From positions 1-64,000 of the forward strand of contig QKFD01000130.1 of the NCBI GenBank assembly GCA_003251535.1: 64,000 bases of DNA, read 5' to 3'. This document shows positions 1-64,000 of the stretch, one piece after another; position 1 is the first letter of the stretch; each line of letters opens with the position of its first letter. The DNA is from Chromatiales bacterium. Lineage in GTDB: Bacteria; Pseudomonadota; Gammaproteobacteria; Thiohalomonadales; Thiohalomonadaceae. The translations under genes and the position numbers were made by a program. A model generated the notes under the pieces. That model was not told the DNA's origin, searched no databases, and worked only from the letters and a program-made list of their open reading frames with translations.

Positions 1-2108
1 CACTGCTCGGCCACCGAGAAGCGCGACTCAAACAGGATCTCCTGCGGCCCGCTCGCCACCCGCTGCTGCACCAGCGGATGGAGACGCGGCGCGGCGCTGG
101 TGACGCGGGTCAGTTTGGGATCGGCCCAGACCCGGTTGCGGCTCAGCGGGTAGGTGGGGAGCGAGAGACGGTAGCGCGGCTCGCCGCTGTAGTAGCGGCG
201 CCAGTCGATATCGGCACCGGCGACATAGAGCTGGGCCAGCGGCGCCAGCACCGCCGGCTGCACGGCCCCGCTCGGCAGCGCGGCCAACAGCGCCGCCGCC
301 TGTTCATTGAGCCCCTTCTTGGCGCTATCGGAGAGGTCCCCCGGCTCCAGTTGGCGCTTCTTGTCGCTCACCATGGTGTGGCTGCCGTAGTAGATCCCGG
401 CCACCTGCGTCTCCCCCTTCAGCACTGCGCCGGCCCGCGCCAGTTGACGCTGGAGATCCAGCTCTGGACTCACCACCAGGGCGAGGCGGTGGGGGTAGTG
501 GCCGCGGCCGGTGTTGAGGGTGTAGCAGAGATCGGCCAGCGCCTGCGGCTGCTGCATCAGGTGGGCACGCAACCGCTCCAGCTGGGTGGTGAGGGCGGCG
601 CGATCGTGGGCGGCGAGGGTGAGGCAGTAGCTGCCGCGCAGCTGGGGCAGCGGCTGCACTGCCGGCGCCTCCTCGATCACCATGTGGCAGTTGGTGTGGC
701 TAAAGCCGAAGGAGCTGAGCGCCGCCCGCCGCGGGCCATCGGTCGCCACCCAGGGCTGCAAGGTGTCGCAGACGTAGAGCGGGCTGTCGAGGAAGTTGAT
801 GTAGGGGTTGGGCTGGCCGAAGTTGATGGTGGGGGCCATCTCGCGGTGTTGGATCGACTTCACCACCTTGAACAGCGAGGCGACCCCGGAGGCGGCCACC
901 AGGTGGCCCATGTTGGTCTTGAGCGAGCCGATGGCGCAGAACTGGCGCTGCTGGGTGAAGCGGCGGAAGGCGCCAGTGAGCCCCTTAAACTCGATGGGGT
1001 CGCCCAGTACCGTGCCGGTGCCGTGGGCCTCGATGTAGTTCAGGCTGGTGGGGTCGATGCCCGCCTTCTGCCAGGCGCGCACGATCACCTCCTCCTGGGT
1101 CTTGGCGTCGGGCGCCGTGAGGCCGCTGGAGGCACCATCGTTGTTGATGGCACTGCCCAGGATCACGGCGTGGATGGGGTCGCGGTCGGCCAGGGCGCGG
1201 GAGAGCCGCTTCAACATCACCACCGCCACCCCCTCACCCCACACCGTGCCGTTGGCGCGGGCGTCGAAGGTGCGGATCACACCGTCGCGGGACTCCACCG
1301 CATCCATCGCCATGGAGCCCTGGAAGCCGCGGCCAAACTCGCCGGTGACGCTCAGATTGATCCCGCCGGCCAGCGCCTGCTCGCACTCGCCGCTCAAGAT
1401 CGACTGGGCCGCCATATGGATGGAGACCAGGCCGGCGGAGCAGGCGGTGTCCACCAACATGCAGGGGCCGTGGAAGTCGAACAGATAGGAGATGCGACTC
1501 GCCATCACGCTCTCCCAGGAGCCAGTGAGCTGCATCGGGTGGCTGACGGTGCAGTAGCGGTAGAGGGAGTAGTTGGTCCCCTCCTTGCCGATGAAAACGC
1601 CGGTGTTGCTGCCGTTGAGGCTCTGGCCGCCGTAGCCGGCATCCTCCATCGCCTCCCAGGTCACCTCCAGCACGGCGCGCTGGTGGGGATCCATGAAGGT
1701 CGCCTCGGCCGGCGGGATGCCGAAGAAGGCGGCGTCGAACTTGTCGATCTCATCCAGGTAACCGGCCGGCGCGTGGGCCTGCTCCAGATGCTCCGGCGGG
1801 ATGGTGGTGTCGATCAGAAACTCGGTGTAGCTGGGGTTGCGCAGGATGTGGTCGAAGTCCTGTTTGCGCGCCCGCGGGAAGTCACGGATGCAGTTGACGC
1901 CGTTGCGCAGCACCTGCCAAAACGCCTCGGCGTCGGCGGCGCGCGGGAAGCGTCCGGCCATGCCGACGATGGCGATGGGTTCGGCGGTGGCGGCCCCCGC
2001 TGCGGGTCGCGTCCCATCCGCCAGCTCGTTCAACAGCCGCTTGGCGTCGTCCTGCGCCAGGGCCCGCTTGGCCACCTGTTCGAGGATATATTTCTTGATC
2101 GCAGACAT
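1..2108 (-). CDS. AT-less type I polyketide synthase, KS-DH visible, 3' end outside window
   Basis: This is the last visible gene of the biosynthetic operon; the frame is open from the ATG at 2108 (MSAIKKYILEQ) to the left edge, giving about 702 residues. The ketosynthase (about residues 40-465) has its active-site Cys in VDTACSAG (about residue 219) and both catalytic His in EAHGTGTVLGDP and KTNMGHL. No acyltransferase follows. There is instead the short linker typical of AT-less modules, and after it (about residue 677, HPLVQQR) the first strand of a dehydratase fold. The gene starts 21 bp after the stop of the upstream PKS, so the two are co-transcribed. It should extend a chain passed from that PKS using a building block loaded in trans. 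Whether KR, ACP or thioesterase domains follow cannot be seen. Confidence 0.93.
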   Translation of the reverse strand, partial: MSAIKKYILEQVAKRALAQDDAKRLLNELADGTRPAAGAATAEPIAIVGMAGRFPRAADAEAFWQVLRNGVNCIRDFPRARKQDFDHILRNPSYTEFLIDTTIPPEHLEQAHAPAGYLDEIDKFDAAFFGIPPAEATFMDPHQRAVLEVTWEAMEDAGYGGQSLNGSNTGVFIGKEGTNYSLYRYCTVSHPMQLTGSWESVMASRISYLFDFHGPCMLVDTACSAGLVSIHMAAQSILSGECEQALAGGINLSVTGEFGRGFQGSMAMDAVESRDGVIRTFDARANGTVWGEGVAVVMLKRLSRALADRDPIHAVILGSAINNDGASSGLTAPDAKTQEEVIVRAWQKAGIDPTSLNYIEAHGTGTVLGDPIEFKGLTGAFRRFTQQRQFCAIGSLKTNMGHLVAASGVASLFKVVKSIQHREMAPTINFGQPNPYINFLDSPLYVCDTLQPWVATDGPRRAALSSFGFSHTNCHMVIEEAPAVQPLPQLRGSYCLTLAAHDRAALTTQLERLRAHLMQQPQALADLCYTLNTGRGHYPHRLALVVSPELDLQRQLARAGAVLKGETQVAGIYYGSHTMVSDKKRQLEPGDLSDSAKKGLNEQAAALLAALPSGAVQPAVLAPLAQLYVAGADIDWRRYYSGEPRYRLSLPTYPLSRNRVWADPKLTRVTSAAPRLHPLVQQRVASGPQEILFESRFSVAEQ

Positions 2109-2129
2109 GTCCGGTTCCGGTGTTGGGGG

Positions 2130-5100
2130 CTAGTGGGAGAGGAATGACGCCGCCTCTTCCGCGCTGATGCTGCCATCGGCGAGTCGAGCCAGGATCGCGT
2201 CGAGGTCGTCCGCGGCGGCAGGCTGCGCCGCGGCCGGCGTCACGCCGAGGGCGGTGCGGAGAAACTCGACCTGTTCGCGCACGGTGGTGTAGGTAAAGAG
2301 ATCGACCACATCCAGGCGGCCGGGGTAGAGCTGCTCATATTCGCGGTAGAGCTGGGTGGTGAGGATGGAGTTACCGCCGAGATCACCGAAGGCGTCATCG
2401 GCCGCCAGCTCGGTCACCCCCAAGATGCGGCCCCATAGCGTCGCCACCTGGCGGGCGATCTCATCCTCCGGCTCCAGCCCCTGCAACAGCACCGTAGCTT
2501 CACTGCCCACCGCCCCGGCGGGACGCTCGCCACTGCGCCGCAGACGGCTGCGCAGTGCCTCCGGCAGCTCGATGCCGAGGGCGGTCAGTGACTCGGCGCT
2601 GGCCCGCGGGTTGAGTTCGCTGGCCACCACCACCGGCGGCAGTTCGCTGTCGTCCGCCAATAGCTGCTCCATCAGCGGCAGCGCCGTGGCGGTGGCGATG
2701 GGGGTGAAGATCTCCTGCTCATCCACCGCGCCGTACTCCACCGCGATCCCCACCTCGCGCCAGGCCGGCCAGCAGACCGCCAGCGCCGGCAGACCGAGCT
2801 GCCGACGGTGGTGGGCGAGGGCATCGAGGTAGGCGTTGCCGGCGGTGTAGTCGCTCTGCCCCGGGGCGCGCAGCACCGTCGCCACCGAGGAGTACATGAT
2901 GAAGAAGTCGAGCGGGTCGCCGCGGGTCAGCCGGTGGAGCGCCAGCGCCCCCGCCATCTTCGGCGCCACCACCTGGTCAAAGGTGGCCGCCGACTTGCTG
3001 TGCAGGAACCCCGCGCCGGCACGGCCGGCGGCGTGGATGACGCCGTTGATGCGGCCGAAGCGGGTGCGCAGGGTGTCGATCACCCGCTCCAGCTGGAGCG
3101 GATCGCCGACATCAACGGCGACGCACTCCAGCTGTGCCCCCGCCTCACTGATGGCCAGCAGGCGGCTGAGACGACGGCGGAGCCGCTCCGGGGTGGCGGG
3201 GTCGAGGGCGAGATCCTCCCACTCGTCCCGCGGCGGCAGCGGCGTGCTGGCGATGAGCGCCAACTTGACCGGGCCACGCGCCGCCAGCAGCGCCGCCAAC
3301 TCCAGACCGAGGGCACCACTGCCGCCGGTGATGAGGTAGATCCCCTCCGGGTGAGGAGTGAAAGAGCGCGGGGTGGGGGCCGGCAGCCCCTCCAGCCGCT
3401 CGCGGTAGCGCTGGCCAGCGCGCCAGACGGCGAGGTCACCACTCGCAGCGGCGGCCAGTTCGGCTAGCAGCTGCGGCGCGGCCGGCAGTTGATCCGCATC
3501 GACACAGCGCCACGGCAGCTGCGGATTCTCCAAGCGGACGATGCGGGCCAGCGCCGCCAAGGCGGCGATGTGGGGGCGGACCCCGGCGGCGCCGTGGTTC
3601 TCCACCACAAAGCCACCACGGGTCAACAGCAGCGCGGCGTCGGCCCGCAGCCGCTGCTGGCCACAGCCCTGCACCAGTTCAGTGAGATCGTGCAGCAGGG
3701 CGCTGGGGTGATCGATCAGCCCCGGCGCCGGCTCGCTGGCGGACCAGCCCAGGGCGTAGATGATGCCGCCCAACCGGCGGCCGGCCAGCGCCGCCAGCGC
3801 CGTGTCGTAGCCCTCTGCCGGCCGCACCAGCTCCAACAGCTCCACCCCCGCTGCGCGCCACTGGGCAGCCAGTTCGGCCAGCTCGGCATCCGCCTCCCGT
3901 ACCAGCAGCAGCGGGCCGGCCAAGGGGCCGGCCGGCGGCAGCGGATCGGCCGCTGGCACCAACCGCAGGGCGTGCCAGAGCGAACCGACCGGCTCGCGCC
4001 CCAGGGCGCCGGCCGCCACCCGCTTGACGGTGTAGTCGCTGGCGCGGGCGCAGAGGCTGCCGTCGGCGCTGAGCAGTTCGATGTCGAGATGGAACGCCTC
4101 CGCCGAGTGGCCCGGCTTACGCCGCAGATAGGCGTAGAACTCCGCCGGCAGCGGGCGGAAGATCTCCAGCCGCTTGTAGGAGAAGGGGAGATATAGCTCC
4201 CCCTCCCCCGCCAGGTGGTTGGCGGCGTTGACCGCGGTGTCGAGCAGCGCCGGGTGGCAGTGGTAACGCGCCTCCTCGCCACGGTAGGGCTCGGCCAGGG
4301 CGAGCTGTACCAGCAGGGTGTCGCGGGCGGCGTTGGTCCACGCCTGCTGCACCGAGAGGTTCCAGCGATCGCCGATCACCAGACCGCGCTGCTCATCCTC
4401 GCTATGGCTGTACCCCATCCCCTCCGGCAGCGCTGCGCGCAGCTCGGCCACGGCGCGCGCGGTGGCGGGCTCGGTGGTAAACCGCAGCTGCGCCTCGGCG
4501 TGGATCTCCCACTCGCCACTCGGCGCCTGGCTCACCACCTGGAGCTGTCGCCGCCCCCCCTCGCCCTCGCTCACCTGGAGCTGGACGTTGCGCCGCTCCT
4601 CGGTGGCGAGGGCGAGCGGTTGCAGGAAGAGCAGCTGCTCGATGGTGAGCGGCGGCAGCGCGCCGCCGTGGAGCTGGGCGGCCACCTCCAGCACCATCTC
4701 GATGAAGCCGGTGCCCGGAAGGATGTAACTCCCCTGCACCTGATGCTCCGCCAGCTCCCAGTGGCTCTGGACGCCGAGATCGGCCTCATAGATGCGCAGC
4801 CCGCGGCTCGCCACCGCGCAGCGATCCAGTAACGGATGGCGGAACTGTTTGGCGCTGGCGCGTTGCGCCAAGCGCTCGCCGGCGCCGGTGGTGGAGACCC
4901 AACAACGGATACGGGCGAAGGGGTAGCTGGGCAGCGGGATGCGGTGGCAGGCGAGGGACCCATACCAGCGCTCCCACTCAAAGTCGGCGCCGCGCACATA
5001 GAGCGCCGCCGCCTCATCCAGCAGGGGGCCGCGCTCCGCCACCGCGCCGCTGCGCAGCGCCCGCTCGGTGAGGTCGCGGGCGGCGCGGTCGAGCTGCTTC

Positions 5101-6875
5101 TTGGCGCCGTCGCCCAGTAGTCCCGCCTCCCCCTCTTGGGCGCGCCGCTCATCCACCCGGCGGAAGCTGCCGCTCACCACCGCCGCCGGCAGCTGGGCCA
5201 TGCCCTGCCCCTGGAGGGCGGCCAGCAGCTCGCGCAGCTCCTCCAAACCGTGGAAGCGGATCGCCAGCCGGTGGTGGTGGTGTAGCCGCCCCACCGCGGC
5301 GGTGAAGCAGAGGTCCTCGGCGCGGCCGGTGAACTGTTTCAGGTGGCGCTGCCAACTGGCGATGAGCCGCTCCAGCGAGTGATCGGACATGGCCGAGAGC
5401 AGCAGCAGATGGGGACCGCCGAAGTCGGCACCCCGCGCCGCCGGTGCCGGCGGCTCCTCCAGGATGACGTGGCAGTTGGTACCACTCAGGCCGAAGGAGT
5501 TGATGCCGGCGCGACGCGGCGCACCGGCCGCTACCGACCACGGCCGCAGCACGTCGTTGACGTAGACCGGCCCGCTCTCGAAGGCGATCTTGCGGTTGGG
5601 ACGGGCGAAGTGGAGGCTGGCCGGGATCTGGCGGTGTTGCATCGCCAACACCATCTTCGCCACCCCGGCGAGACCGGCGGCGTTGTCGAGGTGACCGACG
5701 TTGCTCTTCACACTGCCGATGGCGCAGTACTGGCGCCGCTGGGAGTAGCGGCCATAGGCGCGGCCGATGGCGCTCACCTCGATGGGGTCGCCCAACTTGG
5801 TGGCGGTGCCGTGGGCCTCAAAGCAGGAGATGGTCTGCGGATCGATCTCCGCCTCCTCCAGGGCGTGGAGGATGAGCGCCTCCTGGGCCGCCATGTTGGG
5901 GGCGGTGATCCCCACCGACAGCCCATCCTGGTTGATGGCGCTACCGGCCACCACGGCGTGGATGGTGTCGCCGTCGGCCAGCGCCCGCTCCAGCGGTTTC
6001 AAGACAAAGGCGAGCACCCCTTCGGCCCCGGAGGTCCCTTCACTGCTGTCGTCGAAGGTGCGGGTGCGGCCGTCGTGGGCCATGGTGGCCTGGATATCTT
6101 TGATACCGATCCCCAGCTCCGGGTCGTCGGCCACCGGCACCAGATCCACCTTCACCGCACCGGCCACCGCCATCTCACACTCCCCCGCCAGCAGGCTGCG
6201 GCAGGCGAGGTGGAGCGCCACCAGCCCCGAGGAGCAGGCGGTATCCACCATCAGGCTGGGGCCGCGCAGATCGAGGTGGTAGGCGAGGCGACTGGCGATG
6301 ATCGACTTGACGTTGCCCACCACCGACACCTCCGGTGCGTCGGGGGCGTGGGTGCGCACGATGTCGCGGTAGTCGGCGCCGAAGTCGGCGCTGAAGCCGA
6401 CAAACACCCCGGTGGCGGATCCCTTGACCCCCTCGCCACCGTAACCGGCGTGCTCCAGCGCCGCCCAGGCGGTCTCCAAAAAGAGCCGCTGGTTGGGGTC
6501 CATCAGGTTGGCCTCCTGCTTGGCGAGGCCAAAGAATCGGTGGTCGAACTTATCCACCTCGCTGAGGAACGACTCGCGGAACAGGTGCAGCGGCCGGCTG
6601 CCGGAGTGGACCCCCTTCAGGCGCAGGTAGTCGCTGAGATCCGCCTCCCGCGCCGGCGGCAGCCGGCGCCGGGTGGTGCGACCATCCCGCAGCAGCTCCC
6701 AGAAGGCGGCGAGATCCTCACAGCCGGCGATGCGACCGGCGAGGCCGATGATCGCCACCCGCGGCCGTCCCGCGGCCGCCGCCAGCGGCTCCACGGCGAT
6801 GGTCTCCTCCCCCGCCAGGGAGAGGAGGTTGTCCAGCCCAAGGCTGGAGAGATCAGCATCCGCCAGGGTGCTCAT
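2130..6875 (-). CDS. AT-less type I polyketide synthase module KS-DH-KR-ACP
   Basis: A 1581-residue single-module PKS. The KS (about 35-460) has Cys in VDTACSSG (about residue 213) and His in EAHGTATKLGDP and KSNVGHLD. No AT follows. The DH (about 680-960) has HQVQGSYILP, matching HxxxGxxxxP, but the second motif reads DTAVN where Gln or His normally follows the Asp. The KR (about 970-1400 with its structural half) has TGGSGALG and the Ser and Tyr of YSSVA and DYTAGNAY; the LDD motif of B-type KRs is not evident. The ACP (about 1465-1535) carries its phosphopantetheine Ser in GGNS. The ATG at 6875 has GGAGAA seven bases upstream. The missing AT is probably supplied by the adjacent stand-alone acyltransferase. 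The expected product step is extension, ketoreduction and possibly dehydration. Confidence 0.94.
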   Translation of the reverse strand: MSTLADADLSSLGLDNLLSLAGEETIAVEPLAAAAGRPRVAIIGLAGRIAGCEDLAAFWELLRDGRTTRRRLPPAREADLSDYLRLKGVHSGSRPLHLFRESFLSEVDKFDHRFFGLAKQEANLMDPNQRLFLETAWAALEHAGYGGEGVKGSATGVFVGFSADFGADYRDIVRTHAPDAPEVSVVGNVKSIIASRLAYHLDLRGPSLMVDTACSSGLVALHLACRSLLAGECEMAVAGAVKVDLVPVADDPELGIGIKDIQATMAHDGRTRTFDDSSEGTSGAEGVLAFVLKPLERALADGDTIHAVVAGSAINQDGLSVGITAPNMAAQEALILHALEEAEIDPQTISCFEAHGTATKLGDPIEVSAIGRAYGRYSQRRQYCAIGSVKSNVGHLDNAAGLAGVAKMVLAMQHRQIPASLHFARPNRKIAFESGPVYVNDVLRPWSVAAGAPRRAGINSFGLSGTNCHVILEEPPAPAARGADFGGPHLLLLSAMSDHSLERLIASWQRHLKQFTGRAEDLCFTAAVGRLHHHHRLAIRFHGLEELRELLAALQGQGMAQLPAAVVSGSFRRVDERRAQEGEAGLLGDGAKKQLDRAARDLTERALRSGAVAERGPLLDEAAALYVRGADFEWERWYGSLACHRIPLPSYPFARIRCWVSTTGAGERLAQRASAKQFRHPLLDRCAVASRGLRIYEADLGVQSHWELAEHQVQGSYILPGTGFIEMVLEVAAQLHGGALPPLTIEQLLFLQPLALATEERRNVQLQVSEGEGGRRQLQVVSQAPSGEWEIHAEAQLRFTTEPATARAVAELRAALPEGMGYSHSEDEQRGLVIGDRWNLSVQQAWTNAARDTLLVQLALAEPYRGEEARYHCHPALLDTAVNAANHLAGEGELYLPFSYKRLEIFRPLPAEFYAYLRRKPGHSAEAFHLDIELLSADGSLCARASDYTVKRVAAGALGREPVGSLWHALRLVPAADPLPPAGPLAGPLLLVREADAELAELAAQWRAAGVELLELVRPAEGYDTALAALAGRRLGGIIYALGWSASEPAPGLIDHPSALLHDLTELVQGCGQQRLRADAALLLTRGGFVVENHGAAGVRPHIAALAALARIVRLENPQLPWRCVDADQLPAAPQLLAELAAAASGDLAVWRAGQRYRERLEGLPAPTPRSFTPHPEGIYLITGGSGALGLELAALLAARGPVKLALIASTPLPPRDEWEDLALDPATPERLRRRLSRLLAISEAGAQLECVAVDVGDPLQLERVIDTLRTRFGRINGVIHAAGRAGAGFLHSKSAATFDQVVAPKMAGALALHRLTRGDPLDFFIMYSSVATVLRAPGQSDYTAGNAYLDALAHHRRQLGLPALAVCWPAWREVGIAVEYGAVDEQEIFTPIATATALPLMEQLLADDSELPPVVVASELNPRASAESLTALGIELPEALRSRLRRSGERPAGAVGSEATVLLQGLEPEDEIARQVATLWGRILGVTELAADDAFGDLGGNSILTTQLYREYEQLYPGRLDVVDLFTYTTVREQVEFLRTALGVTPAAAQPAAADDLDAILARLADGSISAEEAASFLSH

Positions 6876-6904
6876 CGCGCCATTCTCCAGTCGTCGCTCG
6901 GTGG

Positions 6905-8170
6905 TTAGGCCGCGGCCCGCCGCGGTGTCCAGTCGGCCAGCTCACCGACACCCGTGGTCTCCAGGATCTGGGCGAAACGCCACTCCTGCTCCTCCTCTGG
7001 CGTCCCCTTGGTGGTGAAGATCTGGGCCAGCAGATCGAGGGCCGAGCGCATCTCCGGCTCGGTGGCCTCGCGCCCCTCCCGCTCCAGCCCCTCTTGCAGC
7101 GCCTGGAGCTGGCGGTAGGGGAGCACCACCCCCTGCTGGTAGGCGGCGTCATCCCAGTTCTGGTTGCGGGTGCAGACCGCCACCGCCATACACTTGGCGA
7201 TGAGCGACGGCCGCTCCTGCATGGCGCGCAGGTCGGCGGCAAACTCCTGCTCGATGAGCGGCTGATCCTCCTCCTCATCGAGGGCGTAGGCCTTGGCCCC
7301 CGGCAGGTTGTTGAGCACCAACCGCTTCAGCACACTGCGCGGCCCCGCCTCTAAGAAGAGATCGACCCCTTCGGCGTGCAGCCACTGCATGGTGTCCACC
7401 CACTGCACCGAGGCGGTGAGCTGGCGCACCAGGGCGGCGGCGATCTCCTCCGGCTCGCCGTGGGGACGGGCATCGACATTGGCGATCACCGGGATGCGCG
7501 GCCGCTGGATGGTGATGGCGCGCAGCTGCGCCGCCAACGCCTCTGCCGCCGGCGCCATGAAGGGGCTGTGGAACGGGCCGCTCACCTTGAGTGGGATGAT
7601 GTTGCCGCCCGCCTGTTTGAGCGCCTCACCGGCCCGCTCCAGCGCCGCCAGGCTGCCGGAGAGGACCGCCTGGGTGGGGGCGTTGCGATTGGCGATCACC
7701 AGCTCACTGCCGAAGCCGGGCAGCGCCTGGCAGATCGCCTCCACCTGCTCCAGCTCCAGCTTGGTGACGGCGTGCATCCCCGCCCCGCCCGCCTCACCGC
7801 AGCGGCTCATCGCCAGGCCACGCTGACGCGCCAGGCGCAGGCCATCCTCCAGACCGATCGCCTCCGCCGCCACCAGGGCGGTCAACTCGCCCAGGCTGTG
7901 GCCCGCCAGGAAGGCGGGGTTGAGACCACTGCGGGCGCGGAAGTGGCGATACTCCGCCAGGCCGCAGAGCAGGAGTGCCGGCTGGGTGTTCTCGGTGAGG
8001 TTGAGGGCGTCGCCATGGCCGGCAAAACAGAGCTGCTGCATATCCATATCGAGCACCTGCGAGGCGCTATCGAACAGCTCGCGGACCTGCGCGTCGCGCT
8101 CGAACAGCTGGCGGCCCATGCCGACATATTGAGATCCCTGCCCAGAAAACAGCACCGCAATGCGCTTCAT
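6905..8170 (-). CDS. Stand-alone (trans-acting) acyltransferase for the PKS
   Basis: A 421-residue discrete acyltransferase of the FabD/trans-AT type, expected to load malonyl or another extender onto carrier proteins of AT-less PKS modules. It begins MKRIAVLFSGQGSQ, has the nucleophile motif GHSLGE and, further on, SGPFHSPFM, the pattern seen in trans-ATs (animal and cis-ATs differ here). After the AT fold (about residue 290) comes an extra C-terminal region of about 120 residues (CMAVAVCTRNQNWD, then a helical part), which many PKS-associated trans-ATs also have. It lies between the megasynthase (122 bp downstream of it) and the AT-less PKS genes, so serving those two is the simplest reading. 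Its substrate is not evident; hydroxymalonyl-ACP from the neighbouring Fkb-like genes is an alternative to malonyl-CoA. Confidence 0.93.
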   Translation of the reverse strand: MKRIAVLFSGQGSQYVGMGRQLFERDAQVRELFDSASQVLDMDMQQLCFAGHGDALNLTENTQPALLLCGLAEYRHFRARSGLNPAFLAGHSLGELTALVAAEAIGLEDGLRLARQRGLAMSRCGEAGGAGMHAVTKLELEQVEAICQALPGFGSELVIANRNAPTQAVLSGSLAALERAGEALKQAGGNIIPLKVSGPFHSPFMAPAAEALAAQLRAITIQRPRIPVIANVDARPHGEPEEIAAALVRQLTASVQWVDTMQWLHAEGVDLFLEAGPRSVLKRLVLNNLPGAKAYALDEEEDQPLIEQEFAADLRAMQERPSLIAKCMAVAVCTRNQNWDDAAYQQGVVLPYRQLQALQEGLEREGREATEPEMRSALDLLAQIFTTKGTPEEEQEWRFAQILETTGVGELADWTPRRAAA

Positions 8171-8292
8171 GACTCACTCCCCAAAATGTTCATCCAAAGA
8201 TTGAGCAATGGGCCGCCTCGCCACGCGGACTGGCGCCCCCTCTCCCACGGTTATCTCGTTCTGCCGCGCGGCGCCTGGGCGCCGCCGCGACC

Positions 8293-18654
<10,362 letters not shown>

Positions 18655-18655
18655 C

Positions 18656-19828
18656 TCACCCGCGAGCAGCGCGGGCGACCTCCCTTTTTGGTGGCAACAC
18701 GCGATAGCGACGCACGCCGTAGTCAGAGATCAGCATCTGCTGGATCTGCGTCGAACCTTCAATAATCTCCAGCACCTTCGCCTCTCGATAGAGGCGGGCC
18801 ACCGGATACTCCTCCGAGATGCCGTTGGCGCCCAGCAGCTGCACCGCATCGGAGGTGATCTGGACGCCGAGGCGCGAGGTGACGTACTTGGCCACATTGA
18901 CCTCGTTGACCGCCTCGTCGGCGGCGGCGTCGATCGCCCGCCCCACCTTCTCGCACAGCGCCCGTCCCACCTGGACGCCGGCCACGGCGTCGGTGAGCAT
19001 CGCCTGCACCAGCTGATGCTGGCGCAGCTTCTTGCCAAACTGCTCCCGCTTGCGGGCGTAACCCACCATCTCCTCCAGCGCCGCCTCGGCGAGGGAGACG
19101 CCGGCCCAGGCGATGCTGTAGCGGCCGTAGAAGAGGGCGGTGTTGGCGACGAAGCTAAAGCCTGCCCCCAGCCGTCCCACCAGGGCCGACTGCGGTACCA
19201 GCACCTGGTCGAGATCGATCTCCGCCAGGTGGGCACCACGGCTCGCCATCAGCCCGTGCAGCGGCCGGGTGGTGAGCCCGGGGGTGCCCCGCTCCACCAA
19301 GAAGGCGCTCATCTGGCCGTCACAGCTGGCCATTACCAAGAAGAGATCGGCGATGGCGCCGTAGGTGATCCAGCGCTTGCGACCATTCAGCAGAAAACCG
19401 CCAGCGACGGCCTGATAGTGGGTGCGCACCGAGGAGGCATCGGAGCCGATCTCCGGCTCGGTGAGGGCGAAGCAGGCGAGCTTCTCGCCCCGTGCCAGCA
19501 GCGGCAGATAGTGGCGCTTCTGCTCGGCGTCGCCGAGCCGCGCCAGGGTCTCCCCCACCAGGCTGGTGTGGACCGTAAGGATGGCGCGGGTGGAGGGGCA
19601 GCCCTTGCCGATGGCCACCGTCAGCTCGCCATAGTCGAGGGCATCGAGGCCGCTGCCGCCATACTCTGGCGGCAGCCGGGCACCGAGGAAACCCAGCTCC
19701 GCCATCTGCGCCAACACCTCGCGCGGTACCGCCGCCTCACTGTCGAAGCGCCCGGCCTGCGGTCGCAGCACCTCATCGGCAAAGGTGCGCGCCTGCGCCA
19801 CCATCGGATGCACGGCTTGGGCAACCAT
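18656..19828 (-). CDS. Acyl-CoA dehydrogenase family protein, FkbI-like (extender-unit biosynthesis)
   Basis: A 390-residue flavin acyl-CoA dehydrogenase. The family fold is clear from motifs such as CFALTEPEIGSDA, the RKRWITYG strand, and the C-terminal QLLGANGISEEYPVARLYRE segment with GSTQIQ. In FK520, ansamitocin and zwittermicin clusters, the homologue oxidises a carrier-bound glyceryl-derived unit during synthesis of hydroxymalonyl- or methoxymalonyl-ACP. That role is inferred here from the surrounding genes: the small ACP ends 2 bp upstream and the FkbH-like and FkbK-like genes precede it. The spacing of 1 bp to the megasynthase implies translational coupling. A general fatty-acid oxidation role is less likely in this context. 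Confidence 0.9.
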   Translation of the reverse strand: MVAQAVHPMVAQARTFADEVLRPQAGRFDSEAAVPREVLAQMAELGFLGARLPPEYGGSGLDALDYGELTVAIGKGCPSTRAILTVHTSLVGETLARLGDAEQKRHYLPLLARGEKLACFALTEPEIGSDASSVRTHYQAVAGGFLLNGRKRWITYGAIADLFLVMASCDGQMSAFLVERGTPGLTTRPLHGLMASRGAHLAEIDLDQVLVPQSALVGRLGAGFSFVANTALFYGRYSIAWAGVSLAEAALEEMVGYARKREQFGKKLRQHQLVQAMLTDAVAGVQVGRALCEKVGRAIDAAADEAVNEVNVAKYVTSRLGVQITSDAVQLLGANGISEEYPVARLYREAKVLEIIEGSTQIQQMLISDYGVRRYRVLPPKREVARAARG

Positions 19829-19830
19829 GA

Positions 19831-20094
19831 TCAGGCAGCGCTCCGATATTTCTGGATGAGGGCCGACATGGCATCGATGGAGCTGAAGTTGGGCAGCACG
19901 ATATCCTCATCGGCCACCGTGATGCCGCTGATGGACTCGATGAAGTTGAGCAGCCGCATGGCAAACAGCGACGAGACGTAGCCGAGGCGGAAGATGTTGT
20001 CGTCGTCCTTCAGCGCCACCTCATCGTCAACATTCATGTTAGCCTCGACGAACTCGCGGATCTGCTGACACAGTGCGTTGAACTGGTTATCCAT
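19831..20094 (-). CDS. Discrete acyl carrier protein, FkbJ-like
   Basis: An 87-residue acidic carrier protein starting MDNQFNALCQQ. The probable phosphopantetheine site is the second Ser of LGYVSSLFAMRLL; in FkbJ/ZmaD-type ACPs this reads L-G-(F/Y)-V-(N/D)-S-L-F-A, so the residue before the Ser differs slightly. The family carries the three-carbon unit while it is converted from glyceryl- to hydroxymalonyl-ACP. It sits between the FkbH-like gene (start of this gene 23 bp after its stop) and the dehydrogenase (2 bp). Confidence 0.9.
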   Translation of the reverse strand: MDNQFNALCQQIREFVEANMNVDDEVALKDDDNIFRLGYVSSLFAMRLLNFIESISGITVADEDIVLPNFSSIDAMSALIQKYRSAA

Positions 20095-20117
20095 GACTTA
20101 TATATCCCCTGACTGAT

Positions 20118-21203
20118 TCAGTGCTCGACCCGGATCTCGATATAGGAGGGGTCATCCTGGATGAAGCTGAGGTCGTGCTCGAACACGATGTCGCCCTGCT
20201 CGCTCTTACTCACCTCGCGGAAGCCGGAGAACTGGTAAGTGACCAGCATCTGGCGGTTACGCTCGGTGCGGCGGAAGTCGGCCCGCAGCCGTTTGCCGGC
20301 CGCCGCGGCGCGGCGCATCAGGTGGGAGAGCAGCACGCTACCGACCCCACGGGAGGCGGTGCGACAGGACATCAGCAGCAGTTTGATGTGGTCGTGCCCC
20401 GGCTCGTGGGCCACCAGTGTCAGGCCGATCTTGCCGTAGGAGCCGTAGCGATCGGTCAGCTCGCAGATGAGCAGGCTGTGGTCCGGCGAGTGCATGAAGC
20501 TGCGCAGCTCCTCCATACCGTAGGTGATGCCGGTGGAGTTGAGCTGATTGGTGCGCACCGTCAGCTCCTCCGCCCGCAGCAGATCCGCCTCCTGCGCCGC
20601 GGCGATGTGGAACTGCATATTGAGGGTGGCGAGGAACGCCTCCGGCATCCCCTCATGGCTGCTCTCGGCCTGGCGCCGCTCCATATCTTCCAGATACATC
20701 TGGCGCCGCCGACCGGCATCCTCGGTGATCACCACCGAGCGGATGCGCGGATGCTCCAACAGCTGGCCATACTCCTGCGCATCGAGGCAGCTGACACTGG
20801 GGTGGGCCGCCGCCACCTCGTCGCGCTCGAACGGCTGGTCATCGATGAACAGCAGGGTGTCCATGCCGATGTTGAGTTCGCGCTGGATGTTGGCGATCCC
20901 GGCCGACTTCGCCCCCCAGTTGATCTGCGGGTAGAGGAAGTATTCGGCGAGGCCAAACTGCTCCAGCTGACGCCAGGCGTCTTCATGGGTGTTGCGGCTA
21001 CAGATGGAGTGGAGGATGCCGCGGGCGTCCAGCGCCTTGATCAGCTCCACCACCCCCGGCTTCAACGCCACCGCGTCACCCTCGGCGAGGATGCCGTCCC
21101 ACAGGGTGTGGTCGAGGTCCCACACCACACATTTGATCGCCTTGGGCTTGGCCGGTTTGGCCGGCGTGGCGCCATCCAGCGGCATGTCAGCGGCCGTATT
21201 CAT
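20118..21203 (-). CDS. FkbH-like HAD-family glyceryl transferase/phosphatase
   Basis: A 361-residue protein with an N-terminal HAD domain (about 24-190; nucleophile Asp in VWDLDHTLWDG, later FIDDQPFERDE) and a C-terminal acetyltransferase-like half (about 200-350; GKIGL, MSCRTASRGVG). This two-part architecture is that of FkbH proteins, which take 1,3-bisphosphoglycerate, dephosphorylate it and place a glyceryl group on a discrete ACP. The start overlaps the stop of the FkbK-like gene by 17 bp, so the cassette is translationally coupled. This is the most diagnostic gene for the hydroxymalonyl pathway. Confidence 0.93.
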   Translation of the reverse strand: MNTAADMPLDGATPAKPAKPKAIKCVVWDLDHTLWDGILAEGDAVALKPGVVELIKALDARGILHSICSRNTHEDAWRQLEQFGLAEYFLYPQINWGAKSAGIANIQRELNIGMDTLLFIDDQPFERDEVAAAHPSVSCLDAQEYGQLLEHPRIRSVVITEDAGRRRQMYLEDMERRQAESSHEGMPEAFLATLNMQFHIAAAQEADLLRAEELTVRTNQLNSTGITYGMEELRSFMHSPDHSLLICELTDRYGSYGKIGLTLVAHEPGHDHIKLLLMSCRTASRGVGSVLLSHLMRRAAAAGKRLRADFRRTERNRQMLVTYQFSGFREVSKSEQGDIVFEHDLSFIQDDPSYIEIRVEH

Positions 21204-22038
21204 AAAACCCTCTCCCTACCTTTTTCCCGATCACCCCGGCATAGACCATCTTGCGCAGCAGCGGACAGCAGCGGAACTTGGGGTCCTGGTACTGCTGATA
21301 GAGCACATCGAGGGAGTGCATCACGGTGTCGAGGCCGATGAGATCGGCGGTCTCCAGTGGCCCCATCTTGTGGCCGTAGCCCTCGCGGAATACCGCGTCG
21401 ATCTCCGGCGCTGCCGCCACCCCGTCCTGCACCAGAAAGGCCGCCTCATTCATGAAGAGGTGCGAGAGGCGGTTGGCGACAAAACCGGGGAAGTCCTGCA
21501 CCACGATGGCGCTCTTGCCGATGGAGGCGAGCAGCTCGCGGGTCGCCGTCAGCGTCTCGGCGCTGGTGTGGTAGCCCTGCACCACCTCCACCGCCCGCTT
21601 GAGCGGCACCGGGTTCATGAAGTGGGTCCCCACCACCCGATCCGGCTGGGCCATCAGCGCGGCGATGCGGGTGATGGGGATGCAGCTGGTGTTGACGCCG
21701 TAGTAGGCCTCCGGCCGGCACTGCTCCCGCAGGGCGCGATAGAGCGACTCCTTGATCCCCCAATCCTCGGTGACCGACTCCAGTAGCCAGTCACACCCCG
21801 CCAATGCGCTCAATTCGCTGCTCGGCGTGACCCGTGCCAGCAGCTCCTGGGCGTTGAAGCTGGGGAGCGCTGCCCCCATCAGCCGATAGCCGCGCAATGA
21901 CCCAGGCAGCTCGCTGACAAACCGATCCAGCGCCTTGCCATCGATGTCATAGAGCACCACCTGGTGGCCCGCCGCCGCGCACTGCAACGCGACATCCGCC
22001 CCCATAACACCCGCCCCTACTACGCCTATAGTCGCCAT
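21187..22038 (-). CDS. 3-hydroxyacyl-CoA dehydrogenase-like protein, FkbK-like
   Basis: A 283-residue NAD-dependent dehydrogenase. It opens with a Rossmann motif (GVVGAGVMGADVA), has the family segment GTHFMNPVPL (about residue 140) and the C-terminal helical domain with GPLETADLIGLD. Family members oxidise beta-hydroxyacyl-CoA. In FK520-type clusters FkbK oxidises glyceryl-ACP in hydroxymalonyl-ACP synthesis, and the adjacency to FkbH-, FkbJ- and FkbI-like genes supports that role here. It begins 36 bp after the stop of the LolA-like gene with no obvious terminator between, so it may share the exporter's transcript. Confidence 0.9.
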   Translation of the reverse strand: MATIGVVGAGVMGADVALQCAAAGHQVVLYDIDGKALDRFVSELPGSLRGYRLMGAALPSFNAQELLARVTPSSELSALAGCDWLLESVTEDWGIKESLYRALREQCRPEAYYGVNTSCIPITRIAALMAQPDRVVGTHFMNPVPLKRAVEVVQGYHTSAETLTATRELLASIGKSAIVVQDFPGFVANRLSHLFMNEAAFLVQDGVAAAPEIDAVFREGYGHKMGPLETADLIGLDTVMHSLDVLYQQYQDPKFRCCPLLRKMVYAGVIGKKVGRGFYEYGR

Positions 22039-22074
22039 ATCTACCGATCCGCCGCCGTGATTAATCCGTCTGCC

Positions 22075-22845
22075 CTAGGGCACCGTCTCCAGATAGCCGA
22101 GGGTGAAGATGAAGTCCCTCACCTCCTGCGGCTCCATGGGGCGCACGTTGGAGATCTCCATCAAGGTGGAGCGCCCCTTGTTGACGTTGCTGGCGATGGT
22201 CACCTTGCCGGGGATGAGGTAGTCACCGACGGCAAACATCTCGTCGTAGGTGACGGTCTTGATCAATTTGCCGGAGATGGAGTAGCACTCGTTCTGCACC
22301 ATCCGCCGCTCCTTGATGGAGATCCAGCTGATGATCTTGTCGTAGCCCTCGGAGCTATCCTTGCCGCGCAGCTCCACCTTCATCATCGGCTCGCCGTTGA
22401 GGGTGGTCTCCTCAAACCCCTCTACGGTGTAGTCCTTCAGCAGATTGAGCTGCATCAGGTCGTAGTTGTTGGCATCGGTCCCCATGAAGGAGTCGCGGGC
22501 CGAGAGGCGGATGGAGCGACGCACATCGCTGAAGTACATCCAGAGGTTGGCGGCCGCCTTGAGTAGATATTTGTGCTTGGAGGTGGCCGGCCAGTTCATC
22601 ACCAGCAGGCTGTTGTCCTCCTTTAGCGTCATCTCAAAGCCAAAGGTCTTGATCACCTCGCCGTTCTTGAGGTGGGTCAGCTTGTAGTCGGAGACCGCCA
22701 CGTTGGGGAAGATGGTCTGCTCGATGTGGGCGATCATCGACTGCACATCCCCCTCCTCCAGCTTGGCGTAGCTCGGCAGGGAGAAGGTGAGCGAAATAGC
22801 GCAGAGCGCGACACCGGCGGCGGCGCGCAGGGAGGACAACTTCAT
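22075..22845 (-). CDS. Periplasmic outer-membrane lipoprotein-sorting (LolA-like) protein
   Basis: A 256-residue secreted protein. The ATG at 22845 (MKLSSLRAAAG) was chosen over an upstream in-frame start because GAGGAG lies just upstream and a signal peptide follows at once (cleavage probably after SYA, about residue 28). The body resembles the LolA-like lipoprotein-sorting family (COG2834) that accompanies FtsX-type ABC transporters: a beta-rich lipid-binding fold with WPATSKHKYLLK and ISWISIKERRMVQNE. It should receive a lipid or lipidated molecule from the ABC transporter and carry it across the periplasm. Its cargo is unknown. Position directly between the transporter and the biosynthetic genes raises the possibility that the cargo is the cluster's lipopeptide. 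Confidence 0.85.
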   Translation of the reverse strand: MKLSSLRAAAGVALCAISLTFSLPSYAKLEEGDVQSMIAHIEQTIFPNVAVSDYKLTHLKNGEVIKTFGFEMTLKEDNSLLVMNWPATSKHKYLLKAAANLWMYFSDVRRSIRLSARDSFMGTDANNYDLMQLNLLKDYTVEGFEETTLNGEPMMKVELRGKDSSEGYDKIISWISIKERRMVQNECYSISGKLIKTVTYDEMFAVGDYLIPGKVTIASNVNKGRSTLMEISNVRPMEPQEVRDFIFTLGYLETVP

Positions 22846-22859
22846 GGCTTTGACTCCTC

Positions 22860-23537
22860 TTAGTGCGTAACCAGCTGACCGTCGCGCATCCGCACGACGT
22901 GATCGCACTGCTCGATGATTTCCGGGTCGTGGGTGGAGAAGACCATGGCGGTCTTCTCCTCTCGATTGATGCGCCGCAGCAGCTCCAGGATCTTGATCGC
23001 CGTCTCGGAGTCGAGGTTAGCGGTGGGCTCATCTGCCAACAGCAGCTTCGGCTTGTTGACCAGGGCACGGGCGATGGCCACCCGCTGGCGCTGGCCGCCC
23101 GATAGCTCGTCGGGGCGGTGGTGGAGGCGATCGCTCAACCCCACCGCGTCGATCAGGTGCATGATCCAGTGGCGCAGTTCGGTCGGGTTGTGGCGCTTAC
23201 GACCGAGGCGGGCCGGCAGCTCGATGTTCTCGTAGACATTGAGCACCGGCAGCAGATTGAAGGATTGGAACACATAGCCGATCTGCTCATTGCGCAGGTT
23301 GGCGCGATCACTGGCGCTCAACCGGTTGGCATCCACCCCGTCGAAGCGCACCTCCCCCTCCTGCGGCGTGTCGAGGCAGCCCAGCATGTTGAGCAGGCTG
23401 GTCTTGCCACTGCCAGAGGGGCCGGCCAGGGTGAGAAAGTCCTGCTCTTTGACCGTCAGGCTGACGCCGCGCAGCGCCTGCACCTTGGTCTTGCCCAGGG
23501 TGTACTCCTTGTGGAGATTGCTGAGTACGATTTCCAT
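22860..23537 (-). CDS. ABC transporter ATP-binding protein, LolD/MacB type
   Basis: A 225-residue ATPase with Walker A GPSGSGKTS (about residue 40), Q-loop in GYVFQSFNLLP, signature LSGGQRQRVAIARAL, Walker B LLLADEPTANLDS and the H-loop FSTHDPEI. Sequence and size fit the LolD/MacB/FtsE class that works with FtsX-fold permeases, both of which are encoded just upstream. Its stop overlaps the ribosome-binding region of the LolA-like gene, so the two are coupled. Confidence 0.95.
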   Translation of the reverse strand: MEIVLSNLHKEYTLGKTKVQALRGVSLTVKEQDFLTLAGPSGSGKTSLLNMLGCLDTPQEGEVRFDGVDANRLSASDRANLRNEQIGYVFQSFNLLPVLNVYENIELPARLGRKRHNPTELRHWIMHLIDAVGLSDRLHHRPDELSGGQRQRVAIARALVNKPKLLLADEPTANLDSETAIKILELLRRINREEKTAMVFSTHDPEIIEQCDHVVRMRDGQLVTH

Positions 23538-23569
23538 GATGAGTCGATTCCGCAGTGCTGGAGGTGGAT

Positions 23570-24883
23570 TTAGGTCTCTGCCAAGGCGTCGGCGATGGGT
23601 AGCCGAGAGGCGCGGCGGGCAAAGAAGTAGCTGGCCAGCAGGGCCACTAACAGCGGCACCAGCAGGCCGGCGATGTAGCCGCCGAGGTCGAACGCCGGGT
23701 AGAAGTGGGAAGAGCCGAGGAAGCCGCTCAGCTCCTGATTGGTGATGGGGATCCCGGCCCGCGCCGTCACCAAGAACAGCAGGCTGGCGAGGGCGATACC
23801 CACCGCCGAGGCGATGATCGCCAGCACCACGCTCTCCCCCACCAGGATGGTCTGGATCCGCAGCGGCGAGGCGCCCAGCGCCGCTAGGGTCGCCACCTCG
23901 CGGGTGCGCTCAAAGATGGTGAGCATGGTGGTAAAGGCGAGGGCCGCGGCCACCATCAGGGTGATGATGGTGGTGATGAGGGTGTAGCTCAGCTGGAGGG
24001 CGCCGGTCAGCTCGGTGAACATCTCCGCCCCCTGCTGCCAATAGGAGGTGTCCAGCGCCCCATCCTCCGGCAGGTGCTGCGCCGCCACCACCTCGGCGAC
24101 CTTATCGCGCACCTGGGTGAGCGGTGCCGCCGGGTCTACCGAGAGATTGAGGCGGGTGGCGCCGGTGGCGTCATTGACCAGTACCCGGGCCACCGGTAGA
24201 TCGATATAGACGTAGTTCTCCAGCCACGCCGGCAGGCTCACCGCTTGAAACAGACCGGTGACCTCGTAGTCGATGAGGTTGATCTTCTTATCCAGCGACT
24301 TGGCCAGCAGCCGGATGGTATCCCCCACCTGAATGAGGTTGCGGCGGGCGAAGTCCACCGGGACGATCACCTCGTAGGCGCCGGCATTGAACATGCGCCC
24401 CTCCACCAAGCGAAAGTTGGCGGCCAGCTGGCGGTCATTAGTGAGATCGAAGGCCATCGCCTTGAAGGGCACGCTGTCGATCTCGGTGGCCACCTTGGTA
24501 TCAAACTCCAACCGTGGATGGACAGCGATCACCCCGGGGACCCCCTCCAGCGCCTCGGCAAAGGCGGGGGGGTAGCGGAAGTAGCGATACTCTCGATCAA
24601 AGATATTGCGGTCGATCTCGCGGGTCACTTGGGAGGCGACATAGATATCGCCCGTCGCCAAGGCGACAATATTGGTGGAGAAGTTGTGATGGACCCCCGC
24701 CAGAAACTGAGAGAAGTAGACCATCACAAAGCTGGCAAAGGTGATCAGCGCGCCCAAAAGTAGATTACGCGAGCGCTGGCGCAGCACATTGCGCACAATC
24801 AACTTCCAGACACTGCTGACACAGGGGCGCCCGGCGCGCTCTTCCGCCAGTTGCGGAGCGCCTTCTATCACTTCGGTATTCAT
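23570..24883 (-). CDS. FtsX-fold ABC transporter permease (LolC/E-like), second of pair
   Basis: A 437-residue inner-membrane permease. It has one N-terminal transmembrane helix (about 40-62, NLLLGALITFASFVMVYF), a large periplasmic domain (about 65-290) and three C-terminal helices. This is the MacB/LolC/LolE layout, in which substrate is extracted from the outer leaflet and handed to a periplasmic partner. The C-terminal cytoplasmic coupling segment FERTREVATLAALGASPLRI is the family hallmark. It starts 7 bp after the stop of the first permease and is followed by the ATPase after 32 bp. Confidence 0.92.
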   Translation of the reverse strand: MNTEVIEGAPQLAEERAGRPCVSSVWKLIVRNVLRQRSRNLLLGALITFASFVMVYFSQFLAGVHHNFSTNIVALATGDIYVASQVTREIDRNIFDREYRYFRYPPAFAEALEGVPGVIAVHPRLEFDTKVATEIDSVPFKAMAFDLTNDRQLAANFRLVEGRMFNAGAYEVIVPVDFARRNLIQVGDTIRLLAKSLDKKINLIDYEVTGLFQAVSLPAWLENYVYIDLPVARVLVNDATGATRLNLSVDPAAPLTQVRDKVAEVVAAQHLPEDGALDTSYWQQGAEMFTELTGALQLSYTLITTIITLMVAAALAFTTMLTIFERTREVATLAALGASPLRIQTILVGESVVLAIIASAVGIALASLLFLVTARAGIPITNQELSGFLGSSHFYPAFDLGGYIAGLLVPLLVALLASYFFARRASRLPIADALAET

Positions 24884-24890
24884 GATGGAT

Positions 24891-26147
24891 TTACTCTTTG
24901 GCGTTGAGCAGGGTCACTGCGTTCTGGCTACCGGCCTGCCAACAGGTGGTGATGGTGGTGAGCAGCGCGGTGACGATGATGGCGGCGAGGCCGAGCAGGA
25001 TGTTCTCGGCGTCCAGCACCGGCATCATGATCTTGCCGCCGTTCATGTACTGCTCCACCAGCGTGCTCGCCCGCATCCCGCCTGAGGCCTGGATCCCGAG
25101 CAGGAGTAGTAGGGCGATGAGGAAACCGGCGCCGTAACCGATGAGCACCTTGATGATCACCTCGTAGACAAACATGGAGACCAGCCCCATGCGGGTCATT
25201 CCGAGGGAGATGAGGGTGCCGATCTCGCGCCGCCGCTCGTGCAGTCCCATCTTGGTGAGGATGAGCACAATCACCAGCATGACAAAGATGACCGCACCTA
25301 TCTGGATGGCCGCCATGCCGGTGGCGATGTTGCCGACACTCCCCACGGCGCGGGCGATCTGACGATAGGAGTAGACCGCCAAGTGATCGCGCTCCGCCGG
25401 CGTCAAGGCCGCCTCGATCCGGGCGATGACGCCATCGAGGTCATCGACATAGGCCGGTTTCACCCGTACTGCGATATCGGTGGCGACGTCATCGACGTAG
25501 AGCATGTTGCGGGTGCGGTCGAGGTTGACGAAGATGACCGAACTCAAGAACTCATCTATTAAGACCGGCGAGCTGGCGTAGCCAGTGACATCGTAGGGGC
25601 GGCCGTTGAAGACCTCGCTGGGGGTCTCGGTCAGCACCAACAGCTCATCCCCGAGCGGCACACCGCTCTTCTCCACCAGATGCTCCGAGACTAAGGAGGC
25701 CTGTGTCCCAGAGTTGAGTAGCGGCAGCACCTCGGCCATATCGGGGATCACCTTGGCATCCTCGGCCTGGTCCACGGCAATAATCACCGCCGGCGTGGAG
25801 CTCTCGCCATTCCCCACCAGGGCGCCAAAACGCAGCCGCGGTGAGGCCGCCTCGACCTCTGGCAGGGCGCGGATCTTTGCCAACACCGGCGCCAACTCAT
25901 CGGCCTCGATCAGCTCCAAGCGGCGCCCCGTGGAGACATCAAAGAAGTCGATGGGGGAGGCCTGGGGTTTAATCTGGATATGGCCGGTGAGGCTATCGGT
26001 CATCCCCCGCTCCAGCGCCTGTTTGACGCCGCTGATCTGACCCGAGGCGTAGACCAACAGCAGACTGGCGACACCAATAATAAAAGTACCGAGCAGAAAA
26101 CGGCCGCGGTGGCGAAATACATTTCTGAAAGCGAGCAGCAGCTGCAT
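24891..26147 (-). CDS. FtsX-fold ABC transporter permease (LolC/E-like), first gene of the exporter operon
   Basis: A permease of 418 residues if started at the ATG at 26147 (MQLLLAFRNVFRH), which places the first transmembrane helix where relatives have it and has GGATGAG about ten bases upstream; an ATG 15 bp further up is the alternative. N-terminal helix, large periplasmic domain, then three helices with the coupling segment LHERRREIGTLISLGMTR. It is paired with a second, different permease, so the complex is probably a heterodimer as in LolCE. It is the first gene of the minus-strand run of genes that continues without a change of strand to position 1. Confidence 0.9.
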   Translation of the reverse strand: MQLLLAFRNVFRHRGRFLLGTFIIGVASLLLVYASGQISGVKQALERGMTDSLTGHIQIKPQASPIDFFDVSTGRRLELIEADELAPVLAKIRALPEVEAASPRLRFGALVGNGESSTPAVIIAVDQAEDAKVIPDMAEVLPLLNSGTQASLVSEHLVEKSGVPLGDELLVLTETPSEVFNGRPYDVTGYASSPVLIDEFLSSVIFVNLDRTRNMLYVDDVATDIAVRVKPAYVDDLDGVIARIEAALTPAERDHLAVYSYRQIARAVGSVGNIATGMAAIQIGAVIFVMLVIVLILTKMGLHERRREIGTLISLGMTRMGLVSMFVYEVIIKVLIGYGAGFLIALLLLLGIQASGGMRASTLVEQYMNGGKIMMPVLDAENILLGLAAIIVTALLTTITTCWQAGSQNAVTLLNAKE

Positions 26148-26588
26148 GGGGAATACGCTCATCCATAATGGGGGAACTGCAAAGCGCGGCAATGATACAG
26201 ATTGACTTGTGACGGCTTTATGTACAAAACAGGTCAGAACAATTGAACACCCCGCCACTCCCGCTCTCGGTTTGGCCGCTAAAAATAGTTCCAGATCAGT
26301 AAAAAAGCGCTCTCCCCCTGACAGAATCAGGGTCGGCATAGAAATGGGGTAGCGGGCGACACTTTTTTTATACAGTGGTCACGAAAACACTATGGCAAAA
26401 GTAAAACCCGGCCGGCCTCGCCCCCAGAAAGGAGACGCCTCCCCTCCCCCACACCCCGAGGTGCCTCGGTACGGCGGCCGCGGCGGGGCCCGTCGTGGCG
26501 GAGCCGACCAAGCGCTGATCCGGGTTACACTCACCGCTTTGGGTCGGGCTCTCCGGCTCTACCACCCACGACTCAAGGAGATTTGGCC
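26148..26588. other. Intergenic region between divergent exporter operon and traB-like copy 1
   Basis: A 441 bp spacer that must hold the promoter for the minus-strand exporter/biosynthetic run. It contains an AT-rich part (about 26200-26390) and a GC-rich part. A small hairpin (CCCTGA...TCAGGG) lies near 26317-26333. A 73-codon plus-strand reading frame from 26392 overlaps the next gene and has low-complexity Pro/Arg/Gly content; I do not regard it as a gene. No clear -35/-10 pair could be assigned. Confidence 0.5.
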
Positions 26589-27455
26589 ATGGCGCGGGCA
26601 CAGCGACTGGTGATCCTGTTTATCTTCGTCCTCTTCTGGGGCAGCGCCGGGGCGGCCGATCGCCACCTGTTGTGGCAGGTGCAGAGCGATCGGGCGACGG
26701 TCTACCTGCTCGGCTCCATCCACCTCGGCAAGGCCGATCTCTATCCACTACCGAAGGTGATGGAGGAGGCATTTGCCGCCAGCACCACCTTAGTGTTGGA
26801 GCTTGACCCCCAGCGCGCCTCCACGGCAGGGCTGGAGCTGGTGGAGCAGGCGAGCTACCCGGCGGGCCGCACCATTGCCGACGCCATCCAGCCCGCCACC
26901 TTCCAGCGGCTCAAGGATTACCTGAAGCAGGAGGGGATCCCCCTGGCGATGGTGGAGCGGATGCGGGCCGGTCTACTCGGCTACACCCTGCTGGTGGGGG
27001 AGTTGGTACAGGCGGGCTACTCCCCCCTATTCGGCATCGATCTCCACTTTGCCGGTCAGGCCGGAGAGCGGCCTATCGTTGAGTTGGAGAGCCTTGAGGA
27101 GCAGATGGCACTGCTGATCGAAGTGCCGGACGAAGATGCCCACATCCGCGCCACCCTGGATGACCTGGATAAGCTGGATGGGACCATGGCCCGGCTCGAC
27201 AAGGCGTGGCGCGAAGGAGACGCCGCCGCCCTAGAGCAGGTCGCCATCACCGAGCCCATGAACGAACACCCCTCCCAGCGCCCCTACCTCGATAAGATTC
27301 TGTTTCAGCGCAACCGGCGTATGGCGGAGAAGATCCGCGGCTTCCTCAGGCAGCAGGGGAGCTGGTTTGTGGTGGTGGGAGCCGGCCACTTAGTGGGGGA
27401 ACAGGGGATCGTGGAGCTGCTACGCAAGGGGGGATATCGGGTGGAGCAGCTATAG
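26561..27455 (+). repeat. Tandem duplication unit, copy 1 (traB-like gene plus ribosome-binding site)
   Basis: This segment and 27751-28645 are near-identical copies of the same length (895 bp), starting about 28 bp before the start codon with the shared ACTCAAGGAGATTT leader and ending at the stop codon. The first 150 bp of the coding part are almost base-for-base the same, while later parts differ at scattered positions. The spacer between them is not repeated. Confidence 0.9.
26589..27455 (+). CDS. TraB/GumN family protein, copy 1
   Basis: A 288-residue secreted or membrane-anchored protein of the TraB/GumN family (PF01963). An N-terminal signal segment (MARAQRLVILFIFVLFW) ends near residue 22. 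The two conserved GxxH motifs are visible: GSIHLGKADLYPLP near residue 41 and GAGHLVGEQGIVELL near the C terminus. The family has a fold related to EreA/ChaN-like and Tiki metalloproteases, and enzymatic activity is suspected but unknown in most bacterial members. The ATG at 26589 follows AAGGAG by nine bases. It is followed by a near-identical second copy; the close similarity points to a recent duplication. Confidence 0.92.
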   Translation: MARAQRLVILFIFVLFWGSAGAADRHLLWQVQSDRATVYLLGSIHLGKADLYPLPKVMEEAFAASTTLVLELDPQRASTAGLELVEQASYPAGRTIADAIQPATFQRLKDYLKQEGIPLAMVERMRAGLLGYTLLVGELVQAGYSPLFGIDLHFAGQAGERPIVELESLEEQMALLIEVPDEDAHIRATLDDLDKLDGTMARLDKAWREGDAAALEQVAITEPMNEHPSQRPYLDKILFQRNRRMAEKIRGFLRQQGSWFVVVGAGHLVGEQGIVELLRKGGYRVEQL

Positions 27456-27778
27456 AGCGAGTGCGGTGGGCCAAACACCCGCTACCCTGCCTTGGGAGTA
27501 ACCATCCCCCGACAAAGCGGGTATTCACCATCTTCGGCGACCAACCAGCGCAGCGGCTACAGCAACTGCGCCGATGTCTTGATGTCATCGGTCAAGCAGC
27601 GCCGAGCTTGCGTCAAGATCACTGGTTCATGAGGATAGATGAACTCGCACGGAAGTTTAGTATTTAAGAATGGCGTGCAGACGCTGTTCAGACAGGAACG
27701 ACTTTTTCGTTCTTGTTTCCACGCTTGAATGTCCGATTTCTCACCACTACTCCACCCTCGACTCAAGGAGATTTAGCC
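27456..27778. other. Non-repeated spacer between the two traB-like copies
   Basis: A 323 bp stretch less GC-rich than the flanks. It holds a small hairpin, GAACGA-CTTTT-TCGTTC, near 27697-27713, which could act as a weak terminator. Short reading frames on both strands (68-69 codons) have no recognisable product. Its origin is not evident; unlike the genes on either side it is present only once in this window. Confidence 0.5.
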
Positions 27779-28645
27779 ATGGCGCGGGCACAGCGACTGG
27801 TGATCCTGTTTATCTTCGTCCTCTTCTGGGGCAGCGCCGGGGCGGCCGATCGCCACCTGTTGTGGCAGGTGCAGAGCGATCGGGCGACGGTCTACCTGCT
27901 CGGCGCCGTCCACCTCGGCAAGGCCGATCTCTATCCACTACCGAAGGTGATGGAGGAGGCATTTGCCGCCAGCACCACCCTGGTGTTGGAGCTTGACCCC
28001 CGGTTCGCCTCCGCGGCAGCGCAGAAGCAGGTGGAGCAGGTGAGCTACCCGACGGGTCAGACCATTGCGGACGCCATCCAGCCCGCCACCTTCCAACGGC
28101 TCAAGGACTACCTGAAACAAGAGGGGATTCCCCTGGCGATGGTGGAGCGGATGCGGGCCGGTCTACTCGGACACACCCTGGTGGTGGGGGAGCTGGCACA
28201 GCTGGGCTACTCCCCCCTGTTCGGCATCGATCTCCACTTTGCCACCCAGGCCGGAGAGCGGCCTATCGTCGAGTTGGAGACCGTTGAGGAGCAGATAGCG
28301 CTGCTGATCGGGGTGCCGGACGAAGACGCCCATATCCGCACGACCCTTGATGATCTGGAGAATTTGGAAGAAAAAATTACCCGGCTCGACAAGGCGTGGC
28401 GGGAAGGGGATACCGCTACCTTGGAGCAGGTCACCATCACCGAGCCTATGCGCAAACACCCCTCCCAGCGCCCCTACCTCGACAAGATGGTGTTTCAGCG
28501 CAACCGGCGTATGGCGGAGAAGATCCGCGGCTTCCTCGGGCAACAGGGGAGCTGGTTTGTGGCGGTGGGAGCCGGCCACCTATTGGGAGAACAGGGGATC
28601 GTAGAGCTGCTACGCAAGGAGGGATATCGGGTGGAGCAGTTATAG
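27751..28645 (+). repeat. Tandem duplication unit, copy 2 (traB-like gene plus ribosome-binding site)
   Basis: Partner of 26561-27455; offset 1190 bp, same length, no insertions or deletions between the two units. See copy 1 for the extent of similarity. Confidence 0.9.
27779..28645 (+). CDS. TraB/GumN family protein, copy 2
   Basis: A 288-residue paralogue of the preceding gene with the same signal segment and both GxxH motifs (GAVHLGKADLYPLP, GAGHLLGEQGIVELL). Differences cluster in the middle: for example copy 1 has RASTAGLELVEQAS where copy 2 has FASAAAQKQVEQVS, and the segment around residues 195-215 changes DDLDKLDGTMARLD to DDLENLEEKITRLD. Both frames are intact and the conserved residues are kept, so both copies may be functional and diverging. 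It has its own ribosome-binding site, AAGGAG. Confidence 0.92.
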   Translation: MARAQRLVILFIFVLFWGSAGAADRHLLWQVQSDRATVYLLGAVHLGKADLYPLPKVMEEAFAASTTLVLELDPRFASAAAQKQVEQVSYPTGQTIADAIQPATFQRLKDYLKQEGIPLAMVERMRAGLLGHTLVVGELAQLGYSPLFGIDLHFATQAGERPIVELETVEEQIALLIGVPDEDAHIRTTLDDLENLEEKITRLDKAWREGDTATLEQVTITEPMRKHPSQRPYLDKMVFQRNRRMAEKIRGFLGQQGSWFVAVGAGHLLGEQGIVELLRKEGYRVEQL

Positions 28646-28967
28646 AGGGAAGGAGCGGCTGTTGTGGTCAAGTGAAAACGGACAGCTGCCTACGCCGTAT
28701 GTAGTTCGCCCGACAACTCACCGGAACGGAGATGGCCCAGGCTGACTACCTGTGCTGCCCCATGCCGGGGTGAAGGGGATATCTCATCCGACCTCCAGGG
28801 AGGATAGAGGCCGCTATGGCTGACATGCGACCTCATGAAGTGGCGCCTATGCAAACACGACCCAGGTGACTGGCGGTGAGGGCATGGGGAGAGGAATGGC
28901 CTATCCCCACCATGGGCCGCCACGGCCGGCGGACATAAAAAGACCATTTGCCAAACAGGTTCAAAGC
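28646..28967. other. Intergenic region before the GspG-like gene
   Basis: A 322 bp stretch with no convincing gene. The GspG-like reading frame can be extended upstream into it from 28866, but that part (MTGGEGMGRGMAYPHHG) does not look like protein-coding sequence. No recognised RNA element was seen. Confidence 0.45.
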
Positions 28968-29513
28968 ATGAGTACGCGGTGGCTTTTGCTCGCTCTATTT
29001 TTCTTTGGCTCGGCGGCGGCCTCCGTGCGGCGGGCAGACATAGCCGATACGGAAGTGCAGTTAAACAACATCCATGAAGCCTTGCGCATGTATCAAGCGG
29101 ATTGCGGTACCTACCCCCTATCGGGCAGCTTTCCGGAAATATTATATTTTTCCGCAGGGGCGGCCTGTTGGGCTGGCCCTTACCTAACGGGGCCAAAGAC
29201 CTGGAAGAAGGGGCAGCCTTTGGTCGATGCCTGGAAGCAACCCATTTACTATCATATGGAGGGTGAGCGGGTGGTGCTGTGGTCCGCGGGCTGTGATGGC
29301 GTGAGTGGGACGGCTGATGATATTGTCCAGGGCAGCGCCGTCCCCTCCCGGCCAAGCAGGTGTGGAGATTCTGTCTGGCAATTTCTCTATTTCAATCGCG
29401 TCCCGCTATCGGGGTGGGTGGGGGCTATGTTTGTTGTGCTTCTTTTGGCCCGCGCCCGACATGGCAGGAGATCCCCCCTTGGAGCGAAGCCTTCGCCGCC
29501 AGAGGGGTTCTGA
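28968..29513 (+). CDS. GspG-like (type II secretion pseudopilin C-terminal domain) protein with signal peptide and C-terminal membrane segment
   Basis: A 181-residue protein from the ATG at 28968 (MSTRWLLLALFFFGSAAA). The middle part (about 25-125) resembles the C-terminal domain of major pseudopilins (T2SSG family): QLNNIHEALRMYQADCGTYPL, LVDAWKQPIYY and the calcium-loop-like SAGCDGVSGTADDI. The N terminus is an ordinary signal peptide; the prepilin peptidase site (Gly followed by Phe and Glu) and the long pilin helix are absent. Near the C terminus is a hydrophobic stretch (GWVGAMFVVLLLA) followed by basic residues, so the protein is probably anchored in the inner membrane with its pseudopilin-like domain outside. 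No secretion genes are nearby. The function is unknown. Confidence 0.75.
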   Translation: MSTRWLLLALFFFGSAAASVRRADIADTEVQLNNIHEALRMYQADCGTYPLSGSFPEILYFSAGAACWAGPYLTGPKTWKKGQPLVDAWKQPIYYHMEGERVVLWSAGCDGVSGTADDIVQGSAVPSRPSRCGDSVWQFLYFNRVPLSGWVGAMFVVLLLARARHGRRSPLGAKPSPPEGF

Positions 29514-29569
29514 GCGGGTTCTGAGGACAACCGCAAGATCTACGACTCGCCCCAAACCTTTGAGTGTAG

Positions 29570-29797
29570 CGCCGTGACTGCAATGGTCCCGCCATGCGGC
29601 GGGCGGCGCTGGCGGGATTCGGGCTCATCTACCTACCGGAGGATATGGTGCTGGCCGATGTGGCCGCTGGGCGCCTCGTGCGCGTACTGGAGGAGTGGTG
29701 CGAGCCTTTTGTGGGATACCACCTCTACTATCCTGATCGCCGCCACACATCGCGGGCCTTTGAGCTGGTGGTCGATGCGCTGCGTTACCGGGCGTAG
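29570..29797 (+). pseudogene. LysR-family regulator, C-terminal remnant
   Basis: The open frame from 29570 (after an in-frame TAG at 29567) encodes CNGPAMRRAALAGFGLIYLP, then EDMVLADVAAGRL, EWCEPFVGYHLYYP and AFELVVDALRYRA. This is the end of a LysR substrate-binding domain, about 75 of the usual 300 residues, with no DNA-binding domain upstream. The reading frame itself is undamaged, so the truncation seems recent. The cause may be the same rearrangement that assembled the TraB/GspG patch upstream. An internal ATG at 29594 could start a 67-residue peptide, but function is unlikely. Confidence 0.8.
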
Positions 29798-29815
29798 CGT
29801 AGAGCGTAGAGGGAG

Positions 29816-29840
29816 GGGTGGCCCCAGCGAGGGGCCACCC
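29816..29840. terminator. Hairpin between lysR remnant and mrp
   Basis: A perfect 10 bp stem (GGGTGGCCCC / GGGGCCACCC) with an AGCGA loop lies 6 bp beyond the mrp stop codon. There is no T tract, so it is a probable rather than certain terminator for the minus-strand mrp transcript. Confidence 0.6.
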
Positions 29841-29846
29841 GCGGGA

Positions 29847-30935
29847 TCACTCGATGGTGATCTTGGGGAAGCGGGCGCTGTAGTCCTTCGCCTTGAGGGA
29901 GAGGCGGGCCGCCACCCGACGGGCGATATCGCGGTAGATCTCGGCGAGCCGGGAGTCGGGCTGGGCCACCACGGTGGGCTTGCCGCTATCGGCCTCTTCA
30001 CGGATATGGATGTCGAGCGGTAGGGCGCCCAGGAAATCGACGTTGTACTGCTCCGCCATCGCCTGGCCACCGCCCTTGCCGAAGATGTGCTCCTCGTGAC
30101 CGCACTTGGAGCAGATGTGGATGGACATGTTCTCCACCACCCCCAGTACTGGCACCTCCACCTTCTCAAACATCTTGTACGCCTTGCGGGCGTCCAGCAG
30201 GGCGATATCCTGCGGCGTGGTGACGATCACCGCGCCGGAGACCGGCACCTTCTGCGCCAGGGTGAGCTGGGTGTCGCCGGTGCCCGGCGGCAGGTCGATT
30301 ACCAGGTAGTCCACCTCGCGCCAGTTGGTATCGTTGAGCAGCTGCTCCAGTGCCTGGGTCACCATGGGACCGCGCCAGATCATCGGCTGCTCCTCATCGA
30401 TGAGGTAGCCGATAGACATCGACTGGAGATCGTGGGCCAACACCGGCTCCAGGGTCTGGCCATCGGGGGAGTCGGGCCGGGTGCTGGCAACCCCCAGCAT
30501 CCGCGGCTGCGACGGGCCATAGATGTCGGCATCGAGGATACCCACGGTGGCCCCCTCCGCCGCCAGCGCCAGCGCCAGATTGACGGCCGTGGTGGATTTA
30601 CCCACCCCACCCTTGCCGGAGGCGATGGCGATGATGTTCTTCACCCCCTTGATGTGCTTGACCCCCTTCTGGGCCGCATGGGAGGCGATGCGGGTCTCCA
30701 CGCTGATCTCAGCGCTCGCTACGCCGGCCAGCTCCTCCACCAGCCCCTTCAGCGCCGCGGCGAGCTTCTCGCCATAGCCTTTGGCGGGGAAGCCGAGCTG
30801 CACACTGACCTTTACCTGGTCACCCTCTACCTGAATCCCCTTGATGAGCTGGGTGGAGACCAGATCCGCATCCAGATAGGGATCGATGTAGGACTTAAGC
30901 TTCTCTTCTACCTGCTGCTGGGTCACGCTCGACAT
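29847..30935 (-). CDS. mrp: Iron-sulfur cluster carrier protein Mrp/ApbC
   Basis: A 362-residue P-loop NTPase of the Mrp/ApbC/NBP35 family, a cytoplasmic scaffold or carrier that transfers [4Fe-4S] clusters to apoproteins. The N-terminal DUF59/MIP18-like domain covers about residues 5-90. The deviant Walker A motif SGKGGVGKST is at about residue 105, DADIYGPSQPRMLG follows, and the cluster-binding CxxC is in ICSKCGHEEHIFG (about residue 276). The ATG at 30935 was chosen because AGGAGGA precedes it; an in-frame extension upstream looks non-coding. It is divergent from metG, the common gammaproteobacterial arrangement. Confidence 0.96.
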   Translation of the reverse strand: MSSVTQQQVEEKLKSYIDPYLDADLVSTQLIKGIQVEGDQVKVSVQLGFPAKGYGEKLAAALKGLVEELAGVASAEISVETRIASHAAQKGVKHIKGVKNIIAIASGKGGVGKSTTAVNLALALAAEGATVGILDADIYGPSQPRMLGVASTRPDSPDGQTLEPVLAHDLQSMSIGYLIDEEQPMIWRGPMVTQALEQLLNDTNWREVDYLVIDLPPGTGDTQLTLAQKVPVSGAVIVTTPQDIALLDARKAYKMFEKVEVPVLGVVENMSIHICSKCGHEEHIFGKGGGQAMAEQYNVDFLGALPLDIHIREEADSGKPTVVAQPDSRLAEIYRDIARRVAARLSLKAKDYSARFPKITIE

Positions 30936-31122
30936 CACTTCCTCCTGTTTCGCCGGGTCGGACCCGGCCGGGAATGCCTGATAAAAGGGGTAAATTATTG
31001 CTAAGTAGGCGGCAGACCGCAAACTGTCAAGGATACCGCGCAGACCCAGATGGGTGGCAGGGAGATCCCCCAAGCTGCTACTTTATCCGCCCCGAAGCCC
31101 CTGACCCGCCACGGAATTCACC

Positions 31123-33216
31123 ATGACCGAGCCGAGACGCAAAATCCTGGTCACCAGCGCCCTGCCCTACGCCAATGGGCCAATCCACCTGGGCCACCTG
31201 GTGGAGTACATCCAGACCGACATATGGGTGCGCTTCCAGAAAATGCAAGGCAACCAGTGTTGGTATGTCTGCGCCGATGACACCCACGGCACCCCCATCA
31301 TGCTGCGGGCGGAGAAAGAGGGGATCACCCCCGAGGCGCTCATCGCCCGCGTCTGGGCCGAGCATAAGGCCGATTTCGACGGCTTCCTGGTGGGTTTTGA
31401 CAACTACTACTCCACCAACTCGGCGGAGACCCGCCACTACGCCGACGACATCTACACCAAGCTGCGGACGGCGGGGCTCATTGAGGTGCGCGCCATTGAG
31501 CAGTACTACGACCCGGTCAAGGAGATGTTCCTGCCGGATCGCTTTATCAAGGGTACCTGCCCCAAGTGCAAGGCGCCGGACCAGTATGGCGACGCCTGCG
31601 AGGTGTGCGGCACCACCTATCAGCCCACCGAGCTGATCGAGCCCTACTCCGCCGTCTCCGGTGCCACCCCGGTGCGGCGCGAGTCGGACCACCACTTCTT
31701 CACCCTGGGACGGTGTGCCGATTTCCTGAAGGAGTGGATCCGACCGCCGCAGGTGCAGCCGGAGGCCGCCAACAAGTTGAGCGAGTGGCTCGATGCCGGC
31801 CTCTCCGACTGGGATATCTCCCGGGATGCCCCCTACTTCGGCTTTGAGATCCCCGGTAGCCCCGGCAAGTACTACTACGTCTGGCTGGATGCCCCCATCG
31901 GCTACATGGGCAGCTTCCGCAACCTCTGTGACCGGGAGGGGCTGGAGTTTGATGCCTTCTGGGACAAGGGGCAGGCGGCCAGCGCAGGGACCGAGCTTTA
32001 CCACTTCATCGGCAAGGATATCCTCTACTTCCACGCCCTGTTCTGGCCGGCGGAGCTGGAGAGTGCCGGCTACCGCACCCCCACCGCGGTCTTCGCCCAC
32101 GGCTTCCTCACCGTCAACGGCCAGAAGATGTCCAAGTCCCGCGGCACCTTCATCACCGCATCGAGCTTCCGCGAGCACCTCAATCCGGAGTGGCTGCGCT
32201 ACTACTTCGCCGCCAAGCTGGGGGCCGGTATCGAGGATATCGACCTCAACCTGGAGGACTTTGTGGCGCGGGTCAATGCCGATCTCATCGGCAAGTACGT
32301 CAACATCGCTAGCCGCGCCGCCGGCTTCCTCACCAAGCGGTTTGAGGGCAAGCTCGCCAACGTGCTGAGCAGCGATGGTGACAGCCACATCGATCCGGTG
32401 CTCACCCAGCTGGTACACCGCCGCCACGACATCGAGCGGGCCTTTGAGGCACGCGAGTATGGCCGGGCCCTGCGCGAGGTGATGGCCGGGGCAGATGAGG
32501 TCAACGCCTACGTCGATAGCAAAAAGCCGTGGGAGATGGCCAAACAGGAGGGGCGTGAGGCGGAGTTGCAGCAGGTCTGCTCGGTACTCATCAACTGCTT
32601 CCGCCTGCTCACCCTCTACCTCAAGCCGGTGCTACCCAAGCTGGCGGGCGATGTGGAGGCGTTCCTCGCCATCGATCCGCTCACCTGGGAGGATGCCACC
32701 CGGCTGTTGCCGGAGGGCCACACCATCCGCCCCTATCAGCACCTGATGACCCGGGTAGATCCCAAGAGTATCGAGGCCCTGGTGGCCGCCAACACCCAGA
32801 ACATGGCACCGACCACCGATAGCCACTCCCAGGCGCGCCACCCGGAGAGACAGCAGCACGAGAGCCAAGCCAATATCGAGCCCATTGGCGAGACCATCGA
32901 CTACGACACCTTCGCCAAGGTGGACCTACGCATCGCCCGCATCGCCAAGGCGGAGTATGTGGAGGGGGCCGATAAGCTGCTGCGCCTCACCCTGGATCTG
33001 GGTGGCGAGAGCCGCAATGTCTTCGCCGGTATCCGCTCGGCCTACGAGCCGAGCCAGCTGGAGGGGCGACTCACGGTGATGGTGGCCAACCTCGCCCCGC
33101 GCAAGATGAAGTTCGGCCTCTCGGAGGGGATGGTGCTGGCCGCCGGCCCCGGGGGCAAAGATCTCTTCATCCTGAGCCCCGACAGCGGCGCCGAGCCGGG
33201 GATGCGGGTGAAGTAG
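31123..33216 (+). CDS. metG: Methionyl-tRNA synthetase
   Basis: A 697-residue class I aminoacyl-tRNA synthetase. The HIGH motif is HLGH (residues 22-25), the KMSKS motif is intact near residue 336, and the zinc knuckle [18 protein letters not shown] follows the family pattern. The C-terminal tRNA-binding OB-fold domain (about 590-697, [11 protein letters not shown]) is present, making this the long dimeric form as in E. coli. It charges tRNA-Met in the cytoplasm. It lies divergent to mrp with a 187 bp spacer. Confidence 0.98.
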
Positions 33217-33227
33217 TCCGACCCCAC

Positions 33228-33266
33228 GGAGCCCCCCAACGCCAGCGGCTGGCGTTGGGGGGCTCC
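33228..33266. terminator. Strong hairpin between metG and the convergent gene
   Basis: A perfect 18 bp stem with a CGG loop, starting 12 bp after the metG stop (arm GGAGCCCCCCAACGCCAG). It stands between convergent genes and has no T tract on either side; it could serve both directions. Confidence 0.75.
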
Positions 33267-33307
33267 CGAGGTGGCGGAGATCCGCCGACGGCGCTAGGGC
33301 GGGGCTG

Positions 33308-33688
33308 TCACTCCACGTAGCGCTTAAACTCGATGGGCCAGTAGTCACCCTGCTCCACCGCGGTGAGGGTAGCGGCGGTGAGGGGGAAGTTGAAGGTGAT
33401 GGACCAGATCATGGCATCGTCGCGCTCAAAATAGCACTCCAGCTCGATCTGGTAGGTCCGCTCCGCCACCCCCACGATGTTGACCGCACTGAGGACAAGC
33501 CCCCCCTCAAAGAGGGGACGGGATAGATCCACCACCTCCCCGAGATAGCGGCTGGCGATCTGCAACAGGAGGGGGCTGTCGGCGGCAGCCTTGTTGAACA
33601 CCCACTCATCTATCGGCAAGACCTCGCCCTGGAACGGCTCCAGGTGAATATCATGGCCCGCGTCATCGGTCTGCTCTAGATATCTCAT
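33308..33688 (-). CDS. Hypothetical protein of about 126 residues downstream of ptsP
   Basis: I do not recognise a family. The protein (MRYLEQTDDAGHDIHLEPF) is acidic, soluble-looking and compact, with beta-strand-like segments (RTYQIELECYFERDD, MIWSITFNFPL) and no signal peptide or membrane segment. It follows ptsP on the same strand. The ATG at 33688 gives the most protein-like N terminus; an ATG at 33727 next to AGGTGG, 14 bp past the ptsP stop, is an alternative. Lying in a run with ptsP and rppH suggests co-expression only. Confidence 0.65.
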   Translation of the reverse strand: MRYLEQTDDAGHDIHLEPFQGEVLPIDEWVFNKAAADSPLLLQIASRYLGEVVDLSRPLFEGGLVLSAVNIVGVAERTYQIELECYFERDDAMIWSITFNFPLTAATLTAVEQGDYWPIEFKRYVE

Positions 33689-33741
33689 ACGCCCCCGCGG
33701 CCCACCGTTGGGCGCCCTGCGCCCCATCACCACCTAACGCT

Positions 33742-36006
33742 CTACTTACCTGCCCGCACCAAACCACCCAGTCCGGCGTGCTCTAAGGCGGCGTTGAGGT
33801 GGGCGCGGATCTCGTGGGGGTCCTCCATATCCAGCACCTCGTGTAGCAGGCCGCGGGCGCGGTCAAAGCTGAAGGTGCGGATCACCCACTTGATACGGGG
33901 CAGGCTGGAGGCACTCATGGAGAGGGCATCCATACCGAGGCCGATCATCAAGATGGCGGCGGCCGGATCACCCGCCATCTCACCGCAGACCGAGACCGGC
34001 TTGCTGTAGTAGTGGGCCCCCGTCACCACATCGGAGATGGCGCGGATCACCGCCGGGTGGAGGGGATCGAAGATTTCGGCCACGTGGGGGTTGTTGCGAT
34101 CCACCGCCAACAGATACTGGGTGAGGTCGTTGGTGCCGATGGAGAGGAAATCGACCCGCCGCGCCAAGGCGGCCGCCTGGTAGACCGCCGAGGGCACCTC
34201 CACCATCACCCCCATGCGCGGCATCTTGATGGCCACCCCCTCCTCCCGCAGTTCGGCAAAGGCGCGGTGGACCAGCTCCAGCGCCTCATCCACCTCGGTG
34301 GTACGGCTCACCATCGGCAACAACAGGCTGAGGTTGTCTAAACCGGTACTCGACTTGAGCATGGCGCGGATCTGGAGCAGGAAGATCTCCGGGTGATCCA
34401 GGGTGATGCGAATACCCCGCCAACCGAGGAACGGGTTGTCCTCCTTGATGGGGAAGTAGGGCAGCGCCTTGTCGCCACCAATATCCAGGGTGCGCATGGT
34501 GACCGGCCGCGGGTGGAACTTCTCCAGCACCTGGCGGTAGACCTGGCGCTGCTCCTCCTCACCGGGGAAGCTGTCGCGCACCATGAAGGGGAATTCGGTG
34601 CGGTAGAGCCCCACCCCTTCGGCACCGCTATTGAGCGACGGCTGGATATCGGCCACCAGGCCGGTGTTGGCGTAGAGCGGGATGCGCCGCCCATCCGGCG
34701 TCTCCGCCGGGCGGTTCTTGAGCGCCTTCAGCTCCGCCGAGAGGGCCGCCTCCTCCTTCTGGAGGCGGACAAACTCCTTGCGGATATCGGCGGTCGGCTC
34801 GATGTAGACGCGGCCGCTATAGCCATCGGCGATCACCTCGCGGCCATCGAGCCGCCCGACCGGCAGGTCCTCCGCCCCCATCACCGCCGGCACCCCAAGG
34901 GCGCGGGAGAGGATGGCGACATGGGAGGTGCGCGAGCCGCGCACCGAGACCACACCGGTCAACCGCTTGGGCGGGACCTCCGCCAACATGGAGGCGGTGA
35001 TCTCCTCCCCCACCAGCACCGTGTGTTTGGGGAACTCGGTGCGGCTCTGGGTCCCCTCTTGCAGCCGTTGCAGGATGCGCCGACCGAGATCGCGGATATC
35101 CTCTGCGCGCTCCCGCAGGTAGGGGTCATCCATCGACTGGAAGATGCGCACATGCTCCAACACCGTATCGCGCAGGGCGGCCGGCGCCCAGCTGCCCGCC
35201 TGGATCCCGCTGACGGTGGCGGAGACTAGATTGTCCCCATCCAGCATCATCAGGTAGGCCTCAAACAGCGCCAGATCCCCCGCCGGCAGCAGCTCCGACA
35301 TGCGGTTGATCATCTCCCGCAGCTCGGTGCGCACCTCGCCCACCGCCGCCAGGAAGCGCGCCTCCTCCGCCACGGGGTCCTGACACTGGCGATCCGGCAC
35401 CGCCTCAACGGAGGCGTGGGGATGGACCACCACAGCGGTGCCGATGGCCACCCCCGGGGCGCCAGGTAACCCTTGGAGCGGTTTGCGTAGGTCGTGGCGC
35501 TGCTCCCGCAGGCCATCGATCCCCCCCACCGCATCGGCGTGGGCGATGGCCCCCGCCAGCTGCGAGGCGATGGTGACCAGGAAGTTGACGGCGTTGGTGT
35601 CGTAGGGGGTATCGGAGTGCTGCTGCACCACCAGCACCCCCATCACCGTGCGGTGGTGGATGATGGGGACACCGAGGAAGGCGTGATAGCGCTCCTCGCC
35701 GGTGGCGGGGAAGTAGCGGTAGCGGGGGTGGGCGGGGGCCTCGCCGAGGTTGACCAGCTCGGCCCGCTCGGCCACCAATCCGACCAGTCCCTCCTCGACA
35801 TTAAGGCGCACCTGGCGCACTGCTTCGTTGTTCAGCCCCTCGGTGGCCATTAGCACCAGTTGGCGCGCCTCGTGGTCCATGAGGTAGACGGAGCAGACGT
35901 CCACCTCCATCACCTGCTTGACGCGGCGCACGATGACGTTAAGTGCCTGATCAAGATCGGAGGCGGCATTCACCTCCTGAACGATGCGACGAAGGAGATC
36001 TAACAT
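33742..36006 (-). CDS. ptsP: Phosphoenolpyruvate-protein phosphotransferase PtsP (nitrogen PTS enzyme I)
   Basis: A 754-residue protein: an N-terminal GAF domain (about 1-165), then the PTS enzyme I body. The phosphorylated His is in RTSHVAILSRALGVPA (about residue 361), and the PEP-binding barrel ends with GTNDLTQYLLAVDRNNP and VCGEMAGDP. The GAF domain distinguishes PtsP of the nitrogen-related PTS from sugar PTS enzyme I. It starts the phosphorelay PtsP-NPr-EIIA(Ntr), which regulates potassium, nitrogen and stress responses. It lies 27 bp downstream of rppH, the usual gammaproteobacterial neighbour. Confidence 0.97.
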   Translation of the reverse strand: MLDLLRRIVQEVNAASDLDQALNVIVRRVKQVMEVDVCSVYLMDHEARQLVLMATEGLNNEAVRQVRLNVEEGLVGLVAERAELVNLGEAPAHPRYRYFPATGEERYHAFLGVPIIHHRTVMGVLVVQQHSDTPYDTNAVNFLVTIASQLAGAIAHADAVGGIDGLREQRHDLRKPLQGLPGAPGVAIGTAVVVHPHASVEAVPDRQCQDPVAEEARFLAAVGEVRTELREMINRMSELLPAGDLALFEAYLMMLDGDNLVSATVSGIQAGSWAPAALRDTVLEHVRIFQSMDDPYLRERAEDIRDLGRRILQRLQEGTQSRTEFPKHTVLVGEEITASMLAEVPPKRLTGVVSVRGSRTSHVAILSRALGVPAVMGAEDLPVGRLDGREVIADGYSGRVYIEPTADIRKEFVRLQKEEAALSAELKALKNRPAETPDGRRIPLYANTGLVADIQPSLNSGAEGVGLYRTEFPFMVRDSFPGEEEQRQVYRQVLEKFHPRPVTMRTLDIGGDKALPYFPIKEDNPFLGWRGIRITLDHPEIFLLQIRAMLKSSTGLDNLSLLLPMVSRTTEVDEALELVHRAFAELREEGVAIKMPRMGVMVEVPSAVYQAAALARRVDFLSIGTNDLTQYLLAVDRNNPHVAEIFDPLHPAVIRAISDVVTGAHYYSKPVSVCGEMAGDPAAAILMIGLGMDALSMSASSLPRIKWVIRTFSFDRARGLLHEVLDMEDPHEIRAHLNAALEHAGLGGLVRAGK

Positions 36007-36033
36007 GGGTACAGGGGGGTCGGGGGCCGCACC

Positions 36034-36528
36034 TCAGCGGTGCACGGCCTGGTCATCAGGAAAGAGTAGGGGAGCGAACTCAGTCAAGGCCCGCTCATAG
36101 ACCCGGCGCTTGAAGAAGACAATCTCCTCCAGTGGGCGCCAATAGTCCACCCAACGCCAAGAATCGAACTCAGGACGCTCGGAGAGATCCAGCCGCACGC
36201 GGCTATCGTGGGTGACCAGGCGCAGCATAAACCAGCACTGTTTTTGGCCAATACAGACCGGCTTACGGTGACGGCGGATGTAGCGCTTTGGCAGGTCATA
36301 GCGAAGCCACTCCCGGGTACGGCCGATGATCTCCACATCCTCGGGGCCTAACCCCACCTCCTCCTTGAGTTCTCGAAACAGCGCCTGTTCAGGGGTCTCG
36401 CAGGAGCGGATACCGCCCTGGGGAAATTGCCAGGAGCTTTGGCCAATACGACGGGCCCAAAGCAACATCCCATCCTGATTACTCAGGATAATACCGACAT
36501 TGGCCCGATAGCCCTCGCTGTCAATCAC
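36034..36528 (-). CDS. rppH: RNA pyrophosphohydrolase RppH
   Basis: A 164-residue Nudix hydrolase that removes pyrophosphate from the 5' end of mRNAs, triggering decay. The Nudix box is complete ([14 protein letters not shown] then RELKEEVGL), and the family start pattern (M/V)[16 protein letters not shown] is seen. I chose the GTG at 36528 because it aligns with the E. coli start and has TTGAGG nine bases upstream; an ATG at 36570 would add 14 residues absent from relatives. It is the first gene of an rppH-ptsP-hypothetical run. Confidence 0.96.
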
Positions 36529-36669
36529 TGTGGTGAGCCTCAAGCTCGCATATCTTTTGAATTCTTCCATATTGCGACGGAGCGGGCAAATCTGTCCCGG
36601 ATTTCACGTTGACAGCTAACCCGTTATCATGACGGCCCTTTTTCCCCACTTCGGCACGAGAACAGCCCC

Positions 36670-37323
36670 TTGACCCTGGCCCTTTTTGACCTCGATAACA
36701 CCCTCTTGGCCGGCGACAGCGACTACCTCTGGGGCCGCTTTCTGGTCTCCCGCGGCATCGTCGATCCCATCTACTACGAGCGGGAAAACCAGCGCTTTTA
36801 TGACGAATACAAGGCGGGCGAACTGGACATCTATGAGTTCCTCGCCTTCAGCTTGCGCCCCCTTGCGCAGCACGACCTGGCCACCCTCTCGGCCTGGCGG
36901 GAGCAGTTCATTGAGGAGCGGATCCTGCCCCTCGTCACCCCGGCGGCACGGGAGCTGGTGGCCCAACACCGGACCCAAGGCCACCGACTGGTGATCATCA
37001 CCGCCACCAACCGCTTCGTCACCGAGCCCATCGCCGAGCTGTTGGGGGTAGACGAACTCATCGCCACCGATCCAGAGCTGGTCAACGGCCGCTACAGTGG
37101 TCAGGTGGCCGGCACCCCCTGCTTCCGCGAGGGCAAGGTGACGCGACTCCAGGCGTGGCTCACCGCCCATGGCGAGCACCTGGAGGGGAGCTGGTTCTAT
37201 AGCGACTCCCACAACGACCTGCCGCTCCTGGAGCTGGTGGATCACCCGGTGGCCGTCGATCCCGACGACACCCTGGCCGACCATGCCAGTCTGCGCAGCT
37301 GGCCCATCATCTCGCTGCGGTAA
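36670..37323 (+). CDS. HAD-superfamily (IB) phosphatase, SerB-like
   Basis: A 217-residue cytoplasmic HAD hydrolase with the nucleophile motif FDLDNTLLAGDSD at residues 6-18, motif II ITATN and motif III SDSHNDLPLLE. The size and helical cap match the HAD-IB phosphatases often annotated as phosphoserine phosphatase-like or histidinol-phosphatase-like; the substrate cannot be read from the sequence. The start is a TTG at 36670, chosen because the nucleophile motif follows directly. A consensus TTGACA lies at 36609-36614 but a well-spaced -10 is not clear. It is divergent from rppH. Confidence 0.88.
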   Translation: MTLALFDLDNTLLAGDSDYLWGRFLVSRGIVDPIYYERENQRFYDEYKAGELDIYEFLAFSLRPLAQHDLATLSAWREQFIEERILPLVTPAARELVAQHRTQGHRLVIITATNRFVTEPIAELLGVDELIATDPELVNGRYSGQVAGTPCFREGKVTRLQAWLTAHGEHLEGSWFYSDSHNDLPLLELVDHPVAVDPDDTLADHASLRSWPIISLR

Positions 37324-37373
37324 CCGCCCATGGGTCACGGCCGCACCGCCCGCCACTGCGGCCCCCTAGCGCC

Positions 37374-38351
37374 GTGACCCCCGCCTCGACAAGCGCGCCG
37401 TTACTGCTGCCGCTCCTGCTACTGGTTGCCAGCGCCAGCATCGCCCTGGCACTGGGCTACGGCAGTGTGCCGCTCTCGCTCCCCGAGCTGTGGCAGGGGC
37501 TGACGGGGGGCGATCCGCTGGCCCACAGCCTGGTGCTGGAGCTACGCCTACCGCGCGCCCTGACCGCCTTTGCGGTGGGTGGGCTGCTGGCCCTGGCCGG
37601 GGCGCTGATGCAGGTGCTGCTGGGCAATCCCCTGGCCGATCCCTATGTGCTGGGGATCTCCGGTGGGGCGGCGGTGGGGGCGCTGCTACTCCTGCTGCTG
37701 GGGGCGGCTGGGGTGTGGCCCGGGAGTGGCGCCCTGGTTGGGGCGCTGCTGGCCACCCTGCTGGTGTTTGGGCTCGCCCGAGGGCGTGGCGCTTGGCAAC
37801 CGGAGCGCCTGCTGCTCACCGGGGTGGTGCTGGCCTCCGGCTTCGGGGCGCTGGTCAATCTACTACTGGCCCTCGCCCCGCCGGGGCGGTTGCCGGGGAT
37901 GGTCTTCTGGCTGTTGGGGGATCTCAGTCGGGCCAGCGCCCCCCTCCCCGCGCTTGGACTACTCCTGCTAGGGCTGCTACTGGCGCTGGCGGTGGCGCGC
38001 CAGCTCGATCTCCTCACTCTGGGTGATCTGCGGGCCGGCGCCCTGGGGGTAGCGGTGACACCGTTACGCCTCCACCTCTACTTCACCGCGGCCCTGCTGA
38101 CCGCCGGGGCGGTGACCCTCGGCGGCGGTATCGGCTTTGTCGGTCTGGTGGTACCCCACGCGGTGCGGCGCTTTACCGGCCTCGACCACCGGCGCCTACT
38201 CCCCGCCACCGCCCTGGCCGGCGGCGCCCTGCTGACCGTTGCCGACACCCTCGCCCGCACCCTGCTCGCCCCCGCCCAGCTACCGGTGGGGGTGCTGACC
38301 GCCTTCATCGGCGTACCCCTCTTCCTCTGGCTGTTGGGACGCCGGGCATGA
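37374..38351 (+). CDS. FecCD/BtuC-type ABC transporter permease
   Basis: A 325-residue, very hydrophobic permease with many transmembrane helices and the family motifs RLPRALTAFAVGGLLALAGA, LGNPLADPYVLGISGGAA and GGIGFVGLVVPHAVR. It belongs to importers of vitamin B12, haem or ferric siderophores (BtuC, HmuU, FecCD). It overlaps the ATPase gene by 4 bp (ATGA). The start is a GTG at 37374 without a good ribosome-binding site. No periplasmic binding protein or TonB receptor is nearby, and no cobalamin riboswitch is evident in the 50 bp upstream, so the substrate stays open. Confidence 0.93.
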   Translation: MTPASTSAPLLLPLLLLVASASIALALGYGSVPLSLPELWQGLTGGDPLAHSLVLELRLPRALTAFAVGGLLALAGALMQVLLGNPLADPYVLGISGGAAVGALLLLLLGAAGVWPGSGALVGALLATLLVFGLARGRGAWQPERLLLTGVVLASGFGALVNLLLALAPPGRLPGMVFWLLGDLSRASAPLPALGLLLLGLLLALAVARQLDLLTLGDLRAGALGVAVTPLRLHLYFTAALLTAGAVTLGGGIGFVGLVVPHAVRRFTGLDHRRLLPATALAGGALLTVADTLARTLLAPAQLPVGVLTAFIGVPLFLWLLGRRA

Positions 38352-39109
38352 GCCTACTGGCGACCCGCGGGTTGGCGGTGGCAGCAGCGGGGCGCCCCCT
38401 GTGCAGTGGCCTGGAGGTGGAGCTGGCGGCGGGGCAACGCTGGGCCATCCTCGGACCCAACGGCGCCGGCAAGAGCACCCTGCTACACACCTTGGCGGGG
38501 CTCCAGCCCCCCCATGCCGGCGAGGTGCTGCTGGCGGGGCGGGCGATTGACCGCCTCCCGCGCCGGGTCGTGGCGCAGCAGATCGGCCTGTTGCCACAGC
38601 AGGCGCGGGATCCCTTCCCGGCCACGGTGCTGCAACAGGTACTGGCCGGCCGCCACCCCTATCTGGGGCGCTGGCAGCGGGAGGGGGCAGTGGAGCTGGA
38701 GGCGGCGCGGGCCGCCCTCGGCGCAGTGGAGTTGGACGGCTTTGAGCAGCGCCCCATCACCACCCTCTCCGGCGGCGAGCGGCGCCGGGTGGAGCTGGCC
38801 ACCCTCCTCTGCCAAGACCCACCCATCCTGCTGCTGGACGAGCCCACCGATCAGCTGGATCTACGCCACCAGGCGCGGCTGCTGCGGCTATTGGACGAGC
38901 TGGCGGCCCAGGGACGCACCATCGTTATGGTGCTACACGACCCCACCCTGGCCGCCCGCCATGCCGACCAGGTGATCCTGCTGGGTCGTCATGGGGTAGC
39001 GACAGGGGGGGCCAAAGAGCTGCTGACCGCGGCCTGCCTGAGTGCGCTTTACGACCATCCACTACTGGCCCTGGAGCACCCGGCAGGCCGGATCTTTGTG
39101 CCGCTATAG
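38348..39109 (+). CDS. ABC transporter ATP-binding protein of the BtuD/FecE type
   Basis: A 253-residue ATPase with Walker A GPNGAGKST (about residue 38), Q-loop at LLPQQA, signature LSGGERRRVELATLL, Walker B ILLLDEPTDQLDL and the H-loop VLHDPTLAARHAD. It is the ATPase partner of the overlapping permease in an importer for B12, haem or siderophores. Confidence 0.94.
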   Translation: MSLLATRGLAVAAAGRPLCSGLEVELAAGQRWAILGPNGAGKSTLLHTLAGLQPPHAGEVLLAGRAIDRLPRRVVAQQIGLLPQQARDPFPATVLQQVLAGRHPYLGRWQREGAVELEAARAALGAVELDGFEQRPITTLSGGERRRVELATLLCQDPPILLLDEPTDQLDLRHQARLLRLLDELAAQGRTIVMVLHDPTLAARHADQVILLGRHGVATGGAKELLTAACLSALYDHPLLALEHPAGRIFVPL

Positions 39110-39120
39110 GCCGCAGCGGC

Positions 39121-40326
39121 TCAGGCGCGGGGCGGCGGGGGGGGCGGCGGCGGGGGGGTCGCGGCAGGCCGTGCCGGCGGCGGCGCCTGCCCTCCCCGTC
39201 CCAGCCAGCGGGTGGCCACCAGCGCCGCCACAGCCCCGCCCAACAGCAGCCCCCCCAGCAGCGGACGGGCAGCGAGCCAGGCCACGGCGATCACCACCAG
39301 ACTGAGCGCGGCGGCCAGTAGAAAGGCGACCGTCCCACTGATAAAACCGACCACACTGGCAAACAGCGGCACCACCGCCGCCAAGGTGCGCAGCGGCGCC
39401 AGTACCACCTTGATGCCGATGAACATCACCAGAAAACCGACCAGGCGCAGCACCCAGGTCAGGATGGTGTTGCTGGTCTGCGCGCTCTGAAACATCGCCG
39501 CCGCCGGCATGTCACCATACTCCAGCAGCGAGATGGAGCCGGTCTCCGTGCTGAAGGGGGTGAAGCTGCTGCCGCGCTGCTGCGCCACCACACTGATGGT
39601 GGTGGGCCGCACCACCTCAAACTTGACCCGCAGATCACCCACCTGCGGGTCGCTCGGCCGCTCGCCGAGGAAGAGGGTGTCACCCTGCCGAGTCAGCGGC
39701 TTGTTGGCCAACCGTGGCGGCAGGGCGCGCTCGGCGAGGGGGAGCGACTGCGCCTTGTCGATGCGATCAATCTGCCCCTCCGCCAGGCGGTAGGCCCCCA
39801 GCATCACCCGCTCAGCACGATGGCTGCTGCTGGTCAACGCCATGGCTGTCGGATTGCGATGCCCCTCCGGCTGGCGGAAACCGCTGCTCTGCTGGAGGGA
39901 GGCTGACCACCCCTTGCGGTAGGTGTAGCTGGTCACGGTTTCGGTGCCGCCGCCCAACTTCTCGCGGGTCTCGGAGTGCTGCTCCTCGATCCACTGATAC
40001 ATCTCCACCTCGCGTTGCAGGGCGATGGCGTTCTCCGTGATGTTGAATTCGGGATCGGTCAGCTGCTCGTCGGTGGTGGCGAGGCCGCTGGTGTGGACCA
40101 ATTTGCCCTCATGACCCGGATCGACATCATCGGCGGCCACACTGATCACCAGTGCCGCCCCCTGCTCCAGGGTCTTGGCCCGATCCACCGCCCGCCCCTC
40201 ATTCCAGTAGAGCAGTGGGAAGGCGCCGAGGAAGAAGATCGCCCCAATGACCATGCCGCTGACCGACTGCGACAGGCGGCTGCCCCAAGACTGTTGTGTG
40301 ACGCTGGTAAAGCTGTCGTTATCCAT
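39121..40326 (-). CDS. TMEM43 family membrane protein
   Basis: A 401-residue membrane protein of the TMEM43 family (PF07787). It has an N-terminal helix (about 25-45, VIGAIFFLGAFPLLYWNEGRA, the family signature), a large soluble domain with SYTYRKGWS and an LGAYRLAEGQ segment, and a cluster of C-terminal helices (about 290-375), ending in a Pro-rich tail. The bacterial function is unknown. ATG 40326 has GGGAGG upstream. The gene is convergent with the ABC pair, 11 bp apart. Confidence 0.88.
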   Translation of the reverse strand: MDNDSFTSVTQQSWGSRLSQSVSGMVIGAIFFLGAFPLLYWNEGRAVDRAKTLEQGAALVISVAADDVDPGHEGKLVHTSGLATTDEQLTDPEFNITENAIALQREVEMYQWIEEQHSETREKLGGGTETVTSYTYRKGWSASLQQSSGFRQPEGHRNPTAMALTSSSHRAERVMLGAYRLAEGQIDRIDKAQSLPLAERALPPRLANKPLTRQGDTLFLGERPSDPQVGDLRVKFEVVRPTTISVVAQQRGSSFTPFSTETGSISLLEYGDMPAAAMFQSAQTSNTILTWVLRLVGFLVMFIGIKVVLAPLRTLAAVVPLFASVVGFISGTVAFLLAAALSLVVIAVAWLAARPLLGGLLLGGAVAALVATRWLGRGGQAPPPARPAATPPPPPPPPPRA

Positions 40327-40431
40327 TGATGCCTCCCCTATCAAGAGCGCTGCAATTGTCGGCTAACTGTTTCATGGGATACGACCCGCAAAAGGACTAT
40401 GCAGCAACGAGATGAAATGGGTTATAGCCCC

Positions 40432-40779
40432 TCAGCGGCCGAGGTCGAGGAACGGCATCAGGGAGAAGTAGAGCACCAGCGCGACGAGGAGCAGGTAGGC
40501 CAGGATGGTGAGCGGCTGACGCCGCAGCCGCTCACCCAAGGATTCGCTGAGGTGGTGTTCCGCGGCTAACCGGGTCGAGCGCTCCGCCTGGTAGTCATCG
40601 ATGAGGCGCTGCGCCTCCTCCAGTCGTGTCTCATCCACCAGCCAGAGGGCGGCAACGGAGATCCCCCAGCGGCCGGCATCGGTCTCGTAAAAGTCGATCT
40701 GCTGCGTGCGCAGCAGATCGCGTACCTCGTCGGCCTCATCATCGGCAACGTTGTGGAGTCGGAACAGGAGCTTGGCCAT
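40432..40779 (-). CDS. DUF6164 family protein
   Basis: A 115-residue protein. The N-terminal half (MAKLLFRLHNVADDEADEVR, then IDFYETDAGRWGIS) resembles the DUF6164/putative signal-transducing protein fold related to DUF2007; the C terminus has one transmembrane helix (LTILAYLLLVALVLYFSLMP). Function unknown. It follows the treS gene (91 bp) on the same strand. Confidence 0.8.
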   Translation of the reverse strand: MAKLLFRLHNVADDEADEVRDLLRTQQIDFYETDAGRWGISVAALWLVDETRLEEAQRLIDDYQAERSTRLAAEHHLSESLGERLRRQPLTILAYLLLVALVLYFSLMPFLDLGR

Positions 40780-40870
40780 GGCGTATCGATGTGGCTGAGT
40801 GAGCGGTGCAGTTTACCGGTCGGCACCGATGCCCGGCACCCCCACCCCCGTAGGGTGGAGGGCCCGCGCC

Positions 40871-43800
40871 TCACTCCCCACAGAGATCCAACAGGCCACG
40901 CAGCGGAACCGCCACCCAGTCGGGGCGGTGGTCCAACTCATAACGCACCTCGTAGAGCACCTTCTCTAAGGTGAATAGCTCCAGCAGCGCCGCCGCCCCC
41001 TCCCAGGGGGTAGCGGGCGCCGCCTCCCGCCAGGCGGCCAGGAAGCGCCCGCCGGCGGCGCGGGCCCACTCCCGGGCCAGCGGTTCGATGGCGGCCCGAT
41101 CGCCCGGCCGTTCGATGGTCAGACGGGCCACTGCGGCGTGGGCGGCGTAGTCGAAGGAGCGCAGCATCCCCGCCACGTCCCGCAGTGGACTCTGCTTGCC
41201 GCGCCGCTCGGCCAATGGGCGGGCCGGCTCCCCTTCAAAGTCGATGATCACAAAATCGTGCTCCACCACCAACACCTGGCCGAGGTGGTAGTCACCGTGC
41301 TGGCGACACTTAAACAGGCCGTCGATCTCATCAGGGAGGGCGGCGAGCCGCGCCTCAATGGCCGGCCACTGCCCCTCCACCGCCTGGGCCAGCCCCTGCT
41401 CGACCTCGCCCAGATCGGCCAACCGTGCCCGCAACAGCCTTGCCGTGGCCGCCAACTCCTGCTGTACCTTGCGTTTCAGGTTGGCCGGCTCGGCACTGCC
41501 CAGCGGCTCCGGATCAAAAGCGGCATCGCCTGTGAGGGTGGCCAGGGCGGCGTGCAGCTCACCCGTCCGCTGGCCAAGCAGGGCCATTAGGTGGAGGTGG
41601 GCACCATGGGGCTCACCCGCCACATCCAACGGCACCGCCTCCTCCGGCTGGACCAGGGCGCGGGTCAGCACCCCGTCGAGGTAGTGGAGGACAAAGCTCC
41701 AGGCATCCCCCTGGTTGTCCACATAGCCCTGTAGCAGCCCCACGGTGATGGGTCCACCGGGTCCCTGGTACTCGACGGCACCCGCCACCGGGATGATGTG
41801 GGCAAAGCCCTGTTCGGTCAGGAAGCGACCGATCTCCAACTCGGGATTGATCCCCTCATGCAGCCGTCGGTAGGCCTTGAAGAAGAGGCGATCGCCTAAG
41901 ATGAGGGCGCAGTTGCTCCCCTCGCCGGCGGGCCGACGCACCGTGGGTGTGGGCCCCAGCTCGGCCACCATCTGGGCGTAGGCGGCGGTGGTGGTGAAAC
42001 GCATCACCCCCTCGCCAAAGGCCACGCTGACCCCCTCGCGGAAGCCCTGTAGTAGGGCGTGGAGGAAGCGCTCATCGGCAAAGGCGTCCAGCAGTATCCC
42101 CACCTGCGCCTGGCGACGCACCTTGGCCACCGTGACATGGAACAGCTCGCGCAGCTCCTCGGGGTCCCGCCAGATGAGGCTGAGGGGCACAAACCAAGTG
42201 CCCGTCGGCTGCCCCTCCACCGCCACCTGGAACCAGGCAAACAGCCAGCCGGCCGCCCCCTCTGGCCAGACGGTGGCGCGCTGTAGAGAGATGTCGATGC
42301 GCTCCCCCCCCTTGGCGGCAAACCAGCGCTGGGCCCGCAGAAAGGTGGGGAGCGCCTCCTGGATCAGCAGGTCATGGGGCGTGCGACTGGTGCGGCCATC
42401 GCTGCTGGCCAGTAGAGTGCTCCAGCCACGGGAGAGCACCAGCACCGGCAGATCGATGGGGGCCACCCGCTCCTCATGCCAGGTGGGGACCTGGGCCTCG
42501 GTGGTGAGCAGGAACCAGTAGACCCCATAGGCAGGCAGGGTCAGTAGATAGGGGAGCGTACCCACCGGCGGAAATGGGGTGTGGCCCATCATCTCCACCG
42601 GCACCCGCCCCTTGAACCGGGCCAACTCCAGCTCCACCGGCTGGGCACAGTTGGCCAGGTTGGCCACACAGAGGATCGACTCCCCCTCATACTCGCGCAC
42701 ATAGGCGAGGATCTTGCGATTGCCGGGCTGGAGAAACTCCAAGCTGCCGCGGCCGAAGGCCTGGTGTGCCTTGCGCACCGCGATGAGCCGCTTCATCCAG
42801 TTGAGCAGCGAGGAGGGATCCCGCGCCTGCGCCTCCACATTCACCGCTTGATAGCCGTAGATGGGATCCATGATGGGGGGCAGGTAGAGCCGCTGCGGAT
42901 CGGCGCGGGAGAAGCCGGCGTTACGGTCTGGGCTCCACTGCATCGGCGTGCGGACACCATTGCGATCGCCGAGGTAGATGTTGTCCCCCATGCCGATCTC
43001 GTCGCCGTAGTAGATGATGGGCGAGCCGGTGATGGAGAGCAGCAGCGAGTTCATCAATTTGATCTTGTCTGGGTCGTTCTCCAGCAGCGGTGCCAAGCGG
43101 CGCCGGATACCGATGTTGACCCGCATCCGCGCATCCATGGCATAGGTGCGGTACATGTAGTCCCGCTCCCGGTCGGTCACCATCTCCAGGGTGAGTTCAT
43201 CATGGTTGCGCAGGAAGACCGCCCACTGGCAGTTCTCCGGGATCTCCGGGGTCTGGCGCATGATCTCGACAATGGGGTGGCGATCGCCCTGTGCCACCGC
43301 CATATACATGCGCGGCATCAACGGGAAGTGGTAGGCCATATGGCACTCGTCGCCATCGCCAAAATATTCGCGCACATCCTCCGGCCACTGGTTGGCCTCC
43401 GCTAGGAACATGCGGTCGCTGTAGCGCTGATCGAGCGCCGCCCGCATCGCCTTGATGACCTGATGGGTCTCCGGCAGGTTTTCATTACTGGTCCCCTCCC
43501 GCTCCACCAGATAGGGGATGGCATCCAACCGCATCCCATCCACCCCCATGTCGAGCCACTGGTGCATCACCTGCATGATGGCCCGCATCACCTCCGGATT
43601 ATCGAAGTTGAGGTCCGGCTGGTGGGAGAAGAAGCGGTGCCAATAGTAGGCCCCGGCCTCGTCATCCCAGGCCCAGTTGGAACTCTCCGTATCGGTGAAG
43701 ATGATGCGTGTCCCTTCAAACTTCTGCTTGGTATCGCTCCAGACGTAGAACTCCCGTTGCCGCGATCCGGCCGGGGCCCGGCGGGCGGCTTGGAACCAGG

Positions 43801-44149
43801 GGTGTTGATCGGAGGTGTGGTTGATCACCAGCTCGGTGATCACCCGGATGCCGCGACGATGGGCCTCACGGATGAAGCGCTTGAAGTCACGCAGGGAGCC
43901 GTAGTCGGGGTGGATGGTGCGGTAGTCGGCGATATCGTAGCCGTCGTCCCGCAGCGGGGAGGGGTAGAAGGGTAGCAGCCAGAGGGTGTTGACCCCCAGA
44001 TCAGCGATGTAGTCGAGCCGCGAGGTGAGTCCGGCGAAATCGCCGATCCCGTCGTTGTTGGAGTCGTAGAACGCCTTGACGTGGAGTTGGTAGATGATGG
44101 CGTCTTTGAACCAGAGCGGGTCGTTATCCCAGCTGTAGTCGTCGGTCAT
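40871..44149 (-). CDS. treS: Trehalose synthase-maltokinase fusion (TreS-Mak/Pep2)
   Basis: A 1092-residue fusion. The N-terminal GH13 domain (about 1-550) isomerises trehalose and maltose: YQLHVKAFYDSNNDGIGDF, the nucleophile in GMRLDAIPYL, and FLRNHDELTLEM. The C-terminal part (about 590-1092) is a maltokinase with an aminoglycoside-phosphotransferase-like fold, its catalytic and metal motifs in CRQHGDYHLGQVL and IIDFEGEPARPL. Together they make maltose 1-phosphate, the donor for GlgE, which is encoded immediately upstream. The 139 bp between the genes shows no strong terminator. The fusion is common in proteobacteria with the GlgE pathway. Confidence 0.95.
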   Translation of the reverse strand: MTDDYSWDNDPLWFKDAIIYQLHVKAFYDSNNDGIGDFAGLTSRLDYIADLGVNTLWLLPFYPSPLRDDGYDIADYRTIHPDYGSLRDFKRFIREAHRRGIRVITELVINHTSDQHPWFQAARRAPAGSRQREFYVWSDTKQKFEGTRIIFTDTESSNWAWDDEAGAYYWHRFFSHQPDLNFDNPEVMRAIMQVMHQWLDMGVDGMRLDAIPYLVEREGTSNENLPETHQVIKAMRAALDQRYSDRMFLAEANQWPEDVREYFGDGDECHMAYHFPLMPRMYMAVAQGDRHPIVEIMRQTPEIPENCQWAVFLRNHDELTLEMVTDRERDYMYRTYAMDARMRVNIGIRRRLAPLLENDPDKIKLMNSLLLSITGSPIIYYGDEIGMGDNIYLGDRNGVRTPMQWSPDRNAGFSRADPQRLYLPPIMDPIYGYQAVNVEAQARDPSSLLNWMKRLIAVRKAHQAFGRGSLEFLQPGNRKILAYVREYEGESILCVANLANCAQPVELELARFKGRVPVEMMGHTPFPPVGTLPYLLTLPAYGVYWFLLTTEAQVPTWHEERVAPIDLPVLVLSRGWSTLLASSDGRTSRTPHDLLIQEALPTFLRAQRWFAAKGGERIDISLQRATVWPEGAAGWLFAWFQVAVEGQPTGTWFVPLSLIWRDPEELRELFHVTVAKVRRQAQVGILLDAFADERFLHALLQGFREGVSVAFGEGVMRFTTTAAYAQMVAELGPTPTVRRPAGEGSNCALILGDRLFFKAYRRLHEGINPELEIGRFLTEQGFAHIIPVAGAVEYQGPGGPITVGLLQGYVDNQGDAWSFVLHYLDGVLTRALVQPEEAVPLDVAGEPHGAHLHLMALLGQRTGELHAALATLTGDAAFDPEPLGSAEPANLKRKVQQELAATARLLRARLADLGEVEQGLAQAVEGQWPAIEARLAALPDEIDGLFKCRQHGDYHLGQVLVVEHDFVIIDFEGEPARPLAERRGKQSPLRDVAGMLRSFDYAAHAAVARLTIERPGDRAAIEPLAREWARAAGGRFLAAWREAAPATPWEGAAALLELFTLEKVLYEVRYELDHRPDWVAVPLRGLLDLCGE

Positions 44150-44288
44150 GCAGGCTCAACCTCGGCGGCTAAGGGGCGGAGTCCAACGCCAACGGCCCAC
44201 CCGGGGCGTGCGGTGGCGAGGGGTTGGGATTGTGGCGCGCAACCGCTCACAGCGGCGGCCTTCGCAGCGGCGCGGCCAGCGGTGCAGA

Positions 44289-46277
<1,989 letters not shown>

Positions 46278-46435
46278 CGCGCTCTCCTGTGGTTGGTGAC
46301 AGGGACCGGCGGAAACCAGCACCCCAGCGGGGGAGCCTACGCGAAGCCGCGCCGGCCGACCTGGATCCACCACCCACTTTCCGGCCACCGCCAGACCACG
46401 CGACGCGAGACACCCTCTGTTTCAAAGTAGCATCC

Positions 46436-46475
46436 GCGGCCGTGGCAGGGACCCGCTGGCCCCCGCCACGGCCGC
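46436..46475 (-). terminator. Hairpin after glgB
   Basis: An 11 bp perfect stem (GCGGCCGTGGC / GCCACGGCCGC) with an 18-base loop begins 3 bp beyond the glgB stop codon. There is no T run. It may partly separate glgB from glgE transcription. Confidence 0.5.
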
Positions 46476-46478
46476 CAC

Positions 46479-48443
46479 TTAGATACCGCTGGTGGTGCGT
46501 TTGAGCAGGAGCGTCCCGAGGGGGGGCAAGGTCAGGGTCAGCGAGTGGTAGTGGCCATGGGAGGTGGTCGGCGCCGCCTCAATACCGCCCATATTGCCGA
46601 TACCGCTGCCACCGTAGATCTCGCCATCCGAGTTGAGTACCTCACTCCACCAACCGCCATGGGGGACGCCGATGGTGTAGTTCTGGCGCGGCACCGGGGT
46701 GAGGTTGCAGATCACCAGTAGCGTGTCATCGGCGTCGTACCCCCTGCGCAGGAAGGCGATGACACTCTCCTCCCAGTCGTGACAGTCAACCCAGGCGAAC
46801 CCCCCCTCCTGGAAGTCGAGCTGATAGAGGGCCGGTTCGTTGCGGTAGAGGTGGTTCAGGTCCCGCACCCAGCGCTGGAGACCCAGGTGGGGGTCAAACT
46901 GACAGAGGTGCCACTGGAGGCTATCGTCGTGGTTCCACTCATCCCACTGCCCAAAGTCCCCACCCATGAATAGCAGCTTCTTGCCGGGGTGGGCCCACAT
47001 GTAACCGAACAGGGTGCGCAGGTTGGCAAATTTCTGCCAATCATCGCCCGGCATCCGTCGCAGCAATGAGCCCTTGCCGTGGACCACCTCATCGTGGGAG
47101 AGCGGCAGGACGAAGTTCTCGTGGAAGGCGTACCAGATGCTGAAGGTGAGTTGGTCGTGGTGATATTTGCGGAATACCGGATCTTTGTTGAAGTAGTTCA
47201 GGGTGTCGTGCATCCAGCCCATGTTCCACTTCATCCCGAACCCGAGCCCGCCGACGTAGGTGGGACGGGAGACCATCGGCCAAGCGGTGGACTCCTCCGC
47301 CATGGTCTGGGTATCGGGGTGATCGCGGTAGACCGCCTCATTGAGCTGGCGCAGGAACTGGATCGCATCCAGGTCCTCCTTGCCGCCGTACTGGTTGGGG
47401 ATCCACTCGCCCTCCTTGCGGGCGTAGTCGAGGTAGAGCATGGAGGCCACGGCATCCACCCGCAGACCATCGGCATGGAACCGCTCCAGCCAAAAGAGGG
47501 CCGAGGAGAGAAGGAAGGCGCGCACCTCGTGGCGGCCGAAGTTGAAGATGTAGCTCTTCCACTCCGGGTGGTAGCCCCGCTTGGGGTCCATATGCTCGAA
47601 GGTGTAGGTACCGTCGAAATAGGAGAGGCCGTGCTGGTCGCTGGGGAAGTGGGAGGGGACCCAATCGAGGATGATGCCGATCCCGGCCTGGTGCAGCCGG
47701 TCAATGAGGTACATGAACTCCTGCGGCGTGCCGTAGCGGGAGGTGGGGGCGAAATAGCCCACCGTCTGGTAGCCCCAGGAGCCGTAGAAGGGGTGCTCCA
47801 TCACCGGGAGGAACTCCACATGGGTGTAACCCATGTGGTGGACATACTCCACTAGGTGATCGGCCAGTTCGCGGTAGGAGAGGGAGCGGTTCTCCTCCTC
47901 CGGCACCCGCTTCCAGGAGCCTAGGTGGACCTCGTAGACGGCCATCGGCCCATCCAGGGCATTGGCGCGCTTGCGCTCCGCCATCCAGTGCTGGTCCTGC
48001 CACTCATAGTCGTGGTGCCAAACCACCGAGGCGGTGCGGGGCGGGATCTCCCAACGCAGGGCAAACGGGTCGCCCTTCTCCACCGCGTAGTCGCGCTGGT
48101 TGGAGTGGATGAAGTACTTATAGATGGTCCCGGCCCCCAACTGGGGGATGAACCCCTCCCAGATCCCGGAGCTGTCCAAGCGCGGTTTGAGGGGGTGGCT
48201 GGTCCGGTTCCAGCCGTTGAAATCGCCGATCACCGACACCGCCGAGGCGTTGGGGGCCCAGACGGCAAACAGCACCCCGTCGATACCATCGACCCGAATA
48301 AGGTGGGAGCCGAGCTTCTCGAACAGTCGGACGTGGCTACCCTCACGGAACAGATAGATATCGTGGTCCGTGAGTAGGCTGACGCCGTGGCGTACCGCCT
48401 CTTGCTGGGTACGCTGCGGCTCGTGGGTCACAATCTCATTCAC
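46479..48443 (-). CDS. glgB: 1,4-alpha-glucan branching enzyme GlgB
   Basis: A 654-residue GH13 branching enzyme that introduces alpha-1,6 branches into glucan. An N-terminal CBM48 domain (FAVWAPNASAVSVIGDFNGW) precedes the catalytic barrel. The nucleophile is in GLRVDAVASMLYLDY (about residue 328) and the acid in MAEESTAWP (about residue 381). Start is a GTG at 48443 preceded by AAGGAGAA at seven bases. With TreS-Mak and GlgE it forms a complete route from trehalose to branched glucan; no glgA or glgC is in the window. Confidence 0.96.
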   Translation of the reverse strand: MNEIVTHEPQRTQQEAVRHGVSLLTDHDIYLFREGSHVRLFEKLGSHLIRVDGIDGVLFAVWAPNASAVSVIGDFNGWNRTSHPLKPRLDSSGIWEGFIPQLGAGTIYKYFIHSNQRDYAVEKGDPFALRWEIPPRTASVVWHHDYEWQDQHWMAERKRANALDGPMAVYEVHLGSWKRVPEEENRSLSYRELADHLVEYVHHMGYTHVEFLPVMEHPFYGSWGYQTVGYFAPTSRYGTPQEFMYLIDRLHQAGIGIILDWVPSHFPSDQHGLSYFDGTYTFEHMDPKRGYHPEWKSYIFNFGRHEVRAFLLSSALFWLERFHADGLRVDAVASMLYLDYARKEGEWIPNQYGGKEDLDAIQFLRQLNEAVYRDHPDTQTMAEESTAWPMVSRPTYVGGLGFGMKWNMGWMHDTLNYFNKDPVFRKYHHDQLTFSIWYAFHENFVLPLSHDEVVHGKGSLLRRMPGDDWQKFANLRTLFGYMWAHPGKKLLFMGGDFGQWDEWNHDDSLQWHLCQFDPHLGLQRWVRDLNHLYRNEPALYQLDFQEGGFAWVDCHDWEESVIAFLRRGYDADDTLLVICNLTPVPRQNYTIGVPHGGWWSEVLNSDGEIYGGSGIGNMGGIEAAPTTSHGHYHSLTLTLPPLGTLLLKRTTSGI

Positions 48444-48784
48444 GTCTGGATTCTCCTTGAAGCAGATAGAAAAGGCTCCCGCGCTGGACGAGCGGCGGTG
48501 CTCGATGGCCGCGAGCCCCCCTGATGATAGTGCAGTCAGCTATAGGCTCAATGGCCTATTGCCCCGGCCTTAGGAGCCCCCGGCTCAGGTTGGGCACCGG
48601 CTCACCGGCCCAAAATAGTGCCCGATCGGGTGGCCAATCCCCGCCTGGCCTCTATGTTTAACCACGCTGGCGTATCTGCCCTCAGCGCAGGGGGGTGGCC
48701 GGGCCAGCAGGTTGAACCGACACCCTGGGTGCCCATATAGCTTGTAGCGGGCCGCGATGAAACCCATATGAACGAGGCACAGTC
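48444..48784. other. Divergent intergenic region between glgB and the nitroreductase gene
   Basis: A 341 bp spacer that must contain promoters for both directions. It has short inverted repeats such as GCCCGATCGGG near 48612-48623, a possible operator, but no assignable promoter and no convincing gene. Confidence 0.4.
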
Positions 48785-49372
48785 ATGGAACGGGATCTCT
48801 CCCCTTTACGTCATACCGATCACCCTATTGACCCACTGTTTCGGGATCGCTGGTCACCCCGAGCGATGTCTGGAGCCCCCCTCCCCCACGAGCAGCTGAT
48901 GAGCCTGTTCGAGGCGGCCCGCTGGGCCCCTTCGGCCTACAATGCCCAACCCTGGCGCTTTGTCTACGCCACCCGCGACAGCGAGCACTGGTCGCGGCTA
49001 TTTGACCTCCTGGTGGAGTTTAACCAGGGGTGGTGCCGCAATGCCGCGGTGCTCATCGTCATCGTCGCCAAGACCGTCTCCGACAGCGGCAAGCCCTCCC
49101 GCACCTACGCCTTCGACTGTGGCGCCGCCTGGGAGAACCTGGCCTTGCAGGCCACGCGCCTTGGGCTGGTGGCGCACGGCATGTCCGGTTTCGACTATGA
49201 CCGCGCCCGCAGCGAGTTGGGGGTCCCCGAAGACCACGCGGTCATCGCCATGGTGGCGGTCGGCCAGCCCGGCGCGGTGGAGCAGCTACCGGAGGAGCTG
49301 CGGGAGCGGGAGGTGCCCTCATCACGTCGGCCGGTAACGGCGTCGGTGATGGAGGGGCGCTTCCGCACTTGA
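48785..49372 (+). CDS. Nitroreductase family protein
   Basis: A 195-residue flavin oxidoreductase-like protein. FMN-binding signatures of the family are present: RWSPRAMSG near residue 22, EAARWAPSAYNAQPWRF at about 43-59, and the C-terminal GVPEDHAVIAMVAVG strand. The substrate is unknown; relatives reduce nitroaromatics, quinones or dehydrogenate small molecules using NAD(P)H. Start ATG 48785 follows GAGG. It stands alone, with the divergent glgB upstream. Confidence 0.92.
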   Translation: MERDLSPLRHTDHPIDPLFRDRWSPRAMSGAPLPHEQLMSLFEAARWAPSAYNAQPWRFVYATRDSEHWSRLFDLLVEFNQGWCRNAAVLIVIVAKTVSDSGKPSRTYAFDCGAAWENLALQATRLGLVAHGMSGFDYDRARSELGVPEDHAVIAMVAVGQPGAVEQLPEELREREVPSSRRPVTASVMEGRFRT

Positions 49373-49783
49373 GGCCCCAGTGGGCGACAGGGGTGGGGGT
49401 AGGGTCTACAGTAACCCCATGGGGAGCGGGGGATGACCACAGGGGTCGTCCCCCCACACCCGCCGCGTCCGTTGCCGGTGCCAACCCGGCAGGGGCGGGG
49501 CACTGGCATGGAGTGGGGTGCTACACCGTCAAGGCGGCCGCACCCCTACCCCACGACAGGCGCGCCGCCACCCCTTCCAGCCGCCCCCCAGGAGGGGTAA
49601 CACGACCCCGCCGGGGCACGGGTGGCACTGACGCAGCCGGTAGCGACGGCCCGGCATCCGTGGGCCAACACCGCCCTCCGCCAGCGTCCCCCGCACCCCA
49701 ACCCGCAGTGCCGGCCCACCTGGGCACCGGCTCTGCTAAAATCCCCTCTCATTCTCAACCCCCCATAGCCCCCGAATCCGAAC
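49373..49783. other. Intergenic region before tex
   Basis: A very GC-rich 411 bp stretch. Frames on both strands are open over long parts, but their products are low-complexity Pro/Arg/Ala sequences. I see no gene and no clear promoter, RNA or repeat. Confidence 0.45.
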
Positions 49784-52120
49784 ATGAATATCCATCAGCG
49801 TATCGCCGATGAGCTCGGCGTGCGGCTGGCCCAGGTGGAGGCGGCGGTGCGCCTCCTCGATGAAGGTGCCACCGTCCCGTTTATCGCCCGTTACCGCAAA
49901 GAGGTCACCGGCGGTCTCGACGACACCCAGCTGCGCAATCTCGAAGAGCGGCTCGGCTACCTGCGCGAGCTGGAGGAGCGCCGCACCACGGTGCTGGCCA
50001 GCATTGAGGAGCAGGGCAAGCTGACCGATGAGCTGCGGGCCGCCATCCTCGCTGCCGAGACCAAGACCCGGCTGGAGGATCTCTATCGCCCCTACATGCC
50101 CAAGCGGCGAACCAAGGCCCAGATCGCCCGTGAGGCGGGCCTGCAACCCCTGGCCGAGCTGCTACTGGCTGACCCCCAACAGCTACCGGAGCAGGCCGCT
50201 GCCGCCTATGTCGATGCCGACAAAGGGGTGGCAGATAGCGCAGCGGCCCTGGATGGCGCCCGTCAGATCTTGATGGAACAGTTCGCCGAGGAGGCGGAAC
50301 TGGTGGGCAAGCTGCGCAGCTATCTATGGGAACAGGGTGAACTCCACTCCCAAGTGGTAGCGGGACAGGAGGAGGCCGGGGCAAAGTTTTCCGACTGGTT
50401 CGACTTCCGCGAAAAGGTGAAAGAGCTGCCCTCCCACCGCGCCCTAGCGCTGTTCCGCGGCCGCAAAGAGGGGTTCCTCAACCTCACCCTAGTGCTGCCG
50501 GAGGATCAGCAAAATCCCCAGCTACCGAGCGTGGGGGAGCGGATGGTAGCCGCCCACTTTGGTCTACGGGATGAGGGTCGGCCGGCCGACAGTTGGCTAC
50601 GTGACACGGTGCGCTGGACCTGGAAGGTGAAGCTCTTCACCCACCTCGATACCGATCTCAAGGCCCAACTGCGCGAGCAGGCGGAGGAGGAGGCGATCAA
50701 GGTCTTCGCCCACAACCTCCACGACCTACTGCTGGCGGCCCCCGCCGGTCCGCGGGCCACCATGGGGCTAGACCCCGGCCTGCGTACCGGGGTCAAGGTG
50801 GCAGTGGTAGACGCCACGGGCAAACTGGTGGCGACCTCTACCATCTACCCCCACGCCCCGCAAAAGCGCTGGGACGAGGCGCTCCAGACCCTGGCGTCGC
50901 TCTGCACCCAGCACCAGGTGGATCTCATCTCCATCGGCAACGGCACCGCCTCCCGCGAGACCGATCTACTGGCGGCAGAACTCATCAAACGCCAGCCGCA
51001 GCTCAAGCTCACCAAAGTAGTGGTGAGCGAGGCGGGCGCCTCGGTCTACTCCGCCTCGGAGTTTGCGGCCCGCGAGTTCCCCAAGCTGGACGTCTCGCTG
51101 CGCGGCGCCGTCTCCATTGCCCGCCGCCTCCAGGACCCACTGGCGGAGTTGGTGAAGATCGAGCCCAAATCGATCGGCGTCGGTCAGTATCAGCACGACG
51201 TCTCTCAGACCAAGCTTGCCCGCAGCCTCGATGCCGTGGTGGAGGATTGCGTCAACGCGGTGGGGGTGGACGTCAACACCGCCTCCGCCCCGCTGTTGGC
51301 GCGGGTCGCCGGTCTCTCCCAGAGCCTTGCCACCAATATCGTCCTCTACCGCGATGAACATGGCGCATTCCGCAACCGCCAGCAGCTGCTACAGGTGCCG
51401 CGCCTAGGCGCCAAGGCGTTTGAGCAGTCGGCCGGTTTTCTGCGCATCATGAATGGTGACAACCCGTTAGATGCCTCTTCGGTCCACCCCGAGGCCTACC
51501 CCGTTGTGGAGCGCATCGTTGCGCAGAGCAACCGCGGGGTGCGGGAGCTGATCGGCGATGGCCGCTTCCTCGGCTCCCTGGCCGCCAATGAGTTCACTGA
51601 TGAGCGCTTTGGGGAGCCCACGGTGCGGGACATCCTGCGGGAGCTGGAGAAGCCCGGCCGCGATCCGCGACCCGAGTTCAAGACTGCGACCTTCAGAGAG
51701 GGTGTGGAGGAGCTGAAGGACCTGACCCCCAGCATGGTGTTGGAGGGGGTGGTGACCAACGTCACCAACTTTGGCGCCTTCGTCGATATTGGCGTCCACC
51801 AGGATGGCCTGGTACACATCTCGGCCCTCTCGGAGAAGTTCGTCAAGGACCCGCGTGAGGTGGTCAAGGCGGGGGATGTGGTGAAGGTGAAGGTGCTGGA
51901 GGTGGACCTGAAGCGGCGGCGAGTCGCCCTCACCATGCGCCTCAACGACCCCCTCCCAGAACAGGGAGAGCGGCCAGCACGCGGGGGACAGCGCCCTGAA
52001 CCCGCCAAGCGGGGCAACGGCCGGGGAGCCCCCAAACCCGCCACCACCAAGCGGAGTGACGCCCCCCAACCGATGGGTGCAATGGCCGAGGCCTTCGCCA
52101 AGCTGAAGCAGGGGCGCTAA
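49784..52120 (+). CDS. tex: Tex family S1 RNA-binding transcription accessory protein
   Basis: A 778-residue protein with the full Tex layout: N-terminal helical part ([22 protein letters not shown]), YqgF/RNase H-like domain (about 325-450; [16 protein letters not shown]), helix-hairpin-helix repeats (about 480-570; [19 protein letters not shown]) and an S1 domain (about 646-720; [18 protein letters not shown]). The tail is basic and low in complexity. Tex binds RNA and influences transcription and toxin expression in several bacteria; the molecular role is incompletely known. Confidence 0.97.
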
Positions 52121-52129
52121 CAGCGCCCA

Positions 52130-52163
52130 CCCGTGGCGGCCAGAGTGTGCTGGCCGCCACGGG
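52130..52163. terminator. Hairpin after tex, between convergent genes
   Basis: A perfect 14 bp stem (arm CCCGTGGCGGCCAG) with loop AGTGTG, 10 bp after the tex stop and 15 bp beyond the stop of the convergent DUF5362 gene. There is no T tract. It probably serves both directions. Confidence 0.7.
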
Positions 52164-52177
52164 GCTATCGGTGGCGC

Positions 52178-52549
52178 CTAGTGCATCGGCATCCCGGCCC
52201 CCATCATCCCCGCCCCGATACCGAGCAGGGTCATCGCCAGCGTCCCCACAATCCCCAGCAGCAGCAGCACGCCGTTGATAATGAAGTAGAGCTTCAACTT
52301 TTTCAGGGCGAGGAGGAGGGTCTCCGCCTGCCCCGTCACCTGGGCGTCATCGGCCGCGGTGGCGATCTGCCAAAGCAGCACCCCAAGCCAGATCGGCAGC
52401 CACGCGACCACAATGCCCACCAGGGTCAGCGCGGCCAGCACCCCATAAACAATCATCACCACTGCCAACAGCCGGATCCACCCCTTGCTCTGCGCCAGAG
52501 GGGCGCTCAACTGGCGGACCAGATTGCCCGCTCCTGAGTTAGAATCCAC
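52178..52549 (-). CDS. DUF5362 family small membrane protein
   Basis: A 123-residue inner-membrane protein with three to four hydrophobic segments: about 27-47 (IRLLAVVMIVYGVLAALTLVG), 50-66, and 88-118 (FIINGVLLLLGIVGTLAM). The sequence LAQSKGWIRLLAVV plus the later LLLALKKLKLYFIINGVLLLLG fits DUF5362. Function unknown. It is convergent with tex. Confidence 0.75.
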   Translation of the reverse strand: MDSNSGAGNLVRQLSAPLAQSKGWIRLLAVVMIVYGVLAALTLVGIVVAWLPIWLGVLLWQIATAADDAQVTGQAETLLLALKKLKLYFIINGVLLLLGIVGTLAMTLLGIGAGMMGAGMPMH

Positions 52550-52886
52550 GTTACGCCTCCGTAGGGATATGGTTTAAAGAGACCCTGGCTAGGGTCGGCG
52601 CCCATGGTAGGGTATGTACTCCTCAACGGCGCCCCGCATATGGCCCCCACCCATTTGCGCCACTCATCTCCGACCAGCGGTTGGGTTAAGGCAAGTGAAC
52701 TGTGATCTTGCTCGCGCCGGATGCCCTCGGCGACCACTAGGATAAAGTCAAAGCCTAGCCACAATTTGTCGTCCTCGGGAGGCGGGCTACCCAGGCAGCG
52801 GTGACCCAACCAGGCCAACCGCCCGCCCGACACCGACGACAGCGCTAGAAAACCGCCCCCGCTGGGGCCGTAAGAGGGATTGAGCC
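52550..52886. other. Divergent intergenic region between DUF5362 gene and YbaK-HDOD gene
   Basis: A 337 bp spacer with the promoters of the two divergent genes. A short hairpin-like CCCTGGCTAGGG lies near 52582-52593. No gene or known RNA element was recognised. Confidence 0.4.
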
Positions 52887-54236
52887 ATGAGCATTCCGGC
52901 GACCATTCGCAGCTTCCTGACCGGCAAGGGGGGGCAGTTTAGGGTCCGTACCGGCCGTTCCGGAGTCTCGCTTGACGAGGCGCTCAGCAGCGCCAAAATC
53001 GACCCGGCCCACCTGGCCCGCGCCACCCTAGTCACCGACGGCAAGGCGCGGCTGCTGGCCATCTACCCCGCTTCGCGGGAGCTGGATCTGGAACAGCTAG
53101 GACGCAAATTCAGCCGCACCTTTGAGCGCTCCTCACTGGAAGAGGTGGGTCGCATCTATCAGGATTGTGACATCGACGCCCTCCCCCCCATCGGCGAGCC
53201 GTTTGGTATCAAGGTGATCGTGGATAGGTCCTTTGATGAGCTGGAGGAGCTGTTCTTCTGCTCCGGCCGCTCTGGCCTGTTCATCCGCACCAACCGGGAG
53301 GACTTCGGCAAACTGATGGAGGGCTCCTGGCGCGGCCACCACATCAGCCGCGAGCGGCGTGAAGGGAGCAACGGCGAGCGGGATGTGATGCGTGAAGAGG
53401 TACAGCGCATCACCAAGCTGCCGCCCATGCCAGGGATCGCCATCGAGATCGGTCGGCTCCGTTCCAACCCCTATGCCAGTGCCAACGAACTGGCGGCGGT
53501 GATTGAGCAGGACCCCTCCCTCTCGGCCCAGCTGTTGCGCTATGCGGCATCGCCGTTTTATGGCTATCAGGGCAAGATCGACACCGTAGAGCACGCCATT
53601 GTCCGCGTCCTCGGTATGGATTTCGTCATGGACTTCGCCTTCGGGCTCTCCCTGGGCAAGCCGTTCCGTAACCCTAAGGAGGGGCCCATCGGCCTCCACT
53701 CCTTCTGGAGCCATGCCGTCTACTGCGCCACCCTGACCCAGGCGCTATGCAACAGCATCGAGTTCACCCGCCGACCGGCCCCCGGTATCGCCTATCTGGC
53801 CGGCCTGATGCACAACTTTGGCTTCCTGCTGCTGGGCCACCTATTCCAGCCGCAGTTCCGGCGCCTCAATGAGGCGATTGCCAAGCACCCAGAGCGCTCG
53901 GTGCTAGAGTTGGAGCGGGAGATCATGGGCATGAGCCACACGGATATCGGCCTGTGGTTGATGGAGGCGTGGGATATGCCACGGGAGATGGTGGAGACGG
54001 TCCGGGAGCACCACAACCCGGATGTCCGTGGCGAGTTCGCCATCTATCCGCAGCTGGTCTTTATCGCCAACCGCCTGCTGAAACGGTTTGACATCGGCGA
54101 TGCCGAGAGTGTGGAGATCCCCGAGGCACTGCTGGAGAAGATAGGACTTTCGCCGGAGCAGGTGGAGGCCGCCCTCGGTGCCGTGCTCGAAGTGCGGGAC
54201 GGACTCGACTTCATCGCCCAGAAGATGGCCGCTTAG
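52887..54236 (+). CDS. YbaK-like deacylase domain fused to HDOD domain
   Basis: A 449-residue cytoplasmic protein. The N-terminal part (about 1-145) resembles YbaK/ProX aminoacyl-tRNA deacylases (ATLVTDGKARLLAIYPASRELDLEQL, and GEPFGIKVIVDRSF). It is followed by an HDOD domain (about 165-370; LPPMPGIAIEIGRLRSNPYAS and AYLAGLMHNFGFLLLGHLFQP). HDOD domains are catalytically dead HD-like modules used in signalling. This fusion is known in gammaproteobacteria but its role is not established. A strong terminator follows directly. Confidence 0.9.
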   Translation: MSIPATIRSFLTGKGGQFRVRTGRSGVSLDEALSSAKIDPAHLARATLVTDGKARLLAIYPASRELDLEQLGRKFSRTFERSSLEEVGRIYQDCDIDALPPIGEPFGIKVIVDRSFDELEELFFCSGRSGLFIRTNREDFGKLMEGSWRGHHISRERREGSNGERDVMREEVQRITKLPPMPGIAIEIGRLRSNPYASANELAAVIEQDPSLSAQLLRYAASPFYGYQGKIDTVEHAIVRVLGMDFVMDFAFGLSLGKPFRNPKEGPIGLHSFWSHAVYCATLTQALCNSIEFTRRPAPGIAYLAGLMHNFGFLLLGHLFQPQFRRLNEAIAKHPERSVLELEREIMGMSHTDIGLWLMEAWDMPREMVETVREHHNPDVRGEFAIYPQLVFIANRLLKRFDIGDAESVEIPEALLEKIGLSPEQVEAALGAVLEVRDGLDFIAQKMAA

Positions 54237-54240
54237 CGTC

Positions 54241-54275
54241 AACCGGCGGCGGGTGCAGGCCGCCGGTTTTTTCTT
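54241..54275 (+). terminator. Rho-independent terminator of the YbaK-HDOD gene
   Basis: A 10 bp stem (AACCGGCGGC / GCCGCCGGTT) with an 8-base loop, followed by a T-rich tract (TTTTTCTT). It starts 4 bp after the stop codon. Confidence 0.92.
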
Positions 54276-54281
54276 CCACCT

Positions 54282-54315
54282 ACCCAGGGGGCTGCCTAAC
54301 CGCAGCCCCCTGGGT
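54282..54315. terminator. Second hairpin downstream of the YbaK-HDOD gene
   Basis: A perfect 14 bp stem (ACCCAGGGGGCTGC / GCAGCCCCCTGGGT) with loop CTAACC, directly after the first terminator. No T tract follows; it may be a second insulating hairpin. Confidence 0.55.
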
Positions 54316-54391
54316 GGTTAGCGGGGTGCTTGTTTGGTGCTCTGCGCATCAAGATGCCACAATGGACGCCAGATCCCCTTTGGAGCGCGCC

Positions 54392-54769
54392 ATGTCTCCC
54401 CGCTTACTGGCTCTCCTCCTGCTTCTCCCCTGGGCCCTGGCTGTAGCTGCTGATCCCCCACCACCACCCGCTATCGATGTAGAGGCCAACGTCCGCCGTG
54501 CCCTGGAGCTTAATCGCCGGCCAGCGCCGCTCCCGGAGCAACTGCCCCCTAGCCTCCCACCAGCGGAGATCGAGGCGCAGACAGCAACACCGGCGGCACC
54601 GGATCCCTCCACGTCCCCCTCGCCCAGCTCCCCTCTACCCACGGCCCACGTCCGCCCACCACCGCAGGGGGCACGGGTGCTGCCCAACCAGACCCTCATC
54701 ATCCAGGATAAGGAGGGGTTGGAGAGGTTACGGCAGGAGATGGAGGGTGCCCGTCAACCGGCTCAATAG
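54392..54769 (+). CDS. Small secreted Pro-rich protein
   Basis: A 125-residue protein starting at the ATG at 54392 with GGAG seven bases upstream. A signal peptide (MSPRLLALLLLLPWALAVAA) is followed by a Pro-rich, low-complexity region and a short charged helix (DKEGLERLRQEMEGA) at the C terminus. I do not recognise a family. It is probably periplasmic. Its end overlaps the convergent ycgL gene by 7 bp. Confidence 0.65.
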   Translation: MSPRLLALLLLLPWALAVAADPPPPPAIDVEANVRRALELNRRPAPLPEQLPPSLPPAEIEAQTATPAAPDPSTSPSPSSPLPTAHVRPPPQGARVLPNQTLIIQDKEGLERLRQEMEGARQPAQ

Positions 54770-55026
54770 CGCGTAGGATGGTGATCCCGCGGTGGCAGCT
54801 GAAGGTGAAAACCGTGTTGGGCGATGCTCGCCAGCACCTCGCGGCCAGTGGTCCGCGCCAACTGCCGCTCTGGGGTGATAGCCAGCTCCATGGAGAACTC
54901 GGGTATCCCAAACTGGCGCATGACCGCCTCAGGTAGCTGGGCCAGGTCATAGCCCTGCGGCACAAATAGGTAGAGCCCATCCCGCCGTGGACTGCGGTAG
55001 ACGTGACAGAGCACGCTCTCGCTCAT
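54763..55026 (-). CDS. YcgL domain-containing protein
   Basis: An 87-residue protein of the YcgL family (PF05166), found mainly in gammaproteobacteria. The family pattern is clear: CHVYRSPRRDGLYLFVPQG near the start, LPEAVMRQFGIPEFSMEL in the middle, and EVLASIAQHGFHLQLPP at the end. Function unknown. The start overlaps the stop of the upstream Rieske-like gene by 4 bp, so they are coupled. Confidence 0.92.
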   Translation of the reverse strand: MSESVLCHVYRSPRRDGLYLFVPQGYDLAQLPEAVMRQFGIPEFSMELAITPERQLARTTGREVLASIAQHGFHLQLPPRDHHPTRY

Positions 55027-55553
55027 GGCTGCTCCTCGCCGATGATCAGCGTATGGGTTGAGGGGAAGTGGTGGGGCGGGACCCGCAGATCAGCCCCGCT
55101 GCTATCTAGGCTATGGCCGGCGCTATCGTACCAGCTTCCACTACACGGATCGCGAAAACCTCCTGGCCAGGGCTCCACAGGCGCCCCTAGGTGGCTAGCA
55201 GGGGGTTGATAGATCACCGGGCAACCCGAGGCCACCGCATGACCCACTACCACTAGAAAGCGCCCCTCTGGGCCCCCCTCCTCCGCCAAGGACCCGCCCC
55301 GGTGCAACACCACCACCTGCCGCCCAGACCACTCCACCACCTCCAACTGGCCCGGTGCGATCCCATCCAAGGCTACTTCACGTAGGGCGGAGTGCCGCGG
55401 TAGTGGCGGTGAGCTAGAGGCGTAGGAGAGTAGTAGGTAGGCAACGGTGGCAATCAGGAGGGCGGTCATCGCCTTGACCGCCACCCGCAGTCGTAACCGA
55501 TGGGGGAGAGCGTGGCGACTCGCGGGATCAGGCGTCGTACTTTTCCTGGACAT
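55023..55553 (-). CDS. Rieske-like membrane-anchored protein without iron-sulfur ligands
   Basis: A protein of about 176 residues: a basic N terminus, one transmembrane helix (about 28-47, MTALLIATVAYLLLSYASS) and a domain that follows the bc1 Rieske subunit in order. Segments are ALDGIAPGQLEVVEWSGRQVVVL, then VVVGHAVASGCPVIYQP, then GGFRDPCSGSWYDSAGH, then LRVPPHHF and TLIIGEE. In a true Rieske protein the two loops read CTHLGC and CPCHGS. Here they read AVASGC and DPCSGS: both Cys and both His ligands are replaced, while the two disulfide cysteines remain. It therefore cannot bind a [2Fe-2S] cluster in the usual way. The start is uncertain (ATG 55553 overlaps the upstream gene by 26 bp). 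It is coupled to ycgL. The role is unknown. Confidence 0.7.
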   Translation of the reverse strand: MSRKSTTPDPASRHALPHRLRLRVAVKAMTALLIATVAYLLLSYASSSPPLPRHSALREVALDGIAPGQLEVVEWSGRQVVVLHRGGSLAEEGGPEGRFLVVVGHAVASGCPVIYQPPASHLGAPVEPWPGGFRDPCSGSWYDSAGHSLDSSGADLRVPPHHFPSTHTLIIGEEQP

Positions 55554-55731
55554 TGAGGAGCTGCTGGTAGGTCTCATCCAATCCCAGTTTCAGCTCGGTT
55601 AACCGAGTGATTAAGTCCTGCAACTCTTCAGCGTTAAGATCCTGGCGGATGCTGCTCAAGAGGTCGATGGCGGTATCCACCGAGAAGCGGGCGTCGGAGA
55701 GGTCGTGCCGCGCGCTTTCGATGCCCTTCAT
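55528..55731 (-). CDS. Small helical protein
   Basis: A 67-residue acidic, all-helical protein (MKGIESARHDLSDARFSVD, with heptad-like leucines and a QDLIT-LTELKLGLDE stretch). The ATG at 55731 was chosen for the GGGAG eight bases upstream. No known family recognised. It is first in a run with the Rieske-like gene and ycgL. Confidence 0.65.
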   Translation of the reverse strand: MKGIESARHDLSDARFSVDTAIDLLSSIRQDLNAEELQDLITRLTELKLGLDETYQQLLNVQEKYDA

Positions 55732-55996
55732 AATGGTCTCCCTCATGGGGTGGAAAGAAGTAGTCACAACTATAGTACGCCTTTATTTCGTAGGGGAGAG
55801 GGGGGGGACACCCCCGTTCACCTCAGCGGGATCTCCCTAATAGTTCGCTCAATTATCCGCCGCCTATAATCGGGGAACCGCGACTCATCGCTATTTTCGC
55901 CGCTTTTCCCTGAAAAAAAACCGAATATAACGACCCACTCGCAGCCGTTCGGAACCACCTGAGCAGCGCTGCTTGTCCCTTGTGAAGGAGGAGAGA

Positions 55997-57778
55997 ATGT
56001 CCATCACCCGACGTCAGTTCATGCGGCTCATGGCCATGGCGGGTGCCGCCGGTATGTTGCCCGGGATGCGCGATGCGCTGGCCGGCACCGCCAAGAGCGA
56101 TCCGTATGACCTGCCGAAGTTCGGCAACGTCACCTTGCTGCATATCACCGATACCCACGCCCAGCTCAACCCTATCTATTTCCGTGAGCCGAATGTCAAC
56201 CTGGGGATCGGCACCGCCAAGGGGCAGCCGCCGCACGTGGTGGGACGCAAACTCCTCAATCAGTTCGGCATCAAGCCCAACAGTGCCGAGGCCCACGCCT
56301 TCAGCTTTCTCCAGTTCGAGAAGGCGGCCCAGAAGTACGGCAAGGTGGGTGGTTTTGCCCACCTCAAGACCCTAGTGGACAAGGTACGGGCGGCCCGCCC
56401 CGCCAGCCTGCTGCTGGATGGCGGCGACACCTGGCAGGGCTCCGGGACCGCCCTCTGGACCCGGGGTATGGACATGGTGGAGGCGTGTAACCTACTCGGC
56501 GTCGACATCATGACCGGCCACTGGGAGTTTACCTATAAAGATGAAGAGGTGTTGAGCAACATCGAGGCGTTCAAGGGGGAGTTTGTCGCCCACAACGTCC
56601 AGGTACGCCCAGAGGCCAGCTTCGACTACCGCTTCGCCGAGTTTGCCGGTTACGACGAGGACTCCGGCCACGCCTTCAAGCCCTATACCCTCAAGCAGAT
56701 CGGCGGGGTCAAGGTGGCCGTGATCGGCCAAGCCTTCCCCTACACCCCCATCGCCAACCCCTCCCGCTTCATCCCTGACTGGACCTTTGGCATCCAAGAT
56801 GCCGAACTCCAGGCGCTGGTGGATAGCGTGCGGGAGAAGGAGCAGCCCGATGTCGTGGTGCTCATCTCCCACAATGGCATGGATGTGGACCTCAAACTGG
56901 CGCAGGTGGTCAGCGGTATCGACGTGATCCTAGGCGGCCACACCCACGATGGGATGCCGACCCCCAGCGTGGTAAAGAACCGCAGCGGCCAGACCCTGGT
57001 CACCAACGCCGGCTCCAACGGCAAGTTCCTCGGTGTGATGGACCTGGATGTGCGCGGGGGCAAGGTGCAGGGCTACAAATACCGCCTGCTGCCGGTCTTC
57101 TCTGAACTCCTGGCCCCCCACCAGGAGATGGCGGCCCACATCGAGAAGGTGCGCGCCCCCTATCTCGACCGCCTCACCGAACAGCTCGCCACCTGCGACC
57201 AGCTGCTCTACCGTCGCGGCAACTTCAACGGCACCTTTGACCAAGTGATCTGTGACGCCCTGCGCGCCACCAATGATGCCCAGATCTCCCTCTCCCCCGG
57301 CTTCCGTTGGGGGACCACCGTGCTACCAGGTCAGGCCATCACCATGGAGCACGTGCTGGATCAGACCGCCACCACCTATCCCGAGACCTACGTGCGGGAG
57401 ATGAGTGGCACCGATATCAAGGCCATCCTGGAGGATGTCTGCGATAACCTGTTCAACACCGATCCCTTCCTCCAGCAGGGCGGGGACATGGTGCGGGTGG
57501 GCGGCCTGGACTACGTGTGTGACCCCGCCGCCGCCATGGGCGAGCGGATCCAGGAGATGACCCTGGATGACGGCACCAAGGTAGAGGCGAGCAAGAACTA
57601 CAAGGTGGCCGGTTGGGCAACGGTGGGTTCCCAATCCCCGGGCAAACCGATATGGGAGCAGGTGGCAGAGTACCTGCGCCACCACAAAGAGCTGAAGATC
57701 ACCAAGCTCAACACCCCCAAGCTGAAGAACGTCAAAGGCAATCCGGGGATCGCCGACTACCCCGCCATCCTCTCCTAA
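55997..57778 (+). CDS. soxB: Thiosulfohydrolase SoxB
   Basis: A 593-residue periplasmic enzyme of the Sox thiosulfate-oxidising system; it hydrolyses the sulfonate from cysteine-bound thiosulfonate on SoxYZ. A twin-arginine signal (TRRQFMRLMAMAG) is present. Dinuclear-metal motifs of the 5'-nucleotidase/metallophosphatase fold are visible: LLHITDTHAQL (about residue 52), LLDGGDTWQGSG, the SoxB-specific MTGHWEFTY and GGHTHDG near residue 314. ATG 55997 follows AAGGAGGAGAG. No soxXYZA lies next to it. Confidence 0.97.
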   Translation: MSITRRQFMRLMAMAGAAGMLPGMRDALAGTAKSDPYDLPKFGNVTLLHITDTHAQLNPIYFREPNVNLGIGTAKGQPPHVVGRKLLNQFGIKPNSAEAHAFSFLQFEKAAQKYGKVGGFAHLKTLVDKVRAARPASLLLDGGDTWQGSGTALWTRGMDMVEACNLLGVDIMTGHWEFTYKDEEVLSNIEAFKGEFVAHNVQVRPEASFDYRFAEFAGYDEDSGHAFKPYTLKQIGGVKVAVIGQAFPYTPIANPSRFIPDWTFGIQDAELQALVDSVREKEQPDVVVLISHNGMDVDLKLAQVVSGIDVILGGHTHDGMPTPSVVKNRSGQTLVTNAGSNGKFLGVMDLDVRGGKVQGYKYRLLPVFSELLAPHQEMAAHIEKVRAPYLDRLTEQLATCDQLLYRRGNFNGTFDQVICDALRATNDAQISLSPGFRWGTTVLPGQAITMEHVLDQTATTYPETYVREMSGTDIKAILEDVCDNLFNTDPFLQQGGDMVRVGGLDYVCDPAAAMGERIQEMTLDDGTKVEASKNYKVAGWATVGSQSPGKPIWEQVAEYLRHHKELKITKLNTPKLKNVKGNPGIADYPAILS

Positions 57779-57791
57779 TGCCTCTCCCTAA

Positions 57792-57823
57792 CCCCCAGGC
57801 CCCGTCTCGGCGGGGCCTGGGGG
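57792..57823. terminator. Hairpin after soxB
   Basis: A perfect 13 bp stem (CCCCCAGGCCCCG / CGGGGCCTGGGGG) with loop TCTCGG, 13 bp past the soxB stop and followed by ATTGTTAG. Confidence 0.8.
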
Positions 57824-58546
57824 ATTGTTAGTAGTCGTTGACCTCACGCTTAGCGTTGGCAGTGGCCATCTTGGACCACTCATGGCGTTTGGGCCGGTAC
57901 CGCAGCGGCAGTCAACACGGTCGCTACCTCACCAACTGCCCCCCAAGATGCAGCGCCCCTCTCCCCACCGCGGAGAGCGCCCATGCGGCCCCACCCCATG
58001 GCCCCTAGCGATCCCCCAACAACAGGATCTCTATGCTGGAATGATTTCATCCCCCCTGACCGCACCACCCCACCCAAGTAGACGCCCAATATTCACCTCC
58101 CACACCTCCGCGGCAGGGACCACGCTCTTCTGATACCTTTTTCCAGACCGCATATTCCGCTAACATCGCCCCCCTCAGGCGGCTGAGACGCCCGGTGAGG
58201 TCGATCCGGGTGAGGGCGTAATAGAAGACCCCAGGCTTATCCCCTGTGGGGAAACAGGCCTGCCGCACCTGATGGCCAGTGCAGAGAGCATTCCCCCATC
58301 TGCACACCCCATGACTATCAGGAGCGTGAAATGGAGATCCACGACACCGCCCGGCCGGCTGCCGGCCAACGGCCACCCCTCGCCGCCTCTGCGTTACCCC
58401 ATCGCCCCCTGGGCCCTACTGACCCTCAGCGGGAGAGGGGCCAATCAGTGGCCACCCAACGGGACTGTAGATTCCGCGGTCAGCGGCCTAGCGCAACGGG
58501 GCCCGGCACACTCAATGAGGCCAATGGACCTGCTTCATGGGAGACA
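57824..58546. other. Spacer between soxB and the first NTase-HEPN gene
   Basis: A 723 bp stretch without a clear gene. It holds a minus-strand fragment at 57828-57911 that would end RPKRHEWSKMATANAKREVN and DY before a stop, possibly the tail of a lost gene, and the leader repeat copy 1 (58128-58333). Between the leader and the gene (58331-58546) is sequence that occupies the place of the small reading frame seen before copy 2, but does not encode that protein here. Confidence 0.5.
58128..58333 (+). repeat. Leader repeat copy 1, upstream of NTase-HEPN gene
   Basis: About 206 bp that closely match 59755-59966. The similarity starts at TTCTGATNCC and runs to GACTATCAGGAG and the following ATGGA. 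The best-preserved core is AACAGGCCTGCCGCACCTGA. A weaker match extends upstream (GATCTCTATGCTGGAAT near 58027 against GATATCTCTATTCTGGAAT near 59662). Differences between copies fall at all codon positions of the open minus-strand frame, which speaks against a conserved peptide. Confidence 0.85.
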
Positions 58547-59464
58547 ATGAGAAAGCAACCTCGACACCTACCCAAGGACAAACAGCTCGAACTCAAGCAC
58601 CTGGTCGCAGTAGTGCGCGATTACCATCGGGTCGAGATGATCATCCTGTTCGGTTCCCACGCCCGGGGGGATTGGGTAGAGGATCGTTACCAAGAGGACT
58701 ACATCACCTACGAGTACCGATCGGACTTCGACATCCTCATCGTCGTCAAAGATAAAGGTGTCGAACGGGCGCTGGAGTATGACCCGCAGCTCACAAAGGC
58801 GCTCGACCCCGGCGAGCACCGCACCCGCATCAACTACATCGTCCACACCATCCGCTACGTCAATCAAATGCTCTCAGAGCGGCGCTACTTCTTCATGGAT
58901 ATCTTGAAGGAGGGGTATCTACTCTATGACTCCGGTCGTTACACGCTGACCCGCCCGCCCCGCACCCTGCCGCCGACGATGATGCTGCGCCACGCCAAGG
59001 AGTATTTCACCGAGTGGTTGGACTCGGCTGAAGGGTTCTTCGAGAGCGCCCAGTTCAACCTCTCCCGCCAGCGCATCAAGATCGCCATCTTTGAGCTGCA
59101 CCAATCGGCGGAGCGCTTCATCACTTGTCTACTCCTGGTCCACACCGGTTACCGCCCCAAAGAGCATGACCTAGAGAAGCTGCTGCGCCAGGCGGCCAAT
59201 TTCGATCCCCGCTTCAGCCAGCTCTTCTCCATGGAAGAGGAGCACGAGAGGCACCTGTTTGATCTACTGCGCCGCGCCTACGTAGATGCGCGCTACAGCA
59301 AGAGATACCGCATCACCCCCCAGGAGTTCGATCTCATCGCCAGCCGGGTCCAGCACCTACGAGACCTCACCGTCGAGGTGTGCGGCAAGCGCATCCAGCG
59401 ACTCAAAGAGAAGGTGCGCATCAAGGCGAGACAAAGCGGACGTCTGCCAGCATCAGGGCACTAA
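58547..59464 (+). CDS. Nucleotidyltransferase-HEPN fusion protein, copy 1
   Basis: A 305-residue protein with an N-terminal MNT-type nucleotidyltransferase domain (about 20-130; GSHARGDWVED, then RSDFDILIVV with the DxD metal site) and a C-terminal HEPN domain (about 155-290; ESAQFNLSRQRIKIAIFELH, ending YVDARYSKRYRIT). Separate HEPN and MNT genes form toxin-antitoxin pairs in which the MNT partner AMPylates the HEPN RNase; here both are in one chain. The ATG at 58547 follows GGGAGA. The R-x5-H-like site near the end, seen in copy 2, is R-x5-R here. The preceding frame remains open back to 58331 but that part looks non-coding. Confidence 0.85.
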   Translation: MRKQPRHLPKDKQLELKHLVAVVRDYHRVEMIILFGSHARGDWVEDRYQEDYITYEYRSDFDILIVVKDKGVERALEYDPQLTKALDPGEHRTRINYIVHTIRYVNQMLSERRYFFMDILKEGYLLYDSGRYTLTRPPRTLPPTMMLRHAKEYFTEWLDSAEGFFESAQFNLSRQRIKIAIFELHQSAERFITCLLLVHTGYRPKEHDLEKLLRQAANFDPRFSQLFSMEEEHERHLFDLLRRAYVDARYSKRYRITPQEFDLIASRVQHLRDLTVEVCGKRIQRLKEKVRIKARQSGRLPASGH

Positions 59465-59963
59465 TCCCCCCAGTGCGGCAACCCGTAGCCCCCCTCCAGC
59501 CCGTTAGAGGTCACCCCAATCCCCCTATACCGCCGTAGCGCCTCCGGTGGGTAGGCTTGGCACCGCTGTCGCGGCAGCCGCGCCCAGCCGAAGCCACCCA
59601 ATAGCCCCCCAGCGCCACAGACAAAATGTGCAATAAACTGAGCATATAAAAGTTGATAACGATATCTCTATTCTGGAATAACAAAATAGAACTCCTCTTT
59701 CGCGCTTCCCCTGTAATTTACCGGGGGAGCGCCGACTGGGGTCGCAAGGTTTTTTTCTGATCCCTTTTTCCAGGCCGCATATTCCGCTAACATCTTCTCT
59801 CTCAGGCGGCCGAGGCGCCCGGTGGGGTTGATCCGGGTGAGGGCGTAATAGAACACCCCAGGTTTTTTACCTGTGTGGAAACAGGCCTGCCGCACCTGAT
59901 GGCTAGTGCAGAGATTTGCTTACGTCCCTCTCTGCACACGGAATGACTATCAGGAGACATGAA
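59465..59963. other. Spacer between the two NTase-HEPN copies
   Basis: A 499 bp stretch that includes an unusually AT-rich patch (about 59630-59760) in an otherwise GC-rich window, a hairpin-like segment with GGGGGAGCGC near 59724-59733, and leader repeat copy 2. On the minus strand, 59461-59655 is an open frame without a start codon (ending YGLPHWGD); it is probably a fragment or chance. Confidence 0.5.
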
Positions 59964-59966
59964 ATG
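59755..59966 (+). repeat. Leader repeat copy 2, upstream of the second NTase-HEPN unit
   Basis: Partner of 58128-58333 with roughly four out of five bases identical. It ends at the start codon of the small reading frame at 59964, with CAGGAG upstream as its ribosome-binding site. It probably contains the promoter or a regulatory site of the unit. Confidence 0.85.
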
Positions 59967-60185
59967 GAAACACATTACACTGCCATGGAGCGTGTCCGGC
60001 TGGTGGCCGGTCACGTGCGCCTGCTCGCAGATCTCATGCTGCCGGGGGGCGACCTCGCCGATGTGGATCGGGCCGCCTTTGCCCAGGTGCTGTCTGAGTT
60101 GGCGCACCAGCTAGAGGTTGCGGCCTATGGCCAAGCGAGCAACTGCCCGTGCACCATCTGCTCGTTCAAGGGGGGCCAGGTATGA
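59964..60185 (+). CDS. Small protein translationally coupled to NTase-HEPN copy 2
   Basis: A 73-residue reading frame (METHYTAMERVRLVAGHVRL), helical, ending in a Cys-containing tail (ASNCPCTICSFKGG). The CAGGAG site lies upstream at the end of the leader repeat, and the stop overlaps the start of the next gene (ATGA), typical of coupled genes. No family recognised. In copy 1 the corresponding stretch after the same leader no longer encodes it. Confidence 0.6.
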   Translation: METHYTAMERVRLVAGHVRLLADLMLPGGDLADVDRAAFAQVLSELAHQLEVAAYGQASNCPCTICSFKGGQV

Positions 60186-61132
60186 TCTACGAGGCCAATG
60201 GACCCTCTTCGTGGTACAAAATGAAAAAACGTCCCAAGCATCTCCCCCCAGACAAACAGCTTGAACTGAAACATATCGTGGCGGTGGTGTGTGAGCGCTA
60301 CCCGGTGGAGATGGTCATCTTGTTTGGTTCTCACGCCCGAGGGGATTGGGTAGAAGATCGCTATCAAGAAGATCACATCACCTACGAGTACCGCTCCGAT
60401 TTCGATATCCTCCTCGTGGTCAAAGACAAACACGGCGAGCGGGAGCTGGAATACGATCCGCAGCTCAAAGAGGCGCTCGATCCCGGTGAACACCGGACCC
60501 GGGTCAACTACATCGTCCACACCATCCAACACATCAATCAGATGCTGTCGGAGCGGCGCTACTTCTTCATGGATATCTTGAAGGAGGGCTACCTACTACA
60601 CGACTCCGGCCACTACAAACTGGCTCGCCCCCCCAAGGAGCTGCCACCGGAGACGATGCTGCGCCACGCCGAGGAGTATTTTGAAGAGTGGATGGATTCG
60701 GCCGAAGGATTCTTTGAGAGCGCCCAATTCAATCTCTCGCGTCATCGCGCCAAGATAGCCGCCTTTGAGCTACACCAGTCGGCGGAGCGCTTTGTCACCT
60801 GCCTCCTGCTGGTGCACACCGGCTATCGCCCCAAAGAGCACGATATCGAAAAGCTACTGCGCCAGGCCGCCGGTTTCGATCCCCGCTATGGCGAGCTGTT
60901 TCCCACGACGGAGGACTATGAGAAACATCTCTTCGATCTCCTGCGGCGGGCCTATGTGGATGCCCGTTACAGCAAGAAATATCACATCACTCATGAAGAG
61001 TTTGATGCCATTGCGACGCGGATCCGACGCCTACAGGACCTCACTGCCGAGGTGTGCGGTAGCCGTATTGAGCTGTTAGCCGAGAAGGCGCAGGAACACA
61101 CCGAGAAGAAAATAGAGCCGGATAGAGAGTGA
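60182..61132 (+). CDS. Nucleotidyltransferase-HEPN fusion protein, copy 2
   Basis: A 316-residue paralogue of 58547-59464. The MNT domain has GSHARGDWVEDRYQED and RSDFDILLVV, with the same long insertion between the two motifs. The HEPN domain has FESAQFNLSRHRAKIAAFELH and ends YVDARYSKKYHIT, where Arg and His are spaced as in the R-x(4-6)-H motif of HEPN RNases. Start ATG 60182 overlaps the small gene upstream and has a G-rich ribosome-binding region; an ATG at 60221 aligns with the copy 1 start but lacks one. A self-contained toxin-antitoxin-like or defence-associated enzyme is the likely type, unproven. Confidence 0.87.
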   Translation: MIYEANGPSSWYKMKKRPKHLPPDKQLELKHIVAVVCERYPVEMVILFGSHARGDWVEDRYQEDHITYEYRSDFDILLVVKDKHGERELEYDPQLKEALDPGEHRTRVNYIVHTIQHINQMLSERRYFFMDILKEGYLLHDSGHYKLARPPKELPPETMLRHAEEYFEEWMDSAEGFFESAQFNLSRHRAKIAAFELHQSAERFVTCLLLVHTGYRPKEHDIEKLLRQAAGFDPRYGELFPTTEDYEKHLFDLLRRAYVDARYSKKYHITHEEFDAIATRIRRLQDLTAEVCGSRIELLAEKAQEHTEKKIEPDRE

Positions 61133-61168
61133 CACCGCGCCTCCGCCGTGCCACAAGGCGCTAAGGTC

Positions 61169-61209
61169 ACCCCCCTTACGACCGGCCCAATGCCAACCGT
61201 AAGGGGGGT
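61169..61209. terminator. Hairpin after NTase-HEPN copy 2
   Basis: A perfect 12 bp stem (ACCCCCCTTACG / CGTAAGGGGGGT) with a 17-base loop, about 36 bp past the stop codon. No T tract; it could close the island. Confidence 0.55.
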
Positions 61210-61299
61210 CACTATCCGCTGGGGAGATGCGGTCACCCCCAGACGACCTCGCAGTGCTCAATCACCGCCCCCCCTTCCCACCCACCAGAGGCATCACGC

Positions 61300-62226
61300 C
61301 TATAGTCGGCGGAGCTGTGCAATATCCCGGCGTGGCGGCACCCCAAACAGGCGACTATATTCACGGCTGAACTGTGAGGGGCTCTCATAACCCACCTGAA
61401 AGGCGGCCGTCGCGGCATCGATATGCTCTGCCAACATCAGCCGCCGCGCCTCGTTGAGGCGCAACCACTTCTGATATTGCAACGGGGTCATCGCCGTGAG
61501 GAGACGGAAGTGGTGGTGAAAGTTGGAGCTGCTCATCTGTACCTGCGCCGCCAGTTCGTTGATCCGCAGCGGGCGCGCAAAATTCACTTTCAGCCACTCA
61601 ATGGCGCGGGCAATGCGATGGCTCTGACTGCCCACCGAGGCGATCTGCCACAGGCGGGCCCCCTGGTTGCTCATCAACAGACGGTAGTGGATCTCGCGCA
61701 CAATCAAAGGCGCCAACACCGGGATGGCAGCGGGCTCCTCCAGCAGGTCCAGTAGGCGTTTGAAGGCCTCCAGTAGCGGTGGCGAGGTCTCACCTAGCAC
61801 CATGCCACGCTCAGAGGGGTGCTCCCGGGCCGGCGGCAGGCCACTCTGCGCCACCACCTCCGCCATCACCCGCAGGTCGAGCCGTAACGACAACCCTAGG
61901 TAGGGTCTCTGGCGGCTGGCCTCGACCACCTGCATCATCGCCGGCAGATCGAGCGAGGTGATGAGGAAGCGGTGGATGTCATAGGCGTAGACCACCTCGC
62001 CGAGCAGGGCGTGTTTGGCCCCCTGCACCACCAGGGCCACACTCGGCTCCACCAGGCAGCGGGTGGGCGTGGTAGCTGCCTCCTGGCGGTAGAGGGTCAA
62101 GTCGGGGATGGGGGTGACAGAGCGCACGACCCCCTTTGTGGAGCGGGCCACCACTTGGGCCAGGGAGGAGCGCAGTACCTCGATCCGATCGGCCTGCGGG
62201 TGGCGTGCCAAGGGTTGCGGCTTCAC
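61300..62226 (-). CDS. AraC family transcriptional regulator
   Basis: A protein of about 308 residues. The N-terminal part (about 30-195, VTPIPDLTLYRQEAATTPT) is the AraC-type ligand-binding domain of PF06719; the C-terminal part (about 210-305) has two helix-turn-helix units, the second marked by GYESPSQFSREYSRLFGVPPRRD. The GTG at 62226 (KPQPLARHP) is chosen for typical length and an AGGAG eleven bases upstream; the frame runs further up without good starts. It is divergent from the molybdenum hydroxylase genes, which it probably regulates. Confidence 0.9.
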   Translation of the reverse strand: MKPQPLARHPQADRIEVLRSSLAQVVARSTKGVVRSVTPIPDLTLYRQEAATTPTRCLVEPSVALVVQGAKHALLGEVVYAYDIHRFLITSLDLPAMMQVVEASRQRPYLGLSLRLDLRVMAEVVAQSGLPPAREHPSERGMVLGETSPPLLEAFKRLLDLLEEPAAIPVLAPLIVREIHYRLLMSNQGARLWQIASVGSQSHRIARAIEWLKVNFARPLRINELAAQVQMSSSNFHHHFRLLTAMTPLQYQKWLRLNEARRLMLAEHIDAATAAFQVGYESPSQFSREYSRLFGVPPRRDIAQLRRL

Positions 62227-62397
62227 GAAAGGGAAAACTCCTGACGAGCGTCTCGGCGATGGTAATCCGCCCACCGCCAGCACGCCATCCACACCCAGCG
62301 GCAGCCGCAGGATCAGGCAAGAAATCTGGAGGATTTGGCTAGGGAGATTCCCGCCTCCAGCCGGAGAATGCAAGGCGTCCGCCCTTAGGAGGGATCC

Positions 62398-62856
62398 ATG
62401 ATCACACTCACTATCAACGGCCAGACCACCCAAGTCGATGCCGATCCCGATACCCCGCTGCTGTGGGTACTGCGCGATACCCTACATCTCACCGGCACCA
62501 AATATAGCTGCGGCATGGCGCTCTGCGGCGCCTGCACCGTACAGCTGGATGGGCAGCCGGTGCGCTCCTGCGTTACCCCGCTATCTGCCGCTGCCGGCAA
62601 GCGAGTGGTCACCATCGAAGGGGTGGGCAGCGAGGCCGTTGGCCGTGCCGTGCAGGAGGCCTGGCGCCAGCTGGACGTGGTGCAGTGCGGCTACTGCCAG
62701 TCGGGTCAGATTATGAGTGCAGTGGCGCTACTCACCGCCAACCGCCAACCCAGCGATGCCGATATCGACACCGCGCTGGGGGGCAATATCTGCCGCTGCG
62801 CCACCTATCTCCGCATCCGTGCCGCCATCCACTTGGCGGCCAAGAGTTTGGTGTAA
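62398..62856 (+). CDS. Molybdenum hydroxylase [2Fe-2S] small subunit (isoquinoline 1-oxidoreductase alpha type)
   Basis: A 152-residue electron-transfer subunit with two [2Fe-2S] clusters. The plant-type ferredoxin cluster uses Cys38, Cys43, Cys46 and Cys58 ([16 protein letters not shown]...RSC); the second, helical cluster uses QCGYCQSGQ and NICRCATY. It carries electrons from the molybdenum centre of the large subunit encoded 13 bp downstream. The substrate could be an aldehyde or N-heterocycle. ATG 62398 follows GGAGG. Confidence 0.95.
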
Positions 62857-62869
62857 GGAGGAGCACAGG

Positions 62870-64000
62870 ATGACCACACCCCCTATTGAAAACGCCAGCC
62901 GACGCCGCTTCCTGCAAGGTGTCGCGGGCCTGACCCTGGCGCTCTACCTGCCCCGCCCAGCCAGCGCCGCGCCCCAAGCGGAGACGACCGCCCCGTTTGC
63001 GCCCAACGCCTTCCTGCGCATCGGCGTGGATAACAGCGTCACCGTCATCTCCAAACACCTAGAGATGGGCCAGGGGACCTACACCGGCCTCGCCACCATC
63101 GTGGCCGAAGAGCTGGATGCCGCCTGGTCACAGGTGCGGGTGGAGGGCGCACCCGCCGATGCAAAGCGCTACGCCAATCTCCAGTGGGGCGGCGCCCAAG
63201 GGACCGGCGGCAGCACCGCCATCCTCAACTCCTGGGAGCAGATGCGCCACGCCGGAGCCACGGCCCGCGCCATGTTGGTGGCGGCAGCAGCGCAGCGCTG
63301 GCAGGTACCAGCGGAGGAGATCACCGTCAGCGCCGGGGTGGTGAGCCACCACCCCTCCCAGCGCCAGGCCAGCCTGGGCGAACTCGCCACTGCGGCCGCT
63401 ACGCAGCCACTGCCAACGGCGGTCAAGCTGAAGGAGCCGCACCAGTTCCAGCTGGTGGGCAAGGTGGCGCCACGCAAAGATACCGCCGAGAAGAGCAACG
63501 GCAAGGCCCGTTTTACCCAGGATGTGCAGCTCCCCGGGATGCTGGTCGCGGTGGTAGCCCACCCACCCCGCTTCGGCGCGCAGGTCAAAGAGTTCGATGC
63601 CAGCCGGGCCAAGGCCGTTAAGGGGGTGGTCGAGGTGGTGCAGATCCCCACTGGGGTGGCCGTGCTGGCCCATGACACCTGGAGCGCCAAAAAGGGCCGT
63701 GATGCGCTCACCGTCACCTGGGATGAGGAGCGCGCCTTCAAACTCGGCAGTGATGAGATCACTGCCCGCTACCATGAACTGGCGCAGTCACCCGGTGCGA
63801 TCGCCCACGCCCAAGGTGATCCCGATAGGGCATTCGCCCAGCCGGCGCGGCGGCTACAGGCCAGCTACGACTTCCCCTACCTGGCCCACGCCGCCATGGA
63901 GCCGCTCAACTGCGTCGTCCAGCTCCAGCCAACCAGCTGCGAGATCTGGAACGGCGAGCAGATGCAGAGCGTGGATCAGATGAAGATCGCCGCCCAATTG
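62870..64000 (+). CDS. Molybdenum hydroxylase large subunit (isoquinoline 1-oxidoreductase beta type), 3' end outside window
   Basis: The first 377 residues of a molybdopterin-binding large subunit. The N terminus is a twin-arginine signal (SRRRFLQGVAGLTLAL, ending near PASAAP), so the enzyme is exported. Then come FLRIGVDNSVTVISKHLEMGQ, the GTYTGLATIVAEELDA segment, QGTGGSTAI and the LVGKVAPRKDTAEKSNGKA hinge, as in IorB-type proteins. ATG 62870 has GGAGGAG upstream. The frame remains open at the right edge. Confidence 0.93.
   Translation, partial: MTTPPIENASRRRFLQGVAGLTLALYLPRPASAAPQAETTAPFAPNAFLRIGVDNSVTVISKHLEMGQGTYTGLATIVAEELDAAWSQVRVEGAPADAKRYANLQWGGAQGTGGSTAILNSWEQMRHAGATARAMLVAAAAQRWQVPAEEITVSAGVVSHHPSQRQASLGELATAAATQPLPTAVKLKEPHQFQLVGKVAPRKDTAEKSNGKARFTQDVQLPGMLVAVVAHPPRFGAQVKEFDASRAKAVKGVVEVVQIPTGVAVLAHDTWSAKKGRDALTVTWDEERAFKLGSDEITARYHELAQSPGAIAHAQGDPDRAFAQPARRLQASYDFPYLAHAAMEPLNCVVQLQPTSCEIWNGEQMQSVDQMKIAAQL

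Follow-up and report, generated by a model that had tools for sequence, protein, structure and literature searches.

A putative hydroxymalonyl-ACP cassette beside a FAAL-PKS-aminotransferase-NRPS line in a Chromatiales bacterium

The FK520 genes FkbG-K form a methoxymalonyl-ACP cassette. Homologues of FkbH, FkbI, FkbJ and FkbK are all present in the locus described here, and FkbG is missing. In zwittermicin the same four activities are provided by ZmaN, ZmaD, ZmaG and ZmaE, and there, as predicted here, the extender is taken by a cis-acyltransferase (ZmaA-AT) without the CoA-binding basic motif. Unlike zwittermicin, our locus has the gene order K-H-J-I, and its module ends in an aminotransferase. 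The butyrolactol A cluster also contains an FkbH/I/J/K set without a methyltransferase; hydroxymalonyl-ACP is reported to be supported there by labelling, with no O-methyltransferase nearby (PMC5355916). That cluster differs in having the order K-J-I-H, as most loci do, and as described it makes a contiguous polyol without beta-amination.

MycA of mycosubtilin is not known to have an alpha-hydroxyl or a cassette, the former being predicted and the latter present in our line. It is alike in its PKS-embedded aminotransferase at the PKS/NRPS interface, which yields a beta-amino fatty acid (PMC3870968). Modules of the puwainaphycin (PuwE) and tychonamide/floridanemamide type share the arrangement of a FAAL or other starter, KS-AT and aminotransferase followed by an NRPS, and their 3-amino-2-hydroxy acid, known there, is predicted for our line. 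PuwE carries a monooxygenase domain in its module (PMC4219810), and in such aminotransferase-monooxygenase modules the C2 hydroxyl is attributed to the monooxygenase beside the aminotransferase, whereas here there is a hydroxymalonyl cassette instead. For the microsclerodermin line, which also has an aminotransferase, a review proposes hydroxymalonate extenders, but that line has a monooxygenase domain and the hydroxymalonate is assigned to iterative PKS steps before it (PMC6163206). The published assembly-line routes to 3-amino-2-hydroxy acids that we found pair an aminotransferase with a monooxygenase domain. The parts of the present line are known; their combination is a new variant.

Here we analyzed a stretch of 64,000 nucleotides (the window) that on its left stops where contig C98 ends; the genome comprises 130 contigs and is 95.6% complete. 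Four coupled genes had been predicted to be the FkbH/I/J/K set, and the families and the exact span (22038-18656, on the minus strand) both agree (Table 1). FkbK, FkbH, ACP and FkbI form one tightly packed operon, with a 17 bp overlap between FkbK and FkbH and gaps of 23 bp (FkbH-ACP) and 2 bp (ACP-FkbI); the PKS/NRPS gene follows FkbI after 1 bp. The FkbH/ZmaN homologue has the HAD motif and keeps 81 of 81 near-invariant alignment columns, including DxDxT and Cys280. The motif C[ST][KR]N was dropped as a candidate for its catalytic site, as the Cys occurs in only 4 of 94 alignment rows. The FkbI-type protein matches the FkbI structure 1r2j (E 1.9e-52). The free ACP is the weakest family assignment of the four; its Ser41 and the cassette context agree with an ACP. 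Family matches far beyond chance, together with the FkbH clade described below, rule out a chance or mis-annotated cassette.

Table 1 Features of the locus and the basis of each assignment.
Feature	Coordinates	Strand	Evidence
LolA-like protein, LolD-like ATPase, two LolC/FtsX-type permeases	22075..26339	-	Pfam/NCBIfam; head of operon
FkbK/ZmaG-type 3-hydroxyacyl dehydrogenase	21187..22038	-	PF02737 6e-48; PF00725 6e-31; motifs GAGVMG, HFMNP...E
FkbH/ZmaN-type glyceryl transferase/phosphatase	20118..21203	-	TIGR01686 267.9 bits (1.1e-79), cut-off 146.65
Free-standing ACP (FkbJ/ZmaD type), Ser41	19831..20094	-	PF00550 21.2 bits, cut-off 20.8
FkbI/ZmaE-type acyl-ACP dehydrogenase	18656..19828	-	PF00441/PF02771/PF02770 (acyl-CoA dehydrogenase 9e-39); motif EIIEGST
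Hybrid PKS/NRPS, 3453 aa, FAAL-ACP-KS-AT-ACP-AmT-C-A-PCP + ~200 aa tail	8293..18654	-	Pfam, NCBIfam, domain coordinates
FAAL domain, fatty-acid starter	16969..18654	-	PRK09192 fatty acyl-AMP ligase 1e-110
KS domain, module 1	15151..16593	-	PF00109 6.9e-81; active site DSACSSS
cis-AT, module 1	14221..15042	-	PF00698 2.1e-50; matches ZmaA-AT 4qbu 8.7e-32
cis-AT motifs	GHSIG 14778-14761; F-P-E-(X5)-HPFH 14499-14464	-	Motif reading
ACP, module 1	13645..13887	-	PF00550; GIDSL
Class III aminotransferase (AmT) domain, beta-amination	12040..13287	-	PF00202 5.3e-55
Adenylation domain, code DILQLGVVWK	9175..10647	-	PF00501; code read by motif
Free-standing trans-AT, FabD type	6905..8170	-	TIGR00128 286.9 bits, cut-off 260.9; N-I-I-(X5)-GPFH
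AT-less PKS module KS-DH-KR-ACP	2130..6875	-	Pfam
KS + apparent DH start of next AT-less module, cut by contig end	3..2108	-	Pfam

In the hybrid protein the AmT domain sits between the PKS and NRPS modules, its boundary about 15 aa from that of the C domain, and the A-domain code is presumably Gly-like. A Pfam scan of the 3453 aa found no flavin monooxygenase family, the kind of domain that the known 3-amino-2-hydroxy fatty-acid lines employ. The original prediction had likened the 3-amino-2-hydroxy product to Ahda of microginin, made by a different route. The line appears to continue on contig C93, which begins inside a DH, is colinear with the Alteromonas and Pleionea clusters, and encodes DH-KR, KS-C-A, C-A and KS-AT-MT-C. 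Exact matching of 20-399 bp found no overlap between the C98 and C93 ends, so the join rests on synteny.

We propose, with a probability of about 0.75, that the first KS-AT module takes hydroxymalonyl-ACP as its extender, which leads to a 3-amino-2-hydroxyacyl-glycyl chain. The substrates, the order of the steps, the destination of the extender and the glycine are predicted from the genes, domains, synteny and motifs. FkbH would load the free ACP with the glyceryl group from a glycolytic intermediate, and FkbK, oxidizing the glyceryl-ACP, would with FkbI complete two oxidation steps to hydroxymalonyl-ACP, the free hydroxyl being retained as the methyltransferase is absent. The module-1 cis-AT would take the hydroxymalonyl unit from the free ACP. 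One extension of the FAAL-loaded fatty acid would then give 2-hydroxy-3-oxoacyl-ACP, which the AmT domain would convert to a 3-amino-2-hydroxyacyl unit. This unit would be joined to (probably) glycine by the C-A-PCP module. Two unsaturated C2 units may then come from the AT-less modules, which the trans-AT serves; further amino acids and the last KS-AT-MT-C module, on C93, would come next.

Among 80 FkbH loci of other genomes, 11 have the K-H-J-I order, with the ACP between FkbH and FkbI, and 10 of these 11 are the same cluster. Including the window, its members are five Gammaproteobacteria and six Actinobacteria, distantly related bacteria of sea and soil; cultivable ones are Alteromonas sp. 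a30, Pleionea CnH1-48, Streptomyces lomondensis and Spirillospora albida. Their FkbH proteins, the window's included, form one clade (100/98) in which FkbH is accompanied by FkbI, FkbK and ACP; the organism's relatives have only distant FkbH-like proteins, placed far away in the tree. As far as this tree reaches, which has no named bryostatin-type starter proteins, it favors an extender pathway. The cassette precedes the starter and KS in all ten other members, and the order extends as far as the AmT in seven, the loci L002, L005 and L008 stopping short of it. Starters differ (FAAL in 7/11, loading AT in 4/11, window included), and the cassette, the F-x-E AT, the aminotransferase and the glycine-type A domain are constant. 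Because the cassette lies immediately 5' of module 1, at 1 bp spacing, in an order kept while the starter varies, we infer that module 1 uses the hydroxymalonyl unit; presence or absence by itself does not single it out, since the whole cluster is co-conserved. In a second FkbH lineage (L040, L047) the cassette also lies directly before KS-AT-AmT. Position, co-conservation, this independent pairing and the AT signature together support the predicted use by the first KS-AT module. A same-family relative (G008) has similar FkbH (51%) and AmT (52%) proteins, but the genes are 1.4 Mb apart and do not represent this cluster.

RXR is the carrier-recognition site, and in the hydroxymalonyl-ACP-specific ZmaA-AT it is replaced by MCM (PMC4207774). 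In the window cis-AT the basic RXR residues before YASH are likewise lost (F-P-E). Unlike ZmaA-AT (GYSFG/MCM/GAAH), however, it reads GHSIG/F-x-E/HPFH and lacks GYSxG and GAAH. We collected 144 AT domains, of which 118 had a readable motif pair (26 dropped); removal of 3 duplicates left 10 cluster-family cis-ATs and 105 others, and an AT-AmT search beyond the family contributed 16 of the latter. F-x-E occupies the CoA-binding RXR position in 10/10 of the former and 0/105 of the latter, and in a FastTree phylogeny the family cis-ATs fall together with SH-like support of 99. Two findings blur the RXR rule: GHSIG and HPFH are malonyl-CoA-like by the table of the ZmaA paper (PMC4207774), where ZmaK has GHSIG and HAFH, and a basic residue accompanies GYS[IL]G in many of the ATs next to other FkbH cassettes. 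The motif evidence that the cis-AT may use hydroxymalonyl-ACP is therefore mixed. The malonyl-like motifs would suit a scheme in which the trans-AT delivers hydroxymalonyl to the AT-less KS-DH-KR module and module 1 uses malonyl-CoA, giving a plain 3-amino fatty acid. The window trans-AT itself lacks the basic residue, and its NII and GPFH resemble the aminomalonyl-ACP-specific ZmaF (GPFH, IAI; PMC4207774); discrete ATs with ACP-linked substrates, OzmC and ZmaF, have been described (PMC6164871). All three gammaproteobacterial trans-ATs read are without the basic residue (NII, SVI, SYI). Against this, K or R is retained in the four trans-ATs read from Actinobacteria (KVA, KVV, KVA, RVA), whose clusters have the cassette too, and no AT of the line other than the module-1 cis-AT is without the basic residue in every member read. 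DH domains are also present in the modules that the trans-AT serves, and L040 and L047 have no trans-AT match in the locus. We consider trans-AT delivery unlikely.

Retention of the free hydroxyl depends on the absence of the methyltransferase. FkbG had been noted as absent from the window, and Pfam matched no methyltransferase family among the ORFs scanned (every large ORF of the operon and its surroundings, and the majority of those in the rest of the window). On C93, joined on the left by synteny, there is no free FkbG-type O-methyltransferase, and PF01596 and PF05050 are absent from both C93 and C98. C93 has a single MT domain, in the last module. The top PDB matches of this domain are to C-methyltransferases (CurJ, citrinin, DisA, LovB); it reads as a CurJ-type C-methyltransferase and was rejected as a hidden FkbG. 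With a complete cassette, active-site motifs kept and no O-methyltransferase on C98 or C93, hydroxymalonyl-ACP stands as the predicted extender, rather than the methoxymalonyl-ACP of an FkbG-K set. An enzyme encoded on another of the contigs might still methylate the ACP-bound unit to methoxymalonyl-ACP, given an assembly this fragmented and incomplete that holds two PF01596 matches (C50, C128) and at least 53 to PF13649. C50 and C128 have no KS match, though, and PF01596 is found on no cassette contig of this or ten other family genomes, nor PF05050 on any contig bearing the family cassette. Second FkbH genes of the same genomes, in contrast, do have methyltransferase neighbors (PF01596 at 0.1 kb in Micromonospora rosaria, PF05050 at ~2.4 kb in Actinokineospora), which makes methylation from a distance quite improbable. 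In the other direction, among the PF13649 matches listed there is a 269-aa one at the distal end of the cluster in Alteromonas, and in Saccharothrix another lies ~19 kb away from the cassette. A role of FkbH in providing a glyceryl or lactyl-type starter, as FkbH-family enzymes have in other, bryostatin-type systems, was rejected as highly improbable, since FkbK and FkbI both occur and keep their conserved motifs, starters come from separate FAAL or loading AT domains, and the FkbH falls within the clade of FkbI/FkbK-bearing clusters.

In inhibitors of aminopeptidases and ACE, such as the microginins, bestatin and amastatin, the head that binds the metal is an alpha-hydroxy-beta-amino acid, and hydroxymalonyl extension by module 1 probably represents a second way to this group. 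With the hydroxyl brought in with the extender, no oxygenase needed and varied starters, such a module could be a simpler engineering part, and the K-H-J-I cassette with an F-x-E AT and AmT could serve as a mining marker. Tentatively, this cross-phylum family may have fixed a 3-amino-2-hydroxyacyl-glycyl pharmacophore through hydroxymalonyl extension and transamination, rather than aminotransferase and monooxygenase, and swapped its starters (FAAL or loading AT). In that case a branched-chain starter such as isovaleryl would yield 3-amino-2-hydroxy-5-methylhexanoate, the residue of amastatin, and the family would represent a polyketide route to bestatin-, amastatin- or microginin-like metallopeptidase warheads. 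Our literature search found no named product for these clusters, which, given their occurrence in Gammaproteobacteria and Actinobacteria, makes them a clear isolation target. The Lol-type genes at the head of the operon are probably the export genes of the cluster; in L002 the same four are again upstream, and in Alteromonas (L113) they follow the cluster.

The genome from which the window comes is 4.63 Mb in 130 contigs, and since the window spans positions 1-64000 of contig C98, its left edge is the contig end. From 26339 to that end, the minus strand carries a single operon-like run. The FkbK, FkbH, ACP and FkbI genes lie where the original prediction had placed them, and its gene calls were correct. 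These genes overlap or are separated by gaps of 2 to 23 bp, with FkbI 1 bp from the gene for the 3453-aa PKS/NRPS protein. Against TIGR01686 (cut-off 146.65), FkbH reaches 267.9 bits, and it keeps 81 of 81 near-invariant columns of 90 FkbH sequences, including the DxDxT motif and Cys280. FkbK carries the NAD-binding motif GAGVMG as well as HFMNP...E, and FkbI carries EIIEGST, motifs that presumably reflect catalytic function. Compared with 1r2j, the known structure of FkbI, the window's FkbI gives 1.9e-52, with general acyl-CoA dehydrogenases scoring higher, and the ACP match to PF00550 is weak but over the cut-off.

Features of the cluster, its surroundings and two further loci
Feature	Position	Strand	Remark
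Two LolC/FtsX-type permeases, LolD-type ATPase, LolA-like protein	window 22075-26339	minus	head of operon-like run
FkbK, FkbH, ACP, FkbI	window 22038-18656	minus	after LolA-like gene
3453-aa protein, then FabD-type trans-AT, KS-DH-KR-ACP protein, KS protein	window	minus	3' of FkbI; KS protein cut at contig end
About 200 residues after last PCP of 3453-aa protein	window 8296-8904		no Pfam family match
DH-KR-ACP, KS-C-A, C-A, KS-AT-MT-ACP-C, in this order	C93		
448-aa outer-membrane-like protein (no Pfam match), then thioesterase-like and phosphopantetheinyl-transferase-like ORFs	C93 18492-21285 (L127/L128)		cluster end
Cassette directly before KS-AT(HAIH)-AmT-C-A, one ORF	L040 (Thiomargarita) 8464-18660		
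Cassette directly before KS-AT(HAIH)-AmT-C-A, one ORF	L047 (proteobacterial MAG) 7630-18532		
Two adjacent TraB/PrgY/GumN family genes	window 26583-28645	plus	directly adjoining cluster
Alpha-glucan metabolism genes: GlgE-type maltosyltransferase, amylase/maltokinase-like, branching-enzyme-like	window 40871-48443		
Neighbouring proteins, each with nucleotidyltransferase and HEPN domains	window 58331-59464 and 60149-61132		recalls MNT-HEPN toxin-antitoxin pairs

Beyond the left edge, the cluster appears to continue on contig C93 (22,675 bp), whose start falls within a DH domain. This contig is colinear with the cluster of Alteromonas, the identity being 42-47%. The link between the two contigs is based on synteny, as an exact end overlap is absent. 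Alteromonas also has homologues of the 448-aa protein and of the thioesterase-like ORF; on C93, the thioesterase-like and phosphopantetheinyl-transferase-like labels were read from the translation rather than from Pfam. The terminal AT of this contig has QCK at the RXR position and an HAFH motif.

A scan of the genome collection gave 181 confirmed FkbH candidates. In the best 80 of these, the gene order was FkbK, FkbJ (ACP), FkbI, FkbH (K-J-I-H) in 55, K-H-J-I in 11, and incomplete or otherwise arranged in 14. Ten of the 11 K-H-J-I loci (L002-L010 and L028) run on into a starter domain and KS like the window; L011, from Bacteroidales, carries neither a starter nor a class III aminotransferase (AmT) domain. 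Together with the window, these ten from the best 80 give a family of eleven, five from Gammaproteobacteria and six from Actinobacteria. Seven members (the window, L002-L006 and L010) have a fatty acyl-AMP ligase (FAAL) as starter, and the other four (L007-L009 and L028) a loading AT. AmT is reached in seven of the ten loci, with L002, L005 and L008 stopping before it, and the order trans-AT, KS-DH-KR, KS-DH-KR, KS, C-A is common to the six genomes examined downstream. In an FkbH tree (IQ-TREE, 94 rows), the eleven members form one clade (100/98) with two branches, one of Gammaproteobacteria (100/93) and the other of Actinobacteria (100/100). The cluster is sporadic: in a set of 39 genomes comprising that of the window's organism and those around it, just one other (G008) has FkbH at ~50%, 1.4 Mb from an AmT domain. 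L040 and L047, whose FkbH belong to a different clade, represent a second pairing of the cassette with KS-AT-AmT, although no FkbK match was found within L040. Among K-J-I-H loci, L012, L014, L021, L111 and many from cyanobacteria have a GYS[IL]G-type AT immediately 5' of FkbK.

The predicted extender, hydroxymalonyl-ACP, presupposes that no O-methyltransferase follows beyond the left edge. The methyltransferase (MT) domain on C93 is C-methyltransferase-like (best matches CurJ at 1.5e-39, citrinin, DisA and LovB). In the window's genome, PF01596, to which we take FkbG to belong, is found only on C50 and C128 (two matches), and both PF05050 matches are on C1. Across the ten family genomes and that of locus L017, PF01596 is present in eight of 11, with none on the contig of a family cassette, several of these contigs being short. 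PF05050 was likewise absent from the cassette contig in ten genomes (that of the window and those of all family members but G039). As positive controls, Micromonospora rosaria and Actinokineospora each have a further FkbH with a methyltransferase neighbour: in the former a PF01596 gene lies 0.1 kb off, in the latter a PF05050 domain ~2.4 kb off. Among the matches listed for the broader family PF13649 are a 269-aa protein past the Alteromonas transporter genes and another ~19 kb upstream of the cassette in Saccharothrix. With the C93 domain of the C-type and FkbH inside the family clade, the hydroxymalonyl interpretation appears to hold at the sequence level. A Streptomyces durmitorensis plasmid has a K-J-I-H locus in which the protein immediately 5' of FkbK bears the annotation FkbM family methyltransferase.

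In ATs using ACP-bound extenders, the CoA-binding RXR before YASH is replaced, by MCM in ZmaA-AT and IAI in ZmaF (PMC4207774). The triplet at this position in the family's module 1 cis-ATs is F-x-E in all ten readable sequences, with an invariant acidic third residue. The comparison set of 105 other ATs includes 16 from an AT-AmT search; none of the 105 is acidic at the third position, and in 86 the first or the third residue is basic; rows within one family are not independent in these counts. The family cis-ATs also form one group (FastTree, SH-like support 99). However, their GHSIG and HPFH motifs resemble those of malonyl-CoA ATs, and the GYS[IL]G ATs adjoining other cassettes retain a basic residue at the RXR position, so the F-x-E motif is support rather than proof. 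The trans-AT triplets are NII, SVI and SYI in Gammaproteobacteria and KVA, KVV, KVA and RVA in Actinobacteria; a common malonyl-CoA role of these enzymes thereby becomes more likely, though not certain. At L133-L136 and L144/L156, the ATs before AmT have P-[SG]-Q for RXR and [HN]A[VL]H for HAFH; four of the five genomes also carry FkbH at 53-55% identity, and the fifth, G144, a distant FkbH only.

The 3453-aa protein has the order FAAL-ACP-KS-AT-ACP-AmT-C-A-PCP with active-site motifs present. Its AmT and C domain boundaries are ~15 residues apart, and none of its Pfam matches is to a monooxygenase domain. The code of the first A domain, read by motif, is DILQLGVVWK, and six other readable family members have DILQ[LIV]GV[VI]WK, which we take to be a glycine code. 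The predicted core is 3-amino-2-hydroxyacyl-Gly, then two unsaturated C2 units.

The 3-amino-2-hydroxy group of puwainaphycin is attributed to an AmT and monooxygenase pair (PMC4219810), and a preprint also names this pair for tychonamide and floridanemamide (PMC13252402). The window's module shares AmT with these systems but not, by Pfam, the monooxygenase. The nearest case found is microsclerodermin, where hydroxymalonate extenders have been put forward, in a review, for an assembly line that has both AmT and a monooxygenase (PMC6163206). For butyrolactol A, there is labelling evidence for hydroxymalonyl-ACP, and the same four homologues are present with no O-methyltransferase nearby (PMC5355916). 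The open-access literature gave no link between a hydroxymalonyl cassette and an AmT module as a source of 3-amino-2-hydroxy acids; as most subscription papers fall outside it, this absence is weak evidence. Although the parts are known, the way they are combined, the persistence of that combination in two phyla and the lack of a monooxygenase make this a variant worth isolating. The same genome has more type I PKS KS domains on contigs C58, C77, C115, C92, C122, C120, C44 and C8.
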